64,000 nt of DNA from Metapseudomonas boanensis (GTDB lineage: Bacteria > Pseudomonadota > Gammaproteobacteria > Pseudomonadales > Pseudomonadaceae): contig NZ_JAGTIS010000004.1 of assembly GCF_018704125.1 (NCBI RefSeq), forward strand, positions 186,001 through 250,000, in the 5' to 3' direction. Positions 1 through 64,000 of the stretch are shown one piece after another (the stretch's first letter is position 1; each line of letters opens with the position of its first letter). The position numbers and the translations under genes are program-made. A model generated the notes under the pieces. That model was given only the letters and a program-made list of their open reading frames with translations, was not told where the DNA came from and did no database searches.

Positions 1-63
1 TCAAAGGGGATCGAAGATGGCTTGCCCGAAGGCGACTTGCTCGCGCCCTTCAATTACGGGCAT

Positions 64-71
64 AAAAAATG
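64..71. repeat. 8-bp target-site duplication, left copy
   Basis: AAAAAATG directly abuts the left inverted repeat and is repeated at 727-734 next to the right inverted repeat. Removing the IS plus one copy restores a continuous T-tract (read on the minus strand) behind a small GC hairpin at 734-745. Confidence 0.7.
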
Positions 72-130
72 GCTCATCGCGGAATCTGGGGGAGATGCGA
101 GTTGACAGCCGGATAGCCGGTACTCTCTCT

Positions 131-192
131 GTAGGAGCCAGCTTGCTGGCGAACATGTGCCATTCGCGATTCGCCAGCAAGCTGGCTCCTAC
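131..192. repeat. REP-type palindrome
   Basis: GTAGGAGCCAGCTTGCTGGC (131-150) is repeated in inverted orientation ending at 192, with a loop of about 18 nt. This is the Pseudomonas REP/BIME style of repeat. It lies inside the ISL3 remnant, so the IS was present when the REP arrived or the deletion brought them together. Confidence 0.7.
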
Positions 193-319
193 AAGGTTTC
201 GCGCGCCTTCGATGTGTCACTCCGACCGACAAGTCCGCCAAGGTGGTGTTGCAGGCTGATGCGACAGAACGATTCGTGGTTCACGGACAGTCCCCATGCA
301 GGGTGCCTTTTGGGGTTCA

Positions 320-628
320 TCATGCTTTCCGGGGAAGGCGGGAAGCCGGCGCCAGCCAGTCGATCCGCTCGGATACGCGTCCGCAGTACAGGCAGTCGAC
401 GCGACGCACCGGCAGTTGCAGCAGGACGCGCTGATCCTGCAGGTCACGATCCCGCACCTGGCGGATGTGCTGCTCGTGGATCAACGGGTTGGGTTTGGCC
501 CACCGGCTGCAAATCGGTAAGCGCTCGGCTTGGGGTTCAAGACTGATCAGCAGGGTGTCGTGAGTGGATTGGCGACAGGCGACGACCTCGTAGCCCGGCC
601 AGAAAGCGGCAAGATCAATAGGATGCAC
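320..628 (-). pseudogene. ISL3 transposase N-terminal fragment
   Basis: This frame gives 102 residues resembling the N-terminal zinc-finger part of ISL3 transposases. It has an LLISLEP start, one clear CLYCG pair and the motif RVLLQLPVRRVDC followed by ERIDWL. The first zinc pair is damaged (ICSRW, one Cys replaced). The frame stops at 320 just after the finger; the HTH and DDE catalytic domains (about 300 residues) are gone. It lies in the expected orientation, about 100 bp from the right IS end. It is a non-functional remnant. Confidence 0.6.
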
Positions 629-726
629 GGTGGCAGCAAGGTGTGGGGGATGGGATGTTTGGCGACTGCCAATCTACCCACTTCCCTGACTGTCAACTCG
701 CATCTCCCCCAGACTTCGCGATGAAC

Positions 727-734
727 AAAAAATG
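727..734. repeat. 8-bp target-site duplication, right copy
   Basis: AAAAAATG, identical to 64-71, borders the right end of the ISL3 remnant. Confidence 0.7.
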
Positions 735-745
735 CGGTGCTCCGC
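727..745 (-). terminator. Terminator-like hairpin of the RTX remnant, split by the IS
   Basis: Read on the minus strand, GCGG-AGCA-CCGC is followed by ATTTTTT. The stem is short. It lies 12 nt downstream of the RTX-like stop codon (757-759). The IS inserted exactly in its T-tract. Confidence 0.4.
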
Positions 746-756
746 GGGCAGGCGGG

Positions 757-1013
757 TCACCGCAAGGGAGGAGACAGCAATCTGACGAAGTCGTTAGCAG
801 TGAGCGTGATGTGCCCGACCCGGTCGATCTGGATATCTGCAGCAGTGTTGTTGACGTTACCCTCCACATGGATGTGATCGATTCCCCCAGTTACACCCTT
901 GAAACCTGAAAACCTGAGCTTTGCCTGTTCGCAGAAATGTCTGCCAGTAGCATCTCAATCCTCCAGAAAGTTGAAGTCATGGTTGACGATCAAACCAGTT
1001 GCAGATTTCTGGA
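757..1013 (-). pseudogene. Decayed C-terminus of an RTX/calcium-binding-type secreted protein
   Basis: One minus frame ends with residues like KLRFSGFKGVTGGIDHIHVE, then a stretch ending GHITLTANDFVRLL. This has the usual shape of RTX protein C-termini, the type I secretion signal region (GxxDxIxVxGNV...HTLTxxDF). An in-frame TGA lies about 75 residues before the end and another stop lies further upstream. No RTX nonapeptide repeats can be read beyond about 1013. I take it as the last scrap of a deleted gene; the family call is from pattern memory and is modest. Confidence 0.35.
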
Positions 1014-1324
1014 CATCAGGTCACTGCCGACCCTACCAACCAAGACATCTCCGGCGGACCACTCGGGCACTACGTTCCAGGCTTAGTGCATTCATCGAGT
1101 CTGGCAAGCCAGCACGCCGCAAGCATTGGAGCCAGAGCGGCCGAACACCGCCCCACCATCCAACTCGTAGCCCGTGATGTGCAGGATCACAAACTGATCT
1201 GCTGCAGCAGCGAGCTAGTATCCTCCACATCAAACGCGAAGCTTCTCAGGCTATGCAGGCAGCTACCCCCTACCCTGATTCGGGCGGCTACATGGTTCGA
1301 GTAAAGCATCAAGGAGATCAGCGA

Positions 1325-2860
1325 ATGCCCATAGATGCGAAGGTCGAACCAAATCAGCTGACTTGCGGCCGGGGCCCGGACCCGACCTTGGTCCAATCCC
1401 CCCCTGGACCAAAGCCGGGACGGAACAATAGCTGGTGGCGCCGCTTCTGCAATCGTGCAAGACGCCTGAAGCGCTCTACCCAATTCGTAATCGCGGCCAG
1501 CTTCATCCTGAGCCTGACCATGTCACTGGTCGGCAACCTGGTCGGCCAGCGCATCGAACGCGCCGCCGTGCAATCGGCAGCTGAGGCCGGTGCGCTTTAC
1601 ATGGAGAGTTTTCTGGAACCCTTTGTCCAGGACCTGGCTACCACTGGAACAATTTCCCCCGACAGCGCTGCCGCTATTGATCAATTGCTGCAGAACAGCT
1701 CTCTGAACCGCCATGTAGCCTCCGTGAAGATCTGGAGGCCCGATGGCACGGTTATCTACAGCACCGACAAATCGACGCTGAACCGCCAGTTCCCCACTGA
1801 CGAGATTGACGAAGCCTTGCAAGGCCGGATCGTGACTGGGCTGGAGGATCTGGAGCAGGACGAGAACGTCTTCGAGCGCAGTCTCGACATGCCGCTTTAC
1901 GAAATCTACGCGCCCTTGCGTGAACACGGAACGGGCAAGGTGGTTGCGGTGGGCGAGTTCTACGAGCGTGCCGACAGCCTGGAGCAGGAAATCGACACCG
2001 TACGCCTGCAGGTTTGGGCCGTGGTGGGGTCGGCCACCCTTGCGATGCTGGGTTTGCTGTTCTTCGTAGTACGCCGTGGCGAGCGCATCATCGACCAGCA
2101 GCAGATAGCACTAAAGCAACGGATGGTCGAACAGGCAATCCTGCATGCCCGGAACGCCCAACTGCAGCGCAGCATCACCAGTGCCAATCTGGAGTTTTCG
2201 CGAATCAGCGAGCTGACACTGCGGCGTCTCGGTGCAGATCTGCATGACGGCCCGGCGCAGTTGCTGACGCTGATCCTGGTGAGGATCGATGAACTGGCCC
2301 AACTCCGCGATCGCCTGAGGGAGCATGGGGAAGAGCTTGATGGCGATGCGTTGGAAACCATCAGGAAAGCCGGCCAGGATGCATTGCGTGAGATCCGTGA
2401 CATTTCCCGTGGACTGGCCCTGCCGGAGATCGGAGATCTCAGCCTCGAGCAGTTGCTCCGCCTGCTGGTACAGCGCCATGAACAGCGTACCGGCACCTTT
2501 GTCGAACTGGAGTTGGAGCCACTACCGACACAGGCGTCCATGTCACTGAAGATCTGCCTCTACCGATTCGTACAGGAAGCCCTCAACAATGCCTTCCTGC
2601 ATGCAGGAGGCAAGGGCCAGCGAGTCTCGGCACACCTGGCGAAAGGAGAGCTGGTGGTATGCGTGAAGGATGCTGGTGCCGGCTTTGCGCAAACGAGCAC
2701 CGCCGAGGAGGAGCACGGCCGCAGGCGACTTGGCTTGGTGGGTATGCGGTACCGTGTGGAAGCCTTGGGCGGCACTTTCCAAATCGACTCCCGGCCCGGC
2801 GCAGGAACCCAGGTCACTGCACGCTTCAAGCTTCCCACCACTGAATCCGAAGCCCTGTAG
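1325..2860 (+). CDS. NarX-type sensor histidine kinase
   Basis: This 511-residue membrane sensor kinase would phosphorylate a NarL-type regulator. It has transmembrane helices at about 54-74 and 230-249, with a periplasmic sensing region of about 155 residues between them. The HisKA_3 dimerisation box contains LGADLHDGPAQLL with the phospho-acceptor His near 307. The ATPase domain has FVQEALNNAFLHAGG (N box) and a GLVGMRYRVEALGG lid. I chose the ATG at 1325 because AAGGAG lies 8 nt before it; an upstream ATG at 1253 has no ribosome site. The gene faces its probable partner at 2866-3549 tail to tail with a 5-bp gap. The ligand is unknown. Confidence 0.85.
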   Translation: MPIDAKVEPNQLTCGRGPDPTLVQSPPGPKPGRNNSWWRRFCNRARRLKRSTQFVIAASFILSLTMSLVGNLVGQRIERAAVQSAAEAGALYMESFLEPFVQDLATTGTISPDSAAAIDQLLQNSSLNRHVASVKIWRPDGTVIYSTDKSTLNRQFPTDEIDEALQGRIVTGLEDLEQDENVFERSLDMPLYEIYAPLREHGTGKVVAVGEFYERADSLEQEIDTVRLQVWAVVGSATLAMLGLLFFVVRRGERIIDQQQIALKQRMVEQAILHARNAQLQRSITSANLEFSRISELTLRRLGADLHDGPAQLLTLILVRIDELAQLRDRLREHGEELDGDALETIRKAGQDALREIRDISRGLALPEIGDLSLEQLLRLLVQRHEQRTGTFVELELEPLPTQASMSLKICLYRFVQEALNNAFLHAGGKGQRVSAHLAKGELVVCVKDAGAGFAQTSTAEEEHGRRRLGLVGMRYRVEALGGTFQIDSRPGAGTQVTARFKLPTTESEAL

Positions 2861-2865
2861 CCGCT

Positions 2866-3549
2866 CTAGTCCGGCTTCTCCTGTGCATCGTGATCCGCCG
2901 ACGGAGCACCTTCGACTTCCCACTGCCGGCGTGCGGCAGTAACCGCCTCCACGCGATTTCGTGCGTGCAGCTTCTGCATGACATTGGTCATGTAGTACTT
3001 GACCGTCTTCTCACTGAGACCGAGCTTGTTGGCCACTTCACGATTGGTCAGGCCCTGAGCCACCTCGCGGATGATCTGTTCCTCGCGATGGGTCAGCTCG
3101 ATCCGGTGCCGCTCATGCTCTTGGAGCTGTCTCAGGCGGTTCAGCAAGCGGCTGGCGAAAGCCGGGGTTATGAAACTTTCACCTCCCGCGACTTTCCGGA
3201 TTGCCTGTACCAACTCCGGCCCGCTAACGCCTTTAAGCACGTAGCCTTGAGCCCCCGCTTCCAGCGCTGCGTAGGCATCGTCCTCGCACTCGGATACCGT
3301 CAGCATCATGACCCGCACCCCAGGAGCGGCAGAGCTGATGGAGCGAATGGCGCCAAAGCAATCACCCGGCATGTTGACATCCATCAGCAGCACATCCGGG
3401 GCGAAGCGCACGGCAATGTCGACCGCATCATCGGCACAGCTACCTTGCTCCACCACCTGGAAGTCCGAAATGCGCTTGAGCGCCGATGCCACCCCCTGCC
3501 GCAGCAACGGATGGTCATCAACAATGCCGATCCTGATCTTGGCGGCCAC
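2866..3549 (-). CDS. NarL/FixJ-family response regulator
   Basis: The N-terminal receiver domain has VDDHP acidic residues, the phospho-acceptor Asp in LLMDVNMPG and the conserved Lys in YVLKGV. A C-terminal LuxR-type HTH follows (LTHREEQIIREVAQGLTNRE and SEKTVKYYMTNVMQKL). The product is 227 residues from a GTG at 3549, which has GAGG about 8 nt upstream; a TTG at 3555 lies too close to that site. It almost certainly pairs with the convergent kinase at 1325-2860. Target genes cannot be read from the sequence. In Pseudomonas, regulators of this class often control alcohol or anaerobic respiration genes. Confidence 0.85.
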   Translation of the reverse strand: MAAKIRIGIVDDHPLLRQGVASALKRISDFQVVEQGSCADDAVDIAVRFAPDVLLMDVNMPGDCFGAIRSISSAAPGVRVMMLTVSECEDDAYAALEAGAQGYVLKGVSGPELVQAIRKVAGGESFITPAFASRLLNRLRQLQEHERHRIELTHREEQIIREVAQGLTNREVANKLGLSEKTVKYYMTNVMQKLHARNRVEAVTAARRQWEVEGAPSADHDAQEKPD

Positions 3550-3811
3550 TGCCAAATCCTCAAGGCTGAACAGCCATGCCCTCGCACTGACAAGAACGCA
3601 TGGGGCGCTGATTCAGTATTAGCATCAACGCCGCCCACAAGCTGCGACCAAGCGGCACAACACGTCGGACGAGGCTCTTTTCCGACCAATCGCGCGGGCC
3701 ATCGCGACCAAACGTCAGCCAGCCCTGAAAAAATCGACGAAAGCCCCTACGCCTGGCGCCCACCAACTGGTAAAACATCTCTCAGCACGCTCCGGAGACC
3801 GCGCTGACGCT

Positions 3812-4471
3812 ATGTCCGGCCAAACGCACGACCGACTGATCGCCCCCTACCCGCCGCTGCTCGAACAGCCAGTTCAACTCACCCTCGCCGAATTGCACGC
3901 ATCGCTCGACGCCACCATGGCGCAACACCGTGGCGGGCCAGTCTGGCTGTTTGCTTACGGGTCATTGATCTGGCGTCCGGAGTGCCCAGCCGTCGAAAGT
4001 CGCCGCGCGCGCATTCATGGCTACCACCGGGGCCTATACCTCTGGTCGCAGCTCCATCGTGGGACGCCGGAAACCCCCGGCCTGGTGCTGGGCCTCGATC
4101 GCGGCGGCTCTTGCGCTGGATTTGCTTATCGCCTGCCCGAAGAGGGACTGGAACAACACCTCTTCGCCCTCTGGCAACGCGAGATGCCCGACGCCGCCTA
4201 CCAGCCCAAATGGCTCAACTGCCAGTTGGCTGGCGGGGCAAAAGTGCAGGCACTCGGCTTCGTCCTGCGACGTGAACTGTCCTGCTATGCCGGCGCCCTG
4301 CCCGACCATGTACTGCGCCTGGTCTTCACCCATGCCAGCGGCCATTACGGTAGCACTCGCGATTACGTCGAGAAGACCGTCAACAGCCTGCGCGCACATG
4401 CCATGCCGGATCGCAAGCTGGAAGATGCCCTTGTGCGCTGCTGCAAACAGGGCGTCTTCAGCTTCACTTGA
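3812..4471 (+). CDS. ChaC-family gamma-glutamylcyclotransferase
   Basis: This is a 219-residue ChaC-like protein. The family converts glutathione to 5-oxoproline and Cys-Gly in the cytoplasm. The substrate-binding signature VWLFAYGSLIWRP lies at about 44-56, and an acidic residue after SCAGFAYRLPEE is the likely catalytic Glu region. Length and C-terminal region (HYGSTRDYVEKTV) fit bacterial ChaC proteins. It follows a 256-bp spacer and stands alone. The ribosome site is weak (CGGAGA about 13 nt upstream), so the start is the least certain part. Confidence 0.85.
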   Translation: MSGQTHDRLIAPYPPLLEQPVQLTLAELHASLDATMAQHRGGPVWLFAYGSLIWRPECPAVESRRARIHGYHRGLYLWSQLHRGTPETPGLVLGLDRGGSCAGFAYRLPEEGLEQHLFALWQREMPDAAYQPKWLNCQLAGGAKVQALGFVLRRELSCYAGALPDHVLRLVFTHASGHYGSTRDYVEKTVNSLRAHAMPDRKLEDALVRCCKQGVFSFT

Positions 4472-4478
4472 ATCGCAC

Positions 4479-4841
4479 TCAACCTTCACTGGTGCGATGC
4501 GTGAGGATGTTCAGCACTACGCCGTAGGGATCGCGAACGAAGAAGCGCCGCACGCCCCAGGGTTCGTCGATGATCCCGTAGAGAATCTCCAGCTGCGCCG
4601 AACGTGCCCGCCGGTAGATCAGGTCGACGTTGTCGACCTCGATGGACAGGTCCGGCACCGGCGTGCCGGAGCCACCCTCTTCCGCCACATTGAGCTGCGG
4701 CACGGTGCTCGCGCCGGAGCCCAGGGTCATTATCCAGCCATGATCCATCACCAGATCGAGGCCAAGCAGTTTCTGGTAGAACTCGCGGGCGAGTTCCGGA
4801 TCAGGGACGGCGATATTGGCCACGATGCGTAGGACGGTCAT
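4479..4841 (-). CDS. VOC/glyoxalase-superfamily protein
   Basis: This 120-residue single-domain protein has the beta-alpha-beta-beta-beta modules of vicinal-oxygen-chelate proteins: an N-terminal NIAVPDPELAREFYQKLLG and a C-terminal GVRRFFVRDPYGVVLNIL. Enzymes of this fold include glyoxalase I, ring-cleavage dioxygenases and resistance proteins. The usual first metal His is not evident, so catalysis may differ or be absent. It lies convergent with chaC (7-bp gap). I started at the ATG at 4841, where family homology begins, not at the longer frame from 4907. Confidence 0.75.
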   Translation of the reverse strand: MTVLRIVANIAVPDPELAREFYQKLLGLDLVMDHGWIMTLGSGASTVPQLNVAEEGGSGTPVPDLSIEVDNVDLIYRRARSAQLEILYGIIDEPWGVRRFFVRDPYGVVLNILTHRTSEG

Positions 4842-4928
4842 GGGCGCTCCGGCTTGTCGAAAGTGCTTGGACGGTCCAAGCATAGTCCAGCCCCTCGCCC
4901 GCTCCACGCCAGTCGTCGACCGCCCCCC

Positions 4929-5309
4929 TCAGGCCAGGTCGATCTCCACCGTCTCGCCGCGCAGGCGCACCGGCCAGACACGCAGGCGTTGCTCCGGGTA
5001 CTCCAGGCAGGCGCCGTCATCCAGGCGGTAATGCTGCTTGTACAAAGGCGAGGCGATCACCAGCGCACCACCCAAGTGGCCGACGATGCCCCGGCCAATC
5101 ACGTTGGCGCCTGAGAGCGGGTCGCGATTGTCCACCGCGAACAGGCGTTCGCCCTCCGCGTCATGCAGGTAGAACAGAGCCACTTGAGCACCGTCCACCC
5201 AGGCCACCACGCCGGAGTTCGGCACCAGGTCAGTACGGCCGCAAAGGGCCTGCCACTGGCCGCCCTGGGCCATTTGATAATCGATGCGTTGCGCGCTTAC
5301 TTGGGCCAT
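4929..5309 (-). CDS. nirD: Nitrite reductase (NADH) small subunit
   Basis: NirD is a Rieske-fold small subunit without the iron-sulfur ligands, needed for NirB activity in assimilatory nitrite reduction to ammonium. The 126-residue product carries VPNSGVVAWVDGAQVALFYL, the DNRDPLSGANVIGRGIVG loop typical of NirD and PLYKQHYRLDDGACLE. Its ATG overlaps the nirB stop by one base (TGATG), so it is translationally coupled and shares the nirB promoter. Confidence 0.93.
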   Translation of the reverse strand: MAQVSAQRIDYQMAQGGQWQALCGRTDLVPNSGVVAWVDGAQVALFYLHDAEGERLFAVDNRDPLSGANVIGRGIVGHLGGALVIASPLYKQHYRLDDGACLEYPEQRLRVWPVRLRGETVEIDLA

Positions 5310-7870
5310 CAGACCACCTCCTCGGCTACCGGAATCAGGTTGAGCTCTGCCGCTTTCACCGGGCGGCGCTGCCCACGTTCGTTGACGAAATGGATGTCAG
5401 GGTCTCCGCGCTGGTCGTTGACGAAGGTGCGAAAGCGCTTGAGTTTTTCCGGGTCCTGGATGGCATTGGCCCACTCGCATTCGTAGCGGTCCACCACCGT
5501 CTGCATCTGCGCCTCCAGTTCCGCAGCCAGGCCCAGGCTGTCGTCAATGATCACCGCCTTGAGATAGTCCAGCCCGCCTTCCAGGCTCTCGCGCCAGACC
5601 GAGGTGCGCTGCAGCTTGTCGGCGGTGCGGATGTAGAACATCAGGAAGCGGTCGATGTAGCGGATCAGCGTTTCGTCATCCAGGTCCGTGGCGAACAGTT
5701 CGGCATGACGCGGGCGCATACCGCCGTTGCCACAGACGTACAGGTTCCAACCCTTCTCGGTGGCGATCACGCCGACATCCTTGCTCTGCGCCTCAGCGCA
5801 CTCACGGGTGCAGCCGCTTACTGCGAACTTGAGCTTGTGCGGCGAGCGCAGGCCCTTGTAGCGATGCTCGATGTCGAGGGCCATCTTCACGCTGTCCTGC
5901 ACGCCATAACGGCACCAGGTGCTGCCCACGCAAGACTTTACGGTACGGGTGGACTTGCCGTAGGCATGGCCGGTTTCGAAGCCGGCGGCGATCAGCTCGC
6001 CCCAGATGCCCGGCAACTCGTGGAGCTGCGCGCCGAACAGGTCAATGCGCTGGCCGCCGGTGATCTTGGTGTAGAGGTTGTATTTCTTCGCCACCTCGCC
6101 GATGGCGATCAGGCCCTCCGGCGTGATTTCGCCGCCGGGGATGCGCGGCACTACCGAGTAGGTACCGTTCTTCTGCATGTTCGCCATGAAGGTGTCGTTG
6201 GTGTCTTGCAACGGCACCAGCCAGGGCTCCTGGATCGGGCGGTTCCAGCAGGACGCGAGAATGGAGCCGATGGCCGGCTTGCAGATCTCGCAACCGACAT
6301 GGCCGCGGCCGTGCTTGGCGAGCATCTCCTCGAAGGTCTCGATGCCTTCTACACGGACGATCCCGTACAGCTCCTGCCGGGTGTAGGCGAAGTGTTCGCA
6401 GAGGCTCTTGTCCACCGCCACGCCACGGGCAGCGAGTTCATGCTCGACGACCTGCTTGAGCAGCCCCGCGCAGCCGCCGCAGCCGGTAGCCGCTTTAGTG
6501 CAAGCCTTGACGCCGGCCAGATCCGTACAGCCGCCATCGATGGCGGAGCAGATCGAGCCCTTGCTGACGTTGTGGCAGGAACAGACCGTGGCGGTGGCCG
6601 GCAACGCGTCCGCGCCCAGGGCCGGGGCCGCCTCGCCCAGCGGCAGGATCAGGCTGGAGGGATCGGCTGGCAGCGTGATGCCGTTCTGCACGTATTGCAG
6701 CAGCGTGTCGTAGTAGCTGTTGTCGCCAACCAGCACAGCGCCCAGGGCCTGCTTGCCGTCGGCGGAAACCACCAGGCGCCGGTAGCTGGAGGTGGCTTCG
6801 TCGATGAAGCGGTAGCTGCGGGCGCCCGGCAGCGCGCCGTGGGCGTCGCCGATGGAGCCCACGTCCACACCCAGCAGTTTGAGCTTGGTGGACATATCGG
6901 CGCCAATGAAGGGATCGGCGGCTTCGCCGCAGAGTTGCGCGGCCACGCCGCGGGCCATCTGGTAGCCCGGCGCGACCAGGCCGTAGATGCTGCCGTTCCA
7001 GGCCGCGCATTCACCAATGGCGTAGATGTCCGGGTCGCTGGTCAGGCACTGCCCATCGATGGCTACGCCACCACGGGGTCCCAGCTCCAACCCGCATTGG
7101 CGGGCCAGCGCGTCCTGCGGCCGGATGCCGGCGGAGAAGACGATCAGGTCAGTTTCCAGAAAATCATCGCCGGCGAAGTTCATCCGGTAGCGGTACTCGC
7201 TGCCCGCGCTGATGGACTGGGTGCCCTTGGACAGGTGAACGCCCACGCCCAACGCTTCGATCCGCGCCTTGAGCGCCTGGCCACCCTGATCGTCGAGCTG
7301 CACCGGCATCAGGCGCGGGGCGAACTCCACTACATGGGCATCCAGGCCGAGGGATTTCAGCGCATTGGCCGCTTCGAGGCCGAGAAGGCCGCCGCCCACC
7401 ACCACACCACGTCGCGCCTTGTTAGCAGCCGCGCGAATGGTGTCGAGGTCGGCCAGGGTGCGATACACCAGGCGCGAATCGCCCTCGGCGCCCTCGATCG
7501 GCGGCACGAAAGGATAGGAACCGGTAGCAAGCACCAGCTTGTCGTAATGCACGCAGCCCTCGGCGGTGATCACCTCGCGGCGCTCACGGTCGATCTCCAG
7601 CACCGGTACGCCCAGGTGCAGGGTGACGCCGGGGCGCTGATACAGCGCGGCCTCGCCCAGCGCCAGCGACTCGGCATCGCGCCCGGCGAAGTACTCGGAC
7701 AGGTGCACACGGTCATAAGCGCGCAGCGGCTCTTCGCTGAATACATGCAACCGATAGCGGTCCAGTGCACCGCGCTCGATCAGTTGTTCGACGCAATGGT
7801 GGCCGACCATGCCATTGCCGATGACGACCAGCGTTTGCACATCATTGAAGGTAGCGACGTTGGAGTTCAT
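5309..7870 (-). CDS. nirB: Assimilatory nitrite reductase (NADH) large subunit
   Basis: This 853-residue enzyme reduces nitrite to ammonium with NADH. In order it has an FAD/NAD(P) pyridine nucleotide-disulfide reductase module (GNGMVGHHCVEQL, then VVVGGGLLGLEAANAL), a BFD-type [2Fe-2S] module (CSCHNVSKG, CTKAATGCGGC), the ferredoxin-like half domains, and the [4Fe-4S]/siroheme cysteines CVGSTWC and CTREC. I start at the ATG at 7870, where the first Rossmann strand begins; the longer frame runs into the regulatory leader. The roughly 205-nt leader has a sigma-54 promoter, ANTAR-type hairpins and an intrinsic terminator, so expression is probably nitrogen-controlled and attenuated. Confidence 0.95.
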   Translation of the reverse strand: MNSNVATFNDVQTLVVIGNGMVGHHCVEQLIERGALDRYRLHVFSEEPLRAYDRVHLSEYFAGRDAESLALGEAALYQRPGVTLHLGVPVLEIDRERREVITAEGCVHYDKLVLATGSYPFVPPIEGAEGDSRLVYRTLADLDTIRAAANKARRGVVVGGGLLGLEAANALKSLGLDAHVVEFAPRLMPVQLDDQGGQALKARIEALGVGVHLSKGTQSISAGSEYRYRMNFAGDDFLETDLIVFSAGIRPQDALARQCGLELGPRGGVAIDGQCLTSDPDIYAIGECAAWNGSIYGLVAPGYQMARGVAAQLCGEAADPFIGADMSTKLKLLGVDVGSIGDAHGALPGARSYRFIDEATSSYRRLVVSADGKQALGAVLVGDNSYYDTLLQYVQNGITLPADPSSLILPLGEAAPALGADALPATATVCSCHNVSKGSICSAIDGGCTDLAGVKACTKAATGCGGCAGLLKQVVEHELAARGVAVDKSLCEHFAYTRQELYGIVRVEGIETFEEMLAKHGRGHVGCEICKPAIGSILASCWNRPIQEPWLVPLQDTNDTFMANMQKNGTYSVVPRIPGGEITPEGLIAIGEVAKKYNLYTKITGGQRIDLFGAQLHELPGIWGELIAAGFETGHAYGKSTRTVKSCVGSTWCRYGVQDSVKMALDIEHRYKGLRSPHKLKFAVSGCTRECAEAQSKDVGVIATEKGWNLYVCGNGGMRPRHAELFATDLDDETLIRYIDRFLMFYIRTADKLQRTSVWRESLEGGLDYLKAVIIDDSLGLAAELEAQMQTVVDRYECEWANAIQDPEKLKRFRTFVNDQRGDPDIHFVNERGQRRPVKAAELNLIPVAEEVV

Positions 7871-7909
7871 AAGTAGCACCCGGACCAAGCCAATCACGTT
7901 TTCGGGGGC

Positions 7910-7945
7910 AAAAAAAAACGCCTGGAACCAAGGGGGTTCCAGGCG
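7910..7945 (-). terminator. Intrinsic terminator inside the nirB leader (attenuator)
   Basis: The stem CGCCTGGAACC (7935-7945 on the minus strand) pairs perfectly with GGTTCCAGGCG (7919-7929 on the minus strand) and is followed by eight T. It lies between the promoter and the nirB start codon, 40 nt before the ATG, so it would stop transcription unless antitermination occurs. Confidence 0.85.
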
Positions 7946-7965
7946 CCTTTGCCTGTTCGTTCTTG

Positions 7966-7996
7966 GGTGCCGCCGGGCCTCGCTGCCGGGCGCACC
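7966..7996 (-). promoter_or_regulatory. ANTAR-type hexaloop hairpin P2 in nirB leader
   Basis: GGTGC (minus strand, 7992-7996) pairs with GCACC (7966-7970), with imperfect GC pairing inside, closing a six-base loop AGCGAG (A at 1, G at 4). It lies about 20 nt upstream of the terminator stem. The stem is less regular than P1. Confidence 0.4.
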
Positions 7997-8026
7997 TTCA
8001 GGAGCCTGGGGTCCTGATGGGACCTG

Positions 8027-8042
8027 CGATCGCCATTGATCG
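8027..8042 (-). promoter_or_regulatory. ANTAR-type hexaloop hairpin P1 in nirB leader
   Basis: On the transcribed strand CGATC-AATGGC-GATCG forms a 5-bp stem with a six-base loop that has A at position 1 and G at position 4. This is the loop rule for RNA bound by NasT/NasR-type ANTAR antiterminators. It sits upstream of a second such loop and of the leader terminator. Confidence 0.5.
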
Positions 8043-8088
8043 TCCAGGCTGCCCAACCACCTGTTCGGGGTGGGCTCGATCAAGGCTA

Positions 8089-8104
8089 TGCAGCGGTTGT
8101 GCCA
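8089..8104 (-). promoter_or_regulatory. Sigma-54 promoter of nirBD
   Basis: The minus strand reads TGGCAC-AACCG-CTGCA. The GG (-24) and GC (-12) elements have the exact consensus spacing. The predicted RNA would start near 8078, just before hairpin P1. Nitrogen control through NtrC is the expected activator route; no clear NtrC pair was found upstream. Confidence 0.75.
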
Positions 8105-8360
8105 GCTTTCGAAATACCTCGCCAATAGACCGGCCAGGCCCGTCTATTTCGGTACTTGCAGCACCAAATGACTCTATTTCAGGAAACAAGCAGCGCACCT
8201 CGGCGCGTCCACTGGCAGGCCCCAAAAAAGTGCGAGCACGCTGCCGACGCCCCAACCTTGCGCCGAACCCAGCAGCCAGATCTGGTCACAATGGGCTTTG
8301 GTTCAATGTAAGTTCAGTCGGCTAATCTGCATGGACCAATGAGTTCCGCGAGGGAACGCA

Positions 8361-9119
8361 ATGTCATTCGTCGATGGGATAGTCGCCCAGGTTCTGATGC
8401 TGGAAACCGGGCTTTACCACGCCTACATGCGCCTAGCCGCCGGTACTGACGATGAAGCCCTGCATGACTTGCGAATCAATCTGCGCCGCTTGCGCAGCCT
8501 GCTTCGCCCGCTGCGCGGCAAGGACGACGTGACAGATCTAGACCAGGCCGCAGCCGAGGTCGGCAAAATGACTACGCCCGTGCGCGACCTGGAAGTGCTG
8601 ATCCAGGAACTCCGCCGCAAGGGGCTCAACGGCCCCGCCAATGTGCGCCAGGACACCCTGGCTGCCAGCTACGCCGCGATTATCGAGAGTTCGACACTCC
8701 AGCAATTCTTTACCTGCCTGGATGAATGGCCGACGGCATTCCGTGCGGCTGAACAGGACGGGGAACTGCGCGGCATGAAGAAACGCGTACTCAATCGCCT
8801 GGAAAAACAGGTGGAATCGCTGAAAGCCGCTTTGTCAGATCCGGCCCATGACCGGCACCAGATACGCTTACGGGTCAAACGCACTCGTTATGCCGCCGAC
8901 GCTTATCCTGATCTTTCGCCAATCTCGACCGAAACAGCAGCTGCACTGAAAACCCTCCAGTCGGCGCTGGGCACCTGGCATGACCACTTCCAGTGGTGCC
9001 TGAAGGCCAAACAGGAACCGGACCTTCACCCCCTGCTCCACCGCTGGCAGACGGAAGGCAATGCCGCATTGCTGCAGGCAGAAGCGGACCTGGTGCGCTT
9101 GGCCGAGTGCCTGGAATAA
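8361..9119 (+). CDS. CHAD-domain protein
   Basis: This 252-residue helical protein is a CHAD domain throughout. It has conserved histidine, arginine and lysine positions: ALHDLRINLRRLRSLL near 33-48, TTPVRDLEVLIQEL, and a second repeat around HQIRLRVKRTRYAADAY. CHAD proteins bind polyphosphate in the bacterial cases studied. No CYTH triphosphatase partner lies nearby, so this is a stand-alone CHAD. It is divergent from nirB across a 490-bp region and convergent with the LysR gene. Confidence 0.85.
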   Translation: MSFVDGIVAQVLMLETGLYHAYMRLAAGTDDEALHDLRINLRRLRSLLRPLRGKDDVTDLDQAAAEVGKMTTPVRDLEVLIQELRRKGLNGPANVRQDTLAASYAAIIESSTLQQFFTCLDEWPTAFRAAEQDGELRGMKKRVLNRLEKQVESLKAALSDPAHDRHQIRLRVKRTRYAADAYPDLSPISTETAAALKTLQSALGTWHDHFQWCLKAKQEPDLHPLLHRWQTEGNAALLQAEADLVRLAECLE

Positions 9120-9129
9120 TCCTGCCAGC

Positions 9130-10059
9130 TCAACCCAGACTGCCGGCGAACCGCTCGGCCAGGCGCTCGCGGGCGAATGTCTCGGTGACGAAGTCGATAA
9201 ACGCGCGGGTCTTGCCCGGTAGCAAGGTGCGGCTGGCATAGTAGATCGAGATCGACCCGGCATCCGCATACCAGCGCGGCAACAGCCGCACCAGCTCGCC
9301 ACGCTCCAGCCAGGGCAACACATCCGGCACCGCCAGCAGCGCGACGCCCTGATTCAGCAGCGCAGCCTCGCGCATGGCGGCAGGGTCGTTGAGCATGATG
9401 GTCTCGGGCAAGTGGGCGGCCATTTCCGCGCCAGCCACATCCCGCATCGTCCAGTGGCGCACACGGCCGGTGCGGGTCGAGCGCATCACGATACCGTCAA
9501 AGTCAGCCAGCTCCTCAGGGCTGGTCGGCACCGCACGGCCGGCCAGGTAAGCGGGCGAGGCGACGGCAATGATGTGAGCCGGTGCAACTGGCCGCGACAC
9601 GACGCCCGAAGAGAGCTCGAAACCACCACCGATGGCCACGTCATAGCCCTCGGCGATCAGGTCCACCGAGCGGTTCTCCAGATGCCACTCCGGTCGCACC
9701 TGCGGATATCGCGCGCGGAACGCCGGCAGCAGCGGCAGCAGGTACGTCATGCCGAAGCTCGGCGCCATGCTCACCTTGAGCACGCCAGCCGGCTCTCCCT
9801 GATCGGCCCCCACGCTGGCAATGGCCGCCTGCAGCGCCTCCAGGTTGCCACCAATAGCTTCCAGAAAGCGCTCGCCCGCCTCGGTCAGGGTCAGCTTGCG
9901 CGTCGAGCGCTGGAACAGCCGCACGCCGATGTTGCGCTCAAGCATCGCCACATTGCGGCTCACTGCTGCCGGTGTCAGGGCGAGGCGGCGTGCCGCGGCG
10001 GAGAAGCTGCCGGTCTCGGCACTGCGGACGAAGGACTCCAGGTTGGCGAGGGTTTCCAT
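9130..10059 (-). CDS. LysR-family transcriptional regulator
   Basis: The 309-residue product has an N-terminal winged HTH (SFVRSAETGSFSAAARRLAL, TPAAVSRNVAMLERNIG) and a LysR substrate-binding domain. It is of the CrgA/DmlR-like type (RSTRKLTLTEAGERFLE). It is divergent from the SDR gene at 10168 with a 108-bp intergenic region, the standard arrangement for a LysR regulator of the neighbouring operon. The co-inducer is unknown. Confidence 0.9.
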   Translation of the reverse strand: METLANLESFVRSAETGSFSAAARRLALTPAAVSRNVAMLERNIGVRLFQRSTRKLTLTEAGERFLEAIGGNLEALQAAIASVGADQGEPAGVLKVSMAPSFGMTYLLPLLPAFRARYPQVRPEWHLENRSVDLIAEGYDVAIGGGFELSSGVVSRPVAPAHIIAVASPAYLAGRAVPTSPEELADFDGIVMRSTRTGRVRHWTMRDVAGAEMAAHLPETIMLNDPAAMREAALLNQGVALLAVPDVLPWLERGELVRLLPRWYADAGSISIYYASRTLLPGKTRAFIDFVTETFARERLAERFAGSLG

Positions 10060-10167
10060 GGGCTTCCTTAAACAAATGCTTGAAGATCATTCAATCCATT
10101 AGTGTCTAATCAAAGAGTAATCAACGAGCGATAGTGACTCCACCCCCAACCCATGGAGTTCATCGAA

Positions 10168-10917
10168 ATGACCACTACCCTTCCCCTTGCCGGCAAGACC
10201 GCACTCGTCACCGGCGGCTCCCGCTCCATCGGCGCAGCCATCGCCAAGCGCCTTGCCGCTGATGGCGCCGCCGTCGTCCTGACCTACAGCGCATCGCCGG
10301 AAAAAGCCCTTGAGGTCGTACGCACTATCGAAGACGAAGGCGGCCGCGCCGTCGCCATTGCCGCCGACGCGGGTGATCCCTCCGCCGTACGTGCAGCTGT
10401 TGCCGCCACCGTCGAGACCTTCGGCGGCATCGACATCCTGGTCAACAACGCTGGCCTCGGCCTCGGTGGCCCCATCGAAGACATTCCCTTCGAGACCTAC
10501 GAGCGCATGATCGCGGTCAATGTCACCGGCGTGTTCGTCGCCACCCAGGAAGCCGTGCGTCACATGAAGGCCGGAGGGCGGATCGTCCATATCGGCTCGT
10601 CCATGACCCACTACGCAGCCTTCCCCACCGCGTCGCTCTACACCCTGACCAAAGGCGCCGTCGCCGGCTTCAACCGCAGCCTGGTCCGGGACCTCGGCCC
10701 GCGTGGCATCACTGTCAACACCGTGCACCCTGGCCCGACCGACACCGACATGAACCCGGATGGCGGCCCGGTGAGCGAAATCGTCGGCCCCGGCATCGCG
10801 ATCGGCCGCTACGGCAAGCCCCATGAAATCGCCAGCGTCGTCGCCTTCCTCGCCAGCCCGGAAGCGGCCTTCGTCACCGGCGCCGACATCATCGCCGACG
10901 GCGGTTTCACCGCCTGA
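10168..10917 (+). CDS. SDR-family oxidoreductase (FabG-like)
   Basis: This 249-residue short-chain dehydrogenase/reductase is cytoplasmic and NAD(P)-dependent. It has a cofactor site TGGSRSIGAAIAKRL, NNAG at the usual place, catalytic Ser (IGSSM) and the YTLTKGA Tyr-x-x-x-Lys. An FVTGADIIADGGFTA end is typical of FabG-like SDRs. I chose ATG 10168 over 10153 because GGAG lies 10 nt upstream. It forms a likely two-gene unit with the downstream F420-reductase-like gene, both probably under the divergent LysR. The substrate is not predictable. Confidence 0.85.
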   Translation: MTTTLPLAGKTALVTGGSRSIGAAIAKRLAADGAAVVLTYSASPEKALEVVRTIEDEGGRAVAIAADAGDPSAVRAAVAATVETFGGIDILVNNAGLGLGGPIEDIPFETYERMIAVNVTGVFVATQEAVRHMKAGGRIVHIGSSMTHYAAFPTASLYTLTKGAVAGFNRSLVRDLGPRGITVNTVHPGPTDTDMNPDGGPVSEIVGPGIAIGRYGKPHEIASVVAFLASPEAAFVTGADIIADGGFTA

Positions 10918-10953
10918 CCTACTGATCCCTGCCCCCACTGAAGGAGCATCACC

Positions 10954-11556
10954 ATGAGCACCATCGGCATCATCGGCGCCGGCGCAATCGGTTCCGCCTT
11001 CGCCAAGGCCCTGGCCAATCAGGGCATCGCAGCAGTCATCGCCAATAGCCGCGGGGCGGAGTCCCTGGCGGACCTGGTTCGCGAACTGGGTCCGAGCATC
11101 AAGGCTGGAACACGTGAAGAAGCCGCCGCCCAGGACATCGTGCTGGTCGCGGTCAACTGGTCCAGGCTGCCGGAAGCCCTCGACGGCCTGCCGGACTTCG
11201 GCGGACGCATCGTGATCGACGCCAACAACCCGATCGAAGCGCCGCTGTTCAAACCCGCCGAGCTGAGCGGCCGGCTGTCCAGCGAAGCGTTCACCGACCT
11301 GGTGCCGGGCGCACGCGTGGTGAAGGCCTTCAACCACCTGCAACCACACCTGGTATCCGGTGACCCGAAAGCCGAAGGCGGCCGGCGCGTGCTGCTCTAC
11401 TCCGGCGACGACGCCCACGCCAAAGCACAGGTGGGCGGGCTCATCGAGCAGCTGGGCTTCTTCGGCATCGACCTCGGGGCCCTCAGCGTCGGCGGCAGCC
11501 TCGTGCAGTTCCCCGGTGGCCCGCTGCCGGCCCTCAACCTGGTCAAGTTCGGCTGA
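10954..11556 (+). CDS. NADPH-dependent F420-reductase-like (NPD) protein
   Basis: This 200-residue Rossmann protein starts GIIGAGAIGSAFAKALANQG and contains VVKAFNHLQPH and VLLYSGDDAHAK, the pattern of the F420-reductase-like/ProC-like family that Gram-negatives use with NADP. Pseudomonads are not known to rely on F420, so another substrate is likely. It begins 36 bp after the SDR stop with GAAGGAG upstream, so the two are probably co-transcribed. Confidence 0.75.
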   Translation: MSTIGIIGAGAIGSAFAKALANQGIAAVIANSRGAESLADLVRELGPSIKAGTREEAAAQDIVLVAVNWSRLPEALDGLPDFGGRIVIDANNPIEAPLFKPAELSGRLSSEAFTDLVPGARVVKAFNHLQPHLVSGDPKAEGGRRVLLYSGDDAHAKAQVGGLIEQLGFFGIDLGALSVGGSLVQFPGGPLPALNLVKFG

Positions 11557-11626
11557 AACCCGACTGCGCCACCCTCGGCAACTATGCTTAACCTGCTGCC
11601 TGGCAGCAGGTTGGGAGGCGCTCGAC

Positions 11627-12112
11627 ATGCAACTCATCTCCGTGAAGATCGACAAGCCGGACGACACCAATTTCGTCTTTGGCCAGACCCATTTCATCAA
11701 ATCCATCGAAGACATCCACGAAGCGCTGGTGGGCGCCGTACCCGGCATCAAGTTCGGCCTCGCCTTCTGCGAAGCCTCGGGTAAATGCCTGGTGCGCTGG
11801 TCCGGCACCGATAGCGCGATGGTCGAACTGGCCCAGAAGAACGCCATGGCCATCGGCGCGGGGCACAGCTTCATCCTCTTCCTGGGCGACGGTTTCTACC
11901 CGCTCAACGTGCTGAACACACTGAAGATGGTGCCCGAGGTGTGCCGCATATTCTGCGCCACGGCCAATCCGACAGAGGTGATCCTCGCCGAAACCGGGCA
12001 GGGCCGCGCCGTGCTCGGGGTGGTGGACGGCCTGCGTCCTACAGGCATCGAAGGTGACGACGATATCCTCTGGCGCAAGAGCCTGCTGCGGCAGATCGGC
12101 TACAAGTTGTGA
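11627..12112 (+). CDS. Adenosine-specific kinase-like (DUF355) protein
   Basis: The 161-residue product matches PF04008 in pattern: VKIDKPDDTNFVFGQTHFIK, IKFGLAFCEASGKCLVRW, AIGAGHSFILFL, VCRIFCATANPTEVI and GVVDGLRP. The family is best known from archaea, where one member was reported to bind adenosine and ATP; its role in bacteria is not established. A good ribosome site (GGGAGG) precedes the ATG. The gene stands alone between the SDR pair and a REP-containing spacer. Confidence 0.75.
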   Translation: MQLISVKIDKPDDTNFVFGQTHFIKSIEDIHEALVGAVPGIKFGLAFCEASGKCLVRWSGTDSAMVELAQKNAMAIGAGHSFILFLGDGFYPLNVLNTLKMVPEVCRIFCATANPTEVILAETGQGRAVLGVVDGLRPTGIEGDDDILWRKSLLRQIGYKL

Positions 12113-12422
12113 GGGCTGAGCCGAGCGACGGGATGTTTTTCCTGTAGGGGCGAAATCATTGGCCCTGTCTGCGCTAGCTGTTGCCAGGAATAGACCGTCG
12201 AGCGAAGCGTCTTGTAGGAGCAGGGGACGCCGAGTCCTTGCTCGCGAAAAGGTCCGATTCGCGAGCAAGCTCGCTGCTACAGCGAATGCAGCCAGTTGCA
12301 ACACTTGGCTGGGACATAGCCAATTCATCCACCAAGCAGGCCTGCCCATCGCCCACCACAAACACAGCAGCCCCCTCCGGTTACGCGTAAAATGCCGCAC
12401 GCTCTTCCACAGACAACGAACC
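12113..12422. repeat. Intergenic region with REP-type palindrome
   Basis: This 310-bp spacer holds an inverted repeat TTGCTCGCGAA (12238-12248) and TTCGCGAGCAA (12258-12268), with flanking TGTAGGAGC and GCTGCTACA arms at about 12213 and 12270. It is a degenerate Pseudomonas REP. No gene is supported here. Confidence 0.6.
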
Positions 12423-13361
12423 ATGACCCCAGAAGCTCTCGGCATCCTCCTGCAACATCTCACCACCGCGCTCAGCACCGCCCCCGACGATGTCCGCCGC
12501 CTCTTCCATGGTCGCGGCCGACGCTGGGAAGGCCTCGAACAGATCACAGCCGACTGGCTGCAAGGCGTCTTGCTGGTCTCCCTCTTTCGCGAACCCGCTG
12601 CCGACGAGTTGGCCGACTTGAAAGCCATGTTGCTGGCCTTGGCCAAATCGCCCGCCTGGCATCAGAGCAAGGCCCACACCCTGTTGCTGCAGCACCGCTA
12701 CCAACTGGACAGCGCCACGGAATTTCTGGTGGGGGATGAGATCGAGGAGTGGCACATCACTGAGAACGGCCTGCGCTTCAAGCTCGACATCGGCAAGAAG
12801 CAGAACAGCGGCCTGTTCCTGGACATGCGCTACGGTCGTCGCTGGGTACAGCAGCAGGCTAGCGGCAAGCGCGTGCTCAACCTGTTCGCCTACACCTGCG
12901 GCTTTTCGGTTGCCGCCATCGCCGGTGGGGCCGAACACGTGGTGAACCTGGACATGGCCAGGGCTGCCCTTAGCCGTGGGCGCGACAACCATCGACTGAA
13001 CCAGCACGACCTAGGCAAGGTTAGCTTCCTCGGCCACGAGTTGTTCAAGTCCTGGGGCAAGGTCAAGAAAGAAGGCCCTTACGACCTCGTCATCATCGAC
13101 CCTCCGTCGTTCCAGAAAGGCAGCTTCGCCCTGACCCGCGACTACCAGAAGATCCTGCGACGGCTGCCGGAGCTGCTGAGTGAAAATGGCGTGGTGCTGG
13201 CCTGCGTCAATGACCCCGCCATCGGCCCGGACTTCCTCATCGCGGGCATGGCCCAGGAAGCGCCGAGTCTGCGTTTCGAACAGCGCCTGGAAAACCCGCC
13301 GGAATTCGCCGATGTCAGCTCCGACAGCGGCCTCAAGGCCCTGGTATTCGTCCAGGGCTGA
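12423..13361 (+). CDS. Class I SAM-dependent methyltransferase, RlmI/K-like
   Basis: This 312-residue protein is probably an RNA methyltransferase. It has the SAM-binding Rossmann motif VLNLFAYTCGFSVAAIAGGA, an acidic residue after beta-2 (VVNLDMAR) and the catalytic-region motif DLVIIDPPSFQKGSF of the YccW/RlmI-RlmK group. It lacks the PUA domain of full-length RlmI, so it is a shorter relative and its target nucleotide is uncertain. I start at the ATG at 12423, where the conserved protein begins; the frame extends upstream through the REP spacer without sense. Confidence 0.75.
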   Translation: MTPEALGILLQHLTTALSTAPDDVRRLFHGRGRRWEGLEQITADWLQGVLLVSLFREPAADELADLKAMLLALAKSPAWHQSKAHTLLLQHRYQLDSATEFLVGDEIEEWHITENGLRFKLDIGKKQNSGLFLDMRYGRRWVQQQASGKRVLNLFAYTCGFSVAAIAGGAEHVVNLDMARAALSRGRDNHRLNQHDLGKVSFLGHELFKSWGKVKKEGPYDLVIIDPPSFQKGSFALTRDYQKILRRLPELLSENGVVLACVNDPAIGPDFLIAGMAQEAPSLRFEQRLENPPEFADVSSDSGLKALVFVQG

Positions 13362-13525
13362 TCGCCTTTCCTTAAATGCAATCACTTTGCCTACCTGGCT
13401 GCATTGACAGCCGGGTAACGCCTAGCCACGCCTTCCCTCCCACCCCGTGAACGGGCGCACAGCCCTTTGCCCCCAGCCGTGCTTCAGCGCCCGGAAATTG
13501 TCCGATAAAATCCTCTTGATTATGG

Positions 13526-13538
13526 TTGTATAGACATG
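13526..13538. promoter_or_regulatory. Candidate HutC operator upstream of hutU
   Basis: TTGTATAGACATG lies 69 bp before the hutU ATG and contains the TGT-N4-ACA dyad of HutC sites (GntR-family repressor relieved by urocanate). hutC is not in this window, so the repressor would act in trans. Confidence 0.5.
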
Positions 13539-13606
13539 TTTATATGCGTCCATGCCCAAGCGGCAAATCCAACAACAACAGGCAACCAGTCTTCTCGGAG
13601 CCCACG

Positions 13607-15286
13607 ATGAACAAGCCAACCCGTTTCCGTGATGTCGAAATCCGCGCCCCGCGTGGCAACCAGCTGAACGCCAAAAGCTGGCTGACCGAAGCGCCGCTGC
13701 GCATGCTGATGAACAACCTCGACCCCGAGGTCGCGGAAAACCCGAAGGAACTGGTGGTCTACGGCGGCATCGGCCGTGCCGCGCGCAACTGGGAGTGCTA
13801 CGACAAGATCGTCGAGACCCTGAAAGAACTGAATGACGACGAGACCCTGCTGGTGCAATCCGGCAAGCCGGTCGGCGTGTTCAAGACCCACGCCAACGCC
13901 CCGCGCGTGCTGATCGCCAACTCCAACCTGGTGCCGCACTGGGCCAACTGGGAACACTTCAACGAACTGGATGCCAAGGGCCTGGCCATGTACGGCCAGA
14001 TGACCGCCGGCAGCTGGATCTACATCGGCAGCCAGGGCATCGTCCAGGGCACCTTCGAGACCTTCGTCGAAGCCGGCCGCCAGCACTACAACGGCAACCT
14101 GACCGGTCGCTGGGTCCTCACCGCCGGCCTCGGCGGCATGGGCGGCGCCCAGCCGCTGGCCGCGACCCTGGCCGGCGCCTGCTCGCTGAACATCGAATGC
14201 CAGCAAAGCCGCATCGACTTCCGCCTGAAGACCCGTTACGTCGACGAGCAGGCCAAAGACCTCGACGACGCCCTGGCGCGCATCGCCAAATACACCGCCG
14301 AAGGCAAGGCGATCTCCATTGCCCTGCATGGCAACGCCGCTGAAATCCTGCCGGAACTGGTCCGTCGCGGTGTGCGCCCGGACATGGTCACCGACCAGAC
14401 CAGCGCCCACGACCCGCTCAACGGCTACCTGCCGATTGGCTGGACCTGGGAACAGTACCGCGACCGCGCGCAGACCGAGCCGGCGGCGGTGGTCAAGGCC
14501 GCCAAACAGTCCATGGCCGTGCACGTGCAGGCCATGCTGGACTTCCAGAAGCAAGGCATCCCGACCTTCGACTACGGCAACAACATCCGTCAGATGGCCA
14601 AGGAAGAAGGCGTGGCCAATGCCTTCGACTTCCCCGGTTTCGTGCCAGCCTATATCCGCCCGCTGTTCTGCCGTGGCATCGGGCCGTTCCGCTGGGCCGT
14701 GCTGTCCGGCGACCCGCAGGACATCTACAAGACCGACGCCAAGGTCAAGGAACTGATCCCGGACGACACCCACCTGCACCGTTGGCTGGACATGGCGCGC
14801 GAGCGCATCAGCTTCCAGGGCCTGCCGGCACGTATCTGCTGGGTCGGCCTGGGCCAACGTGCCAAACTGGGTTTGGCCTTCAATGAAATGGTCCGCTCCG
14901 GCGAGCTGTCCGCACCCATCGTGATCGGCCGCGACCACCTGGACTCCGGCTCGGTCTCCAGCCCCAACCGCGAGACCGAAGCCATGCAGGACGGTTCCGA
15001 TGCCGTCTCCGACTGGCCGCTGCTCAACGCCCTGCTGAACACCGCCAGCGGCGCCACCTGGGTCTCGCTGCACCACGGCGGCGGCGTGGGGATGGGCTTC
15101 TCCCAGCACTCCGGCATGGTGATCGTTTGTGACGGTACCGACGAAGCGGCTGAGCGAATCGCCCGCGTGCTGACCAACGACCCTGGCACCGGCGTGATGC
15201 GCCATGCCGACGCCGGATACCAGATCGCCATCGATTGCGCCCACGAGCAAGGTCTGAACCTGCCGATGATTGGCAAAGGAGCTTGA
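13607..15286 (+). CDS. hutU: Urocanate hydratase
   Basis: HutU converts urocanate to imidazolonepropionate, step two of histidine degradation, in the cytoplasm with tightly bound NAD. The 559-residue product is full length and has [20 protein letters not shown] for NAD binding, the [15 protein letters not shown] region with the conserved Cys, and a [13 protein letters not shown] motif near the end. The start is set at 13607, where family identity begins ([17 protein letters not shown]). It is the first gene of hutUHTIG. A HutC-like dyad sits upstream. The following hutH starts 3 bp after its stop. Confidence 0.96.
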
Positions 15287-15288
15287 GA

Positions 15289-16821
15289 ATGAACCAGCTG
15301 AACCTGAAACCCGGACACCTGACCCTGGCCCAGCTGCGCCAAGCCTACCTTGCGCCGCTGCAGGTAACTCTGGATGCCAGTGCCGCTGAGCCCATCGAGG
15401 CCAGCGTCGCCTGCGTCGAACAGATCCTGGCCGAAGGCCGCACCGCCTATGGCATCAACACCGGCTTCGGCCTGCTGGCTTCGACCCGCATCGCCCCGGC
15501 CGACCTGGAAAAGCTACAGCGCTCACTGGTGCTGTCCCACGCCGCCGGCGTGGGCGAGCCGCTGGACGATGCCATGGTGCGCCTTATCATGCTGCTCAAG
15601 GTCAACAGCCTGGCCCGCGGCTTCTCCGGCATCCGCCGCAAGGTAATCGACGCGCTGATCGCCCTGATCAATGCCGAGGTCTACCCGCACATCCCGCTCA
15701 AGGGTTCTGTAGGTGCATCCGGTGACCTCGCACCGCTGGCGCACATGTCGCTGGTACTGCTGGGCGAAAGCAAGGCCCGCTACCGCGGCCAGTGGCTGCC
15801 TGCCACCGAAGCCCTGGCCGTGGCCGGCCTGGAGCCGCTGACCCTGGCCGCGAAGGAAGGCCTGGCGCTGCTCAACGGTACCCAGGTATCCACCGCCTAC
15901 GCCCTGCGCGGCCTGTTCGAAGCAGAAGACCTGTTCGCCGCCGCCACCGTCTGTGGTGGGTTGAGCGTCGAGGCCATGCTTGGCTCTCGCGCGCCCTTCG
16001 ATGCCCGCATCCATGCCGCTCGCGGCCAGCGCGGACAGATCGATGTCGCCGCCGCCTACCGTGACCTGCTCACCGCCAGCAGCGAAATCGCCCGCTCCCA
16101 CGAAAAATGCGACAAGGTGCAGGACCCTTACTCCCTGCGCTGCCAGCCGCAAGTGATGGGTGCCTGCCTGACCCAGCTGCGCCAGGCTGCCGAGGTGCTG
16201 CAGATCGAATCCAACGCTGTCTCGGACAACCCGCTGGTGTTCGCTGCCGAGGGTGATGTGATCTCCGGTGGCAACTTCCATGCCGAGCCGGTGGCCATGG
16301 CCGCCGACAACCTGGCGCTGGCCATCGCTGAGATCGGCTCGCTGTCCGAGCGCCGCATTTCCCTGATGATGGACATGCACATGTCGCAACTGCCGCCCTT
16401 CCTCGTGGAAAACGGCGGGGTCAACTCCGGCTTCATGATCGCCCAGGTCACCGCAGCCGCCCTGGCCAGCGACAACAAGGCTCTGGCACACCCGGCCAGC
16501 GTCGATAGCCTGCCCACCTCGGCTAACCAGGAAGACCACGTCTCCATGGCACCGAACGCCGGCAAGCGCCTCTGGGCCATGGCCGATAACGTGCGTGGCA
16601 TCCTCGCCATCGAATGGCTGGGTGCCTGCCAGGGCCTGGACTTCCGCGAAGGCCTGAAGAGCTCGCCGAAGCTGGAAGAGGCCCGTGGTCAGCTCCGCGC
16701 CAAGGTCCCGTACTATCAGGAAGACCGCTTCTTCTCCCCGGATATCGAGACGGCCAGTGAACTGCTGGCCAGCGGCTGCCTGAACGGACTGATGCCGGCC
16801 AAGCTTCTGCCGAGCCTCTAA
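15289..16821 (+). CDS. hutH: Histidine ammonia-lyase
   Basis: HutH deaminates histidine to urocanate. The 510-residue product contains the autocatalytic MIO cofactor triad Ala143-Ser144-Gly145 in [15 protein letters not shown], the NTGFG motif near 57 and [14 protein letters not shown]-type active-site sequence. The ATG at 15289 lies 3 bp behind hutU with AAGGAG close by, so the two are translated from one message. Nothing is truncated. Confidence 0.96.
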
Positions 16822-16919
16822 TCCCAACTCAGTGAAACCCAGCCTGCTCCGGTGATGGATAAACCCACCGGAGCGGGATGGTGTCGCTCATCCATAAGAA
16901 CAATGAGGAGAGCAGAAGG

Positions 16920-18317
16920 ATGAAAGATCAAACAGGCCTGCAGCGTGGCCTGAGCGCACGCCATATCCGCTTCATGGCCCTGGGATCGGCCATCGGTACC
17001 GGGCTTTTCTACGGTTCGGCATCGGCGATCCAGATGGCGGGTCCGGCGGTTCTGCTGGCTTACCTGATTGCCGGCGCAGCGGTGTACATGGTGATGCGCG
17101 CCCTGGGGGAAATGGCCGTGCACAACCCGGTTTCCGGCTCCTTCGGCCACTATGCCAGCAGCTACCTGGGCCCTCTGGCCGGCTTTGTCACCGGCTGGAC
17201 CTACGCCTTCGAGATGATCATCGTCGGCCTGGCCGACGTCACGGCGTTCGGCATCTACATGGGCTTCTGGTTTCCAGAGGTGCCCCGCTGGATCTGGGTG
17301 CTGTCGCTCGTATTCTTCCTCGGTGGACTCAACCTGTGCAGCGTGAAGGTCTTCGGCGAGCTGGAGTTCTGGTTGTCGCTGCTGAAGGTCGGCGCCATCG
17401 TCGCGATGATCCTCGCCGGATTGGGCATCATGGTGTACGGCTTCGGCATAGCCGATACCGGTGCGGCCACCGGTATTCATAACCTCTGGGAGCACGGCGG
17501 CTTCATGCCCAACGGCATCAGCGGCCTGATCGCGTCGTTTGCGGTAGTGGTATTCGCGTTCGGCGGCATCGAGATCATCGGCATCACCGCCGGCGAAGCC
17601 AAGGACCCGCAGCGGGTACTGCCCAAGGCGATCAACGCAGTGCCGGTGCGCATCCTGCTGTTCTACGTGCTGACACTCTTCGTGCTGATGGCGATCTTCC
17701 CGTGGCCGCAAATCGGCAGCAAGGGCAGCCCGTTCGTGCAGATCTTCGACAGCCTCGGCATCAGCTCGGCCGCTACGATTCTCAATATCGTGGTCATCTC
17801 CGCAGCGGTATCGGCTATCAACAGCGACATTTTCGGCGCCGGTCGCATGCTCTACGGGATGGCACGCCAGGGGCAGGCACCTGCCGGCTTCGCCAAGGTC
17901 TCGCGCCATGGCGTGCCATGGATGACCGTGGTGGTGATGGGTGTCGCCCTGCTGATCGGCGTGCTGTTGAACTACCTGATCCCGGAGAACGTCTTCCTGC
18001 TGATCGCCTCCATCGCCACCTTCGCCACCGTCTGGGTGTGGCTGATGATCCTGTTGGCCCAGGTGGGAATGCGCCGTTCGATGAGCGCTGACGAAATCGC
18101 CGCACTGAAGTTCCCGGTACCGCTGTGGCCGGCAGCACCAGCCGCGGCCATCGCCTTCATGCTGTTCATCTTTGGTGTGCTGGGCTACTTCCCTGATACC
18201 CAGGCAGCACTTGGGGTCGGGGCAGTCTGGATCCTTCTGCTGGTAGCCGCCTACTGGCTCTGGGTGCGCCCCAAGTACCAGGGAGTGCCAAGCGCCGTGG
18301 CAAATCTGGCGGACTGA
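16920..18317 (+). CDS. hutT: Histidine/amino-acid permease (APC family, AAT type)
   Basis: This 465-residue inner-membrane permease has about 12 hydrophobic segments and the AAT-type N-terminus ([20 protein letters not shown]). It matches the ProY-like permease encoded next to hutH in other pseudomonads, so histidine or urocanate import is the likely task. ATG 16920 has GGAG/GAAGG upstream. It lies 98 bp behind hutH. A perfect 30-nt palindrome follows its stop (18321-18350), which may terminate or process the message before hutI. Confidence 0.85.
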
Positions 18318-18320
18318 TGG

Positions 18321-18350
18321 CTAAGGCCCGGCGACGTCGCCGGGCCTTAG
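18321..18350. terminator. Perfect GC-rich palindrome between hutT and hutI
   Basis: CTAAGGCCCGGCGAC (18321-18335) is followed directly by its exact reverse complement. No T-tract follows, so it may be a weak terminator or an RNA-processing/stabilising hairpin rather than a classical intrinsic terminator. Confidence 0.55.
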
Positions 18351-18415
18351 CCCCACCCAGGTCGAGAGCCTGGGAATGTCCTTCTGCCCGGGCAGGTCCA
18401 CACTTCAATTGGTAC

Positions 18416-18437
18416 GGCCCTCCTCTAGCGGAGGGCC
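18416..18437. other. Second hairpin in the hutT-hutI spacer
   Basis: GGCCCTCC-TCTAGC-GGAGGGCC is an 8-bp perfect stem with a 6-nt loop, about 100 bp before hutI. Its function is unknown; together with 18321-18350 it suggests control of hutIG relative to hutUHT. Confidence 0.5.
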
Positions 18438-18537
18438 TTGGCTCGAATCAAGAGACGATACATGCCATCCCACATCCACGCTTCCACGTTGCCGATCGCC
18501 AGAATGGCCAGGCAGCACTCGAGCCGGGAGAACTGAA

Positions 18538-19746
18538 ATGAAGCATCTCTGGCATAACTGCCACGCCGTCACCATGAAGGACGGCAAGTACAGCATCATC
18601 GAGGACGCCGCGCTGGTGACCTACGCCGGCCGTATCGAGTGGATCGGCCCATACCAGCAACTGAAGTCCATCCCCTACGATGTGGAGGTCGACCTCGACG
18701 GTGCCTGGGTAACTCCTGGCCTGGTCGACTGCCACACCCACCTGGTGTTCGGCGGCGACCGTAGCGGCGAGTTCGAGCAGCGCCTGCAAGGTGTCAGCTA
18801 CGCCGAGATTGCCGCACAGGGCGGTGGTATCGCCAGCACCGTGCGCGCCACTCGCGAAGCCCCCGAGGACGAGCTGCTGGCCAGCGCAACCCGCCGCGCA
18901 GAGCAACTGCTGCGCGATGGCGTCACCACCCTGGAAGTGAAGTCCGGCTATGGTCTGGACCTCTCCAGCGAGCGCAAGATGCTGCGTGTCGCTCGGCGCT
19001 TGGGCGAAAACCTGCCGCTGACGGTTCGCGCCACTTGCCTGGCTGCCCACGCGCTGCCACCGGAATACGCCGGTCGCGCCGATGATTACATCACCCACAT
19101 CTGCGACGAGTTGCTTCCTGCCTTGGCCAGCGAAGGCCTGGTCGATGCCGTGGATGCCTTCTGCGAGCATCTGGCCTTTTCCCCTGCGCAAGTGGAACGG
19201 GTGTTCAAGGTCGCCAAGGGGCTGGGCCTGCCAGTGAAACTGCACGCCGAACAGCTGTCGTCCTTGCACGGCTCCAGCCTGGCCGCGCGCTACCAGGCGC
19301 TGTCCGCTGACCATCTGGAATTCATGACCGAGGAAGACGCCATCGCCATGGCTGCTGCCGGCACAGTTGCCGTGCTGCTGCCGGGCGCCTTCTACCTGCT
19401 GCGGGAAACCCAGCTCCCCCCCATCGAAGCCCTGCGTCGCCACAGCGTGCCCATGGCGGTCGCCAGTGACCTCAATCCCGGCACTTCACCCGCCCTGTCG
19501 CTGCGCCTGATGCTGAACATGGCCTGCACCTCATTCCGCCTCACGCCGGAAGAGGCCCTTGCCGGGGCAACACTGCACGCCGCACGTGCCCTGGGCTTGG
19601 CCGACAGCCACGGCAGCCTCGAAGTGGGCAAGACCGCCGACTTCGTCGCATGGGACATCCAGCGCCCAGCCGAACTGGCCTATTGGCTGGGCGGCGATCT
19701 GCCCAAGCGGGTGATTCGACACGGAAAGGAGATCAACTTTGGCTAA
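18538..19746 (+). CDS. hutI: Imidazolonepropionase
   Basis: HutI hydrolyses imidazolone-5-propionate to N-formimino-glutamate. The 402-residue amidohydrolase shows the metal motif [29 protein letters not shown] with the conserved His, SADHLEF and [10 protein letters not shown] with the metal Asp. I start at ATG 18538, preceded by GGGAG; the longer frame reads through the hairpin spacer. Its 3' end overlaps hutG by 8 nt. Confidence 0.95.
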
Positions 19747-20542
19747 GGTACTGACCTTCAATCGCGGCCGAGTGCCGCTGCTGATCAGCATGCCCCATCC
19801 CGGCACCCAGCTCACCCCGGCAGTAGAGGCCGGCATGGTAGCGGCTGGCCTCGAGCTGGCCGATACCGACTGGCACATCCCGCGCCTGTATGAATTTGCC
19901 GCCGAACTGGGAGCCAGCACCCTGGCGGCCGAGTATTCGCGCTATGTCATCGACCTCAACCGCCCGGCTGACGACAAGCCGCTCTACACGACCGCCACCA
20001 CAGGCCTCTACCCGGAAACCCTGTTCGATGGCGCACCGCTGTACCGCGAGGGACTGACCCCTTCTGCCAACGAGCGCGCTCGCTACCTGGCCGAGATCTG
20101 GACGCCCTACCACCAGACTATCGTCGACGAGCTGGCGCGAATGAAGGCCGAATTCGGTTACGCGCTGCTGTTCGATGCCCATTCGATCCGCTCGCTCATC
20201 CCCCACCTGTTCGAAGGCCGCCTGCCGGACCTGAACCTGGGCACCAACGCCGGCGCCAGTTGCGATCCGAGCCTGGCTGAAGCACTGGTGGCCACCTGCG
20301 GCGAAGCTCGGGACTACAGCCATGTGCTCAATGGGCGCTTCAAAGGCGGGCACATCACCCGTCACTACGGGCAGCCGGAGCAGCACATCCACGCCGTGCA
20401 GCTGGAGCTGAGCCAACGCTGCTACATGGAGGAAGCCCCGCCCTACCCCTACGTCGAAGACCGTGCACAGCAACTGCAAACTGTTCTCCGGAACCTGCTG
20501 CAAGCCATGTTGAGTTGGGGCCAGCAACGCTACGGCCGCTGA
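19739..20542 (+). CDS. hutG: N-formylglutamate deformylase
   Basis: HutG releases formate from N-formylglutamate, the last step of the five-step Hut route. The product is 267 residues with [29 protein letters not shown] and [10 protein letters not shown], the zinc-binding pattern of the FGase family. It starts at a TTG (19739) with AAGGAG 7 nt upstream, overlapping the hutI stop. This rare start probably lowers its translation relative to hutI. The window encodes no HutF, so the formimino-to-formyl step must be encoded elsewhere. Confidence 0.93.
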
Positions 20543-20580
20543 TCCGCTACTCCCGGCAAACGCACTTCAACCGGCCGCCT

Positions 20581-20614
20581 GGCGGGTTGAAGTGCCGGGC
20601 CGTTTCAACCCGCC
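20581..20614 (+). terminator. Hairpin after hutG
   Basis: GGCGGGTTGAA (20581-20591) pairs with TTCAACCCGCC (20604-20614), an 11-bp perfect stem 39 bp past the hutG stop. No run of T follows, so termination may need Rho or be partial. Confidence 0.5.
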
Positions 20615-20735
20615 CCTCCATTCGGACTAGCCAGCCTGCATCAGGCGCGGAGCGGCGAGCTATGGCTTCATGACGCCCTATCGGCAGCTGGCACCGAGCG
20701 ATCTCGCCCCAGCGGCCGCCACCACAAGGGGCGCC

Positions 20736-21437
20736 ATGATCGACTTCCACACATCCAGAACCCAAGACCGCCTGCGCCAGGCCGCGCTGGACCTGTTCCT
20801 GGTCAACGGCTACCAATCCACCAGCCTGCGCGACCTCGCCAGTTCGATTGGTGTGCATGCCGGCTCCTTGTACAACCACATCGAGAACAAGCAGAGCCTA
20901 CTCTTCGAGTTGATCGAAGAGTGCATGGACGACCTGCTCAACCTGACCCGGCGCCGCCTCAAACGCGCACTGCCTGGCCAATCACGGGTTCATCTGTTCA
21001 TCCAGGCATTCATCGACTTCCAGGCCGGAGACAAGAAAAGACTGATTCTTCTGGGCCGAGAAAAGAACAATCTCTCCAAGGAGCAGCAGCAACGAATCTA
21101 CAACCTGCGCGGTGACTACCTGGACTGCTTGAAGCGGGTGATCCATGCCGAGGCCGGCATCCCGGAACGGGAGGAGATCGAGCTGAGGTTCCTCGCCAGC
21201 AGCGTAATAGGCATGCTGGAGAGCTTCGTCCTGTGGGACCACAGCTTTCAGTCCCTGTCGAATCAGGAAGTGGTGGAGCGTTTTACCAACATGGTTGCCA
21301 GAGCGATATCCCCTCCTCGCGAACAGCGCTCTCACCTACCGGGCAACGAACCCACCAGGAAATCGCCTGCCTCCAGGCAGTTGCCGTCGCCAACGAGACA
21401 CTATCCGCAAGCCGGCCCGCCGGGACGGGACGGCTGA
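20736..21437 (+). CDS. TetR/AcrR-family transcriptional regulator
   Basis: The N-terminal TetR HTH is clear: QDRLRQAALDLFLVNGYQST, then LRDLASSIGVHAGSLYNHIENKQSLL. The ligand domain runs to about residue 200. The last 40 residues are low-complexity and overlap a decayed EAL fragment on the other strand, so the natural C-terminus may have been replaced. I prefer ATG 20736 (AAGGGG upstream) to 20670. It lies 190 bp past hutG in the same direction, but TetR proteins do not usually govern hut, so its target is unknown. Confidence 0.8.
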   Translation: MIDFHTSRTQDRLRQAALDLFLVNGYQSTSLRDLASSIGVHAGSLYNHIENKQSLLFELIEECMDDLLNLTRRRLKRALPGQSRVHLFIQAFIDFQAGDKKRLILLGREKNNLSKEQQQRIYNLRGDYLDCLKRVIHAEAGIPEREEIELRFLASSVIGMLESFVLWDHSFQSLSNQEVVERFTNMVARAISPPREQRSHLPGNEPTRKSPASRQLPSPTRHYPQAGPPGRDG

Positions 21438-21650
21438 ACAGATCCCCCTGGAACGCCCGGCAGCCGTACGCCATCAGGAAGTCATCTGCTCCACGGTTTC
21501 CACGCCTTCGGCCACGACGCTCACGTTCAGATTGTCGGCCAGTGCCATGATGGTCCGCGTGATCGCCGCATCGTTCTCGTCCGTCGGCACGTCTCCGACA
21601 AAGGACTTGTCGATCTTCAACTGCTCCAGCGTCCTTGAGGAGCTCCACAT
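21415..21650 (-). pseudogene. EAL-domain (c-di-GMP phosphodiesterase) C-terminal fragment
   Basis: Reading the minus strand, TLEQLKIDKSFVGDVPTDEN, then AAITRTIMALADNLNVSVVAEGVETVEQM, then in another frame FLMAYGCRAFQGDLFSRPVP, is the end of an EAL domain. A frameshift near 21480 separates EQM from FLMAYG, and a second break precedes the TLEQL segment. No GGDEF or N-terminal part remains. It is dead sequence left by a deletion. Confidence 0.65.
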
Positions 21651-21951
21651 TTAACGTCAGGCAAATCTCATTTCATGACAGATCGTTAACTCAGGATCAT
21701 TGGGACCAATGCATTCACATCCGTTGCGCAATCCTACTTTTTCAGAGCAAACCAACGTCATCCACTACAAGCGCAAGTAAGCTCCAAACTCGAAGGAACC
21801 GCACGGCGGCTTTTCACCATCCATGATCGGGACCGTCTTGCCAAGACGGCCAGGTCGGAGCGAAAGTGCGCGCAAAAACATCGCGTAGAACCGCACACAG
21901 CGAGTATCTTCGCCAGCCTTTGGAATGTATGCGTTAAGGAAGTGTCGTCAC
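21651..21951. other. Non-coding spacer
   Basis: No coding frame with family features is visible between the EAL fragment and the ClpP-like gene. The region is more AT-rich than its surroundings and probably carries the promoter of the downstream gene. Confidence 0.5.
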
Positions 21952-22524
21952 ATGATGAGAGCAACAATTCGAACCGCCATCATCTGCGCGATTGCACTTT
22001 GTTCGGCAACGGCTATCGCCAAGGTAGAAGTACAAGCCGTTCAGCATAAAACCATCGGCCTGGTACTTGCGGCCAAGATTTCCGAAGACATTGCCCCAGG
22101 TGACTATGAGGCACTGATCAGTGGCATCAGGGCCAACCCGGGCAAGTATGCGAAGAAGGTCGTGGTCCTGGACAGCATTGGTGGCAGCGTGCCCGAGGCT
22201 ATCAAAATGGGTCGCCTGCTGCGTGAGACAGGTTTCGATGCCCTGGTTCCCTCCAGCAGCGTCTGCCAGGGCACCTGCATCTACCTGCTGGCCGCCGGCC
22301 GCGAGAAGACTGTACGCGGGTATGTCGGCCTGCACCGACCGTACTTCCCGAGCGGCGACTCCGCCCTCGCCGACCTCACCCACAAGGGCGTGCGCTACAA
22401 CCCGACAGACTACTTCCGGGAAATGAACATTCCCACGAGTCTGGTTGAAGAGATGCAGGCGATCGAGCCATGGAAAATGCGCGTACTGACATCGGAGGAC
22501 CTGGCCAGATATCGGCTCAACTAG
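21952..22524 (+). CDS. Exported ClpP-like protease-fold protein
   Basis: This 190-residue protein has a signal peptide (TIRTAIICAIALCSATAIA) and a ClpP/crotonase-like domain of the COG3904 type: VVLDSIGGSVPEAIKMGRLL, then a CxxxC segment VCQGTCIYLLAAG, then GLHRPYF. In relatives I remember, the residue between the cysteines is usually the catalytic Ser (CASxC type); here it is Gly-Thr, so the nucleophile may be missing or moved. The ATG at 21952 has AAGGAAG upstream. It may be expressed with the following lipoprotein gene, though the gap is 199 bp. Confidence 0.65.
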   Translation: MMRATIRTAIICAIALCSATAIAKVEVQAVQHKTIGLVLAAKISEDIAPGDYEALISGIRANPGKYAKKVVVLDSIGGSVPEAIKMGRLLRETGFDALVPSSSVCQGTCIYLLAAGREKTVRGYVGLHRPYFPSGDSALADLTHKGVRYNPTDYFREMNIPTSLVEEMQAIEPWKMRVLTSEDLARYRLN

Positions 22525-22723
22525 GTTGCAGCCGGGCGGGCCAGCTTCCCCGAGGCCGACGCGCGCCTTTGCGCCGAAGTCTGCTGCCGCCGCTGTCCGT
22601 ACCTATACTCGAAACACCGAGGTCGGACTTGCTGAGTGCTCCGCTGGAAAGATGGCTGCATCTCGTCTATCAGCGCACCGAGGCAGACTTCATCCCGTGA
22701 TTCAACGGCGACTGGACTCAACT

Positions 22724-23848
22724 ATGGCTGACCATGACGGTGGCTTGGTACAAGCTGAGCAACAGTGGAGGCAACTCCGCCCCTTCTGCCTCATCACTGC
22801 GCTGGTTGCTTCGCTGACGCTCCCTGGTTGCACACGCATTGGCCCCGACACTGTGACGCTGGATCGCTTCGACTACAGCTCAGCCATCGCCGACTCCTGG
22901 AAACAACAGACACTGCTCAACATCGTCAAGCTGCGCTACATGGACATGCCTGTATTCGTCGATGTCGCATCAATAGTTGCCGGTTATTCGCTGGAAACCG
23001 GAGGCAGCATCGGTGGGCAGATCTCGTCGGCCGATGCGATTCAAGGCAACAGCGTCGTGCTAGGTGCCAACGGCAAATACACGGATCGCCCCACGATTAC
23101 CTACGTGCCGCTGACCGGTGAAAAATTCCTCATCGGGCTGCTGACACCCATCGATCCGAAGAATATTTTCTCCATGCTCCAGTCAGGCTATGCAGCGGAT
23201 TTCATCCTGGGCCTGACTGTCGAGTCGCTCAATGGTGTACGCAATCGCTCGGCAATGGCGGGTGCCCTGCGCGAGGCTGAACCGGAATTCTTGCGTGCGC
23301 TGGAGTTGATTCGCGATATCCAGGCCGCCGGCGCCGTGGGCATGCGCGTAGAAGAGGACAAGGTCAAAGGCAGGACCGCTGTTCTATTCATGCGCCGCGA
23401 TGATGTCGCTCCCGAGATTTTGGAAAAACAGAAAGAAGTCCGTCGTTTGCTTCACTTATCGGAAGGGCGCGAGCGGTTTGTGCTCAAGTATTCGCCGGCA
23501 CGCGGAGAAGAGGACGAATTGGCGGTGAACAGCCGTTCGATGCTGCAAATCATGACGGCGTTTTCCAGTTATATAGATGTGCCCGAAGAGCACATCAACG
23601 ATCAAAGTGCCGTGCCTACCGTCGAAAAGGGCAGTGTCGAGAATCGCGTGTCGCGAATTCTCATTCGCAGCGGCAAGGAAAAGCCCGAGCACGCATACAC
23701 GACGGTGCATTATCGTGGTCACTGGTTCTGGATCGATGACACCAACTGGCAGGCGAAACGTGCACTGGCGGCCATCATGTTCTTCTTCACGCTGTCGGAG
23801 ACCGGCAGCAATGACAAACTGCCTTTGATCACAATCCCAGCGCAGTGA
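22724..23848 (+). CDS. Lipoprotein of unknown function
   Basis: The 374-residue protein has an N-terminal hydrophobic stretch ending in a lipobox-like LTLPGC with Cys at position 36, so it is probably a membrane-anchored lipoprotein. The rest is soluble: DSWKQQTLLNIVKLRYMDMP, later LKYSPARGEEDELAVNSRSM, HYRGHWFWIDDTNWQAKRAL and FFFTLSETGSNDKLPLITIP. This pattern recurs in uncharacterised proteobacterial proteins. No enzymatic motif is visible. I started at ATG 22724; upstream residues of the open frame are not protein-like. Confidence 0.6.
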   Translation: MADHDGGLVQAEQQWRQLRPFCLITALVASLTLPGCTRIGPDTVTLDRFDYSSAIADSWKQQTLLNIVKLRYMDMPVFVDVASIVAGYSLETGGSIGGQISSADAIQGNSVVLGANGKYTDRPTITYVPLTGEKFLIGLLTPIDPKNIFSMLQSGYAADFILGLTVESLNGVRNRSAMAGALREAEPEFLRALELIRDIQAAGAVGMRVEEDKVKGRTAVLFMRRDDVAPEILEKQKEVRRLLHLSEGRERFVLKYSPARGEEDELAVNSRSMLQIMTAFSSYIDVPEEHINDQSAVPTVEKGSVENRVSRILIRSGKEKPEHAYTTVHYRGHWFWIDDTNWQAKRALAAIMFFFTLSETGSNDKLPLITIPAQ

Positions 23849-23892
23849 TTGGACGTGTCAGTACTGATTTATCCTGCGGTACGGCCAATAGG

Positions 23893-24246
23893 CTAAACCA
23901 GCACTTGGCGGGTGCTGGCAATCAGCTCATGGACCTGGCGCTCGACATGCGCCTCAATGGGTACTTCCGGACCACGGCCGCGGGGACATGGCAAGCTGGG
24001 GGTCGTTCCAAACAGTCGGCAGATCAGCGGGCGTTGATCGTACACTTCACAGCCGTGCGGGCCGAGGTGCACGCAGTTCCATTCGGCAAGCGCTGCGTCA
24101 TGTTCAGCGTCGCTCTTCACGGGCAGTCGTGATAGCTCCTCGGACGACGCCGTTACCGGCCCGCAGCAATCATGGCAGCCAGGCACGCAGGCGAAGCTGG
24201 GGATCTGGCGGCGCAACTGGTCGATCTTTCGGCTGGTACAACCCAT
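23893..24246 (-). CDS. YkgJ-family cysteine-cluster protein
   Basis: The 117-residue protein has the zinc/iron-cluster-binding cysteine set of YkgJ proteins (PF03692): CVPGCHDCCGPV, then NCVHLGPHGCEVYDQRPLICR. The family is abundant in pseudomonads but its function is not settled. It is convergent with the lipoprotein gene (44-bp gap) and lies just downstream of the broken aminotransferase, which may explain the odd flanking sequence. Confidence 0.75.
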   Translation of the reverse strand: MGCTSRKIDQLRRQIPSFACVPGCHDCCGPVTASSEELSRLPVKSDAEHDAALAEWNCVHLGPHGCEVYDQRPLICRLFGTTPSLPCPRGRGPEVPIEAHVERQVHELIASTRQVLV

Positions 24247-24408
24247 GGAACGGTCTCTCTTGTGATCGCCTGCATTCTAACTGACAGCTGACGAATGTCT
24301 TGCTCCATGTTGCCCCTGTGTGTGGGGCATCTATATGGCTTCGACCATCCTGCACCTACCTGCCCCACCGACTCACGCTGCCGCCGAGCGGTCTGCGCCT
24401 TGGGCGAA

Positions 24409-24948
24409 CTATCGCAGTGACTTGTGGATGTACCCTTCCCACTGGTGCCGACGGCTCTGGTTGTAGCCCAGAGCAAACCAGCGATCGGTATCATCGAGCG
24501 CACGACTGAAGGTTTCGAGCACTCGCCGAATCTCGGCTTCCCAATCGCATTGATGCGACACCAGATCAGCTTCACGACGGTGTCGTTTGCGTCTGAACCC
24601 GAGTTCGTGAAGAACACCTTGCTCATCGGAACCGGCGCCATCTCGATCAATTGCTCTGCCAGCTCAATGCTTGGGCTATGCGCCTTGTGACTGAACAGGT
24701 GATAGAACGGAAGCTTGCGCAGCTGTTGCTCAGCCGCCTTGATCAGGCATTCGTTGCTGAACCCCAGCGCCCCCCCCCAAGCCCGACGTGGCCTCGATGC
24801 ACTGCTTGCCTTGATCATCGTAGAAGTAGACGCCCTCCCCTCGTTCGATGATCAATGGGCCTACTTCCTGGTGCAGTCGAGCATCCGTGTAAGGGTGTAG
24901 CTGATACTCAACATCCTTCTGAGCGAGTGAGAGATCAGGCATGTTCAT
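24409..24948 (-). pseudogene. Class III aminotransferase, truncated and frameshifted
   Basis: From ATG 24948 the frame reads LHPYTDARLHQEVGPLIIER and YFYDDQGKQCIEATSG, the start of an omega-aminotransferase of the SpuC type. At a run of nine C (24770-24778) the frame is lost. One base fewer restores GGALGFSNECLIKAAEQQLR, then FYHLFSHKAHSPSIELAEQL and FFTNSGSDANDTVVKL. After about 130 residues (of about 450) similarity stops near 24540. The following sequence ends at 24409 in an unrecognised tail, DDTDRWFALGYNQSRR, so a deletion removed the PLP-lysine domain. It is third in the minus-strand unit after the amidotransferase and aldehyde dehydrogenase. Confidence 0.75.
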
Positions 24949-25016
24949 GATTGGGCACTCCCGTGAATTCGTGCCGACGGAGCAAGGCACTGTTGTCTAT
25001 AGGCATGGCCTGCTCC

Positions 25017-26510
25017 TTACAGCTTGATCCACGTGGCCTTGAGTTCGGTGTATTTGTCGAACGCGTGCAGCGACTTGTCGCGACCATTACCCGATTGCTT
25101 GAAGCCACCGAATGGTGCGGTCATGTCACCACCGTCGTACTGGTTGACCCAGACGCTGCCGGCACGAAGCGCTTTGGCGACCAGATGCGCTTTGGAGATA
25201 TTGCTCGTCCATACAGCAGCGGCCAGGCCATAGGGCGTGTCGTTAGCGATCTGGATCGCCTCTTCGGCACTGTCGAAGGTGATAACGGAAAGTACGGGGC
25301 CGAAGATTTCTTCTCGAGCGATCCGCATGGAGTTCAAGACGCCTTCGAAGATGGTCGGCTCGACATATACCCCGCCCGTTTCTTCCAGCGCCCGCTTGCC
25401 GCCGATCAGCAGCTTGGCGCCATCGGCATGGCCCGCCTCGATGTAGGAAAGGACGGTGTTGAGTTGCTGGGTATCGACCAGGGCACCGACATTGGTCTCC
25501 GGATCCAGGGGATTACCCGCCTTCCAGCTCTTGATCGCCTCGACAACCAGAGGCACGAAGTCGTCCTTGATCGAGCGCTCGACCAGCAGGCGCGAGCCAG
25601 CAGTGCAGACTTCACCCTGGTTGAATGCGATGGCCGCAGCTGCAGACTCCGCAGCTACCTGAAGATCAGGCGCATCGGCGAATACGATGTTGGGACTCTT
25701 GCCGCCGGCCTCGAGCCAGATGCGTTTCATGTTCGACTGACCGGCATACACCAAGAGCTGCTTGGCGACCTTGGTCGAACCTGTGAAGACCAGGGTATCA
25801 ACGTCCATGTGCAGAGCCAGAGCCTTGCCGACCGTATGACCGTAGCCCGGCAGCACGTTCAGAACGCCTTTGGGGATACCAGCCTCTACGGCGAGCTGGG
25901 CAACTCGGATCGCGGTCAGCGGGGACTTCTCAGACGGTTTGAGAATGACGGAGTTGCCTGTAGCAAGAGCCGGCCCCAGCTTCCAACAAGCCATCATCAA
26001 CGGGAAGTTCCAGGGAACGATTGCAGCAACGACTCCGATCGCTTCCCGAGTTACCAGACCAAGCTGGTCATGGGACGTGGGCGCCACTTCGTCGTAGACC
26101 TTATCAATCGCCTCACCACTCCAACGAAGAGCAGACGCCGAGCACGCCACATCAACATTCAGCGAGTCGCTGATCGGCTTGCCCATATCCAACGTTTCCA
26201 ACAGGGCCAGCTCCTCGGCATGCGCCTCGACGAGCTCAGCAAACCGGATCATGACCGCTTTTCGACTGGCAGGTGCAAGCTGCGACCAGACTCCGGAATT
26301 GAAAGTGGCACGAGCACTCACGACAGCACGATCTGCATCCGCCTGGTCGCAGCTGGCGACCTCGGCGAGCAGACGACCATCCACCGGGCTTATGCAGTCG
26401 AACGTCTCCCCATCAGTCGCATTGGTGTACTCGCCATTGATGAATGCGCGACCTTCGATCTTCAGGGCCTTTGCTCTGGATTCCCAGTCGGTGCGGGTCA
26501 GGTTGATCAT
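25017..26510 (-). CDS. Aldehyde dehydrogenase (PuuC/KauB-like)
   Basis: This 497-residue NAD(P)-dependent aldehyde dehydrogenase is complete: VPWNFPLMMACWKLGPALAT and FTGSTKVAKQ for cofactor, general base Glu267 in LEAGGKSPNIVF, catalytic Cys302 in NQGEVCTAG. Overall it resembles gamma-glutamyl-gamma-aminobutyraldehyde dehydrogenases of polyamine catabolism. ATG 26510 has GAGGAG 6 nt upstream. It follows an amidotransferase gene and precedes a broken aminotransferase, all on one strand, behind a promoter with the island's shared operator. I infer it oxidises an aldehyde made from the amine after P450 oxidation. Confidence 0.85.
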   Translation of the reverse strand: MINLTRTDWESRAKALKIEGRAFINGEYTNATDGETFDCISPVDGRLLAEVASCDQADADRAVVSARATFNSGVWSQLAPASRKAVMIRFAELVEAHAEELALLETLDMGKPISDSLNVDVACSASALRWSGEAIDKVYDEVAPTSHDQLGLVTREAIGVVAAIVPWNFPLMMACWKLGPALATGNSVILKPSEKSPLTAIRVAQLAVEAGIPKGVLNVLPGYGHTVGKALALHMDVDTLVFTGSTKVAKQLLVYAGQSNMKRIWLEAGGKSPNIVFADAPDLQVAAESAAAAIAFNQGEVCTAGSRLLVERSIKDDFVPLVVEAIKSWKAGNPLDPETNVGALVDTQQLNTVLSYIEAGHADGAKLLIGGKRALEETGGVYVEPTIFEGVLNSMRIAREEIFGPVLSVITFDSAEEAIQIANDTPYGLAAAVWTSNISKAHLVAKALRAGSVWVNQYDGGDMTAPFGGFKQSGNGRDKSLHAFDKYTELKATWIKL

Positions 26511-26602
26511 GTCGTCTCCTCTCGTCGTATTGCTGCAACGCATGGCGAATTCTGGATAAGCGCAGGCACAGGAGCTGATCCAGGTCCTTATTGAGGCAAG
26601 CC

Positions 26603-27280
26603 TCAGATGTTGTTCAAAAAGTCGCGCAGTAGCGCTTTGCAGTTGGCCTGGTTCTCGGGCTCTCGAGCCTGAATCTCGGCACGCATCCGCTCCGGCAGAT
26701 CGCCAGCCGACGCAAGGAAGCGCTTGCCTTCTTCCGTCCCATGCCAATAAGCCGTCCAGGTGTCGAACATCTCCGCATCGATTTCCGGATGAAACTGGAC
26801 CCCCATTGCCCGTCCTTTCCGATAAGCCTGGGGGGCGAGATCCGTCAGTCCCAGCAAGGTGGAGCCTGGTGGCGGAGTGAACGCATCGAAATGAAAGTTG
26901 AGCCATGGCCCTTTGTGTGCCCAGCCATCAGGCGTCTCAAGCGGCGTCCAACCAATCTCCGGAACAGCGTTTCGATAAACCTGTCCACCCAATGCTCGGG
27001 CCAGAAGCTGGCTGCCGAAGCAAATCCCTAATGTCGGAACACCCCTCGCCTGGACGGACTGGAGCCAAGTCAGTTCATTGGCCAGCCATGGCAACCGGTG
27101 ATCGTAAGCAGACTCAGGACTGCCCATCACAACCGCCAGGCCGAGGCTATCTGGATCGGGCAAGCCTGCAGATACCGGAATGACCTCTAGCTGGACGCCT
27201 AGATCGGAAAACAGATCCGGAAGGCTCCCAAGGACATCGGTATCCGAGTGAGTGATGGCGACGGCACGTTCGGGTCTCAT
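26603..27280 (-). CDS. Class I glutamine amidotransferase, candidate gamma-glutamyl hydrolase (copy 1)
   Basis: This 225-residue protein has the class I GATase triad: nucleophile Cys87 in TLGICFGSQLLARALGG, and His164 and Glu166 in GVQFHPEIDAE. Stand-alone enzymes of this fold include PuuD-like hydrolases of gamma-glutamyl amides and GMP-synthase-like proteins. The start at 27280 has AGGAG 6 nt upstream. It is first in a minus-strand unit with the aldehyde dehydrogenase (92-bp gap). A half-degenerate operator (27306-27325) lies 26 bp before its start. It is only distantly like the second amidotransferase at 30717-31448. Confidence 0.75.
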   Translation of the reverse strand: MRPERAVAITHSDTDVLGSLPDLFSDLGVQLEVIPVSAGLPDPDSLGLAVVMGSPESAYDHRLPWLANELTWLQSVQARGVPTLGICFGSQLLARALGGQVYRNAVPEIGWTPLETPDGWAHKGPWLNFHFDAFTPPPGSTLLGLTDLAPQAYRKGRAMGVQFHPEIDAEMFDTWTAYWHGTEEGKRFLASAGDLPERMRAEIQAREPENQANCKALLRDFLNNI

Positions 27281-27305
27281 GGGGCGCTCCTGAGGGGCAA
27301 GCAAA

Positions 27306-27325
27306 TACTTATGAAACCATATCTT
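27306..27325. promoter_or_regulatory. Island operator, copy 1 (left unit)
   Basis: The sequence TACTTAT-GAAACC-ATATCTT keeps the core and right arm of the operator found at 27453 and 31629, but its left arm is degenerate. It lies 26 bp before the start of the minus-strand amidotransferase gene. Confidence 0.6.
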
Positions 27326-27448
27326 AAAGCTAATTAACTGCCAATCCCTCTTCAGCCAGATGCCAAAACCGGGCCGAGTGATCACCGACGAGGGCAACAG
27401 AAAAGGTGGGCTAGAGACCGAATCGGACAAGCGGGCGTAAAAATACGG

Positions 27449-27477
27449 TTGAAAGATATGAAACCATATTTTAAATT
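27449..27477 (+). promoter_or_regulatory. P450 operon promoter with embedded operator
   Basis: TTGAAA (27449-27454) and TAAATT (27472-27477) are separated by exactly 17 bp and look like -35 and -10 boxes. The dyad AAGATAT-GAAACC-ATATTTT (27453-27472) fills the spacer, so a bound repressor would block RNA polymerase. The leader to the P450 ATG is about 135 nt. Confidence 0.7.
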
Positions 27478-27618
27478 GAAATCACCCCACTCCCTCGACA
27501 GGCGGCTACAGACAGCTTCCTCGGGAGAGACGAATGGCGTAGCGCTGGGCCTTGGGCTGTTGAGCCTCTGGCGAGATGTCCACTCAAGAAGCCTTTAACA
27601 AAAATCGGAGGTGTCTAA

Positions 27619-28836
27619 ATGTCATCCAGTGTTCCAACTACGCTTGAGGCCGCCCCTTACCTAGATGTGGCTGACCCTTCATTTTCAATCCGCTCCCAGG
27701 CTGTAATCGATGCCCGTGAGGAAAGCTGGTTTGCGCGCACGCCCTACGGCATCGCGATTCTGCGATACGACGAAGTCAACGCTCTGATTCGCGATCAGCG
27801 ACTGCGTCAGGGCAGTTACGCCTGGCCGGCGCACAACAAGGCGACCGGAAGCTTTGCGGACTGGTGGCTGAGAATGCTCCTGAGTCGAGAAGGCGCGGAT
27901 CACTCCCGCCTTCGCCGCCTTGCCAATCCGGCCTTCTCCCCGAAGCTGGTCCGCAAGATGACCCCTGAATTCCAGGCAATGGCCAACGAGTTGATCGACA
28001 GCTTCATCGATGTCGGCCATTGTGAGTTTGTCTCCCAGTTTTCCGAACCCTACGCAACTCAGGTGATCTGCTCCCTGCTCGGCCTGCCTCGCAGTGAGTG
28101 GCGCGGGCTGGCAGAGCTCGCCGTCGATATGGGTCTGGCCTTGGGCGTCACGTTCAAGCAGGACGAGGCCAAGATCAACGCTGCGACCGACAAGCTGTTC
28201 GGCTATGCAGCAATGGCCGTCGAGAATCTCAAGAAGAACGGTCTGGGTGATGACTTCCTCAGCATGCTGGTCAAGGCCAACGAGGAAGACAAGGCAGCGC
28301 TGAGTGATCAAGAGCTGTACGACATGATTGTTCTCGCGATCTTTGGCGGGATCGACACCACGCGTAACCAGATCGCATTGGCAATGGACACCTTCATCCA
28401 GCATCCAGAACAGTGGAAGCTTCTGGGGGAACAGCCCGACCTGGCCCGCGCGGCGGTCGAGGAGGTCATGCGAGTTCGCCCGACTGTCACATGGGTAACC
28501 CGGGAAGCGCTCGAGGACTTCAACTTCCAGGGACTGGATATCAACAAAGGCACCACTGTCCACTTGTTCAGCCAAGCCGCTGGCACTGACCCCAAAGCCT
28601 TCGAGAACCCAGAGTTCGACATCACGGCCAAGCGTCAGCCGCACTTCGGCTTCGGCGCAGGCGCTCACCATTGCATCGGCCACTTCATCGCCCGAGGTGA
28701 TATGACCGAAGCTCTTAGCCTGCTTGCCCAGCGACTGAAAAGCCCCTCCTACAACGGTCAAGTGACGTGGCTGCCTGATAGCGGCAACACCGGCGCCACT
28801 GCACTGCCGATCAAGTTCGACCGAGAGGTCCGATGA
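27619..28836 (+). CDS. Cytochrome P450 monooxygenase
   Basis: This is a 405-residue soluble bacterial P450. The I-helix oxygen-activation motif is FGGIDTT at 242-248, the ExxR pair is Glu282/Arg285, and the haem-ligand loop is FGFGAGAHHCIG with Cys352. The C-helix ADHSRLRRLANPAFSP is also present. The next two genes overlap it by ATGA junctions and encode its likely electron donors, a flavoprotein reductase and a flavodoxin. This three-part chain resembles P450cin with cindoxin and cindoxin reductase. I infer hydroxylation or N-dealkylation of a gamma-glutamylated amine because of the downstream ligase; the substrate is not readable from sequence. Confidence 0.9.
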   Translation: MSSSVPTTLEAAPYLDVADPSFSIRSQAVIDAREESWFARTPYGIAILRYDEVNALIRDQRLRQGSYAWPAHNKATGSFADWWLRMLLSREGADHSRLRRLANPAFSPKLVRKMTPEFQAMANELIDSFIDVGHCEFVSQFSEPYATQVICSLLGLPRSEWRGLAELAVDMGLALGVTFKQDEAKINAATDKLFGYAAMAVENLKKNGLGDDFLSMLVKANEEDKAALSDQELYDMIVLAIFGGIDTTRNQIALAMDTFIQHPEQWKLLGEQPDLARAAVEEVMRVRPTVTWVTREALEDFNFQGLDINKGTTVHLFSQAAGTDPKAFENPEFDITAKRQPHFGFGAGAHHCIGHFIARGDMTEALSLLAQRLKSPSYNGQVTWLPDSGNTGATALPIKFDREVR

Positions 28837-30131
28837 TGGCGACTCCAACTGTGGCGATTGTGGGCACTGGCCCGTCGGGTTGCTACGTCGCGCAGGCGCT
28901 CAGAAAGGAGTGGCCTGAAGCAGAGGTCGTAATGATTGACCGACTTCCCGTGCCATACGGATTGGTGCGCTATGGAGTGGCCCCAGACCATCCGGGAACC
29001 AAGGCAGTGACGCGGCAGTTCGAAAGGTTGTTCGAACGGGAAAACATCCGATTCATCGGCAATCTCGAGATCGGAAAGGATCTTGCGCTGGATGAGTTGC
29101 GCCAGGCGTATGACATTGTCGTTCTTGCAACGGGGCTCTATGGAGACCGCAGACTCGGCATTCCGGGCGACGACCTCACGCATGTTTACGGTGCAGGTCA
29201 AATCACCCGACTGCTCAATGACCACCCTGACGAGGTCGACTTCGCTCCCCGGCTTGGCAAGCACACCGTCATTGTGGGGAACGGCAACGTCGCCATCGAC
29301 CTGCTGCGTCTGATCGCCAAAACGCATGACGAGTTCGATGGGTCGGATATCTCGGACGAGTCCCTGTCACACCTGCTGGCCGACCCAGTCGAGACCATCG
29401 ACATTGTCGGGCGCTCGCCCGCTGCACTGGCGAAGTTCGATACGGTGATGATCAAAGAACTGGCCAAGCTGAGCAATGTGCGGTTCAAGATCGGCCCGGA
29501 CTCGTCGCTGACATCCGCCTCCAATCCGCTGGAGCACGCAAAAATCGAATCGCTTCTGGCTTTGCAAGGAATCCAAAGCGTTGCTGCAGGCCATAGGAAA
29601 ATGGTGACCTTCCACTTCGGGTGGGCTCCCGAGGAGGTTCACGGCACGGATGAAGTCCAGTCGATTACCTTCGTTTGCGCTGACGGTACCGGGAAGCGCA
29701 TTCAACTCAAAGCGGACAGCGTTATCACCGCCATTGGGTTCGAAGAGCGGAAAGGGACTGATCTGAGCAGGGATGCACTTACCAGCGCGGCATCACATAT
29801 CGAAGCCGGCTATATGGACGCTGGTCTTTATTGTGCCGGCTGGTTCAGAAGAGGCCCGCGCGGAACAATACCTGAAAATCGAGCAGACTCTAAGCGTGTC
29901 GCGGACTCGATAGTTCAGGCAATTAGCGCCGGCACCCTCTCGATTGGCAAACCAGGATTTTCCGCAATCCCAACTGGAATAAAGGATCTCTTGGTTAGCT
30001 ACGACGACTGGAAGCGTATCGATGCCAAAGAACTGCAAAGTGCTCCTGACGGAAGAGTTCGGCGAAAAACAAGAAGCAAACTTGAAATGTTGAGCATCGC
30101 TCAAGAGAACCCCCTGGGAGTCACCCAATGA
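28833..30131 (+). CDS. FAD/NADP ferredoxin (adrenodoxin)-type reductase
   Basis: This 432-residue flavoprotein has an N-terminal FAD motif VAIVGTGPSGCYVAQALRKE, then LPVPYGLVRYGVAPDHPGTK and an NADP-binding site VIVGNGNVAIDLLRL. The order is that of adrenodoxin reductase/FprA and of cindoxin reductase. It would pass electrons from NADPH to the flavodoxin encoded next. The ATG overlaps the P450 stop (ATGA), and its own stop overlaps the flavodoxin start the same way. Codon use is visibly more AT-rich than in the hut genes. Confidence 0.88.
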   Translation: MMATPTVAIVGTGPSGCYVAQALRKEWPEAEVVMIDRLPVPYGLVRYGVAPDHPGTKAVTRQFERLFERENIRFIGNLEIGKDLALDELRQAYDIVVLATGLYGDRRLGIPGDDLTHVYGAGQITRLLNDHPDEVDFAPRLGKHTVIVGNGNVAIDLLRLIAKTHDEFDGSDISDESLSHLLADPVETIDIVGRSPAALAKFDTVMIKELAKLSNVRFKIGPDSSLTSASNPLEHAKIESLLALQGIQSVAAGHRKMVTFHFGWAPEEVHGTDEVQSITFVCADGTGKRIQLKADSVITAIGFEERKGTDLSRDALTSAASHIEAGYMDAGLYCAGWFRRGPRGTIPENRADSKRVADSIVQAISAGTLSIGKPGFSAIPTGIKDLLVSYDDWKRIDAKELQSAPDGRVRRKTRSKLEMLSIAQENPLGVTQ

Positions 30132-30568
30132 AAATACAAGTACTTTTCGGCACCGAAACTGGCAACGCAGAAATGGTTTCCGATGACATCGTAGATGCTC
30201 TCGCTCATGAAATTGACATTTCTGCTGCAGACATGTCCAAGTTCCAGATCAGCGAACTGTCCCCTGAGAACTTCTACATTATCGTCTGCTCCACCTACGG
30301 CGACGGAGAGCTCCCGAACTCAGCGCAGCCTTTCTTCTCGGCCCTGGGAGCTCAAAAGCCCGACCTCACAGGTCTGCGCTTTGCCGTCTTTGGCTTGGGT
30401 GACAGCTTCTACGCTACCTACAACCGGGGCAGCGAAATCATCTCCGAGCAGCTTGTAGAACTGGGTGCGAATCAGATTGGGGAGCGTGGCCTTCATGATG
30501 CATCCAGTGGCGAACTGCCAGGCGATATCGCCATGCAGTGGGCGAAGGAAATCCTCTCGGAAATCTAA
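30128..30568 (+). CDS. Flavodoxin (P450 redox partner)
   Basis: This 146-residue single-domain FMN protein has a phosphate loop GTETGNAEM near 8-16, an isoalloxazine loop CSTYGDGELP near 55-64 and FGLGDSFYATYNRG near 87-100. It is of the MioC/cindoxin size, without a reductase domain. It is translationally coupled to the reductase. Flavodoxins rarely serve as dedicated bacterial P450 donors, since most use ferredoxins, so this operon is a P450-reductase-flavodoxin set. Confidence 0.88.
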   Translation: MKIQVLFGTETGNAEMVSDDIVDALAHEIDISAADMSKFQISELSPENFYIIVCSTYGDGELPNSAQPFFSALGAQKPDLTGLRFAVFGLGDSFYATYNRGSEIISEQLVELGANQIGERGLHDASSGELPGDIAMQWAKEILSEI

Positions 30569-30582
30569 AACTCATCAAGTTA

Positions 30583-30613
30583 AGTGCCGCCTTGGATTCC
30601 AATCTCAGGCGGC
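30583..30613 (+). terminator. Weak hairpin after the flavodoxin gene
   Basis: TGCCGCC and GGCGGCA form a 7-bp stem with a loop of about 16 nt, followed by TATTAATTT. It could weakly terminate the P450 operon or only reduce read-through into the amidotransferase gene. Confidence 0.4.
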
Positions 30614-30716
30614 ATATTAATTTCTGAATCAACAGTCGGCGTCTGACCTCCCCTTGCCAAAGCTGCAATAAAGCCAAACAGCCGACAACCGATCAGAACT
30701 TCGCAGAAGGTAGAAC

Positions 30717-31448
30717 ATGAAACCTGAACCGCTCAAGATCTGCATCCTTGAAAATGGGCTGACGCCCGCCGACCTGATTGATGAGTTTGGATCTTATCCT
30801 GCAATGATTGAACGCTGGATTTCTCCGTTCTTGCCAGGAGCGGCCTTCACCTACATTTCCCCGGTGCGGGGAGAAGCACTCCCCAACCTTGAAGCGTTCG
30901 ACGGCTACATCCTTTCAGGCTCCCGCTACAGCACTTACGAAAAAGCTCCGTGGATGTTGAGCCTTATTGACTTCCTGCAAGCGCTCAAGGAGAAACGAAT
31001 CGCTGTATTTGGTATCTGCTTTGGCCATCAAATCATGGCTGATGCGTACGGTGGCCAGACGACAAAAGCCAAGAACGGCTGGGGTGTTGGGGCACAAGTC
31101 TATGAGTATGTGAACGGTGCGTCCCCTAAGGCAGCAGCCTCTTTCATTTTCCACCAGGACCAGGTCACAACCCTGCCTCCCGGTGCGTCGTGCATTGGAG
31201 GATCCTCCCACTGCACGAATGGAGTTCTCGCCTACGACTTCCCAGCCATCTCGGTTCAGTTCCATCCGGAGTTCACTACCGCGTACATTCAGGCCCTGGC
31301 AACCAAGTTCCGAGGCACATTGCTTCCGGAAGAAATCTCCAACAAGGCGCTGGATAGCATTGAGAGCCTGGAAGTCGATAACAGCCAAATCGCACACTGG
31401 GCTGCATCGTTCTTCAGGAAACATGCGTATAGCATCCCCGTCTCTTGA
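30717..31448 (+). CDS. Class I glutamine amidotransferase, candidate gamma-glutamyl hydrolase (copy 2)
   Basis: The 243-residue product has a catalytic triad: Cys101 in FGICFGHQIMADAYGG, and His183 and Glu185 in SVQFHPEF. No synthetase domain is attached and none is encoded nearby, so hydrolysis of a gamma-glutamyl amide is more likely than ammonia transfer. In the Ipu pathway a hydrolase (IpuF) releases L-alaninol from its glutamyl form, and PuuD does the same for polyamines. It lies 148 bp behind the flavodoxin gene without a copy of the operator, so it is probably transcribed from the P450 promoter. Confidence 0.75.
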   Translation: MKPEPLKICILENGLTPADLIDEFGSYPAMIERWISPFLPGAAFTYISPVRGEALPNLEAFDGYILSGSRYSTYEKAPWMLSLIDFLQALKEKRIAVFGICFGHQIMADAYGGQTTKAKNGWGVGAQVYEYVNGASPKAAASFIFHQDQVTTLPPGASCIGGSSHCTNGVLAYDFPAISVQFHPEFTTAYIQALATKFRGTLLPEEISNKALDSIESLEVDNSQIAHWAASFFRKHAYSIPVS

Positions 31449-31757
31449 TCCCCACTCCCTGAATCATTAAGCCTCCGCACCTTGCGGGGGCCCATCCCCG
31501 CCCACCTCCAACTGCCATTCCACCAGGCGGAATGGCCGCGCTCTGCCCCAACGCAGGACGCCAACCCAGCGATCTCAGCAGCCCCAACAGGGACCCCACC
31601 CATCGGGTTCCAGAAAAAAATCTGTTGAAAGATATAAAACCATATCTTAAATTTAATTTGTCCCTGCCAGGTGCTCACGGCAAGCCGTTAGAGCAGGGAG
31701 TAACAAGAATTAAGCAGCTGCAGAGCCTTGCGAATGCTGCGCCAGAGGAGAACTCGA
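31449..31757. promoter_or_regulatory. Regulatory spacer before the GS-like gene
   Basis: This 309-bp region contains a small GC hairpin (about 31475-31494) just after the amidotransferase stop, then the operator-bearing promoter at 31625-31653. No coding sequence is supported here. Confidence 0.6.
31625..31653 (+). promoter_or_regulatory. GS-like operon promoter with embedded operator
   Basis: TTGAAA (31625-31630), 17 bp, TAAATT (31648-31653). The spacer is the best copy of the island operator, AAGATAT-AAAACC-ATATCTT (31629-31648), with perfect 7-bp arms. Over 30 bp it matches the P450 promoter at 28 positions. Confidence 0.75.
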
Positions 31758-33131
31758 ATGACAGCGTTAGACCTTCACAGAGAACACAACACCAGCTCCA
31801 GCACTGCACAGGAGCTTTCCGCCCGAATTCGTGAAGCGGGTGTGGAGTACCTCTACTACCAGGTGGTCACCCTTTCCGGTCGCGTCATCGCCAAGGTTGT
31901 CCCGGCAAAGCACCTGCTCCGCAACCTGGAAAAAGGCGTTCAGTTTCACCGCACCGCCATCTCTGATCTGCAAACAACGCGCGCTGGCGAACTCCTGGGC
32001 GGCGGAGCCCAGGCTGCAGAATTCACTGCGATGCCGGATATCGACAGCTTCCACGTCCTGCCGTGGGATCGTTCCATCGGCTCATTCTTCTGCCGCCTGT
32101 ATGAGCCGGATCACCGCCTGGAAAATGGCGGTGATCCGTTGGCAACCGACGCTCGTGGCCACCTGATTCGTACCCACAAAACGTTCATCGAAGAAACTGG
32201 CATGCGCCTGAAGTCGGGCTGCGAGCCCGAGATGACGTGGTTCGGCGAGAAGCTGGAAGTACAAGTCCGTCCTGGCGCCAGCCCTGCCTACCATCTGGGC
32301 AACCTGGAGCTGATGCGCCCGATCTACAAGCGCGTCATGGAGTACGCGAACGCAATGGGCCTCGACATGATCGAGGGCGATTACGAAGACCCGGGCCAGC
32401 TCGAGCTGAACTGGATGTTCGACTCCTGCGAGCTGACCGCTGATCGCCTGATGACTTATCGCCTGATCTGCCGCCAGGTAGCTCGCGAGTTCGGCGTCAC
32501 AGCCAGCTTCATGCCGAAGCCGAGCACCGGCAGCATGGGCAACGGCTGCCACCACAACGTCAGCCTGTGGAAAGGCGACCGCAATGCCCTGGCCGAACCA
32601 GGCCGCCGTGAATTGCACCTGACCGATATAGGTTTGCACGCACTCGGCGGCATGCTTGCGCATGCTCCAGGTTCGATGATGATCATGGCGTCGACCGTAA
32701 ACTCCTACAAACGCTTCTGGGACACCGGGCAGTTCGCTCCGACCCGCCTCAACTGGGGTATGGACAACAAGACCTGCACTGTCCGCCTCTCCGCGAACGG
32801 GCGCCTGGAATACAAACTCCCCGACGCCAGCGTGAACCCGTACCTGTCTCACTCCCTGTTGCTGGCCGCCATGCTCGATGGCCTGCGTAACAAGATCGAC
32901 CCGGGCCCGTCCGAGAACAAGGACAGCTATGCGCAAGGTGGTAACTCGGCGCGCCTGCCGCTGACCCTTGGCGAAGCCGTCCAGGCTTTCGACGCCGACG
33001 AAGTCATCCGTGCTGCGCTGCCGCCGGAGATGACGTCGCTCTATCGCGACCTGAAGGCTGACGAGTGGGCCCGCTCCTGCGGCGTGGTCACTGATTGGGA
33101 ACGCAAAATGTACCTGGATTACCTGCCATGA
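31758..33131 (+). CDS. Glutamine-synthetase-like gamma-glutamylamide synthetase
   Basis: This 457-residue member of the GS superfamily probably joins an amine to the gamma-carboxyl of glutamate with ATP. GS-type metal and substrate residues are visible: Glu156/Glu158 in GCEPEMTWF, EGDYEDPGQLELN at 206-218, and FMPKP followed by a GNGCHHNVSLW loop with His265/266. Arg-rich ATP sites follow. The adenylylation-site C-terminus of GlnA is absent and neighbours are catabolic, so it is not the housekeeping enzyme. ATG 31758 has AGGAGA 8 nt upstream. Its stop overlaps the next gene (ATGA). IpuC and PuuA are the known analogues. Confidence 0.85.
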   Translation: MTALDLHREHNTSSSTAQELSARIREAGVEYLYYQVVTLSGRVIAKVVPAKHLLRNLEKGVQFHRTAISDLQTTRAGELLGGGAQAAEFTAMPDIDSFHVLPWDRSIGSFFCRLYEPDHRLENGGDPLATDARGHLIRTHKTFIEETGMRLKSGCEPEMTWFGEKLEVQVRPGASPAYHLGNLELMRPIYKRVMEYANAMGLDMIEGDYEDPGQLELNWMFDSCELTADRLMTYRLICRQVAREFGVTASFMPKPSTGSMGNGCHHNVSLWKGDRNALAEPGRRELHLTDIGLHALGGMLAHAPGSMMIMASTVNSYKRFWDTGQFAPTRLNWGMDNKTCTVRLSANGRLEYKLPDASVNPYLSHSLLLAAMLDGLRNKIDPGPSENKDSYAQGGNSARLPLTLGEAVQAFDADEVIRAALPPEMTSLYRDLKADEWARSCGVVTDWERKMYLDYLP

Positions 33132-33850
33132 ACCTGATCAACCAAGAAGCACTGCAGGAATTCCGGATCATCTGCGCCGACCTGCCTGCTCCACCCCTGT
33201 TCTGGAAGGATGGCGAGGGCTACCGGCATGGGTACGAGTCAGATCTCGGTCGCCTTCTGGCAAACACGCTGGGGCGCTCCTGCAAGTTCGCCTATCAGAA
33301 CTGGGCTGACTTCTACCCTGCACTGCAGGCCGACCAAGGTGAAATGATTCTGTGTGGCCAGGGCATATCCGACTACCGGAAGACGCTCGCGGACTTCACC
33401 GAGCCCTATGCGGTCTTTGACGAGGCCGTGATGGTGCTGCGTGGCAGCCCGGTACGAAGCCCTGCTGATCTTGTCGGCAAAAAGGTTGGAGCCATCGCCA
33501 ATAGCCTGAACATGGCACTGGCCGAAACCTTTACCGGCTGCATTTGCGTGCCGTTTGGCGGCGACAGCGATGACGTCCTGGGTGACATGGTTCAAGCCCT
33601 GCGCGAAGGCAAAATCGACGCGTTTGTCGACGATGACGTCGCGCTGGTACCTCTGGCTGAAGAAGCAGACCTGGGCATTGGTTTTAGCGTGCCGACCCAG
33701 AACAAGTGGGGTATTGCCGTGAAGAAGGGGAACGGGCAGTTGCTCGCAAGGGTCAACGACGCCCTGGCGACAGTGAAAGCCAACGGGCAGTTGGAACAGA
33801 TCTGGCGCAAGTGGATGCCTTCCCTTAGCTACCCGTTCGGGAACAACTGA
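33128..33850 (+). CDS. Solute-binding-protein family 3-like protein without signal peptide
   Basis: The 240-residue protein has the fold pattern of periplasmic amino-acid-binding proteins: YRHGYESDLGRLLANTLG, DFTEPYAVFDEAVMVLRGS, DLVGKKVGAIANSLNMALAE and KIDAFVDDDVALVPLAEE, ending INDAL-type helix ARVNDALATVKANGQLEQIW. Its ATG overlaps the GS-like stop, and the N-terminus (MNLINQEALQEFRIICADL) has no signal peptide or membrane helix. No ABC permease or ATPase gene lies nearby. It may therefore be a cytoplasmic ligand-binding partner of the ligase or a sensor; that is inference. Confidence 0.7.
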   Translation: MNLINQEALQEFRIICADLPAPPLFWKDGEGYRHGYESDLGRLLANTLGRSCKFAYQNWADFYPALQADQGEMILCGQGISDYRKTLADFTEPYAVFDEAVMVLRGSPVRSPADLVGKKVGAIANSLNMALAETFTGCICVPFGGDSDDVLGDMVQALREGKIDAFVDDDVALVPLAEEADLGIGFSVPTQNKWGIAVKKGNGQLLARVNDALATVKANGQLEQIWRKWMPSLSYPFGNN

Positions 33851-33882
33851 CCGCAGCCCTCACCCTGCGCTCAGATGGTCAA

Positions 33883-33909
33883 AGCTCGCTTTGATCAGGC
33901 GGGCTTTTT
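33883..33909 (+). terminator. Intrinsic terminator 1 after the GS-like operon
   Basis: AGCTCGC pairs with GCGGGCT (one G-T pair) and is followed by TTTTT. It lies 33 bp past the binding-protein stop. Confidence 0.7.
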
Positions 33910-33911
33910 GA

Positions 33912-33941
33912 GGCCGTTCCCGCAAGGGGCCGGCCTTTTTT
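33912..33941 (+). terminator. Intrinsic terminator 2, tandem
   Basis: GGCCG and CGGCC flank a C-rich loop and are followed by six T. It directly follows terminator 1, so the operon end is well insulated from the GntR gene. Confidence 0.6.
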
Positions 33942-34055
33942 CTTGCAAGTACAATCAAAACATCTGGAAAGAGGTTATAAGGGCGTGAGAGACGGCAAGT
34001 CTGATAAATTCCAACACGCTTCAGGCATACAGAGAACGAGGATTGGCGCGGGGGA

Positions 34056-34853
34056 ATGGTCACCTGGTCACAGGTGAAAGCACTTCAGGCCAACAGAACA
34101 GGTATGAACGAAACTACGAGTGCACGTACAGCCTCTTTCATGCGGCTGCGTCAGGAAGGGCGAACCGAAGAGGTGGTACGCCGACTGATCGAGGTCATCG
34201 ACCTTGGACTTTTCGCAGAGGGAGAGCAGCTACCCAGCGAGAACGAGTTGGCGATGCAATTTGGCGTCGCGACCGTAACGCTCAGGGAAGCATTGGCATA
34301 CCTTCGGGAACGAGGCGTGATTGAAACCCGCCGGGGACGTAACGGCGGAAGCTTCGTCTGCCCTCCTGTCGAGATATCGGAAGACCTTCTGTTCTCTCGA
34401 TTGAGTGAGATGAGCGCATTGGAACTGCGAGATCTTTGCGACGAGCACGTCGCTATCTCCGGTGCAGCTGCACGTCTTGCAGCAAGACGTTCATCAACGG
34501 AACACCACGCTCGCTTCGAGCACTACATCAAGGCACTAGGGGAAGCGACGACAAGACTGGAAAGGCGTCGCGCCGATGCGCGATTCCACATCGAAATCGC
34601 CGTAGCCGCCCAATCCGTGAGACTTACTCACGCAGAGATGAGCTTGCAAGCCGAGATTGGTGAGCTGCTATGGATTCCTGTCGAAGGCGCACAACGGCCC
34701 GAGGCCGTGCAGTACGAACATCGCGCGATAGCTGACGCGATCATTGCAGGTGATTCGAACCTGGCGGGAGCACTGGCCGAAGCTCACGTGACCCGTGGGA
34801 TCAAACGTTTAATAGATCTGAGACTAAATCTTTTAGCGCAAGAAGAGGAGTGA
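34056..34853 (+). CDS. GntR (FadR-type) transcriptional regulator
   Basis: The 265-residue frame has a GntR winged HTH (GLFAEGEQLPSENELAMQFG, VATVTLREALAYLRERGVIE) and an all-helical FCD effector domain with DEHVAISGAAARLAA, ADARFHIEIAVAAQS and HRAIADAIIAGD. It is the only DNA-binding protein in the island and thus the best candidate for the shared AAGATAT-N6-ATATCTT operator. The start is uncertain: ATG 34104 is also possible, and neither has a strong ribosome site. It has no copy of the operator upstream, so autoregulation is not evident. Confidence 0.85.
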   Translation: MVTWSQVKALQANRTGMNETTSARTASFMRLRQEGRTEEVVRRLIEVIDLGLFAEGEQLPSENELAMQFGVATVTLREALAYLRERGVIETRRGRNGGSFVCPPVEISEDLLFSRLSEMSALELRDLCDEHVAISGAAARLAARRSSTEHHARFEHYIKALGEATTRLERRRADARFHIEIAVAAQSVRLTHAEMSLQAEIGELLWIPVEGAQRPEAVQYEHRAIADAIIAGDSNLAGALAEAHVTRGIKRLIDLRLNLLAQEEE

Positions 34854-34961
34854 CTGGCACGTCACTTGCTCCCCGTTTCTTGAGCAAATCTGATCACGGT
34901 TTGTGTGTGAAACGTACCCACAATAACTAATATTCAACGACACGCAGCGGGACGCTAAGCC

Positions 34962-35720
34962 ATGCCAGAAGATATTCTCCGAGACGAGCTTGATGAATGT
35001 GCAACACGCATCAACGCCTCGATCGGTAACGTATTTAGCCAACTGACCGCGCTCGCGGATGAGGTTGTCGACATCTGGCGGCGACTCAGCGCGGAAGGGA
35101 GGAAGCCTACCTCCAAGGATCTGGCCACGCTGAAGCCCAAGATCGACGCCCACCTCCAGGCCGAAAGAACCTCTGTTCATGGCACGGGGGTTGTGATCGA
35201 GCCGGGAGAACTGGCCGATCAAGAGATGTATCTGGAGTGGTGGCGAGTGGGGGCGTCGGGCAAAGTCGTTCCCATGACCCTCAACTTCAACCGTCGAAGC
35301 GAAAGCTATTACAACTATCAAAGCATGCCTTGGTTCGCCCGGCCGAGAGACACAGGGCACAATATTGTCGTTGGCCCCTATGTCGATCTGTACGGCGCCG
35401 ACATGTATATCCTGACCTTCTCCATGCCTATCTATGTCGACGGCCGCTTTGTCGGCATTGCTGGAGCGGATATAGCCCTGCACCGGTTCGAGCGCGTTCT
35501 GCTCTCAAGCCTGATGAAGATGGAGCACGAAGCCCTGATCGTGACGGAAGAAGGGCGAGTCGTTGCAGCCAACACCGCCAACTGGACGGTCGGGGAAATG
35601 GCACATCATGCGTTCAACCGCGCAGAAGCGGACTGCAAGATAATCGAGCTCGGCGAAGCTGCGGCTCACTGGTCACTCATCCAGCGGCCCAATCGACGGA
35701 ACATGACAGGGGCAGCATAA
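34962..35720 (+). CDS. Soluble cache (PDC sensor)-domain protein
   Basis: The 252-residue protein has an N-terminal helix (DECATRINASIGNVFSQLTALADEV) followed by a cache/PDC fold: YYNYQSMPWFARPRDTG, GPYVDLYGADMYILTFSMPI, YVDGRFVGIAGADIALHRFE. Cache domains usually sit outside the membrane in chemoreceptors and kinases. Here there is no membrane segment, signal peptide or output domain. Together with the signal-less binding protein it suggests cytoplasmic small-molecule sensing in this island. It lies 108 bp behind the GntR gene in the same direction. Confidence 0.7.
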   Translation: MPEDILRDELDECATRINASIGNVFSQLTALADEVVDIWRRLSAEGRKPTSKDLATLKPKIDAHLQAERTSVHGTGVVIEPGELADQEMYLEWWRVGASGKVVPMTLNFNRRSESYYNYQSMPWFARPRDTGHNIVVGPYVDLYGADMYILTFSMPIYVDGRFVGIAGADIALHRFERVLLSSLMKMEHEALIVTEEGRVVAANTANWTVGEMAHHAFNRAEADCKIIELGEAAAHWSLIQRPNRRNMTGAA

Positions 35721-36103
35721 ATCACTTTGGCTAGCTTGCGTCCGATGAGGGGCGAGGCTGCGATATAAGCACTTCGCCACGAAGCTTCGGCAGGCTATTG
35801 AACCGACTCTAACGATACCCATGCCGCTTTGAGCCCCCCCACTGATCCCTGGATAGTCTCTCCAGCAAATACAGCCCAGCTCTTTGCCTGGAACATCCAG
35901 ATTCGGCAACAGCGCTATTGCCCTGATGATCTTGGGCAAGACTAGGAGTGAATTGCGTTGCCTTAGCATTTTGCACCGCATGTTTTGCCTCGAGCCTCGG
36001 CCTGTCGGTGCTGCCACGATCAAACTGCACAATGAAATATGCCCTTGAGGACAAGGGCATATCGGCATCCAAGAATAAGTGGAAGCAGGATCAGGCTTGG
36101 CGA
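35721..36103. other. Spacer between convergent genes
   Basis: This 383-bp region between the cache gene and the permease gene (which read towards each other) holds one clear element, the hairpin at 36037-36062. No open frame with family features is present. Confidence 0.5.
36037..36062 (-). terminator. Terminator-like hairpin after the permease gene
   Basis: ATATGCCCTTG and CAAGGGCATAT form a perfect 11-bp stem with a 4-nt loop, followed on the minus strand by TTTCATT. It lies 42 bp past the permease stop. Confidence 0.65.
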
Positions 36104-37612
36104 TCAGGCCGCATCCGCGCTCACCCCTCGAAAGGAACTGCCAGGAACGGCATCCCCATGCGGTGCATCGCTACGGTGATGGGGGCGAGATAGCGCCATG
36201 TAAACGAAGCCGATTGCAATTACGGCTGCCGCCGAGAGCAGGACTATCCAGTTATCGTACCAGGCTGCATCAGGAGTCCGAGGCCAGCAGATATTCACGA
36301 TAGCTGCCACGCCGTACACCAGGGCACCAATATTGATCAGCAGGCCAAAGCGACCAAGCTGATATTCACCGGAGGGTTTCCATCCCTTCAGACGTGCTCG
36401 CAGGGACGCAAGGATGACCATCTGGAAGGCAATGTAGATACCGACTGACGAGAAGGAAATGATCTTCAGCAGTGCATCAGCAGAAATCATCGAGCCTACG
36501 ACGATGATGCCTGGAACGATTGCAGACAGAAGCAGAGCGTAGGGCGGTACATGCTTCTCATGAGAGAACTTCGCCAGCAGAGTGCTACCGAACACCATCT
36601 TGTCGCGGGCATAGGCATAGACCAGCCGACTGGCGGCAGCCTGCAGGCTCATCGCGCAGGACAGGAAGGAAATCAGCACGACACCCAGTACCATCCAGGC
36701 GCCGACGGTGCCGAATGCAGACTTCAAGACACCCGTGACCGGGTCACCCGCAGTGCCATCGATCACAGCGCGGAAGTCCACAACCGAAAGGGTCAGCGCC
36801 AGGCACACAAAGGTTGCTGCAGCGCCACCGATGTAGATCGTGCGACGCATGGATTTGGGGATACGAAGCCCGGGATTCGGCACCTCTTCGGCGACGTCAC
36901 CGCAAGCTTCGAAGCCGTAATACTGGAACACGCCAATCAAGCTCGCCGCCAAGAACGCGCTGAGGTAGGTGCCACTCCCTTCAGCACCGAACGAGTCGAA
37001 AAGGACACTGAAGTCATGATGGCGCTCGAAGATCAGCAAGTAGCCACCGACCACCAGAGCACCAAGGATCTCCGCCGTAAAACCAATGATGGCGGCCTGA
37101 GCCAAGATGCGAGTTCCCATCAAATTGATGATGGTAGCCAGCGCCAGCACAGCCAATGCACAAATTACCGTTGCTTCGGTGGTCGGCTCAAAACCAATGA
37201 TTGACGCGGTGTAGGGGGCAGCACCATAGACCACACCCGCAATGGTCGAAAACAGCGCCATCACATAGACCCATCCGGTCATCCATGCCCACTTGCGCCC
37301 CCACAGGCGACGGGCCCATGGGTACACGCCACCCGCCAAGGGGTACTGGGAAACGATCTCGCCAAACACCAGCGCAACCAGCATCTGGCCAAAGCCGGCC
37401 ACGAAAAGAGCCCAGATCATCGGCGGCCCTCCCAGTGCGAGGGAGGTGGCGAAGAGGGTGTAAATGCCTACGACTGGCGAAAGGTAGGTGAAGCCCAGCG
37501 CGAAATTCGCCCACAGACTCATGTCCCGCCGGAATTCAGATTTGTACCCAAGCGATGCCAGGCGTGCGGCGTCAGCATCACCGGGGATGTTCTTGTGGTG
37601 ATCAGTCATCAT
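36104..37612 (-). CDS. APC-superfamily amino acid/amine permease
   Basis: This 502-residue membrane transporter has about 12 helices and the APC start (LASLGYKSEFRRDMSLWANF, then FALGFTYLSPVVGIYTLF). It resembles the amine/choline-type APC permeases that accompany amine catabolic genes. I start at the first of two adjacent ATGs (37612 and 37609), with GAGGT just upstream. As the last island gene it probably imports the amine substrate. No convincing copy of the island operator lies upstream, only an AT-rich partial resemblance near 37742-37765. Confidence 0.8.
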   Translation of the reverse strand: MMTDHHKNIPGDADAARLASLGYKSEFRRDMSLWANFALGFTYLSPVVGIYTLFATSLALGGPPMIWALFVAGFGQMLVALVFGEIVSQYPLAGGVYPWARRLWGRKWAWMTGWVYVMALFSTIAGVVYGAAPYTASIIGFEPTTEATVICALAVLALATIINLMGTRILAQAAIIGFTAEILGALVVGGYLLIFERHHDFSVLFDSFGAEGSGTYLSAFLAASLIGVFQYYGFEACGDVAEEVPNPGLRIPKSMRRTIYIGGAAATFVCLALTLSVVDFRAVIDGTAGDPVTGVLKSAFGTVGAWMVLGVVLISFLSCAMSLQAAASRLVYAYARDKMVFGSTLLAKFSHEKHVPPYALLLSAIVPGIIVVGSMISADALLKIISFSSVGIYIAFQMVILASLRARLKGWKPSGEYQLGRFGLLINIGALVYGVAAIVNICWPRTPDAAWYDNWIVLLSAAAVIAIGFVYMALSRPHHRSDAPHGDAVPGSSFRGVSADAA

Positions 37613-38421
37613 GCTACCTCGTGTCTTTTTTGTGCTTCTAGGCAGTGACGTAGTGGATAGAGCCCTTTCTATCGATACGCAGGCTTCAGGAGATGCGCAG
37701 GTGTTTATTGCTGCACACCTCAGAAATATCTGCTTAAACATCTTATGTCAAATGAAATATCTTTTCTAACACCTAATCGCTTATGCCCTGAAAGGATAGA
37801 AATCCTGGAAAAATGACGCAAAACAGATGACCAACCTCCTGGAAAAGCCGAAAGATTACCTACCAAGCCCTCTAATCGACCTCGATTAATCATGTTATTT
37901 CATATTTTTATGACTGAGATGCCGGTTGCTTCCTAGCCGCCCTCCCCAACAAGCAGGCAGGCCACCAACTCGAGGCGTTTTATTAGCGCTGGTCTCGTCT
38001 CGCCCAATCGATTGGAGACGGCATTGCTGGATCCAGGTGCCTTCGCAGGGAGTGATTCTGGCCGCACCGGTGCCCCACGTTGACCTCGCCTCCGGTGATC
38101 TTGAAGACCACCGGCAATTTATGCGCATCCGATAGAGCCCCCCTCAACCGTCCTGCGCAGATCCGGCTTGTAGTGAATGAGTCGGCCCCAGCCATTTGCG
38201 ACCATCCCAAAGCTGCCTGTCGTATCAGGCTGGAACCGGCCAGAATCCGACACACCTCTCAAACCGAAAATTTGTCCCCTTTGCGCGTGAACCTTACGTT
38301 GCGGCCCGCAGTCTTAGCCCGGCCTCGGAGTCCAGTTGCCAGCAACTCCAGCAAGACGCGTCTCCGGTTATTCCTCCGCACCTTCGACGCCAATGCCACC
38401 CATCAGAGCCGTTCGCCATCC
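37613..38421. other. Long non-coding region at the island edge
   Basis: This 809-bp region is AT-rich up to about 37920 and GC-rich afterwards, so the composition boundary of the accessory island is near 37.9 kb. It should contain the permease promoter. Open frames on both strands here lack family features. No repeat or att-like duplication was recognised. Confidence 0.5.
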
Positions 38422-39282
38422 ATGCGCCAAACCGCCCGCACCTCCTGCTTTGTCTCGCTCTGCGTCATTCCGTTGCTCCCGCTGTTCGCCACCCCCGCCC
38501 ATGCCAGCGGGGAAAGGCAATTGCAGACAGCAATCAACAGCTACCGTGCCCATCCCCAGCGCTGCGAGCGACGCACGGTCCAGGCGTTGGCGCCGCTGGC
38601 GCTGAAGTCGAGCCTGGCCTTGCCGGTCGGCTATAACGGCCGTTTACGGGAGGAGTTGAAGGCTTCCGGATATCAGGCCGTGACGGTACGCACCATCCGC
38701 CTGGTCGGGGCAGAGGACGCCGAGGCAGCCTTCACCCAGCTCCGGAGCGGATACTGTGGGGCCCTGCTGGATAAGCAGTTCACCGATATCGGCGTCAGTC
38801 GCAGAAGGAACGAGTGGCGGGTGGTGCTGGCGCGGCCCGTGCTTAATGAACATCTGGGTGATACGAGAGCTTCGGGCAAGGCCTTGCTGGCCCAGGTCAA
38901 CGCGGCACGGGCGAAGCCACGCATGTGCGGTCGTCAGCGCTTCGCCGCCGCACGGCCGCTGGCCTGGAATTCCGCCCTGGGGGCGGCGGCGCAGGAACAC
39001 AGTCGGGCAATGGCCAACGGCAACTACTTTGCACACCGAGGCCACGACGGTGACTCGCCTGCGGATCGGGCACGGGCCGCAGGCTACCGGGGCCGGCAAA
39101 TCGGAGAGAACATTGCCGCCGGACAAGGCTCACCGAGCAAGGCAATGGAGGGCTGGCTCGCCAGCCCCGGGCATTGCGCGAACCTGATGAACCCGCGGTT
39201 TACCCAGGTTGGCGCGGCCTATGCGACGCAATCGCGTAGCGACGCGGGCATCTACTGGACGATGCTGTTCGGTGCGCCCTGA
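38422..39282 (+). CDS. Secreted CAP (SCP-like) domain protein
   Basis: This 286-residue protein has a signal peptide (MRQTARTSCFVSLCVIPLLP, cleavage after HAS). The first half is a DUF-like region with LKASGYQAVTVRTIRLVG. The second half is a CAP/SCP domain with QEHSRAMANGNYFAHRGHDG, IGENIAAGQGSPSKAMEGWL and SPGHCANLMNPRFTQVG, including the two cavity His. CAP proteins are extracellular; the bacterial ones have varied or unknown functions. The frame continues upstream to 38080 but without protein-like sequence, so I start at the ATG before the signal peptide. Confidence 0.8.
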   Translation: MRQTARTSCFVSLCVIPLLPLFATPAHASGERQLQTAINSYRAHPQRCERRTVQALAPLALKSSLALPVGYNGRLREELKASGYQAVTVRTIRLVGAEDAEAAFTQLRSGYCGALLDKQFTDIGVSRRRNEWRVVLARPVLNEHLGDTRASGKALLAQVNAARAKPRMCGRQRFAAARPLAWNSALGAAAQEHSRAMANGNYFAHRGHDGDSPADRARAAGYRGRQIGENIAAGQGSPSKAMEGWLASPGHCANLMNPRFTQVGAAYATQSRSDAGIYWTMLFGAP

Positions 39283-39533
39283 GTTGCGGCCACGGATATA
39301 CCGCGTGCGGGCAATACCATAGTCGTTCGCGAGAACGGGACATTTTCCAGAAGGCTCATGTCGGGTCAGCTCCAGCCATTCACAACCGACAGCACCGGCC
39401 CAAATCTGCCGGTGCCGACCAGCCATTAACTGACATCCTGGTTATCAGGAGGCCGTTGACTCTTACAGTGCTTCCGCACTGAAGAAATCAGGCGTAATGT
39501 AGACCTCTCAACTTTTTATGTTTTGATCTCTAC

Positions 39534-40478
39534 ATGAAACATTGGCTTGCACTCGTCATCGGCCTGCCCACTGCCAACGCCACCGCACGCATGCGTGCCT
39601 GGCGTGCCTTGAAGGCCTGCGGCGCTGCCGTGCTGCGAGACGGCGTTTATTTGCTGCCGAATAACGCAACCTGTCACGAAGCCCTGGTAGCCATCGAACG
39701 AGACATCCTTTCCATCAAGGGCACTGCTTATCTGCTGCCAATCAACGATCCCAAGGGCGAACGCTTCATGGCTCTGTTCGACCGGGTCGAGGAGTACGCC
39801 GCGTTGCGGGTCGATATTGAAGAATGCCGTGAACAGCTGACTTCGGCGAATGCGCTGACGTCCACCAGGCAGATTCGCAAGCTACGCAAGGCGTTTGCCC
39901 AGCTCTGCGCCATCGACTTCTTCCCAGGAGACGCCCGGCAACAGACCGATGCGGCCCTGCAGGAGCTGGAGGCCGCCGTCAGCAAAGCCTTGTCGGCGGA
40001 TGAGCCAAGTAGCCATGATCTGCCGATGAGGGTACTCAGCCGCGGGGACTTCCAAGGCCGTCTCTGGGCGACCCGAAAGCGCCCCTGGGTCGATCGCCTG
40101 GCCAGTGCCTGGCTGATCCAACGGTTCATCGACCGTGATGCGCGCATTCTCTGGCTCGATGCGCCCGGCGACTGCCCTGCCGATGCGTTGGGTTTTGATT
40201 TTGACGGCGCCACCTTCAGCCATATCGGCCATCGCGTCACCTTCGAGACCCTGCAAGCCAGCTTCGAACTGGAGATGCCTGGGCTGGACCGGGTCGCGGC
40301 CCTCGTCCATTACCTCGATGTGGGCGGAGCTGCGCCTGCGGAGGCGGCCGGTATCGAGCGGGTGCTGGCGGGGCTGCGTGAAACCATTGCCGATGACGAT
40401 CAACTTCTGGCCGCGGCCGGCGCCATCTTCGATGGGTTGCTGGCCGCTTTCGTAAAGGATGAAAACTCCAATGAGTGA
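39534..40478 (+). CDS. chrB: Chromate resistance protein ChrB
   Basis: The 314-residue ChrB has an N-terminal domain with LRDGVYLLPN and LLPINDPKGERFMALFDR, and a C-terminal chrome-domain with WATRKRPWVDRLASAWLIQR and HRVTFETLQASFELE. In studied operons ChrB acts as a chromate-responsive regulator of the efflux gene chrA. It overlaps chrA by 8 nt (ATGAGTGA). No ribosome site is visible before its ATG, so a leaderless start is possible. Confidence 0.88.
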   Translation: MKHWLALVIGLPTANATARMRAWRALKACGAAVLRDGVYLLPNNATCHEALVAIERDILSIKGTAYLLPINDPKGERFMALFDRVEEYAALRVDIEECREQLTSANALTSTRQIRKLRKAFAQLCAIDFFPGDARQQTDAALQELEAAVSKALSADEPSSHDLPMRVLSRGDFQGRLWATRKRPWVDRLASAWLIQRFIDRDARILWLDAPGDCPADALGFDFDGATFSHIGHRVTFETLQASFELEMPGLDRVAALVHYLDVGGAAPAEAAGIERVLAGLRETIADDDQLLAAAGAIFDGLLAAFVKDENSNE

Positions 40479-41835
40479 AACCACTGTGCCGCCAGCAGAG
40501 CAGGGCCAATCGAGCATCGCCCCTGTCAGCCTGCTCCAGGCGTTCCTGTTCTGGCTGAAGCTGGGATTCATCAGTTTCGGCGGCCCGGCCGGGCAGATAT
40601 CGATCATGCACCAGGAGCTGGTGGAACGCCGCCGCTGGATCTCCGAGCGCAGGTTCCTGCACGCGCTGAACTACTGCATGTTGCTGCCCGGGCCGGAAGC
40701 CCAGCAGTTGGCCACCTACATTGGCTGGCTGATGCACCGCACCTGGGGCGGGGTGATCGCAGGCGCCCTTTTCGTCCTGCCTTCGCTGTTCATTCTCATC
40801 GCCCTGTCGTGGGTCTATATCGCTTACGGTGATGTGCCTGCGGTGGAAGGCTTGTTCTATGGCATCAAGCCGGCGGTGACCGCCATCGTCGTCCAGGCGG
40901 CCCATCGCATCGGCTCGCGTGCGTTGAAGAACAACTGGCTGTGGACGATTGCTGCAGCGTCCTTCGTGGCCATCTTCGCCCTCGATGTGCCGTTCCCGAT
41001 GATCGTGCTGGGGGCTGCAGTGCTCGGCTATTTCGGCGGCCGGTTCGCGCCGACAAAATTCAGCGTCGGCGGTGGCCATGGTGCAGCGAAGCATTCTTTT
41101 GGCCCGGCGCTGATCGATGACGACACGCCGCCAGCGGCACATGTCCGTTTCCGCTGGTCACGCCTGGCACTGCTGCTGGTAGTCGGTGCAATCCTCTGGA
41201 CCTTGCCCATGGGCCTGCTGACCGCGGCCTTCGGCTGGCAAGGCACCCTGACCCAAATGGGCTGGTTTTTCACCAAGGCGGCGCTACTGACATTCGGCGG
41301 CGCCTATGCGGTGCTGCCTTATGTGTACCAGGGCGCGGTGAGCCACTACGGCTGGCTGACCCCAGCCCAGATGATCGATGGCCTGGCGCTGGGTGAAACC
41401 ACGCCAGGCCCGCTGATCATGGTCGTCGCCTTCGTCGGTTTCGTCGGTGGCTACGTGCAGCCGATGTTCGGTGCCGAGCAGGCCTTCCTGGCTGGCGCGG
41501 TGGCCGCGGCCCTGGTCACCTGGTTCACCTTTCTCCCCTCTTTCCTGTTCATTCTCGCGGGCGGCCCTTTGGTGGAGTCCACCCACAACGAGCTGAAATT
41601 CACCGCGCCGCTGACCGGCATCACCGCCGCCGTGGTCGGGGTGATCCTCAACCTGGCGCTGTTCTTCGGCTACCACGTGCTCTGGCCGGAAGGCTTCAGT
41701 GGTCGCTTCGACTGGCCCTCGGCGCTAATCGCGCTGGGGGCGGCCGTTGCCTTGTTCCGCCTCAAGCGGGGCGTAATCCAGGTGCTGGTCGGCTGTGCCC
41801 TGGTCGGGCTGGTGGTGCACTTGCTGCAAAACTGA
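40471..41835 (+). CDS. chrA: Chromate transporter ChrA
   Basis: This 454-residue long-chain CHR protein has two homologous halves. The first begins FLFWLKLGFISFGGPAGQIS and continues LNYCMLLPGPEAQQLATYIG. The second has FFTKAALLTFGGAYAVLPYV and LALGETTPGPLIMVVAFVGF. The family exports chromate using the proton gradient. I place the start at 40471 (AAGGAT about 10 nt upstream), overlapping chrB. A rhodanese gene follows 10 bp after its stop. Confidence 0.92.
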   Translation: MSETTVPPAEQGQSSIAPVSLLQAFLFWLKLGFISFGGPAGQISIMHQELVERRRWISERRFLHALNYCMLLPGPEAQQLATYIGWLMHRTWGGVIAGALFVLPSLFILIALSWVYIAYGDVPAVEGLFYGIKPAVTAIVVQAAHRIGSRALKNNWLWTIAAASFVAIFALDVPFPMIVLGAAVLGYFGGRFAPTKFSVGGGHGAAKHSFGPALIDDDTPPAAHVRFRWSRLALLLVVGAILWTLPMGLLTAAFGWQGTLTQMGWFFTKAALLTFGGAYAVLPYVYQGAVSHYGWLTPAQMIDGLALGETTPGPLIMVVAFVGFVGGYVQPMFGAEQAFLAGAVAAALVTWFTFLPSFLFILAGGPLVESTHNELKFTAPLTGITAAVVGVILNLALFFGYHVLWPEGFSGRFDWPSALIALGAAVALFRLKRGVIQVLVGCALVGLVVHLLQN

Positions 41836-41845
41836 GAGGTGGACG

Positions 41846-42172
41846 ATGAGTCGTATCTCGATCTGTGAATTGGCGGAATGGCGGGCCGCCAGCCGAGCCT
41901 TCACCCTGCTGGACGTGCGCCGCGCGAATGCGCGGCAGGCCGACTCAGCCGAGATTGCCGGCGCGCAATGGCGTGACCCTGAGGCCGTGTTCAGTTGGAA
42001 AGATCAGGTTTTGCGCGACCGGCCAGCGATTGTGTATTGCGCCCATGGCCGCGAGATCAGCCAGGGGATTGCTGCCACACTGGAGGCACTGGGACTCGAC
42101 GCACGCTACCTGATTGACGGATTCGCCGGTTGGCGCGATGCCGGCCAGCCCACCCAGAGCCTATCCACATAG
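41846..42172 (+). CDS. Rhodanese-domain protein of the chromate operon
   Basis: This 108-residue single rhodanese domain has the catalytic loop IVYCAHGREISQG with Cys and CH2A/CH2B-type motifs (LLDVRRANARQADSAEIAGA, LIDGFAGWRDAGQP). It follows chrA after 10 bp with GAGGTGG as ribosome site. Rhodanese genes (chrE type) occur in some chr operons, where handling of thiol-chromate products has been proposed. Confidence 0.85.
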   Translation: MSRISICELAEWRAASRAFTLLDVRRANARQADSAEIAGAQWRDPEAVFSWKDQVLRDRPAIVYCAHGREISQGIAATLEALGLDARYLIDGFAGWRDAGQPTQSLST

Positions 42173-42234
42173 GTAGCAGTTGCTTCACGAATGCTGCCCC
42201 GACGTCGCTCAATAAAGCCGCTGCGTTCGGTGCA

Positions 42235-42978
42235 CTACACTACTGCGCGCAGCAGATGCAGGGCCATCAGGTGCCCCGGGTAGAACAAATACCCCCAGCG
42301 CTTCACGGGCCAGACGCTGAAGTTGGCCTGTTGGCGCAGCAGCCAGAGACCAAGGATAGGTGCCGCAAAAGCCGTGGTCAGGAGCAGCAGCGGGTAAAGC
42401 TGCAACTCCGCTACTCCAGTCAGCAGATGGCTCCGTGAGTTGCTCAGCACGCACAACACCGCGGGCAACAGCCATAGCCACCCAGGCTGTTTGATCGCCA
42501 ACAGCAGTGCAGCAGGAATCAGCGCACCGATGAAGCCATACATCAGCGGGGCACTCAGCATATAGGCCAGGACGGCAGCAGCCGAGGCCATCACGGCGCC
42601 GGGCAAGGTCTGGTGATGGACGCCCCAGGCGATCACCAGCCCGAGTGCCAGGGTGGGTAGCACGTTGAGTGAGGCCGAATGGCTGGAGTAGATCCGGTAA
42701 GGCACCTCGGACAGTGCCGCAAATACCAACAGCCACCCCAGATAGCGCACATTTTGCGACGTGAAGAGATCGCCAACTTTTGAGCGAGCGACATTCGCAG
42801 CGATGGCCAGGCAAAAAAACGGATAGGCAATCCGCCCCGGTACGAACAGGCCGCTCAACTCGGGCCAGACGTAGCGCAGGTGATCCAACGCCATGGTCAA
42901 CATGGCGAGCCACTTCACCAGATCGAGGGTGCCGTTTCGGCATTGGACCTCAAGCTGTCGATCTACCAGGGCGGTCAT
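42235..42978 (-). CDS. TraX-family membrane protein
   Basis: This 247-residue membrane protein has about eight hydrophobic segments and the TraX pattern: LDLVKWLAMLTMALDHLRYV, GRIAYPFFCLAIAANVARS, YFFYP-type end GYLFYPGHLMALHLLR. TraX of the F plasmid is needed for N-acetylation of pilin. Chromosomal copies are common in pseudomonads and their targets are unknown. Its start overlaps the yqaA-like stop (ATGA). Confidence 0.85.
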   Translation of the reverse strand: MTALVDRQLEVQCRNGTLDLVKWLAMLTMALDHLRYVWPELSGLFVPGRIAYPFFCLAIAANVARSKVGDLFTSQNVRYLGWLLVFAALSEVPYRIYSSHSASLNVLPTLALGLVIAWGVHHQTLPGAVMASAAAVLAYMLSAPLMYGFIGALIPAALLLAIKQPGWLWLLPAVLCVLSNSRSHLLTGVAELQLYPLLLLTTAFAAPILGLWLLRQQANFSVWPVKRWGYLFYPGHLMALHLLRAVV

Positions 42979-43415
42979 CCTGCCCAGCCCAGGGTCAGTG
43001 CGGTAAGCGCCAGGTAGCGCCCCCCCTTGGCGAGGATAACGATCATGAGGAAACTCCAGAGCGGCTCTCGCATGAGGCCCGCAACCACGGTGAGCGGGTC
43101 ACCGATGATCGGCACCCAACTCGCCAATAGCGACCAACGTCCGTACCGGTGGTAAGCCTGCCGGGCTCTGTCCAGGTTGCTTTCGCTGACGGGAAACCAG
43201 CGTTTGTGGCGAAAGTGCTCCACATAACGGCCCAGCCACCAATTCACCATCGAACCCAGCACGTTGCCCGTGATCGCGACAGCCAGCAACACCTGGGCAG
43301 GATACTGGTCGGTAAGCAGCAGGCCGACCAGTACGGCCTCCGATTGCAAGGGCAACAGCGTGGCGGCACCGAATGCCGCCAGGAAGAGGCCGAAATAACC
43401 CGTTGGTTCCCACAT
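42975..43415 (-). CDS. YqaA/VTT-family small membrane protein
   Basis: The 146-residue protein has four hydrophobic segments and the YqaA subgroup of the VTT/DedA domain: GATLLPLQSEAVLVGLL, ITGNVLGSMVNWWLGRYVEH and ASWVPIIGDPLTVVAGLM. Possible lipid flippase or ion-coupled transport roles have been discussed for the superfamily. It heads a two-gene unit with the TraX-like gene. Confidence 0.8.
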   Translation of the reverse strand: MWEPTGYFGLFLAAFGAATLLPLQSEAVLVGLLLTDQYPAQVLLAVAITGNVLGSMVNWWLGRYVEHFRHKRWFPVSESNLDRARQAYHRYGRWSLLASWVPIIGDPLTVVAGLMREPLWSFLMIVILAKGGRYLALTALTLGWAG

Positions 43416-43851
43416 TTGAAAGCAGTCCTGTGCGCTCAGCCCTATCCAGTCACGCGCGACTGTTTTCGATCATGGTGACGATGCAGCGCAACGGCCTTGT
43501 GTCCGACTTCGCCATTACGAGGGTGTTGATGGTCGTGTTCCTGACTATTAGCAGGCCGTGCCCTCTGTGCAAGGCTGCTGACGGCCGCACATTATCCGTC
43601 TGGGAGGACAGGATCAATTTCGCCGCCCCTCTCGTTGGCTTCCCGGGGCACCGAATGCCCTGCTGTCGGCCGACGCCCGAGCCCTGCACGAAGCAGCCTA
43701 TGACCGCGCCCGGAAAAAAGGCCATCTGCAGAAACTGCCGCTATGAACATGCCGTAAGGCGACGTGCCACCAGGGCAGGAAGAACGATATACGCCGGTCA
43801 TACGAGGGAAGGGGCAATCCGCGTAATGGCTTCTGCCAAAGCCACCCAAAC
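43416..43851. other. Non-coding spacer
   Basis: This 436-bp region lies between the YqaA-like and DUF3703 genes. Several open frames exist on both strands but none shows domain features or a ribosome site. It looks non-coding. Confidence 0.5.
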
Positions 43852-44202
43852 TCAACGGAGGCTCTTTCCATCCAGTAATTGCTGGAGTTCGTCGGCGATT
43901 GGCATCGGCGCGAAAGCGCTGACCCGCGCGCGCCCCGTATTCCCGGCCGGCACCCAGATTCTGGAAAACAACAGGGCGGCAACGATACGGGGTAACTGGC
44001 CTGCCACCTCGCGGTAATCACGGGCCTGCCAGCCCAACTGCAACATCATCCAATGCGACTTTGCGTGCAGGTAGGGCCGAGTCTGCGTGAGGATGTGGGC
44101 CCGCTCCAGCCAGCGAAAGGCATCGTCGCTCTGCTGTTTGCGCATCGAATGCCCGGCTTGCTCGAATGCTTCGTCGATCGCGGAGTGCAGTGCATCTTTC
44201 AT
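43852..44202 (-). CDS. DUF3703 family protein
   Basis: This 116-residue helical protein contains WLERAHILTQTRPYLHAKSH and WMMLQLGWQARDYREVAGQL and GRIxPA-type NTGRARVSAFAPMPI, the pattern of DUF3703. Its role is unknown; copies are often found near metal or organic acid transport genes. ATG 44202 with GAGGGG upstream is preferred to an earlier frame start. It is divergent from the operon beginning at 44419. Confidence 0.75.
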   Translation of the reverse strand: MKDALHSAIDEAFEQAGHSMRKQQSDDAFRWLERAHILTQTRPYLHAKSHWMMLQLGWQARDYREVAGQLPRIVAALLFSRIWVPAGNTGRARVSAFAPMPIADELQQLLDGKSLR

Positions 44203-44341
44203 AGTTACCCCTCGGTTCAAAGGCTGCAGAGAGCGCTCAAGGCGAGCCCCTCACAGCAAAAGTAAAAACCCTGTAGTTACTAAAAGGTCAAGAGCCTGCC
44301 GCGAGGGGCCGCTTGCATCACGGCATAGCGATGCATACCCG

Positions 44342-44377
44342 CCTTAAGGTTTCTTCAGAGTCCCTTAAGACTTCCTC
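44342..44377 (+). promoter_or_regulatory. Direct-repeat operator candidate before the biosynthetic operon
   Basis: CCTTAAGGTTTCTTC (44342-44356) and CCTTAAGACTTCCTC (44363-44377) match at 12 of 15 positions and are spaced 21 bp, two helical turns. CTTAAG-type direct repeats are the usual binding pattern of PmrA/QseB-like OmpR regulators. The operon itself ends with such a regulator (48691-49353), 42 bp upstream of whose first gene this site lies. Confidence 0.55.
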
Positions 44378-44418
44378 CAGATACTGCCCACATTCCCACT
44401 GTTGCCTGGAGGGCAGTC

Positions 44419-45093
44419 ATGAACAGTGTCGAGTGGCACGAAGCGTTCCCCTTTTCTTTCGGACATGAGCCACAACAGCACTACCTTTCCCTGATGCAGC
44501 CTAGTGACCACGGGCGCACCAACGTCGAATCCTTCATTCAAAACCGTTTTCGGCACGTGCACGGCGCAGATGTGCGCCAGTTCATGCCTGAGCTGCTGGC
44601 CATGCGTAATCACCATGGTGCACTGAATGCGGCGGTGGGCATCCGTCTCGCCGACGGCAACCCGCTGTTCCTCGAGCAATACCTGGAGTCTCCCGTGGAG
44701 AACCGGTTGTCCGCCTTGGCATCCAGGCCGGTGGCACGTCATCAGGTAGTGGAAGTAGGCAACCTGGCGTCCATGAGTGCCGGCAATGCCCGGTTGATCA
44801 TCGTCGCCGTGACCTGGCTGCTGGCCAGGCGCGGACTGGAATGGGTGGTGTTTACCGGTGCCACAACCCTCATCAACAGCTTCCGCCGTCTGGGTCTCGA
44901 CCCATTGGTGCTCGGCCAGGCAGACCCGCAACGCCTCGGTCAGGAGCGCGAACTCTGGGGCACCTATTACGAGCAGCGGCCTCAGGTCTTTGCTGGCAAC
45001 ATCCTTTACGGCTACGCACAGCTGGAGCAGTGCGGGGTCTTCGACCGCCTGGGTTTCCCGCAAATCATGCTGGAGGCTGACCATGCGGCCTGA
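44419..45093 (+). CDS. Thermostable hemolysin family protein (GNAT-like)
   Basis: The 224-residue protein matches the T_hemolysin family (PF12261). Diagnostic parts are VESFIQNRFRHVHGADVRQF, then VGIRLADGNPLFLEQYL, EVGNLASMSAGNARLIIVAV and FTGATTLINSFRRLGLDPLV. The family name comes from Vibrio delta-hemolysin, but the sequence has the look of an N-acyltransferase/autoinducer-synthase fold. There is no signal peptide. It overlaps the acyl ligase gene by 11 nt. I infer an acyl-transfer role in the operon rather than a toxin. Confidence 0.8.
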   Translation: MNSVEWHEAFPFSFGHEPQQHYLSLMQPSDHGRTNVESFIQNRFRHVHGADVRQFMPELLAMRNHHGALNAAVGIRLADGNPLFLEQYLESPVENRLSALASRPVARHQVVEVGNLASMSAGNARLIIVAVTWLLARRGLEWVVFTGATTLINSFRRLGLDPLVLGQADPQRLGQERELWGTYYEQRPQVFAGNILYGYAQLEQCGVFDRLGFPQIMLEADHAA

Positions 45094-46561
45094 GCTTGAG
45101 CGCTTCCGTGAAACGCTGCATGAGCATGCACGCATGCGACCCAGCAGCCTGGCGCTGCGCGGCGAAACGGAGCGTTACGACTATGCCGCGCTGCTGGCCG
45201 AGGTCGAGCGGCGCGAACGTATGCTGCGCCAGGAGCCTGCAGGCGTATTCGCGCTGGGTCTGGAAAACGGCCCGCAAGCCGTGCTCTGGGACCTGGCCGC
45301 ACTGCTGGCCGAGCGGCCTTGCCTGATCCTGCCGCCGTTCTTCAGCCCGGCGCAACGCGCCCATTGCCTGGAGCAAAGCAGGGCCAACCTGCTAATGGCG
45401 GGTCCGGAACTGGCCGACGAGTTGAAAGCCGCCGGCTACCAGCCCGACGGAGGCTTCTGGCGCAAGCCCGTTGAACTTGACGATGGGCTGCCAAGCGGCA
45501 CTGCAAAAATCACCTACACCTCTGGCACCACCGGCCAGCCAAAGGGCGTCTGCCTCAGCGCCGAAGCCCTGCTGCGAGTGGCGCGTGAATTGGAGAATGT
45601 CAGTCGCCCGGCCCAACCCCAGCAATATCTGGCCGTACTACCTCTCGCTGTGCTGCTGGAGAATCTCGGGCTTTACGCCGCCCTGATCGCCGGCGCCACA
45701 CTGACACTTTTGCCACAGCGGCAAGTAGGCATCCAGGGCGCCAGCGGTGTGGATTGGCAGCGTTTCCTGGGCACCCTGGTGCTCAGCGGTGCGCAGAGCA
45801 TGATCCTGGTACCGCAACTGCTGCTCGGACTGGTCACCGCCCTGGAGCGCGGCTTGTTGCGTACTGACCAGTTCCGCTTCGTCGCCGTGGGCGGTGCGCG
45901 GGTATCGCCAGCGCTGCTGGCCCGTGCGGCCAAGCTGGAGCTGCCGGTATTCGAGGGCTACGGTCTCTCCGAGTGCGCCTCGGTGGTGTGCCTGAATCGC
46001 ACTACTGCCAACCGCCCAGGCAGTGTCGGACAGCCGCTACCCCATGTGCGGGTGAAGCTGGCGAACGACGGCGAAGTGCTGGTCAACGGCTCGCACCTGC
46101 TGGGCTACCTGGGCGAAACCCCGTTCACGGGGGAATGGTGGCCGACCGGCGATATCGGCGAGTTCGATGCCGATGGCTATCTCTACCTCAAGGGCCGCAA
46201 GAAGTACCAGTTCATCACCAGCTACGGCCGCAATGTGAACCCGGACTGGGTCGAAGCCGAGCTGACCCAGCGCGGCGTGATCGCCCAGGCCTTCGTCCAT
46301 GGCGAGGGCTTACCCGGCAACCTGGCGTTACTGCTGCCGCTGGACCCGACCTGCGATGACGACACCTTGGCTCAGGCCGTATCCCGCGCCAATGCCCAGC
46401 TTCCGGACTACGCCCGCGTACACGCCTGGCACCGGCTGAGCGAACCCTTCACTCCGGCCAACGGGCTGCTTACCGCCAATGGCCGACCCCGTCGCGAGGC
46501 GATCCTCGCGCGTTACCGAGACACCCTTTTCGAACTTGAAACCAGTGAGGTTGCACCATGA
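45083..46561 (+). CDS. AMP-forming acyl-CoA synthetase/ligase
   Basis: This 492-residue ANL-superfamily enzyme activates a carboxylic acid as acyl-AMP. Motifs: P-loop TYTSGTTGQPKGVCLS, VFEGYGLSECASVVCLN, WPTGDIGEFDADGYLYLKGR, and the catalytic-lysine region ANGLLTANGRPRREAIL. It is somewhat short at the N-terminus for a fatty-acyl-CoA ligase. ATG 45083 lies inside the 3' end of the hemolysin-like gene, so the two are coupled. It overlaps the oxidase gene by ATGA. Confidence 0.85.
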   Translation: MRPELERFRETLHEHARMRPSSLALRGETERYDYAALLAEVERRERMLRQEPAGVFALGLENGPQAVLWDLAALLAERPCLILPPFFSPAQRAHCLEQSRANLLMAGPELADELKAAGYQPDGGFWRKPVELDDGLPSGTAKITYTSGTTGQPKGVCLSAEALLRVARELENVSRPAQPQQYLAVLPLAVLLENLGLYAALIAGATLTLLPQRQVGIQGASGVDWQRFLGTLVLSGAQSMILVPQLLLGLVTALERGLLRTDQFRFVAVGGARVSPALLARAAKLELPVFEGYGLSECASVVCLNRTTANRPGSVGQPLPHVRVKLANDGEVLVNGSHLLGYLGETPFTGEWWPTGDIGEFDADGYLYLKGRKKYQFITSYGRNVNPDWVEAELTQRGVIAQAFVHGEGLPGNLALLLPLDPTCDDDTLAQAVSRANAQLPDYARVHAWHRLSEPFTPANGLLTANGRPRREAILARYRDTLFELETSEVAP

Positions 46562-47247
46562 ATTTCTTCGACGAACTGCAAGCAGCCACCGCCCGCGAAC
46601 GGGAAGCGCTGTTCAGCGTCCCGGTGATCCGCGAAGCACTGGCCGGTGAGGTCAGTCTGGAGGGCTATCGCGCCTTCCTCGTCCAGGCCTACCACCACGT
46701 GCGCCACACCGTCCCGCTGATGATGGCCTGTGGCGCCCGCCTGCCCTCGCGCCTGGAATGGCTGCGTGGCGCGGTATGCGAATACATAGATGAGGAATAC
46801 GGCCATGAGCGCTGGATCCTCAACGACATCGCCGCCTGCGGCGGAGACGCCGAACAAGTCGCCGGCAGCCAGCCCACGCTGCCCATCGAACTGATGGTGG
46901 CCTACCTCTACGACCTGATCGCACGCGGCAACCCGGTCGGCCTGTTCGGCATGGTCAACGTCCTTGAAGGCACCAGTATCGCCCTGGCCACCCAGGCTGC
47001 CGGCACCATCCAGAAAAGCCTTGGCCTGCCCGAGACCGCTTTCAGCTACCTGTCCTCCCACGGCAGCCTGGATCAGGACCATATGGTCACCTACCGGAAG
47101 CTGATGAACCGTCTGGAAGATGAAGACGACAAGGCCGCTGTGATCCACGCCGCCAAGGTGGTCTATCAGCTCTACACCGAGATGTTCCGTGGCCTGCCGC
47201 GCGCCGTGCCGGTGACCGTCAACGAGGTGCGCCATGCAACTTGCTGA
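46558..47247 (+). CDS. Haem-oxygenase-like (TenA/PqqC fold) diiron oxidase candidate
   Basis: The 229-residue all-helical protein is annotated in relatives as TenA/iron-containing redox enzyme. Possible iron ligands occur at HDO-type positions: His46/47/50 in AYHHVRHTV, Glu79/Glu80/His83 in DEEYGHERW, Glu137 in VNVLEGT, and His168, Asp172, His175 in SSHGSLDQDH. HDO enzymes such as UndA and SznF do unusual oxidations including C-C cleavage and N-oxygenation. The acyl ligase before and the SDR after point to oxidation of an acyl-derived substrate, which is inference. Confidence 0.75.
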   Translation: MNFFDELQAATAREREALFSVPVIREALAGEVSLEGYRAFLVQAYHHVRHTVPLMMACGARLPSRLEWLRGAVCEYIDEEYGHERWILNDIAACGGDAEQVAGSQPTLPIELMVAYLYDLIARGNPVGLFGMVNVLEGTSIALATQAAGTIQKSLGLPETAFSYLSSHGSLDQDHMVTYRKLMNRLEDEDDKAAVIHAAKVVYQLYTEMFRGLPRAVPVTVNEVRHATC

Positions 47248-48040
47248 TTGCCGGGTATTGTTGACCGGTGCCAGCGGCGGCATCGGCCTGGCGCTGGCGG
47301 AAGCACTTTGCGCGGGGGGCGCGCGCGTGCTGACTGTGAGCCGCAACCGCGACGCTCTGGAGGACTTGCTGCGTCGCTACCCGGACGCGATGTCCTGGGT
47401 TGGTGCGGACCTGCGGGAAGCCCATGAGCGCAAGCTGGTGGTGGACGCTGCGCGCCGTCTGGGCGGAGTCAATTTGCTGATCAACGCCGCCGGGGTGAAC
47501 CGCTTCGCCCTGCTGGAGCAGATCGAAGAGAGCGAAATCGAAGACATGCTGGCGCTCAACGTCTGCGCCACCTTGCAACTGACCCGCGCAATGCTGCCCA
47601 TGCTGCGCCAGCAACCCCACGCACTGGTGGTGAATGTCGGCTCCATCTACGGCTCCATTGGCTATCCCGGCTATGCCGTGTACTGCGCCAGCAAGTTCGC
47701 CTTGCGCGGCTTCTCCGAAGCTTTGCGCCGCGAGCTGGCGGACACGACGGTGAACGTGCTCTACATCGCCCCCCGGGCTACGCGCACCAGCATGAACAGC
47801 AGCGCGGCCATGGCCCTGAATGCCGAGCTCAAGGTCGGCATGGACGAGCCGGCGTATGTCGCCCAGGCGGTCATCGCAGCCATCGAGAAAAACCTTTCCG
47901 AACTCTACCTGGGCTGGCCGGAAAAACTCTTCGTGCGCATCAACAGCATGCTGCCCGGGCTGATCGATCGAGCCCTGCACAAACAGCTGCCGATCATCCG
48001 TCGCTTCACCTCCCCTACTCATGCCAAGGAACACTCATGA
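47234..48040 (+). CDS. SDR-family oxidoreductase of the biosynthetic operon
   Basis: This 268-residue classical SDR has cofactor site LTGASGGIGLALAEALCAGG, INAAGVNRFALLEQ, catalytic Ser (NVGSIYGS) and Tyr-x-x-x-Lys in YAVYCASKFALRGF. The C-terminus (EKLFVRINSMLPGLIDRAL) resembles fatty-acid-related SDRs. It overlaps the oxidase gene by 14 nt and the TPR gene by ATGA. Confidence 0.87.
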   Translation: MQLADCRVLLTGASGGIGLALAEALCAGGARVLTVSRNRDALEDLLRRYPDAMSWVGADLREAHERKLVVDAARRLGGVNLLINAAGVNRFALLEQIEESEIEDMLALNVCATLQLTRAMLPMLRQQPHALVVNVGSIYGSIGYPGYAVYCASKFALRGFSEALRRELADTTVNVLYIAPRATRTSMNSSAAMALNAELKVGMDEPAYVAQAVIAAIEKNLSELYLGWPEKLFVRINSMLPGLIDRALHKQLPIIRRFTSPTHAKEHS

Positions 48041-48678
48041 TGAAAAGACTGCTCTGCTCCCTGGGCCTCCTGCTGGCCCTCAGCGGCCCGACCTGGGCCC
48101 TCGACGGTGCAAACGGACAACGCCTGACGGAAATCCAGCAGCGTTGGGCCGAAATCCAGTACCAGACGCCAAAAAAGCAGCAAGCCGCCGAGTTCGAGAA
48201 GCTGGCTGCGCAATCCAGCGCCTTCACCCGTAGCGCACCAAATGCCGCCGAAGCCTGGATCTGGCATGGCATTGTCACCAGCAGCTGGGCCGGTGCCGAT
48301 GGCGGCCTGGGTGCCCTGGGCAAGGTCAAGGACGCCCGCGCTGCGCTGGAGAAAGCCATCCAGCTCGACCCGAACGCACTGCAAGGCTCGGCCTACACCA
48401 GCCTCGGTGCCCTGTATGACCGCGTGCCGGGCTGGCCCGTAAGCTTCGGCGATGAAGATGAAGCGGAAAAACTGCTGCGCAAGGCCCTGCAGCTCAACCC
48501 CAACGGTATCGACAGCTTGTACTTCTGGGGCGACCACCTTTACCGTCAGGGCAATGACAAGGAAGCACGCGAAGCGCTGCTCAAGGCCAAACAGGCACCA
48601 CCGCGCCCCGGCCGCGAACTGGCCGACCAGGGCCGGCGCCAGGAAATCGATGCTTTACTGCAGGAAATTCAAAAGTAA
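48037..48678 (+). CDS. Exported TPR-repeat protein
   Basis: This 213-residue protein has a signal peptide (MMKRLLCSLGLLLALSGPTW, cleavage after TWA) followed by TPR-like helices: DARAALEKAIQLDPNALQGS, EAEKLLRKALQLNPNGIDSL and NDKEAREALLKAKQAPPRPG. It is probably a periplasmic scaffold. It starts within the SDR stop (ATGA), and the response regulator starts 12 bp after it. Its place in a biosynthetic operon suggests envelope delivery or sensing of the product. Confidence 0.8.
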   Translation: MMKRLLCSLGLLLALSGPTWALDGANGQRLTEIQQRWAEIQYQTPKKQQAAEFEKLAAQSSAFTRSAPNAAEAWIWHGIVTSSWAGADGGLGALGKVKDARAALEKAIQLDPNALQGSAYTSLGALYDRVPGWPVSFGDEDEAEKLLRKALQLNPNGIDSLYFWGDHLYRQGNDKEAREALLKAKQAPPRPGRELADQGRRQEIDALLQEIQK

Positions 48679-48690
48679 AAAAGGACTGCA

Positions 48691-49353
48691 ATGCGACTCT
48701 TGCTCGTCGAAGACGATAACGCCCTGGGGGCCGGCGTTCGCGCCGGCCTGCGCCAGGAGGGCTACACAATCGATTGGTTGACTGATGGCGTCAGCGCCCT
48801 GCACGCGCTGCTCAATGAGAACTTCGACCTGGCGGTGCTCGATCTGGGGCTGCCCCGGCTCGATGGCGTCCAGGTGCTCCGGCAACTGCGCGCCAGCGGC
48901 TCGAACCTGCCGGTGCTGGTCCTTACCGCCCGCGACGCCACCGATGACCGCATCATCGGCCTCGATGCCGGGGCCGATGATTACCTGGTCAAGCCGTTCG
49001 ACCTCAACGAACTGAAAGCGCGCCTGCGCGCCCTGCTGCGGCGCAGTGCCGGGCGCCCACAGCTGCTCATCGAGCACGCCGGCGTGACACTCGACCCCTC
49101 CTCGCAACAAGTTACCTACGACGGTCAGCCGATACAGCTGACGCCCAAGGAATATGTCCTGTTGCACGAACTGCTCTCGCAGCCAGGCAAGGTGCTGACC
49201 CGCGAGCGGCTGGTGCAGAGCCTCTACGGCTGGGACGAGGAGGCGGAGAGCAACACGCTGGAGGTGCATATCCACCACCTGCGCAAGAAACTCTTCAGTG
49301 AGCTGATCCGCACGGTTCGGGGCATCGGATACGTGGTGGAAGCGCGCCCATGA
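48691..49353 (+). CDS. OmpR-family response regulator (QseB/PmrA-like)
   Basis: The 220-residue regulator has a receiver domain (LLVEDDNALGAG, phospho-Asp in LAVLDLGLPRLDG, VLTARD, YLVKPF) and a winged-helix domain (LTPKEYVLLHELLSQPGKVL, ESNTLEVHIHHLRKKL). AAGGA lies before the ATG. It is coupled to the kinase gene by ATGA overlap. The CTTAAG direct repeat at the head of the operon is its best target candidate. Confidence 0.9.
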   Translation: MRLLLVEDDNALGAGVRAGLRQEGYTIDWLTDGVSALHALLNENFDLAVLDLGLPRLDGVQVLRQLRASGSNLPVLVLTARDATDDRIIGLDAGADDYLVKPFDLNELKARLRALLRRSAGRPQLLIEHAGVTLDPSSQQVTYDGQPIQLTPKEYVLLHELLSQPGKVLTRERLVQSLYGWDEEAESNTLEVHIHHLRKKLFSELIRTVRGIGYVVEARP

Positions 49354-50726
49354 TGTCATTGCAACGCCGCATTCTGTGGCTGGTAATGTGCCTGCTGTTG
49401 CTCGGCAGCCTGCTGATCGCCCTGTTCAACTACCTCGACAGCAGCCACGAGGTGGCGGAAATCTACGATGCGCAACTGGCCCAGAACGCCCGGATGCTGC
49501 AGGGCATGATGCACCTGCCCATGGCCAGTGCCGAACGTGAGCAGCTCTACGCCGCATTCAATGACGCCTTGAGCAAGGTCGGCCCACATGAAGTTGGCCA
49601 CCCCTATGAAAGCAAGCTGGCCTTCCACATCTGGAGCCTGGATGGCCAGAGCCTGGTGCGCTCAGCCAGTGCGCCGGCTTTCGACGCACGGCCACAACGG
49701 CCGGGCTTCCACGATTACGCCCTGGGCAGCGAGCGCTGGCGCGGATTCGTCTTGCCGGACCCAACCAAGGGCTTACTCATCTGGGTTGGCGAGCGGGACG
49801 ACGTTCGCCAGGAACTGGTGGAACGCATCGTCCTCCACACCCTGACGCCCAACCTGATCGGCGTGGTGATACTTGCCGCCCTGGTTTGGAAAGCCATCGG
49901 CTGGGGCCTGCGCCCACTGCAGAACATGGCGGAAGTCATCCGCAACCGCAGCGCGGACTCCCTCGCCCCACTGCAGATCGTGCCCCTGCCGAAGGAGCTT
50001 GAGCCCATGCAGGCTGCGCTCAACCGGCTGCTCGGGCAGATCGACCAGGTGCTGCAGCGAGAACGCCGCTTCATTGGTGATGCTGCCCATGAGATGCGCA
50101 CGCCACTGGCCGTGCTGCGCCTGCATGCGCAGAATGCCCTGGAGGCCACCAGCGAAGAACAACGCAACGAGGCCCTGAAATTCCTGACCGTGGGTGTCGA
50201 CCGCCTGGCACGGGTGTTCAACCAGCTGCTGACCATGGCACGGGTCGAGCCGGAACTGGCCTGGCAGAAATGGCAACCCATCGAACTGGGCTCAGTGGTA
50301 CGCGAGCACCTGGCCGAGCTGACGCCGCTGATCTTCGACAGGGGCCTGGAGCTTTCCCTGGAAGTCCCCGAGCGAAACTTCAGGACGACCAGCGATGCCG
50401 CGGCCATCGGCATCGCCCTGCAGAACCTGATCACTAATGCCGCAAACTTCTCCCCACCCGGTGGGGAAGTAAAAGTCAGCCTGGCGGACGACGAGGCAGA
50501 CCAGTTCGTGATCCGTGTCGAGGACCTGGGACCAGGTATCGACGAGAAGAAGATCGAGCGCCTGTTCGAGCGTTTCTACAGCCAGGACAACCCGCAAGGT
50601 GCTGGGCTTGGGCTGGCCATCGTCGAGATGATCGCCACTCGCCTGGGCGGCAGCATCAAGCTGCGCAACCGAGCCGAAGGCGGACTCTGCGCTGAACTGC
50701 GACTGCCGAAGCGGTCGCTCGGGTAG
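49350..50726 (+). CDS. Sensor histidine kinase (QseC-like)
   Basis: This 458-residue kinase has TM1 near residues 7-25 (WLVMCLLLLGSLLIALF), a periplasmic domain of about 140 residues, and TM2 near 170-188. Phospho-acceptor His is in GDAAHEMRTPLAVLRL, N box LQNLITNAANFSPPGG, and G boxes VEDLGPGID and GAGLGLAIVEMI. It is the last gene of the seven-gene run from 44419. The stimulus is unknown and may be the operon's own product. Confidence 0.9.
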   Translation: MMSLQRRILWLVMCLLLLGSLLIALFNYLDSSHEVAEIYDAQLAQNARMLQGMMHLPMASAEREQLYAAFNDALSKVGPHEVGHPYESKLAFHIWSLDGQSLVRSASAPAFDARPQRPGFHDYALGSERWRGFVLPDPTKGLLIWVGERDDVRQELVERIVLHTLTPNLIGVVILAALVWKAIGWGLRPLQNMAEVIRNRSADSLAPLQIVPLPKELEPMQAALNRLLGQIDQVLQRERRFIGDAAHEMRTPLAVLRLHAQNALEATSEEQRNEALKFLTVGVDRLARVFNQLLTMARVEPELAWQKWQPIELGSVVREHLAELTPLIFDRGLELSLEVPERNFRTTSDAAAIGIALQNLITNAANFSPPGGEVKVSLADDEADQFVIRVEDLGPGIDEKKIERLFERFYSQDNPQGAGLGLAIVEMIATRLGGSIKLRNRAEGGLCAELRLPKRSLG

Positions 50727-51119
50727 TAACGCGCCAGGAATGCAGGAAGCGGCTTGCCGAAATCCGGCGTCCCGCGCGGGCCTGCCTGGCCGAGGGCAAA
50801 GTGCGCCATGTGGCCCCGCAGGAATCAGGAGTGCTTGCTGCAGGTACTCCAACATATCGTCCGCAATCCCCCGAAGTTTTCGGGGTTTGCGCCGATCTGC
50901 TGAATGCCCGTTTGAATCGTTTCGTCACAATCACCCAACCCAGCATGACATTTTCTTCACACGCCATCTGGCAATGTTCCCCGCCGGCCCCGGTACCGAC
51001 ACATACCTGTAATATGTCCTGCCGTGAACCCTTCCGCCGTTCAGAGGTTTTCTCCCTCCGACAATGCTGGCATTTCGCTCGCCGGATTTTCTTCAGTTGC
51101 TTTATGGATGTTTGATCGC
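50727..51119. other. Spacer after the biosynthetic operon
   Basis: This region of about 390 bp shows no family-like coding sequence and no clear terminator. It should hold the promoter of the sulfatase-fold gene, whose start is not certain and may lie up to 96 bp earlier (GTG 51024). Confidence 0.45.
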
Positions 51120-53210
51120 ATGACTGCCAAGGAATCAATCACCTCTCGCCCGACGTTGGCCCGTCAGGGGATCCCGACCGTCAAGGGACACCTGACGTTC
51201 ACCTTGCTCAGCGCTGCTGCGCTGATGGTGATGTACAGCCTGCTGCGCCTGGCCCTGCTGGTTTACAACCGCGAGCTGATCGGAGATAGCCCGGCTTCGG
51301 TATTCGTCGAGGCATTCCTCAACGGGGTGCGCTTCGACCTGCGCGTGGTGGTGTTCGCCTGCATTCCGCTGATGTTGTCGCTGCTGAGCACGCGTGCGAT
51401 GGCCGCCCGCAACCTGCACAAGCTCTGGCTTACAGCCTTTGCCAGCCTCACCCTGCTGCTAGGCATCAGCGAACTGGACTTCTATCGGGAGTTCCACCAA
51501 CGCCTGAACAGCCTGGTGTTCCAGTACATGCAGGAAGACCTGGGCACAGTCGGCAGCATGGTCTGGAACGGCTTCCCGGTAGGTCGCTACCTGCTGGCCT
51601 GGGCCGTTGCCACCTGGCTGCTGTACCAGATGTTCCGCGGCCTCGACCTGCTCAGCCGCCCGCAGTCCAAGGCTGCACCGCACCACGCTGCACACCATGC
51701 CCCCGCGCACTGGGCCGCACGTTCGGTCGTCTTCACCCTGTGTCTGGTGGTAGCCGTGGTCGCCGCCCGTGGTCACGTGCGCCAGGGTCCTCCGCTGCGC
51801 TGGGGCGATGCCTTCACCACCGAATCGATGTTCGCCAACCAGTTGGGTCTCAACGGCACCCTGACGCTGGTGGACGCGGCCAAGAACAGCTTCTCGTCCC
51901 ACCGCGACAATGCCTGGAAGGCCACGATGCCCGATGAGGATGCACTGGTCGCCGTTCGGGAAATGCTGTTGACCCCCAACGATACGCTGGTGGACGCCGA
52001 CACCGCAGCAATCCGCCGTGACTTCACCCCTCCGGTCGAAGCCACCCTGCCGATCCGCAACGTCGTGGTGATCCTCATGGAGAGCTTCGCCGGCCGCTAC
52101 GTCGGCGCCCTCGGCAACACTGACAGCATCACCCCCAACTTCGACAAGCTGGCCAAAGAAGGCCTGCTGTTCGACCGATTCTTCTCCAATGGCACGCACA
52201 CCCACCAGGGCATGTTCGCCTCCATGGCGTGCTTCCCCAACTTACCTAGCTTCGAGTACCTGATGCGCACCCCCGAGGGCGCACACAAGTTCTCCGGCCT
52301 GCCGCAGTTGTTGAGCGCGCGCGATTTCAACGACGTTTATGTCTACAACGGCAACTTCCAGTGGGATAACCAGTCCGGCTTCTTCGCCAATCAGGGCATG
52401 ACCCGTTTCGTCGGCCGTGAAGACTTCGTCAACCCGGTATTCATGGACCCCACGTGGGGCGTATCTGACCAGGACATGTTCGACCGCGCAGCTGTGGAGT
52501 TGGACAAGTTGCCCAGCGACAAGCCCTTCTACGCCTTGCTGCAAACCCTCTCCAACCACACGCCCTACGCCCTGCCCAAGGATCTCCCTGTGGAGCCGGT
52601 CACCGGGCACGGCTCCCTGGATGAGCACCTGACCGCCATGCGCTACGCCGACTGGTCGCTCGGCCAGTTCTTTGAGAAGGCGCGTCAATCGCCTTACTTC
52701 AAGGACACCCTGTTCGTCCTGGTTGGCGACCACGGCTTCAGCAGCCCTCAACAGCTCACCGAGATGGACCTGTTCCGTTTCAACGTGCCACTGCTGCTGA
52801 TTGGTCCGGGTGTGCAGGAGAAATTCGGCAGCCGCAACCATAGCGTCGGCACCCAGATCGACGTGGTGCCCACCATCATGGGCCGCCTGGGCGGCGACGT
52901 ACGCCATCAGTGCTGGGGGCGTGACCTGCTGAATCTGCCGGAAGGCGATCCGGGCATTGGCGTGATCAAACCGTCCGGTAGCGACCAGACTGTTGCGATC
53001 GTCAGCAGTGACCGCATCCTGGTGCAACCGAGGGACTTGCCGCCGCGCCTTTACCAGTACCAGCTGGGCGCCGATGCCAAGGCCGAGCGCGTACCTGGCG
53101 ACAGCGACCCACGCCTGCAGAAGTACCTGGAAGCGTTCCTGCAGACCGCGACCAAGAGCCTGTTGAATAACACCGCAGGCGTGGTGAACGGTGTGCCAGA
53201 CAAGCAGTAA
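51120..53210 (+). CDS. LTA-synthase-type inner-membrane phosphotransferase
   Basis: About 696 residues. Four or five membrane helices in the first 220 residues are followed by a periplasmic sulfatase/alkaline-phosphatase fold domain: VVVILMESFAGRYVGALGNT, nucleophile region SNGTHTHQGMFASMACFPN, KPFYALLQTLSNHTPYALP and VLVGDHGFSS with metal Asp-His. Gram-negative relatives transfer phosphoglycerol or similar groups to envelope glycans; the acceptor here is unknown. The start is uncertain: GTG 51024, ATG 51108 and ATG 51120 are in frame, none with a good ribosome site. Confidence 0.82.
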   Translation: MTAKESITSRPTLARQGIPTVKGHLTFTLLSAAALMVMYSLLRLALLVYNRELIGDSPASVFVEAFLNGVRFDLRVVVFACIPLMLSLLSTRAMAARNLHKLWLTAFASLTLLLGISELDFYREFHQRLNSLVFQYMQEDLGTVGSMVWNGFPVGRYLLAWAVATWLLYQMFRGLDLLSRPQSKAAPHHAAHHAPAHWAARSVVFTLCLVVAVVAARGHVRQGPPLRWGDAFTTESMFANQLGLNGTLTLVDAAKNSFSSHRDNAWKATMPDEDALVAVREMLLTPNDTLVDADTAAIRRDFTPPVEATLPIRNVVVILMESFAGRYVGALGNTDSITPNFDKLAKEGLLFDRFFSNGTHTHQGMFASMACFPNLPSFEYLMRTPEGAHKFSGLPQLLSARDFNDVYVYNGNFQWDNQSGFFANQGMTRFVGREDFVNPVFMDPTWGVSDQDMFDRAAVELDKLPSDKPFYALLQTLSNHTPYALPKDLPVEPVTGHGSLDEHLTAMRYADWSLGQFFEKARQSPYFKDTLFVLVGDHGFSSPQQLTEMDLFRFNVPLLLIGPGVQEKFGSRNHSVGTQIDVVPTIMGRLGGDVRHQCWGRDLLNLPEGDPGIGVIKPSGSDQTVAIVSSDRILVQPRDLPPRLYQYQLGADAKAERVPGDSDPRLQKYLEAFLQTATKSLLNNTAGVVNGVPDKQ

Positions 53211-53267
53211 GGCCTGCGCGGCCCCTTGCGAGTGAATTGACCCTCAAGGTCGAGGCTGCTCCAGATG

Positions 53268-53304
53268 AAAAAGCCCCCGCTGCCTGACGGCACCGGGGGC
53301 TTTT
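53268..53304. terminator. Bidirectional intrinsic terminator
   Basis: AAAAGCCCCCG pairs with CGGGGGCTTTT across a 14-nt loop, with T on both outgoing strands. It lies 57 bp past the LTA-synthase-type stop and can serve both converging genes. Confidence 0.85.
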
Positions 53305-53456
53305 CAATGGCCATACGCGCCGTTGCCAAGAGCCCCCACTCGGGTCGCACAACGCAAGGGGGGATGGTGACGCGTAACCCATACGGGCCTGGCCGCCCCC
53401 CCGCAGCCGCTCGTCCACGGGAGAATTGCCGCTGAGGACCCAGGGGTGGGGGGTGG

Positions 53457-54380
53457 TCAGAACACCTGCAACAAGCGGATATTCACCCGGCCATCCTCCC
53501 GAAATCCGTTCTCCACCTCAAAGTCCCGCCCGTAGGTGGCCGCCACCTGCGTCTGAGGCAGGAAGAACCAGGAGAAACCCAGCGACCACTTGCCGTTCTC
53601 TTGCCGGTCATCCAGCCATTGTCGATCGACCTGGTTCTCGCCGCCGTCGAGCCACGAGAGGCCCGCGCGCAAGTCCAGCGTCGGGCTGAGCTGATAGCGC
53701 AGAAACCCCTGGTACTGGTAGCTGGGCTTCTGCCGATGGGTCCAGCGACCGCTGCCGTAGTGGCGGTTGCGGCCGTAGAACATCGCATCAGCCGAAAGGT
53801 CCAGCGACAGCTTCTCGGTCAGCCCGGTTACATAGCCGGCCTGAAGATTGAACTTCCAGCGATTCTCACCAAGATTCAACGGGTCATCGGAGTCATACTC
53901 GCCCAAGGGCAGGAACAGGTACGGCGTGATACCGAAGTGGCGACGATTGTCGGGGTCGTTGACTAGCCAAAGCGGCATGGCGAGGATGGGGTCGGCCAGG
54001 CCCTCGGTATCTTCCAGGCCATTGCGCCCGTCGAGCCGGCCAAAGGGCACCAGCACCTGCGGCGCCACCCGGTAACCGGCAAGGTCGGTGTAATGGACCA
54101 GACGCAGGATGCCGATCTCCGAGTCCAACCCGGGCGAATCGGGAATGCGTTCTCCCTGCTGGTAGAGGTGGTCGCGTTCGGCGCCTTGAAGATAGAGCAG
54201 GCCCAGCGTGGTGCCGGCAGGTGCCGGGACGTAGTCGCCGGCATCCAGGTCCAGCGCACGGGCTGGCTGGAGGGCCGACAGGCAACACACCAGCAACCCC
54301 AGGCTCCAGGCTGCAACCCAGGTTCTGTTATCGACTGTGGACGGGCCAGCCAGGCTGGTCCCTTGGTAGACAGGCAGCAT
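53457..54380 (-). CDS. Outer-membrane-type protein, phenol MetA-pathway family
   Basis: This 307-residue exported protein belongs by pattern to PF13557 (MetA-pathway of phenol degradation, SphA-like). It has an N-terminal hydrophobic signal (LGLLVCCLSALQPARA), then DLDAGDYVPAPAGTTLGLLY, PILAMPLWLVNDPDNRRHFG, and beta-rich repeats ending SWFFLPQTQVAATYGRDFEV. Such proteins probably form beta-barrels that help uptake of hydrophobic compounds. It is divergent from the AcoR-like activator gene, a likely regulatory link. Confidence 0.75.
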   Translation of the reverse strand: MLPVYQGTSLAGPSTVDNRTWVAAWSLGLLVCCLSALQPARALDLDAGDYVPAPAGTTLGLLYLQGAERDHLYQQGERIPDSPGLDSEIGILRLVHYTDLAGYRVAPQVLVPFGRLDGRNGLEDTEGLADPILAMPLWLVNDPDNRRHFGITPYLFLPLGEYDSDDPLNLGENRWKFNLQAGYVTGLTEKLSLDLSADAMFYGRNRHYGSGRWTHRQKPSYQYQGFLRYQLSPTLDLRAGLSWLDGGENQVDRQWLDDRQENGKWSLGFSWFFLPQTQVAATYGRDFEVENGFREDGRVNIRLLQVF

Positions 54381-54725
54381 CGTGCATCCTCGTTTCTTGT
54401 TGTTCTACCCCGCCAGGGGGCCGGACAACCCTGGCGCAGGATGCGTGCCACGCCTTGCCCAACATATCTAACCGATTGAATTTCATCATTTTCCCAAGAT
54501 TAATTCATGGAAAAAACCTGCCCATGAACATCATTGGAAGTTACAGGTGTAAGGCCAGCTGTAAGGCCGCTTTACAACCATCGGGCAGGTGACGACCACG
54601 GTCTAAACTCGTAAGGTGTGGTCGAACGTGCCAGCCCGCTCCGCCACGCGCTGCCGCCGAACAAGAACAAGATCGTCATCGCGGATACCGGGGACACCGC
54701 GTCGCCCGCTGTCCGAGGAGGCTGC
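54381..54725. other. Divergent spacer before the AcoR-like gene
   Basis: This 345-bp intergenic region is AT-rich around 54470-54560. I saw no perfect -24/-12 match for a sigma-54 promoter towards the outer-membrane gene. It should hold both promoters. Confidence 0.4.
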
Positions 54726-56690
54726 ATGAGCACCATTTCGACTCCGAGCCTGCATATCGACACCGTGTTGTCCTACGCCGCCGACGCCAACGCCACGCAG
54801 CCAGGCCCGGGCCGCGAGCCCATCATTACTCGCTCGTGGAAGCGCTGTATCCAGGACTACGGCCTCGATCCGTCCAAGCCTGCACCACCTCGCTTCGTTC
54901 CGCGCCAGGTGCTGCGCGAGCACCAGGACCAGGCCGACGAGTTGATCAACGTCGCCCGCGCTGGCGTCGAGCAGCTGTACCGACACATCGCCGAGTTGGG
55001 TTACGTAATCCTGCTCACCGACAACCGCGGCATCACCGTGCAGTTCCTGGGCGACCCGCTGGATGAGGCCAGTCACCGCAAGACCGGGCTCTACCTCGGT
55101 GCGGACTGGAGCGAAGACCACGCTGGAACCTGCGCCGTCGGCACCTGCATCAAGGAGCAGCAGCCGCTCACCTGCCACCACCACGATCATTTCAGCGCCC
55201 ACCACATCGCCCTGACCTGCACCGCAGTGCCGATTTTCAACCCCCAGGGCCAGCTGCTGGCGGTACTCGACATCTCGGCGCTCAACTCGCCTCCCTCGAA
55301 GGACTCCCAGCAATTCGCCCTGCAGTTGGTCAAACAGTATGCGCGGATGATCGAGGATGCCTACTTCCTGCGGCGCTACCGCGAAAGCCACATCCTGTGC
55401 TTCGATCGCTCGCGCGAGTTCGTGCTGATCAATCGCCAATACCTGCTCGCGCTGGCCGGTGACGGTACGCTGCTCGCAGCCAATACCGCCGCCCGCAACC
55501 TGCTCGCCGAATGTGGCCTGGCACTTCCCGAACGCGCCTCGGCGCTGGCGCGTCAAGTGCGAATCCAGGACCTGTTCGACTGCGAGCCGGATGATATTTT
55601 CAGCATTCCCCACGCCAGCCCCGACCAGGTACGCGCCTTCCGCACCCACCGGCAGAATGCACTGTTCTTCGCCGCCCTGATGGAGCCCAGCCGGCAGCCG
55701 GTCGCGACTCTGGGCAACCCCGCGCAACAGGCGCTGTGCCCTCTGGACGAACTGGCCGATGACGACCCGGCCATGCGCAAGATGCTCGCCCGAGCCAAGC
55801 GCCTGTGCAGCGAACCACTCAACGTGCTGCTCAACGGCGAGACCGGCACCGGCAAGGAGCGCCTGGCGCGGGCGCTGCACGACAGCAGCAACCGCCGCAA
55901 AGCCCCCTTCATCGCCATCAACTGCGCGGCGATGCCCGAATCCCTGATCGAAAGCGAATTGTTCGGCTACCAGCCTGGCACCTTCACTGGTGCACGCAGC
56001 AAGGGCATGCGCGGACTGATCCAACAGGCCGATGGCGGCACCCTGTTCCTCGACGAAATCGGCGACATGCCGCTGCACCTGCAAACCCGCCTGCTGCGCG
56101 TGCTGGCAGAACAGGAGGTGATGCCGCTGGGTGGCGAGAAACCGATCAAGGTCGACATCCGCGTCATTGCCGCCAGCCACCGCGACCTGCGGCAGATGAT
56201 TGAGGCCGGGCAGTTCCGCGAGGACCTGTTCTACCGGCTCAACGGCGCTACCCTTCGCCTGCCCCCACTGCGCGAACGCGCCGACAAGGGTTATCTGATC
56301 GAACGCGTGTTCAGGGAGCTCTGCGAGCAGCGTCAGCGCATTGCGAGGATTCGCGGCGATGCCATGAGCGCCCTGCTGGGGTATGGCTGGCCAGGCAATA
56401 TCCGCGAACTGCGCAACGCCCTGCAGTACGCCCTGGCGACTGCCGAAACGGAAGAAGTCACAGTCAACGACCTGCCCGACGAGTGCCTGCCCAGCGTCAA
56501 TCCCCGCCAGGCCGAACGCCCCCTGCCCCTCCAGGAACAGCAGGGCAGCCAGGCCCGCGACCTTGAGGACACCCTGCGCCGTCACCGCTGGAACGTCAGC
56601 GCCGCGGCCCGCGAGCTGGGGATGTCGCGGCCGACGCTGTATCGCTGGATGAAGGTCTTCGGCATAGTCGCGCCCAACGCTCAGGATTGA
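54726..56690 (+). CDS. AcoR-like sigma-54-dependent activator
   Basis: This 654-residue enhancer-binding protein has a GAF-type sensory half ([40 protein letters not shown]). A central AAA+ domain has Walker A GETGTGKE, Walker [12 protein letters not shown] and [12 protein letters not shown]-terminal Fis-type HTH follows ([20 protein letters not shown]). The sigma-54 contact loop reads GTFTGA instead of GAFTGA, an uncommon change. ATG 54726 has GAGGAGG upstream. It may act on the divergent MetA-type gene or on alcohol/acetoin genes elsewhere. Confidence 0.88.
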
Positions 56691-56759
56691 TTTTGATGCG
56701 CGTCATATTGCGGCCGGTTGGCCGCTGCTAGGCTTCGCGCCGATGACGCAGGAGAACGC

Positions 56760-57890
56760 ATGAACGACTCACCCGATCACCGCTCCGTAGACGTATTTCC
56801 CTACCTCCAGCAGCTTTACGAGCGCGGTGGGTCCGACCTTTTCCTCAGCGTCGGCGCTCCGCCGCACATGAAGGTTGAAGGGCACAGCCAGCCAGCGGGC
56901 GAAGAGGTGCTCAAGCCAGGCGAAGTCCAGCTGATGGCCTACCAGCTGATGACCCAGAAGCAGATCGCCGAATTCGAGCGCGACCTGGAGATGAACCTCG
57001 CCGTCAGCGTGCAGCGCAGCGGGCGCTTCCGGATCAACGTCTACTACCAGCGTGGCGAGGTCGCCATGGTGATCCGCCTGATCAAGAGCGACATCCCCAG
57101 CGTCGCCGCACTCGGCCTGCCGCCGATCCTGGAGAAACTGTCGATGCAGGACCGCGGCCTGATCCTGGTGATCGGCGCCGCCGGCTCCGGCAAGTCCACC
57201 ACCCTGGCGGCGATGCTGGACTACCGCAACCGCCACCGCAGCGGCCATATCGTCTGTATCGAAGATCCGATCGAGTTCCTCCATTCGCACCAGAAGTCCA
57301 TCATCGACCAACGCGAGATCGGCCTGGACACCCACAGCTTCTCCGACGCCCTGCGCAACGTGCTGCGCGAAGCCCCGGACGTGATCATGCTTGGCGAGAT
57401 CCGTGACCTGGATACCATGCAGCACGCCCTGCACTACGCCGAAACCGGCCACTTGTGCCTGGCGACCCTGCACGGCACCAGCAGCAGCCACGCCATCGAG
57501 CGCATCGCCCGTTTCTTCCCTGAAGAGGCGCGGCGCCAGGTGCTGGCAGACCTGTCGCAGAACCTGCTGGCGATGATCGGCCAGCGCCTGGTGCCGGGCC
57601 TGGCGCAGAATCGGGTGGCGGCGGTGGAGCTGATGCTGGGCACACCGTACATCCGCGACCTGATCCAGCGCGATCAACTCGATGACCTCAAATCCGCCAC
57701 CGAGCGGGCGCTGGAACAGGGCATGCAGACCTTCGACCAGCACCTCTACACGCTCTTCCAGACGGGGCGAATCTCCCTGGCCGATGCGCTGAAGTTCGCC
57801 GATTCGCGCACCGACCTGGGCCTGAAGATCAAGCTTGAGCGCGGCTTCGGTGCCGCCGACGCGGAAATGAAGGTTCTGCGCGACGGTTGA
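56760..57890 (+). CDS. PilT/PilU-family retraction ATPase
   Basis: This 376-residue type IV pilus ATPase has the PilU order: SDLFLSVGAPPHMKVEGHSQ, Walker A VIGAAGSGKSTTLAAML, the Asp box CIEDPIEFLHSHQKSIIDQR, Walker B DVIMLGEIRD and the His box HLCLATLHGTSSSHA. It differs enough from the usual PilU, and has no pilT partner next to it, so it is probably a paralogue. ATG 56760 has CAGGAG upstream. Confidence 0.83.
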   Translation: MNDSPDHRSVDVFPYLQQLYERGGSDLFLSVGAPPHMKVEGHSQPAGEEVLKPGEVQLMAYQLMTQKQIAEFERDLEMNLAVSVQRSGRFRINVYYQRGEVAMVIRLIKSDIPSVAALGLPPILEKLSMQDRGLILVIGAAGSGKSTTLAAMLDYRNRHRSGHIVCIEDPIEFLHSHQKSIIDQREIGLDTHSFSDALRNVLREAPDVIMLGEIRDLDTMQHALHYAETGHLCLATLHGTSSSHAIERIARFFPEEARRQVLADLSQNLLAMIGQRLVPGLAQNRVAAVELMLGTPYIRDLIQRDQLDDLKSATERALEQGMQTFDQHLYTLFQTGRISLADALKFADSRTDLGLKIKLERGFGAADAEMKVLRDG

Positions 57891-58096
57891 GCCTTGAGCT
57901 AAACAGCCATGCTGGGTCCTTGACTCGGGGCACATCTTGCCTGCTTCGGGTGTCCGCAATTCCATTGGTCGACCCGATGACCGGTTTTCACCTACGGCAG
58001 CAGGCAATGGGCACCCTGCTATCGTTTTTCAGGTAGTTCCATTGTCACGACTGCGGTCGTTGCCGGCCGTAGTCTTACCCGCAGCGGATCGCCGCC

Positions 58097-58648
58097 ATGA
58101 AGCCAGCCCACCTCGCACACCCGGGTCCTTCAGCTACCCAAAGCGCGCCCATTTCTGACAGACACCGCCACACGACAGGCAAGTACGGAAGCATCATCGC
58201 CCTGCTGATGCTGTTCACGGTCGGCAGCGCCTGTGCCGATCTCAAAGCAGAGTCCGACGTTCAACGCGGCCGCTATCTGATCCAAGTCTCCGGCTGCAAT
58301 GACTGCCACACCCCCGGCTACATGGAGACCGACGGCAAGGTCGACGAGAAACTCTGGCTCACCGGCAGCCAGCTCGGTTGGCGAGGCCCCTGGGGGACGA
58401 CCTATGCCTCCAACTTGCGGCTGGTGGTGCAGAACCTCACGGAGCAGCAATGGCTGAGCCACGCACGCGGCCCGTGGCGGCCGCCCATGCCCTGGTTCAA
58501 CCTGCGCAAGATGCGCGATGAGGACCTGATGGCGATCTTCCGTTACATCCGCCACCTCGGCCCCTCAGGCGCGCCGGCGCCCCTCTACTTGCCCCCGGAC
58601 CAGATGCCGAAGATGCCCTACGCGCAGTTTCCGGGCGCGGTGCCCTGA
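58097..58648 (+). CDS. Mono-haem c-type cytochrome
   Basis: The 183-residue protein has an N-terminal membrane/signal segment (GSIIALLMLFTVGSACA) preceded by a rather long charged leader, then a class I haem site CNDCHTP. The distal Met is probably in the PPDQMPKMPYAQFP tail. It would be periplasmic. It stands alone, with weak ribosome site. A later start inside the leader is possible but no good ATG exists there. Confidence 0.75.
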   Translation: MKPAHLAHPGPSATQSAPISDRHRHTTGKYGSIIALLMLFTVGSACADLKAESDVQRGRYLIQVSGCNDCHTPGYMETDGKVDEKLWLTGSQLGWRGPWGTTYASNLRLVVQNLTEQQWLSHARGPWRPPMPWFNLRKMRDEDLMAIFRYIRHLGPSGAPAPLYLPPDQMPKMPYAQFPGAVP

Positions 58649-58893
58649 GCGACGCTTGGACGATCGACATGCTCCAGGGCCTCCGATTTCGCTGCCGTCC
58701 GACGGCTCGAAAATAAAAAGGTTAGGCATTCCTCGAAAGCACAGGTATTGTGTCGGGCGCTGTGATGCATGTGTCGCCGGGAAATGGTCTGTACTCAAGC
58801 GGTCCCCTCTTCATCGGTTGCTGACCTTCTGCACTCAGTGACAGGCTGGAAAGATCCAGCCGAGCTTTAACTCAGTTTCTAGGAGACATTCCA

Positions 58894-59103
58894 ATGTCCG
58901 AGCGCCAAACCGGCACCGTCAAGTGGTTCAACGATGAAAAGGGCTACGGTTTCATTACCACCGATAACGGTCCGGATCTGTTCGTTCACTACCGTTCTAT
59001 CCAAAGCGCCGGCTTCAAAAGCCTGAAAGAAGGCCAGAAGGTCTCTTTCATCGCTGTGCAGGGCCAAAAAGGCATGCAAGCCGACGAAGTGCAAGTGATC
59101 TGA
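58894..59103 (+). CDS. Cold-shock protein (CspA/CapB family)
   Basis: This 69-residue OB-fold RNA chaperone has RNP1 KGYGFIT and RNP2 LFVHY, followed by [20 protein letters not shown]. It is close in length and sequence style to Pseudomonas CapB. A 5' region of about 240 bp without another gene precedes it and a strong terminator follows at 59121, so it is a single-gene unit. The Phe of the usual VHF is Tyr here. Confidence 0.95.
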
Positions 59104-59120
59104 TCACGCACAGAATGAAG

Positions 59121-59148
59121 AAACCGGCCTTCGGGCCGGTTTTTTTTT
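59121..59148 (+). terminator. Intrinsic terminator of the cold-shock gene
   Basis: AAACCGGCC pairs with GGCCGGTTT across a 5-nt loop, continuing into a run of T ending at 59148. Confidence 0.9.
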
Positions 59149-59202
59149 CCGGATACCTTCCAGGGCTGCCCCATCGCGGCGGGCCCGGAACGAGGATGTG
59201 AC

Positions 59203-59382
59203 ATGCGAATCAAGAACTCCCACAGCCGCACCCCGAAAGCACCGCCGGCAACGGCCACCAGCGAGTCGCTGGAAGCCCAGGTAGCAGCCTTCCTCAAGCA
59301 AGGCGGGGAAATCCAGGAAATCGCCAAGGGCGTCAGCGCCCAGGTGACCCCGAGCCGCCATATCCGCATCGGCAACAAGTAA
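59203..59382 (+). CDS. Small basic protein of unknown function (59 aa)
   Basis: This short gene starts at ATG 59203 with GAGGA upstream and encodes 59 residues. The N-terminus is basic (MRIKNSHSRTPKAPPATATS), followed by a predicted helix LEAQVAAFLKQGGEIQEIAK and a basic end PSRHIRIGNK. I recall similar small uncharacterised proteins in pseudomonads. It has no membrane segment. Position between the cold-shock gene and a stress-protein gene hints at a stress role, which is inference. Confidence 0.6.
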   Translation: MRIKNSHSRTPKAPPATATSESLEAQVAAFLKQGGEIQEIAKGVSAQVTPSRHIRIGNK

Positions 59383-59580
59383 GACGCTTGCGCGCCCCCG
59401 GGCGGAAGGGTGCAATGCCCCTCCGCCGGGCGCCAGGGCCGGGCTGAACCGGCCCACGTCTGCCGATGGGCAGGCGCCGCTTGACCAGCATCAGTCAGGG
59501 CTACACTTCCACGCTGGCCACATTGGCCGCAAAGGGACAAGCCAGTTGGGGGCTGGAAACAGCGAGATGAGAGGTGTGCC

Positions 59581-60135
59581 ATGCAGCGGCATTACTACGT
59601 CAGCGACAACCTCAACGATCTGGAAAAGGTCGAAAGCGAACTCGAAGCCTGCGGCATCGATCACGAGCAGATCCATGTCCTCAGCGAACGCGACGCCGAA
59701 GTCGAAAAGCACCAGCTACACGACGTTTCGTCCGTCATGAAACGCGACCTTGTACATTCCAGCCTAATCGGCGTTGGCATCGGCCTGGCGCTGGCAGTAC
59801 TGATGCTGCTGATGGCCTGGTTCAGTGGCTGAACCGAGACCTCCGTCGGCTGGGTTCCATTCGTTTTCCTGGCTGTGGTCCTGTTCGACTTCAGCACCTG
59901 GGAAGGTAGCCTGTTCGGAATCCAGACGCCCAATCCCATCGTCAAACGCTTCGAGCAGCTCCTGCGCGATGGCAAGCGCATATTCTTCGTCGATGTGAAG
60001 CCGACCCAGGAGGAAATCCTCACGCGCGAGGTCAGCCATCACCCAGTGCTGAAACGGGCGGGTACCGGGCAGGCCACGCCCGACTGGGCCGAAGGGTTGC
60101 AGCACAGGCTGCATCAGCTGCACCGGATGGTGTAG
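59581..60135 (+). pseudogene. General-stress (YflT/GSP17M-like) membrane protein split by in-frame TGA
   Basis: The first 83 residues (YYVSDNLNDLEKVESELEAC, then LIGVGIGLALAVLMLLMAWF) end at TGA 59830-59832. The same frame continues for 101 codons with TETSVGWVPFVFLAVVLFDF, then FSTWEGSLFGIQTPN, a KRFEQLLRDGKRIFFVDVKP segment and HHPVLKRAGTGQATPDWAEG. Together these make one protein of about 184 codons of a family common in pseudomonads. I recall Trp at the stop position, so TGG to TGA is the simplest change. Either the gene is recently inactivated or there is a sequencing error or some read-through. Confidence 0.8.
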
Positions 60136-60153
60136 GCCTGGAGCGGATGACCG

Positions 60154-61092
60154 TCAGGCGCCGCCTTCCCCCTCTGACTCCGGCCCGGCGCTGGCTCGGG
60201 CTTCGGCCGCCAGCCAATCGATCAATCGGCGGACCTTCTCCGCTGGTGTCGTTTTGCGACTCCACGCCAGGCGGTACTCCCAGGGCGTGCGCAGCCTGCA
60301 GCGTTCCGCGAACGGCACCACCAGGCGGCCATTGGCGATGTCGTCACTGGCCAGCGCCGTGGTGCCCAGGGCGAATCCCTGGCCGCTTACGGCGCCCTGG
60401 ATCGCATGGCCGATCAGGCCGAATCGCATCCCCCCCGCCTGAGGCTCTGCTTCACCGACATAGGCGGCAAACCAGTCATCCCATCCCGGTAACCTCAAAT
60501 TCGCGGCATTTCTCCAGTGCGTGTGGATCAGCCGCGCCTTTAGCAGGTCGCGCGGTGCGTCGAACGGCCCGAATTGTTCAAGGTACGCCGGGCTGCACAC
60601 CGGAAAGAAGGTTTCGCAGAACAGCCGCTCGCTGGCCTGAGCTGGGGAATCAGCCGTGGTGAAACGAATCGCCAGGGTGGCCTCTCCGCGTTCCAGGTCG
60701 GTGAGCTGCTCTGTGGCTTCGAGGCTGAGGGTGATGTCTGGATTATCGGCGGCGTACTGATTGAGCCGGCGCATCAGCCAATGGCTGGCAATGGAGGGTG
60801 CACAGGTGATGTGGATCGGCCCGTCGTCTTGGCCCCGCAGCTCATCGGCACCGCGAATCAGCAGGTCGAAGGCCTGGGAAACGGTAGCGGCCAGCTTTCG
60901 TCCGTTTTCGTTGAGGCTGACCGTATTGCGCGTACGGTCGAACAGGCTGACCCCGAGTTCGGCCTCCAACAGACGGATCTGCCGGCTTACGGCGCCAGGG
61001 GTGACGGACAACTCCTGGGCGGCTTCGGTGAAGTTACGGCGGCGAGCAGCCACCTCGAAGGTACGCAGGGCAATGAGCGACGGAAGACGCAT
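60154..61092 (-). CDS. LysR-family regulator (GcvA-like)
   Basis: The 312-residue product has an N-terminal HTH (LIALRTFEVAARRRNFTEAA, VTPGAVSRQIRLLEAELGVS) and an effector domain with LLKARLIHTHWRNAANLRLP and the GcvA-like GQGFALG segment. ATG 61092 is preferred to the longer frame from 61185. It is divergent from the EamA transporter gene (123 bp between starts), so it probably controls that gene. Confidence 0.9.
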   Translation of the reverse strand: MRLPSLIALRTFEVAARRRNFTEAAQELSVTPGAVSRQIRLLEAELGVSLFDRTRNTVSLNENGRKLAATVSQAFDLLIRGADELRGQDDGPIHITCAPSIASHWLMRRLNQYAADNPDITLSLEATEQLTDLERGEATLAIRFTTADSPAQASERLFCETFFPVCSPAYLEQFGPFDAPRDLLKARLIHTHWRNAANLRLPGWDDWFAAYVGEAEPQAGGMRFGLIGHAIQGAVSGQGFALGTTALASDDIANGRLVVPFAERCRLRTPWEYRLAWSRKTTPAEKVRRLIDWLAAEARASAGPESEGEGGA

Positions 61093-61215
61093 GGCGGTTC
61101 GCTTTGAGTTTGGCTCAAAGCATAATGACAAAACATCGTTTGAATGCAAGGCACGGCAGCCCGATCCTGCGCACATTGGCCGCACCTGCGGTTTCCCTGC
61201 CTAGCGAGTTTGTTG

Positions 61216-62151
61216 ATGAAAGCTTCCCGCCTGCCCCTGGACTGGTTCGCCTGTGGCTTGATGTTCCTCCTCTGTATCTGCTGGGGATTCCAGCAGGTGG
61301 CGATCAAACTGGTGCTGGATGACGTACCGTCGATCCTGCAACTGGCGATCCGCTCCGGCGGCGCGGCGCTGGTGCTCGGGGCGCTGGTCCTGTGGCGCGA
61401 AGGCCGCAACGCTTTCAACGACGGCACATTGCTGCCCGGCATCAGTGTCGGGGCGCTGTTCGCGCTGGAATTCCTTTTCATTGGCCAGGGCCTGAACCAC
61501 ACCAGCGCATCGCACCTCTCGGTGTTCCTCTACACAGCGCCAATGTTCGCCGCCCTGGGCCTGCACCTGATGCTGCCGGAGGAGCGTCTGTCACCCTTGC
61601 AATGGGCCGGCGTGCTGGTTGCGTTTGGCGGCATCGCGCTGGCGTTCCTGGGACAATCGACGGATGCGCCCGGCAGCATGCTGCTCGGCGACGCCTTCGG
61701 GGTGTTGGCGGCGCTGGCTTGGGGCGCTACCACACTGGTGATCCGTGGCTCGTCCCTGTCGGACGCCTCGGCGGTGAAGACGCTCTTCTACCAATTGTTC
61801 GGTGCTGCCTTGCTGCTGTTCGCCGTGGCTTTCGCCACCGACCAGACGCAGATGATCTTGACCCAGGACGCCTTGCTCAGCCTGGGCTTCCAAGTGGTGG
61901 TGATCGCCCTGGTCAGCTACCTGGCCTGGTTCTGGCTCTTGCGCAAATACCTGGCCTCGCGTCTTTCGGTGCTGTCCTTCATGACGCCGCTGTTCGGCGT
62001 GGCCTTCGGTGTGCTGGTGCTGGGCGAGAGCATCGAGCCCTCGTTCGCGATCGGTGCGGCCCTGGTGCTCGCCGGCATTCTCCTGGTGAGTGGCACCGAG
62101 CTTTTGCGTGAGCGCCTGGCGCGCCGGGCGGTTGTCGCATCCGAAGCCTGA
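61216..62151 (+). CDS. EamA/DMT-family transporter
   Basis: This 311-residue inner-membrane protein has ten hydrophobic helices in two EamA repeats: LLCICWGFQQVAIKLVLDDV with the family's WG motif, and GVLAALAWGATTLVIRGSSL. The second repeat has FMTPLFGVAFGVLVLGESIE. Members export metabolites or amino acids; substrate unknown. It is divergent from a LysR gene. Confidence 0.87.
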   Translation: MKASRLPLDWFACGLMFLLCICWGFQQVAIKLVLDDVPSILQLAIRSGGAALVLGALVLWREGRNAFNDGTLLPGISVGALFALEFLFIGQGLNHTSASHLSVFLYTAPMFAALGLHLMLPEERLSPLQWAGVLVAFGGIALAFLGQSTDAPGSMLLGDAFGVLAALAWGATTLVIRGSSLSDASAVKTLFYQLFGAALLLFAVAFATDQTQMILTQDALLSLGFQVVVIALVSYLAWFWLLRKYLASRLSVLSFMTPLFGVAFGVLVLGESIEPSFAIGAALVLAGILLVSGTELLRERLARRAVVASEA

Positions 62152-62206
62152 TGGCGCGATAGCCGCCGTAAGCCGGCTGGATATCCACGGGTGCCGTCCC
62201 TCCGCC

Positions 62207-62258
62207 GGAGCCAGCTTGCTGGCGAAGGCGCGGGTGGATTCGCGAGCAAGCGCGCTTC
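62207..62258. repeat. REP-like repeat downstream of the EamA gene
   Basis: GGAGCCAGCTTGCTGGCGAA (62207-62226) faces an imperfect inverted copy with the TTCGCGAGCAAGCGCGCTTC form (62239-62258). It mixes the two arm types seen at 131-192 and 12238-12268. Confidence 0.55.
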
Positions 62259-62274
62259 GACGCCAGTAGAGCCC

Positions 62275-63189
62275 TCAACGCCGCCGGATACGCTCCACCA
62301 TCACCCTACCGTCAGCACCCAAACGCCCTCGCACTTCGACGTAATCACCCACACCAGAGGACTTGTCGATTCGGCTGCCTGGGCCGACCACCAGCGGCAG
62401 GCTATCGAGGGTCCAGCCCTCCCCCAGCATGCCCTGAAGACGCAATCGTGAGCCGACCGGGCTGGATGCAGGGCGGCCCTGGGCGTCGCGGGCGCCCTGG
62501 TCGATCCAGTCGACAATGAGCTGGATCTCCACCTCGCTGAGGTACGGTGGGCCGTCATAAGGCATCTGTGGCAGGGACTGCCCACGAATGCGTCGCACCA
62601 GCTCGCTGGCACCGGCCGAGCCCGGCACGATGCGCGCTCGCTCGCCGTGATCCAGGGCAGTTTCATAGGAGATCAGCAGGAAGCCTTCCGGCGCCGAGCC
62701 CATCAGGCCGTAACGCGAGTGGCACTTGGCGCAGCGCATGGCGAAGATCGGCGCGACATGCGCATAGGTGACCGGCTGCCCGGCCGCCGGGTGCTGCAAC
62801 GGCTGCGTCTCGACAGTGCTGGACGAAGGCCGTGAGCCTGGTTGCAGGCCCTCGGCAATCCAGCGCTCGAACAGGGCGATTTCCGCATCACTGAGAAACG
62901 GCGGTCCGGTCATCGGCATCCGTGGCAGGCTGATGCCCTTGAGCCGCCGGATCAGCTCACTGCCCGACGGATCGCCGCTGACCACCACCGGGCGAACCTT
63001 GCTGCCCTTGAGGAGGTCATCGAGGTTGGTCAGCCGCAATCCCAGAGGCGCCGCTTCTCCCGCATGGCAAAGCACACAGCGACTTTGCAGGATCGGCTGG
63101 ATATCGTCGAAGGTAGCCGCCGGCACTCGAGTGCCGCCAGCCAGGAGGGCAAGGAAAAACGGCAGCCACCGCAGTATCCGCCTGGTCAT
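62275..63189 (-). CDS. Exported dihaem c-type cytochrome (planctomycete-type domain)
   Basis: The 304-residue protein has a signal peptide (RRILRWLPFFLALLAGGTRV) and two repeated haem modules: SRCVLCHAGEAAPLGLRL with PRMPMTGPPFLSDAEIALFE, and MRCAKCHSRYGLMGSAPEGF with PQMPYDGPPYLSEVEIQLIV. The repeated MP(M/Y)xGPPxLS segment gives the likely Met ligands. The last 60 residues form a small OB-like domain (GMLGEGWTLDSLPLVVGPGS). It would be a periplasmic electron carrier; no partner gene is close. Confidence 0.82.
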   Translation of the reverse strand: MTRRILRWLPFFLALLAGGTRVPAATFDDIQPILQSRCVLCHAGEAAPLGLRLTNLDDLLKGSKVRPVVVSGDPSGSELIRRLKGISLPRMPMTGPPFLSDAEIALFERWIAEGLQPGSRPSSSTVETQPLQHPAAGQPVTYAHVAPIFAMRCAKCHSRYGLMGSAPEGFLLISYETALDHGERARIVPGSAGASELVRRIRGQSLPQMPYDGPPYLSEVEIQLIVDWIDQGARDAQGRPASSPVGSRLRLQGMLGEGWTLDSLPLVVGPGSRIDKSSGVGDYVEVRGRLGADGRVMVERIRRR

Positions 63190-63509
63190 GTTGCCTCTCT
63201 CTCGCCCCCGAATATGCCGCTAAGCCTAGTGAAGCCATCCCATTCACGCAGATTCTCGGGAACCCTGCCCATGATCTCCCAGTCTGTCCTTCTGAGGCTG
63301 GCGGACGTCGGCCCCAAGCCCCGGGTTCGAATCAGTCGCCGCTGCGTACCCGGGGCTTGTCCCTGCCCGCCTTTCACGGAAACGTCTGCATACAGAATCC
63401 CAACCCTGGCTGGTTTTCCAGACGACAGGTCTAGGCAATGATGGCGACCGCGCCGGACAATGGCCGGTAGCTGAATGAGCTGCATACCGCATCACTGGAG
63501 AATCACTGC
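63190..63509. other. Spacer with a 12-bp-arm palindrome
   Basis: This 320-bp region between divergent genes contains CAAGCCCCGGGT (63315-63326) and its exact inverted copy ACCCGGGGCTTG (63348-63359) around a 21-nt loop. No T-tract follows on either strand. No coding sequence is supported. Confidence 0.5.
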
Positions 63510-63830
63510 ATGAAACCTGCTTCACGTCCTGTCGCCCTGGTCCTTGCAACGAGCCTGCTGGCAAGCCTCGCCGGCTGCGAGCTAGCTGAGGAATCTGCCG
63601 ACAAGCTGGCGCGCAAGGCCGAGGAAGCCGCCCAGGACATCGCCCGGGAAGCGATCGGCGACGCCGTCAACGAGTTGAACAAGAAGGTCGATGAGGTCCA
63701 GGCCTCCGCCAAGGAGTTACTCAACGAGCCCCGGAAACAAGAGCAGCGCAGGGACGAAGAGCCGCGCACCGAGCAGCACCGCGGCCAGGAAGACGAGAAC
63801 ATGATGCCGCCGTCCGGCGTCGAGACCTGA
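63510..63830 (+). CDS. Small coiled lipoprotein
   Basis: This 106-residue lipoprotein has a signal peptide with lipobox LASLAGC (Cys24 region), then a charged alpha-helical repeat of Ala/Glu/Lys (KLARKAEEAAQDIAREAIGD, VNELNKKVDEVQASAKELL) and a highly charged Arg/Glu tail. No enzymatic domain is present. A role as an envelope spacer or structural protein is only a guess. The next gene converges from the window end. Confidence 0.7.
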   Translation: MKPASRPVALVLATSLLASLAGCELAEESADKLARKAEEAAQDIAREAIGDAVNELNKKVDEVQASAKELLNEPRKQEQRRDEEPRTEQHRGQEDENMMPPSGVET

Positions 63831-63836
63831 ACTGAA

Positions 63837-64000
63837 TCACTCGCCGCGTAGCGCATCTACAGGATGCAGCCGCGCAGCGGCACGGGCCGGCGCAATGCCG
63901 GCCATCACACCAATCACCCCGGATAGCACCATTGCCAGGATCAGCACACCCGGGCTCAAGGCCAAGGGCAGCCCCGGCAGGGCGAGGTGCAGCCCGCCCA
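63837..64000 (-). CDS. ABC transporter permease, C-terminal part (MacB/FtsX type)
   Basis: Only the last 54 codons lie in the window; the gene continues past 64000. The readable end is LSPGVLILAMVLSGVIGVMA followed by GIAPARAAARLHPVDALRGE and a stop. This last membrane helix plus the PARxAARLxPVDALR tail is diagnostic of MacB/LolE-type ABC permeases. The substrate cannot be judged. Confidence 0.8.
   Translation of the reverse strand, partial: GGLHLALPGLPLALSPGVLILAMVLSGVIGVMAGIAPARAAARLHPVDALRGE

Follow-up and report, generated by a model that had tools for sequence, protein, structure and literature searches.

The island of Metapseudomonas boanensis described here is one unit, and there is roughly an even chance that it constitutes a regulon for breaking down small cyclic secondary amines. 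Piperidine (C5) is the likeliest substrate and pyrrolidine (C4) a possible second one; the ring would be opened by a cytochrome P450 and the carbon carried through gamma-glutamylated intermediates. It occupies positions 24,409 to 37,612 of the window, the 64,000-nt stretch that was analysed (GCF_018704125.1, NZ_JAGTIS010000004.1, positions 186,001 to 250,000, forward strand). An earlier note on this DNA had listed a permease, a glutamine synthetase (GS)-like ligase, a P450 with reductase and flavodoxin, an aldehyde dehydrogenase, two GATases and binding/Cache proteins, all of which were located in the window:

24469..24960 (about), minus strand: broken remnant of a class III aminotransferase of PRK06105 type (Pfam Aminotran_3)
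25017..26510, minus strand: PuuC-like aldehyde dehydrogenase (NCBIfam PuuC, 713.8 bits, cut-off 850)
26603..27280, minus strand: GAT1, class I glutamine amidotransferase-like hydrolase 1 (Pfam GATase; Cys and His-Glu motifs)
27306..27325, no strand: operator-like site of the GAT1/PuuC unit (3 mismatches in 20; 1 in the 20-base core)
27453..27472, no strand: operator-like palindrome of the P450 unit, between a -35-like TTGAAA and a -10-like TAAATT
27619..28836, plus strand: cytochrome P450 (Pfam p450; nearest solved chains 3p3l/3p3o)
28833..30131, plus strand: FAD reductase of adrenodoxin reductase/FprA type, a relative of XplB (43%)
30128..30568, plus strand: flavodoxin (Pfam Flavodoxin_1; nearest solved relative cindoxin, 4oxx, 4.7e-32)
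30717..31448, plus strand: GAT2, class I glutamine amidotransferase-like hydrolase 2 (Pfam GATase; nearest solved chain gamma-glutamyl peptidase 1)
31629..31648, no strand: operator-like palindrome of the GS unit (operator scans of window, genome and related loci)
31758..33131, plus strand: GS-like ligase, organic-amine type (solved relatives; ammonium-site features of GlnA replaced)
33128..33850, plus strand: leaderless binding protein with amino-acid-binding-protein fold (Pfam SBP_bac_3; fold)
34104..34853, plus strand: GntR/FCD regulator (Pfam GntR and FCD)
34962..35720, plus strand: leaderless dCache_1 protein (PF02743, 1.6e-13)
36104..37612, minus strand: APC permease (profile match)

The broken aminotransferase, the shared operator, the C5/C4 genes of relatives, the links to PipA/MorA and to RDX plasmids, and the aniline/naphthylamine precedent go beyond that note. 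Overlaps of 4 bases join the P450 to the reductase, the reductase to the flavodoxin and the GS-like gene to the binding protein gene.

The palindrome AAGATATG-AAAC-CATATCTT stands ahead of the P450 gene, of the gene for the GS-like ligase and of the GATase/PuuC-like pair. When up to two mismatches are allowed, its core is found at three sites in the 5.71-Mb genome, all within the island, and with up to three mismatches in 20 it gives three matches in the window versus none in 100 shuffles. Among the 15 related loci, it lies before the P450 in all (up to one mismatch in 17) and before the GS gene in eight (up to two mismatches). The promoter-like match around the P450 operator is of a kind no commoner than in shuffles (5 versus a mean of 6.2). 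An operator was looked for and not found upstream of the GntR gene, or for the C5/C4 genes of relatives, with the exception of GabD in locus L009, which is preceded by one. The three promoters are predicted to be switched via this common operator by the GntR regulator, the Cache protein or both. At the position of the dCache_1 protein that matches, by spacing, the carboxylate-binding Arg of PctA, 12 of 13 aligned rows hold Met, and L071 holds Arg.

In all 15 Pseudomonas-type loci (the window, L009-L018, L021 and L075-L077), the genes for GAT1, the GS-like ligase and the binding protein accompany those for the P450, its reductase and the flavodoxin, including L010 and L012, where the GS block is inverted; hence, the set is not a product of chance. 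In a family-level survey, the P450 and the leaderless binding protein occur in the identical 16 of 298 genomes, making this cytosolic member of the periplasmic-binding-protein fold a strict partner of the P450. Across Gammaproteobacteria, Alphaproteobacteria and Actinomycetota, a GS gene stands beside the P450 in 24 of 28 loci, or 24 of 30 counting two ectoine-like clusters, in which related P450s (46-47%) are found without GS. Of the 14 Pseudomonas-type loci besides the window, nine encode an orthologue of the PuuC-like dehydrogenase (74-84%). The shared operator, the GS linkage, the matching distribution of the binding protein and the survival of the set through inversions all argue against a P450 unit with an unrelated substrate (a xenobiotic or a product of secondary metabolism) whose place next to an amine pathway would be accidental. 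That reading is very unlikely, even though comparable reductase-flavodoxin pairs also adjoin other P450s and the nearest solved P450, 3p3l/3p3o, is AurH of aureothin biosynthesis.

The P450 retains both the heme-thiolate Cys motif (FGAGAHHCIG) and the oxygen-activating acid-alcohol pair (GGIDTT). Its best solved relative is 3p3l, with 273 bits versus 158 for the next kind. By the nomenclature rule, P450s of one family share over 40% identity. AurH is a CYP151, and this kinship, together with the genome context, makes the protein a candidate member of the CYP151/PipA/MorA type. CYP151 accounts for 2 of 277 gammaproteobacterial P450s in the survey excerpted from PMC7998510. The P450, reductase and flavodoxin genes overlap with no ferredoxin gene between them, an arrangement kept in all 15 loci, and electrons would pass from NADPH through reductase and flavodoxin to the P450. 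The island may offer a P450 that naturally draws on a flavodoxin and comes with a dedicated reductase. Among the 28 loci, the redox partners are flavodoxin and reductase in 16, ferredoxin and reductase in three, a diflavin reductase in two, and not recognised in seven.

The GS-like ligase has as its nearest solved chains the glutamate--methylamine ligase 9qur (3.9e-54) and the 'type III glutamate--ammonia ligase' 7cql (1.2e-53). Organic-amine ligases (GoaS/GmaS) have lost the Glu flap and Asp50 of GlnA while keeping the metal and glutamate residues, according to the available part of PMC11335346. Compared with the genome's own GlnA-type protein (L083) as control, the island enzyme retains the metal/glutamate motifs EPE, ED..QLE, GCHHN and RLE. 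The Glu of GFEAP is replaced by Phe or Trp (GQFAP, GLFAP, GLWAP and alike) in all 25 family members, and the stretch aligned with the DGSS segment is replaced as well. We take the lost flap residue to be this Glu of GFEAP (Glu327). It is printed as Glu357 in PMC11335346; the RLE metal motif still has its Glu here. Lacking two ammonium-site features of GlnA, the enzyme should therefore ligate an organic amine. The same features weigh, together with its nearest solved chain, against a role in assimilating ammonium released by the pathway, which is how the Gulosibacter GS genes are read in the accessible text of PMC9477822. Despite the GS fold, a top NCBIfam match to 'type III glutamate--ammonia ligase' (288 bits, below the cut-off of 470) and the same name on the second-best solved chain, ammonium assimilation is highly improbable.

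In the preferred pathway, the amine would be taken up by the APC permease and hydroxylated by the P450 on the carbon adjacent to nitrogen. Ring opening would yield an omega-aminoaldehyde, prone to re-close as a cyclic imine, and the GS-like enzyme, with ATP, would couple its amino group to glutamate through the gamma-carboxylate, holding the chain open. The PuuC-like dehydrogenase would then form gamma-glutamyl-5-aminovalerate (or gamma-glutamyl-GABA), from which one or both GATase-like hydrolases would free glutamate and 5-aminovalerate (or GABA). A transaminase and a semialdehyde dehydrogenase are expected to lead on to glutarate (or succinate), and GlaH/LhgO to convert glutarate to 2-oxoglutarate.

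The order of the first steps is less certain. The earlier note had placed glutamylation ahead of oxidation. In that case, the GS-like enzyme would convert a cyclic (or N-alkyl) amine to its gamma-glutamyl amide, and hydroxylation of this amide beside nitrogen by the P450 would give an N-acyl hemiaminal that opens to the gamma-glutamyl aminoaldehyde. This order is possible but doubtful. It would need ligation of glutamate to a secondary cyclic amine, which is less usual than to a primary one. In Streptomyces, relatives of the P450 are flanked by ectA and the ectoine synthase gene, a setting in which they probably act on an acylated amino acid, and the cytosolic binding protein retains an Arg that aligns with Arg77 of LAO-type amino-acid-binding proteins; both are in favour of glutamylation first, as are the aniline and 1-naphthylamine pathways, which glutamylate ahead of the oxygenase (PMC11335346, excerpt). 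However, recombinant MorA from Mycobacterium sp. HE5, with a ferredoxin system, oxidised morpholine itself (PMC9477822, excerpt), so that the P450 may act first.

The binding protein would hold a glutamyl intermediate in the cytosol. Its start lies inside the GS stop, leaving no space for a leader in the window. A function as solute-binding protein of an ABC transporter is not indicated, as it has no export signal and no ABC permease was found among the island genes scanned.

The Cys and His-Glu motifs are intact in both window GATases, and those of GAT1 in all 15 loci compared. Both match GATase better than C26; C26 genes are found in L071 and L034, and the R. opacus annotation includes one. 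Neither hydrolase reaches the PuuD equivalog level, and the dehydrogenase, below its equivalog cut-off, is PuuC-like only. In distant relatives, the cluster itself includes genes resembling those for PuuD, PuuC and GABA transaminase; the GABA-transaminase match of L071 scores under its curated cut-off. The class III aminotransferase, full length in relatives, is broken in this genome: the remnant corresponds to residues 25-85, 86-167 and 461-484 of the 491-aa L076 orthologue, with frames shifted and the middle missing. In P. oleovorans, GlaH, LhgO and a transaminase lie upstream of the P450. In genomes G001, G005 and G013, no more than about 20 kb separates GlaH and LhgO from the P450; GabD and GabT lie in the intervening stretch in G005 and G013, and after PuuC in G001. 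GlaH was found in one (L012) of the 16 cluster loci searched, as stretches of 9-21 kb (64 kb for the window); GlaH and GabT lie on other contigs in this genome, as does GlaH in G390. The presence of transaminase, semialdehyde dehydrogenase, GlaH and LhgO genes near the cluster in relatives points to an omega-amino acid of five (or four) carbons.

The PuuC-like, PuuD-like, GabT and GlaH genes would suit cadaverine or putrescine equally well, and the substrate might have an open chain, as cadaverine, N-alkylated diamines and polyamines do, with the P450 oxidising the gamma-glutamyl derivative in place of PuuB. This is unlikely: a primary amine needs no P450, the nearest characterised P450s named in the available part of PMC9477822 act on N-heterocycles, and polyamine ligases are probably supplied by some of the nine further GS-family genes of the genome, one of which is GlnA-type by motif.

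If the cyclic-amine pathway is correct, it would explain, with genes and a chemical logic, how Pseudomonas can use amines of the piperidine and pyrrolidine type, and GS genes beside cyclic-amine P450s would be protecting ligases rather than ammonium-assimilating enzymes.

The island also has links to the xplA/xplB genes for RDX, a cyclic nitramine explosive. On pGKT2 of Gordonia KTR9, relatives of four island genes (GntR, Cache, P450 and GS) precede xplB-xplA, and the best match of the island permease in 72,556 plasmids (60.5%) is the permease before xplB on p5 of Rhodococcus DN22. XplB and the reductase are 43% alike, and the flavodoxin domain of XplA and the island flavodoxin 49%. However, in XplA the flavodoxin is fused to the P450, whereas the island proteins are separate; its P450 is only 24% identical to that of the island, and the acid-alcohol pair of the latter was not found in KTR9 XplA, which works reductively (PMC8081977, excerpt). 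In the flavodoxin tree, that of XplA falls outside the flavodoxins of this cluster, a result at odds with simple descent.

Tentatively, PipA/MorA-sort P450 clusters in several phyla might represent one gamma-glutamyl pathway family. Ring opening by the P450 would be followed by glutamylation by the adjacent 'glutamine synthetase', which keeps the aminoaldehyde from closing again, and glutamyl intermediates would travel inside the cell on a leaderless binding protein; the redox partners (flavodoxin, ferredoxin or diflavin reductase) would be exchangeable. The xplA/xplB genes would have been assembled within such a cluster, which is a concrete proposal for the neighbourhood where they arose.

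Among known systems, PipA from Mycobacterium smegmatis, a P450 for the use of piperidine and pyrrolidine, is induced on piperidine, MorA serves morpholine use, and the related Gulosibacter P450s have locus tags adjoining those of GS genes (437/438 and 3051/3052). N-heterocycle substrates are reported for these systems, and in Gulosibacter a GS gene lies close to the P450, as in the island; unlike it, PipA/MorA use ferredoxin, the GS is read as assimilating ammonium, and no GATase, binding or Cache protein is mentioned in the cluster descriptions available from PMC9477822. The aniline (Atd/Tdn) and 1-naphthylamine (Npa) pathways also cluster a GS-like organic-amine ligase, a GATase-like gamma-glutamyl hydrolase and an oxygenase (PMC11335346, excerpt), but the latter is a Rieske dioxygenase, the amines are aromatic and no ring is opened to an aminoaldehyde. 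With this precedent, the 'candidate new system' of the earlier note stands as a variant and not as a new kind, and homology and genome context uphold its proposal that amines are gamma-glutamylated in a pathway with a flavodoxin-fed P450; the genes appear to share a single control. Puu/Pau share with the island the GS-like ligase, PuuC-like dehydrogenase, GATase-like hydrolase, APC permease and transaminase logic, but have a flavoprotein oxidase; no PuuB-type oxidase was found among the island genes scanned, where the P450 system takes its place. The isopropylamine (Ipu) pathway proceeds through N-glutamylated intermediates, as proposed here, and to our knowledge has no P450-reductase-flavodoxin system of this sort. 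Finally, P450cin also has a flavodoxin donor, cindoxin, but differs from the island in its terpene substrate and in a cluster without GS or GATases.

The island occupies 24.4–37.7 kb of the window, and all of the genes that the earlier note had named are present there, arranged on the two strands as follows:

Plus strand: P450, adrenodoxin-reductase-type reductase, flavodoxin, the class I amidotransferase-like hydrolase GATase 2, GS-like ligase, binding protein, GntR/FCD regulator and dCache protein.
Minus strand: GATase 1 (the second such hydrolase), PuuC-like dehydrogenase, the remnant of a broken class III aminotransferase and, at the far end of the island, an APC permease.

Overlaps of four bases join the P450 to the reductase, the reductase to the flavodoxin, and the GS-like ligase to the binding protein. 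The aminotransferase remnant corresponds to residues 25–85, 86–167, and 461–484 of a 491-residue orthologue from locus L076, with shifted frames and the middle absent. In the composition profile of the window, G+C is lower over approximately 21–39 kb than in both flanks. Two adjoining open reading frames at 39534–41835 resemble, by eye, ChrB and ChrA of chromate resistance.

The P450, reductase, flavodoxin, GS-like ligase, binding protein, and GATase 1 are found in all 15 Pseudomonas-type loci (the window, L009–L018, L021, and L075–L077), and GATase 2, GntR, and Cache in 14 of them. The exception is the 11-kb contig of Ventosimonas gracilis (L021), which keeps the first six genes and does not carry the other three. 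Of 298 genomes sampled from the family, 16 encode the binding protein (E ≤ 1e-60), and these same 16 also encode the P450 (E ≤ 1e-100). At genus level, the P450 occurs in 4 of 18 genomes, and at class level in 3 of 369, both counts including the window's own genome; for the phylum to which a Conexibacter MAG belongs the figure is 3 of 396, and for the class to which Oricola belongs 2 of 289, the centre genome being included in each. The trait is patchy in its distribution, yet its parts travel together. A 2.6-Mb genome of the same family (G1076) keeps the P450 and the binding protein.

The genes of the island form one regulon. A repeated palindrome, AAGATATG-AAAC-CATATCTT, is found in the intergenic regions, flanked by a −35-like TTGAAA and a −10-like TAAATT. 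Its three matches in the window (at most 3 mismatches in 20 bases; none in 100 shuffles) lie upstream of the P450 unit, the GS unit, and the GATase 1/PuuC unit, and a search of the whole 5.71-Mb genome with the 20-base core (at most 2 mismatches) returns the identical three, with none for the reversed control. The site precedes the P450 in 15 of the 15 Pseudomonas-type loci (at most 1 mismatch in 17) and the GS-like gene in eight (at most 2 mismatches), including L010 and P. oleovorans L012, where the GS block is inverted; upstream of the GS-like gene of L013, L015, L016, and L017, no such site was found within 4 mismatches. It also precedes PuuC in L016 and L017, and a GabD-like dehydrogenase gene in L009. 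Altogether, 30 sites with at most one mismatch were counted in the 15 loci, against 0 in each of 20 simple shuffles. The APC permease gene of the related genome G001 is preceded, at a distance of about 0.3 kb, by a perfect 14-base core (L132:13585). This evidence is independent of the promoter and terminator scans, where promoter-like matches were not in excess (5 versus 6.2 in shuffles) and terminator-like matches were fewer (9 versus 13.0). No operator-like site was found upstream of the GntR gene, so that the binding of GntR to the operator is something we infer.

Outside these loci, no match within 4 mismatches was found in the distant L036, L087, L019, L035, L088, L072, L074, and L093, nor any match at the glutarate genes of genome G000 (L134), and L131–L133 hold only matches with 3–4 mismatches apart from the perfect permease core of G001. 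L070, L071, L037, and L034 have matches with 3–4 mismatches, well placed only in the actinobacterial cluster L071, where a core with 3 mismatches in 17 (L071:12078) lies between GntR and the GS-like gene; the regulatory site may thus predate the clusters of Gammaproteobacteria. The operator and the strict co-occurrence put the gene set reported in the earlier note on firmer ground than had been claimed for it.

The P450 should activate oxygen, since its heme motif (FGAGAHHCIG) and acid-alcohol pair (GGIDTT) are both intact. The nearest solved relative of the flavodoxin is cindoxin, and the reductase is of the adrenodoxin reductase/FprA type. The metal and glutamate motifs are conserved in the GS-like ligase. 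At the Glu of the GFEAP motif seen in the same genome's GlnA-type protein (L083), which we take to be the flap residue Glu327, 25 of 25 family members have Phe or Trp, and the segment aligned to DGSS of L083 is also replaced. Passages of PMC11335346, where the flap residue is printed as Glu357, connect enzymes that lack the Glu flap and Asp50 with the ligation of organic amines instead of ammonium. The nearest solved chains are a glutamate–methylamine ligase, followed by a "type III glutamate–ammonia ligase". The Cys and His-Glu motifs are present in GATase 1 of the window and of the 15 loci compared, as well as in GATase 2 of the window and of 13 of 13 true GATase 2 genes, a count made without the L021 and L071 rows, both of which are the GATase 1 gene over again.

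The binding protein has an SBP_bac_3 fold without a leader and is 65–77% identical to eight aligned gammaproteobacterial orthologues and 44% to that of Conexibacter, in a final alignment made without L013, L016, and L017. A conserved Arg aligns with Arg77 of LAO. An identity as a cyclohexadienyl-dehydratase-like enzyme was rejected because arginine, glutamine, and LAO binding proteins rank first in sequence and fold searches; this rejection is a weak one, the model used for the fold search being modest (mean pLDDT 77, pTM 0.68, TM-scores of about 0.4–0.5). In Cache, Met occupies the position matching Arg126 of PctA by spacing in 12 of 13 rows, with Arg there in L071, a difference to be read as a hint at most.

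Regarding the amine, P. oleovorans L012 carries the glutarate dioxygenase GlaH (512 bits, cut-off 333), the L-2-hydroxyglutarate oxidase LhgO (605, cut-off 299), and the adjacent orthologue of the broken aminotransferase, then one open reading frame and the P450, with a GabD-like gene after PuuC. The gene order in G001 is PuuC, GabD (988, cut-off 828), and GabT (823, cut-off 713). In G001, G005, and G013, no more than about 20 kb separates the P450 from GlaH and LhgO, which are accompanied by a GntR-type regulator 53–71% alike to that of L012, and in G005 and G013 GabD and GabT adjoin this pair; an MFS transporter gene is also near GlaH/LhgO in relatives. The linkage of C5 genes to the P450 thus holds in four of the six genomes looked at, three of the four being close kin. 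Against such a linkage, the window's genome has its glutarate genes on contig C45, away from the island, G390 has GlaH on a different contig from the cluster, and among 16 cluster loci searched only L012 has GlaH within the stretch. Since GlaH acts on a C5 acid, this gene content would favour piperidine as the substrate, and GabT and GabD would fit a C4 compound too. Passages of PMC9477822 describe the induction of PipA by piperidine and the oxidation of morpholine by MorA with its ferredoxin system, and also report Gulosibacter P450s that are 52–53% alike, with GS locus tags adjoining them. For this PipA/MorA comparison, a scan of genome contigs had no mycobacterial locus among its matches.

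If the P450 acted first, the resulting aminoaldehyde would have to be stopped from closing, and glutamylation would do so; if the GS-like ligase acted first, the P450 would have to accept a glutamyl amide. We lean towards the P450 acting before the ligase. Of the interpretation in the earlier note, gamma-glutamyl amine catabolism with a flavodoxin-fed P450 is retained, and the proposed order, starting with glutamylation, becomes the less favoured alternative.

In the wider family, a GS-like gene shares the stretch with the P450 in 24 of 28 loci (P450 identity of at least 47%), or 24 of 30 with the ectoine-like L038 and L039 (46–47%); L023–L027 (26–29%) were also kept outside the 28. The four loci without it are L020 (a 5-kb contig), L022 (a 9.7-kb contig), L037 (whose plasmid carries GS at a distance of 19 kb), and L073 (no GS within 20 kb). 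Seven of the ten plasmid P450 matches of about 45% or more were compared: H4 and H6 come from the species already represented by H5, and H7 (Rhodococcus JS3073), where GS and binding protein lie about 18–20 kb from the P450, was left out of the 28. The redox partners are a flavodoxin and reductase in 16 loci, a ferredoxin and reductase in three (L071, L072, and R. opacus pR1CP1, in the last at a distance of about 13 kb), and a diflavin reductase in two (Oricola and Paracoccus TOH), with none recognised by the queries in seven. Two different GS-like genes accompany the P450 in L019, L034, L035, L072, and L074, perhaps forming two ligases or a mixed oligomer. Distant clusters contribute genes missing from the window: L071 encodes a PuuD-like C26 hydrolase, a 58% PuuC relative, and a GABA-transaminase-like protein (363 bits, cut-off 507), and the annotation of pR1CP1 lists an aminotransferase, aldehyde dehydrogenases, a gamma-glutamyl-GABA hydrolase, a ferredoxin, and a reductase adjoining GS and binding protein. 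No paper on this gene set was among the matches listed in the open-licence PMC literature.

In the Streptomyces plasmids L038 (9376–13135) and L039 (9357–13092), a related P450 and a ferredoxin lie between ectA and ectoine-synthase genes, adjoined by an adenylation enzyme and a carrier protein, in what is an ectoine-like biosynthesis cluster; no GS was found in the L038 stretch, and none is annotated in L039. Reductase–flavodoxin pairs closely related to that of the window adjoin aldehyde dehydrogenase, aspartate dehydrogenase, and thiamine-diphosphate enzymes in L089, L090, and L098, where the annotation of the stretches examined shows no P450.

Two RDX plasmids bear different pieces of the window cluster, as judged from their gene contents. 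Upstream of xplA, pGKT2 of Gordonia KTR9 (L036) carries relatives of GntR (45%), Cache (35%), the P450 (57%), GS (55%), and, as xplB, the reductase (43%), and the flavodoxin domain of XplA is 49% identical to the window flavodoxin. At L036:13325–15769, the GS match stops about 27 residues short of the window GS end and the frame continues into xplB, an in-frame join that is our reading of the sequence, the gene table showing only the xplB part; a glnA-xplB fusion and cyp151C were reportedly described on pGKT2 by Indest in 2010. On p5 of Rhodococcus DN22, a permease and a 2,4-diaminopentanoate-dehydrogenase-like gene (L093:3449–5952), the latter with a 52% relative in L071, lie upstream of xplB-xplA. 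This permease, 61% identical to the APC permease of the window, is its best match among 72,556 plasmids, nine of which have a match at 1e-60. A plasmid of R. erythropolis R138 (L097:4938–7931) encodes a reductase and a flavodoxin–P450 fusion of XplA length, adjoining an APC permease and a succinate-semialdehyde dehydrogenase.

A simple direct descent of the XplA flavodoxin from the window cluster was rejected in that form, as the tree puts it outside the window clade, with flavodoxins of Klebsiella, Sinorhizobium, R. erythropolis R138, and R. oxybenzonivorans (97/96). XplB and the window reductase share a 22-row clade (99/99), the position of XplB inside it not being resolved; the clade also includes reductases of plasmids without a window-type cluster, and several plasmid reductases (45–51%) are closer to that of the window by identity than XplB (43%). 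Reductase–flavodoxin pairs of this kind also adjoin other P450s. The heme domain of XplA was likewise rejected as a relative of the window P450, aligning at 24% over 292 residues only. Unlike the window P450 with its GGIDTT, XplA of KTR9 had no acid-alcohol pair in the motif comparison, in agreement with passages of PMC8081977. Compared with known systems, gamma-glutamyl amine catabolism is familiar, and what would be new here is a flavodoxin-fed P450 of the cyclic-amine sort, a reading that is partly supported.
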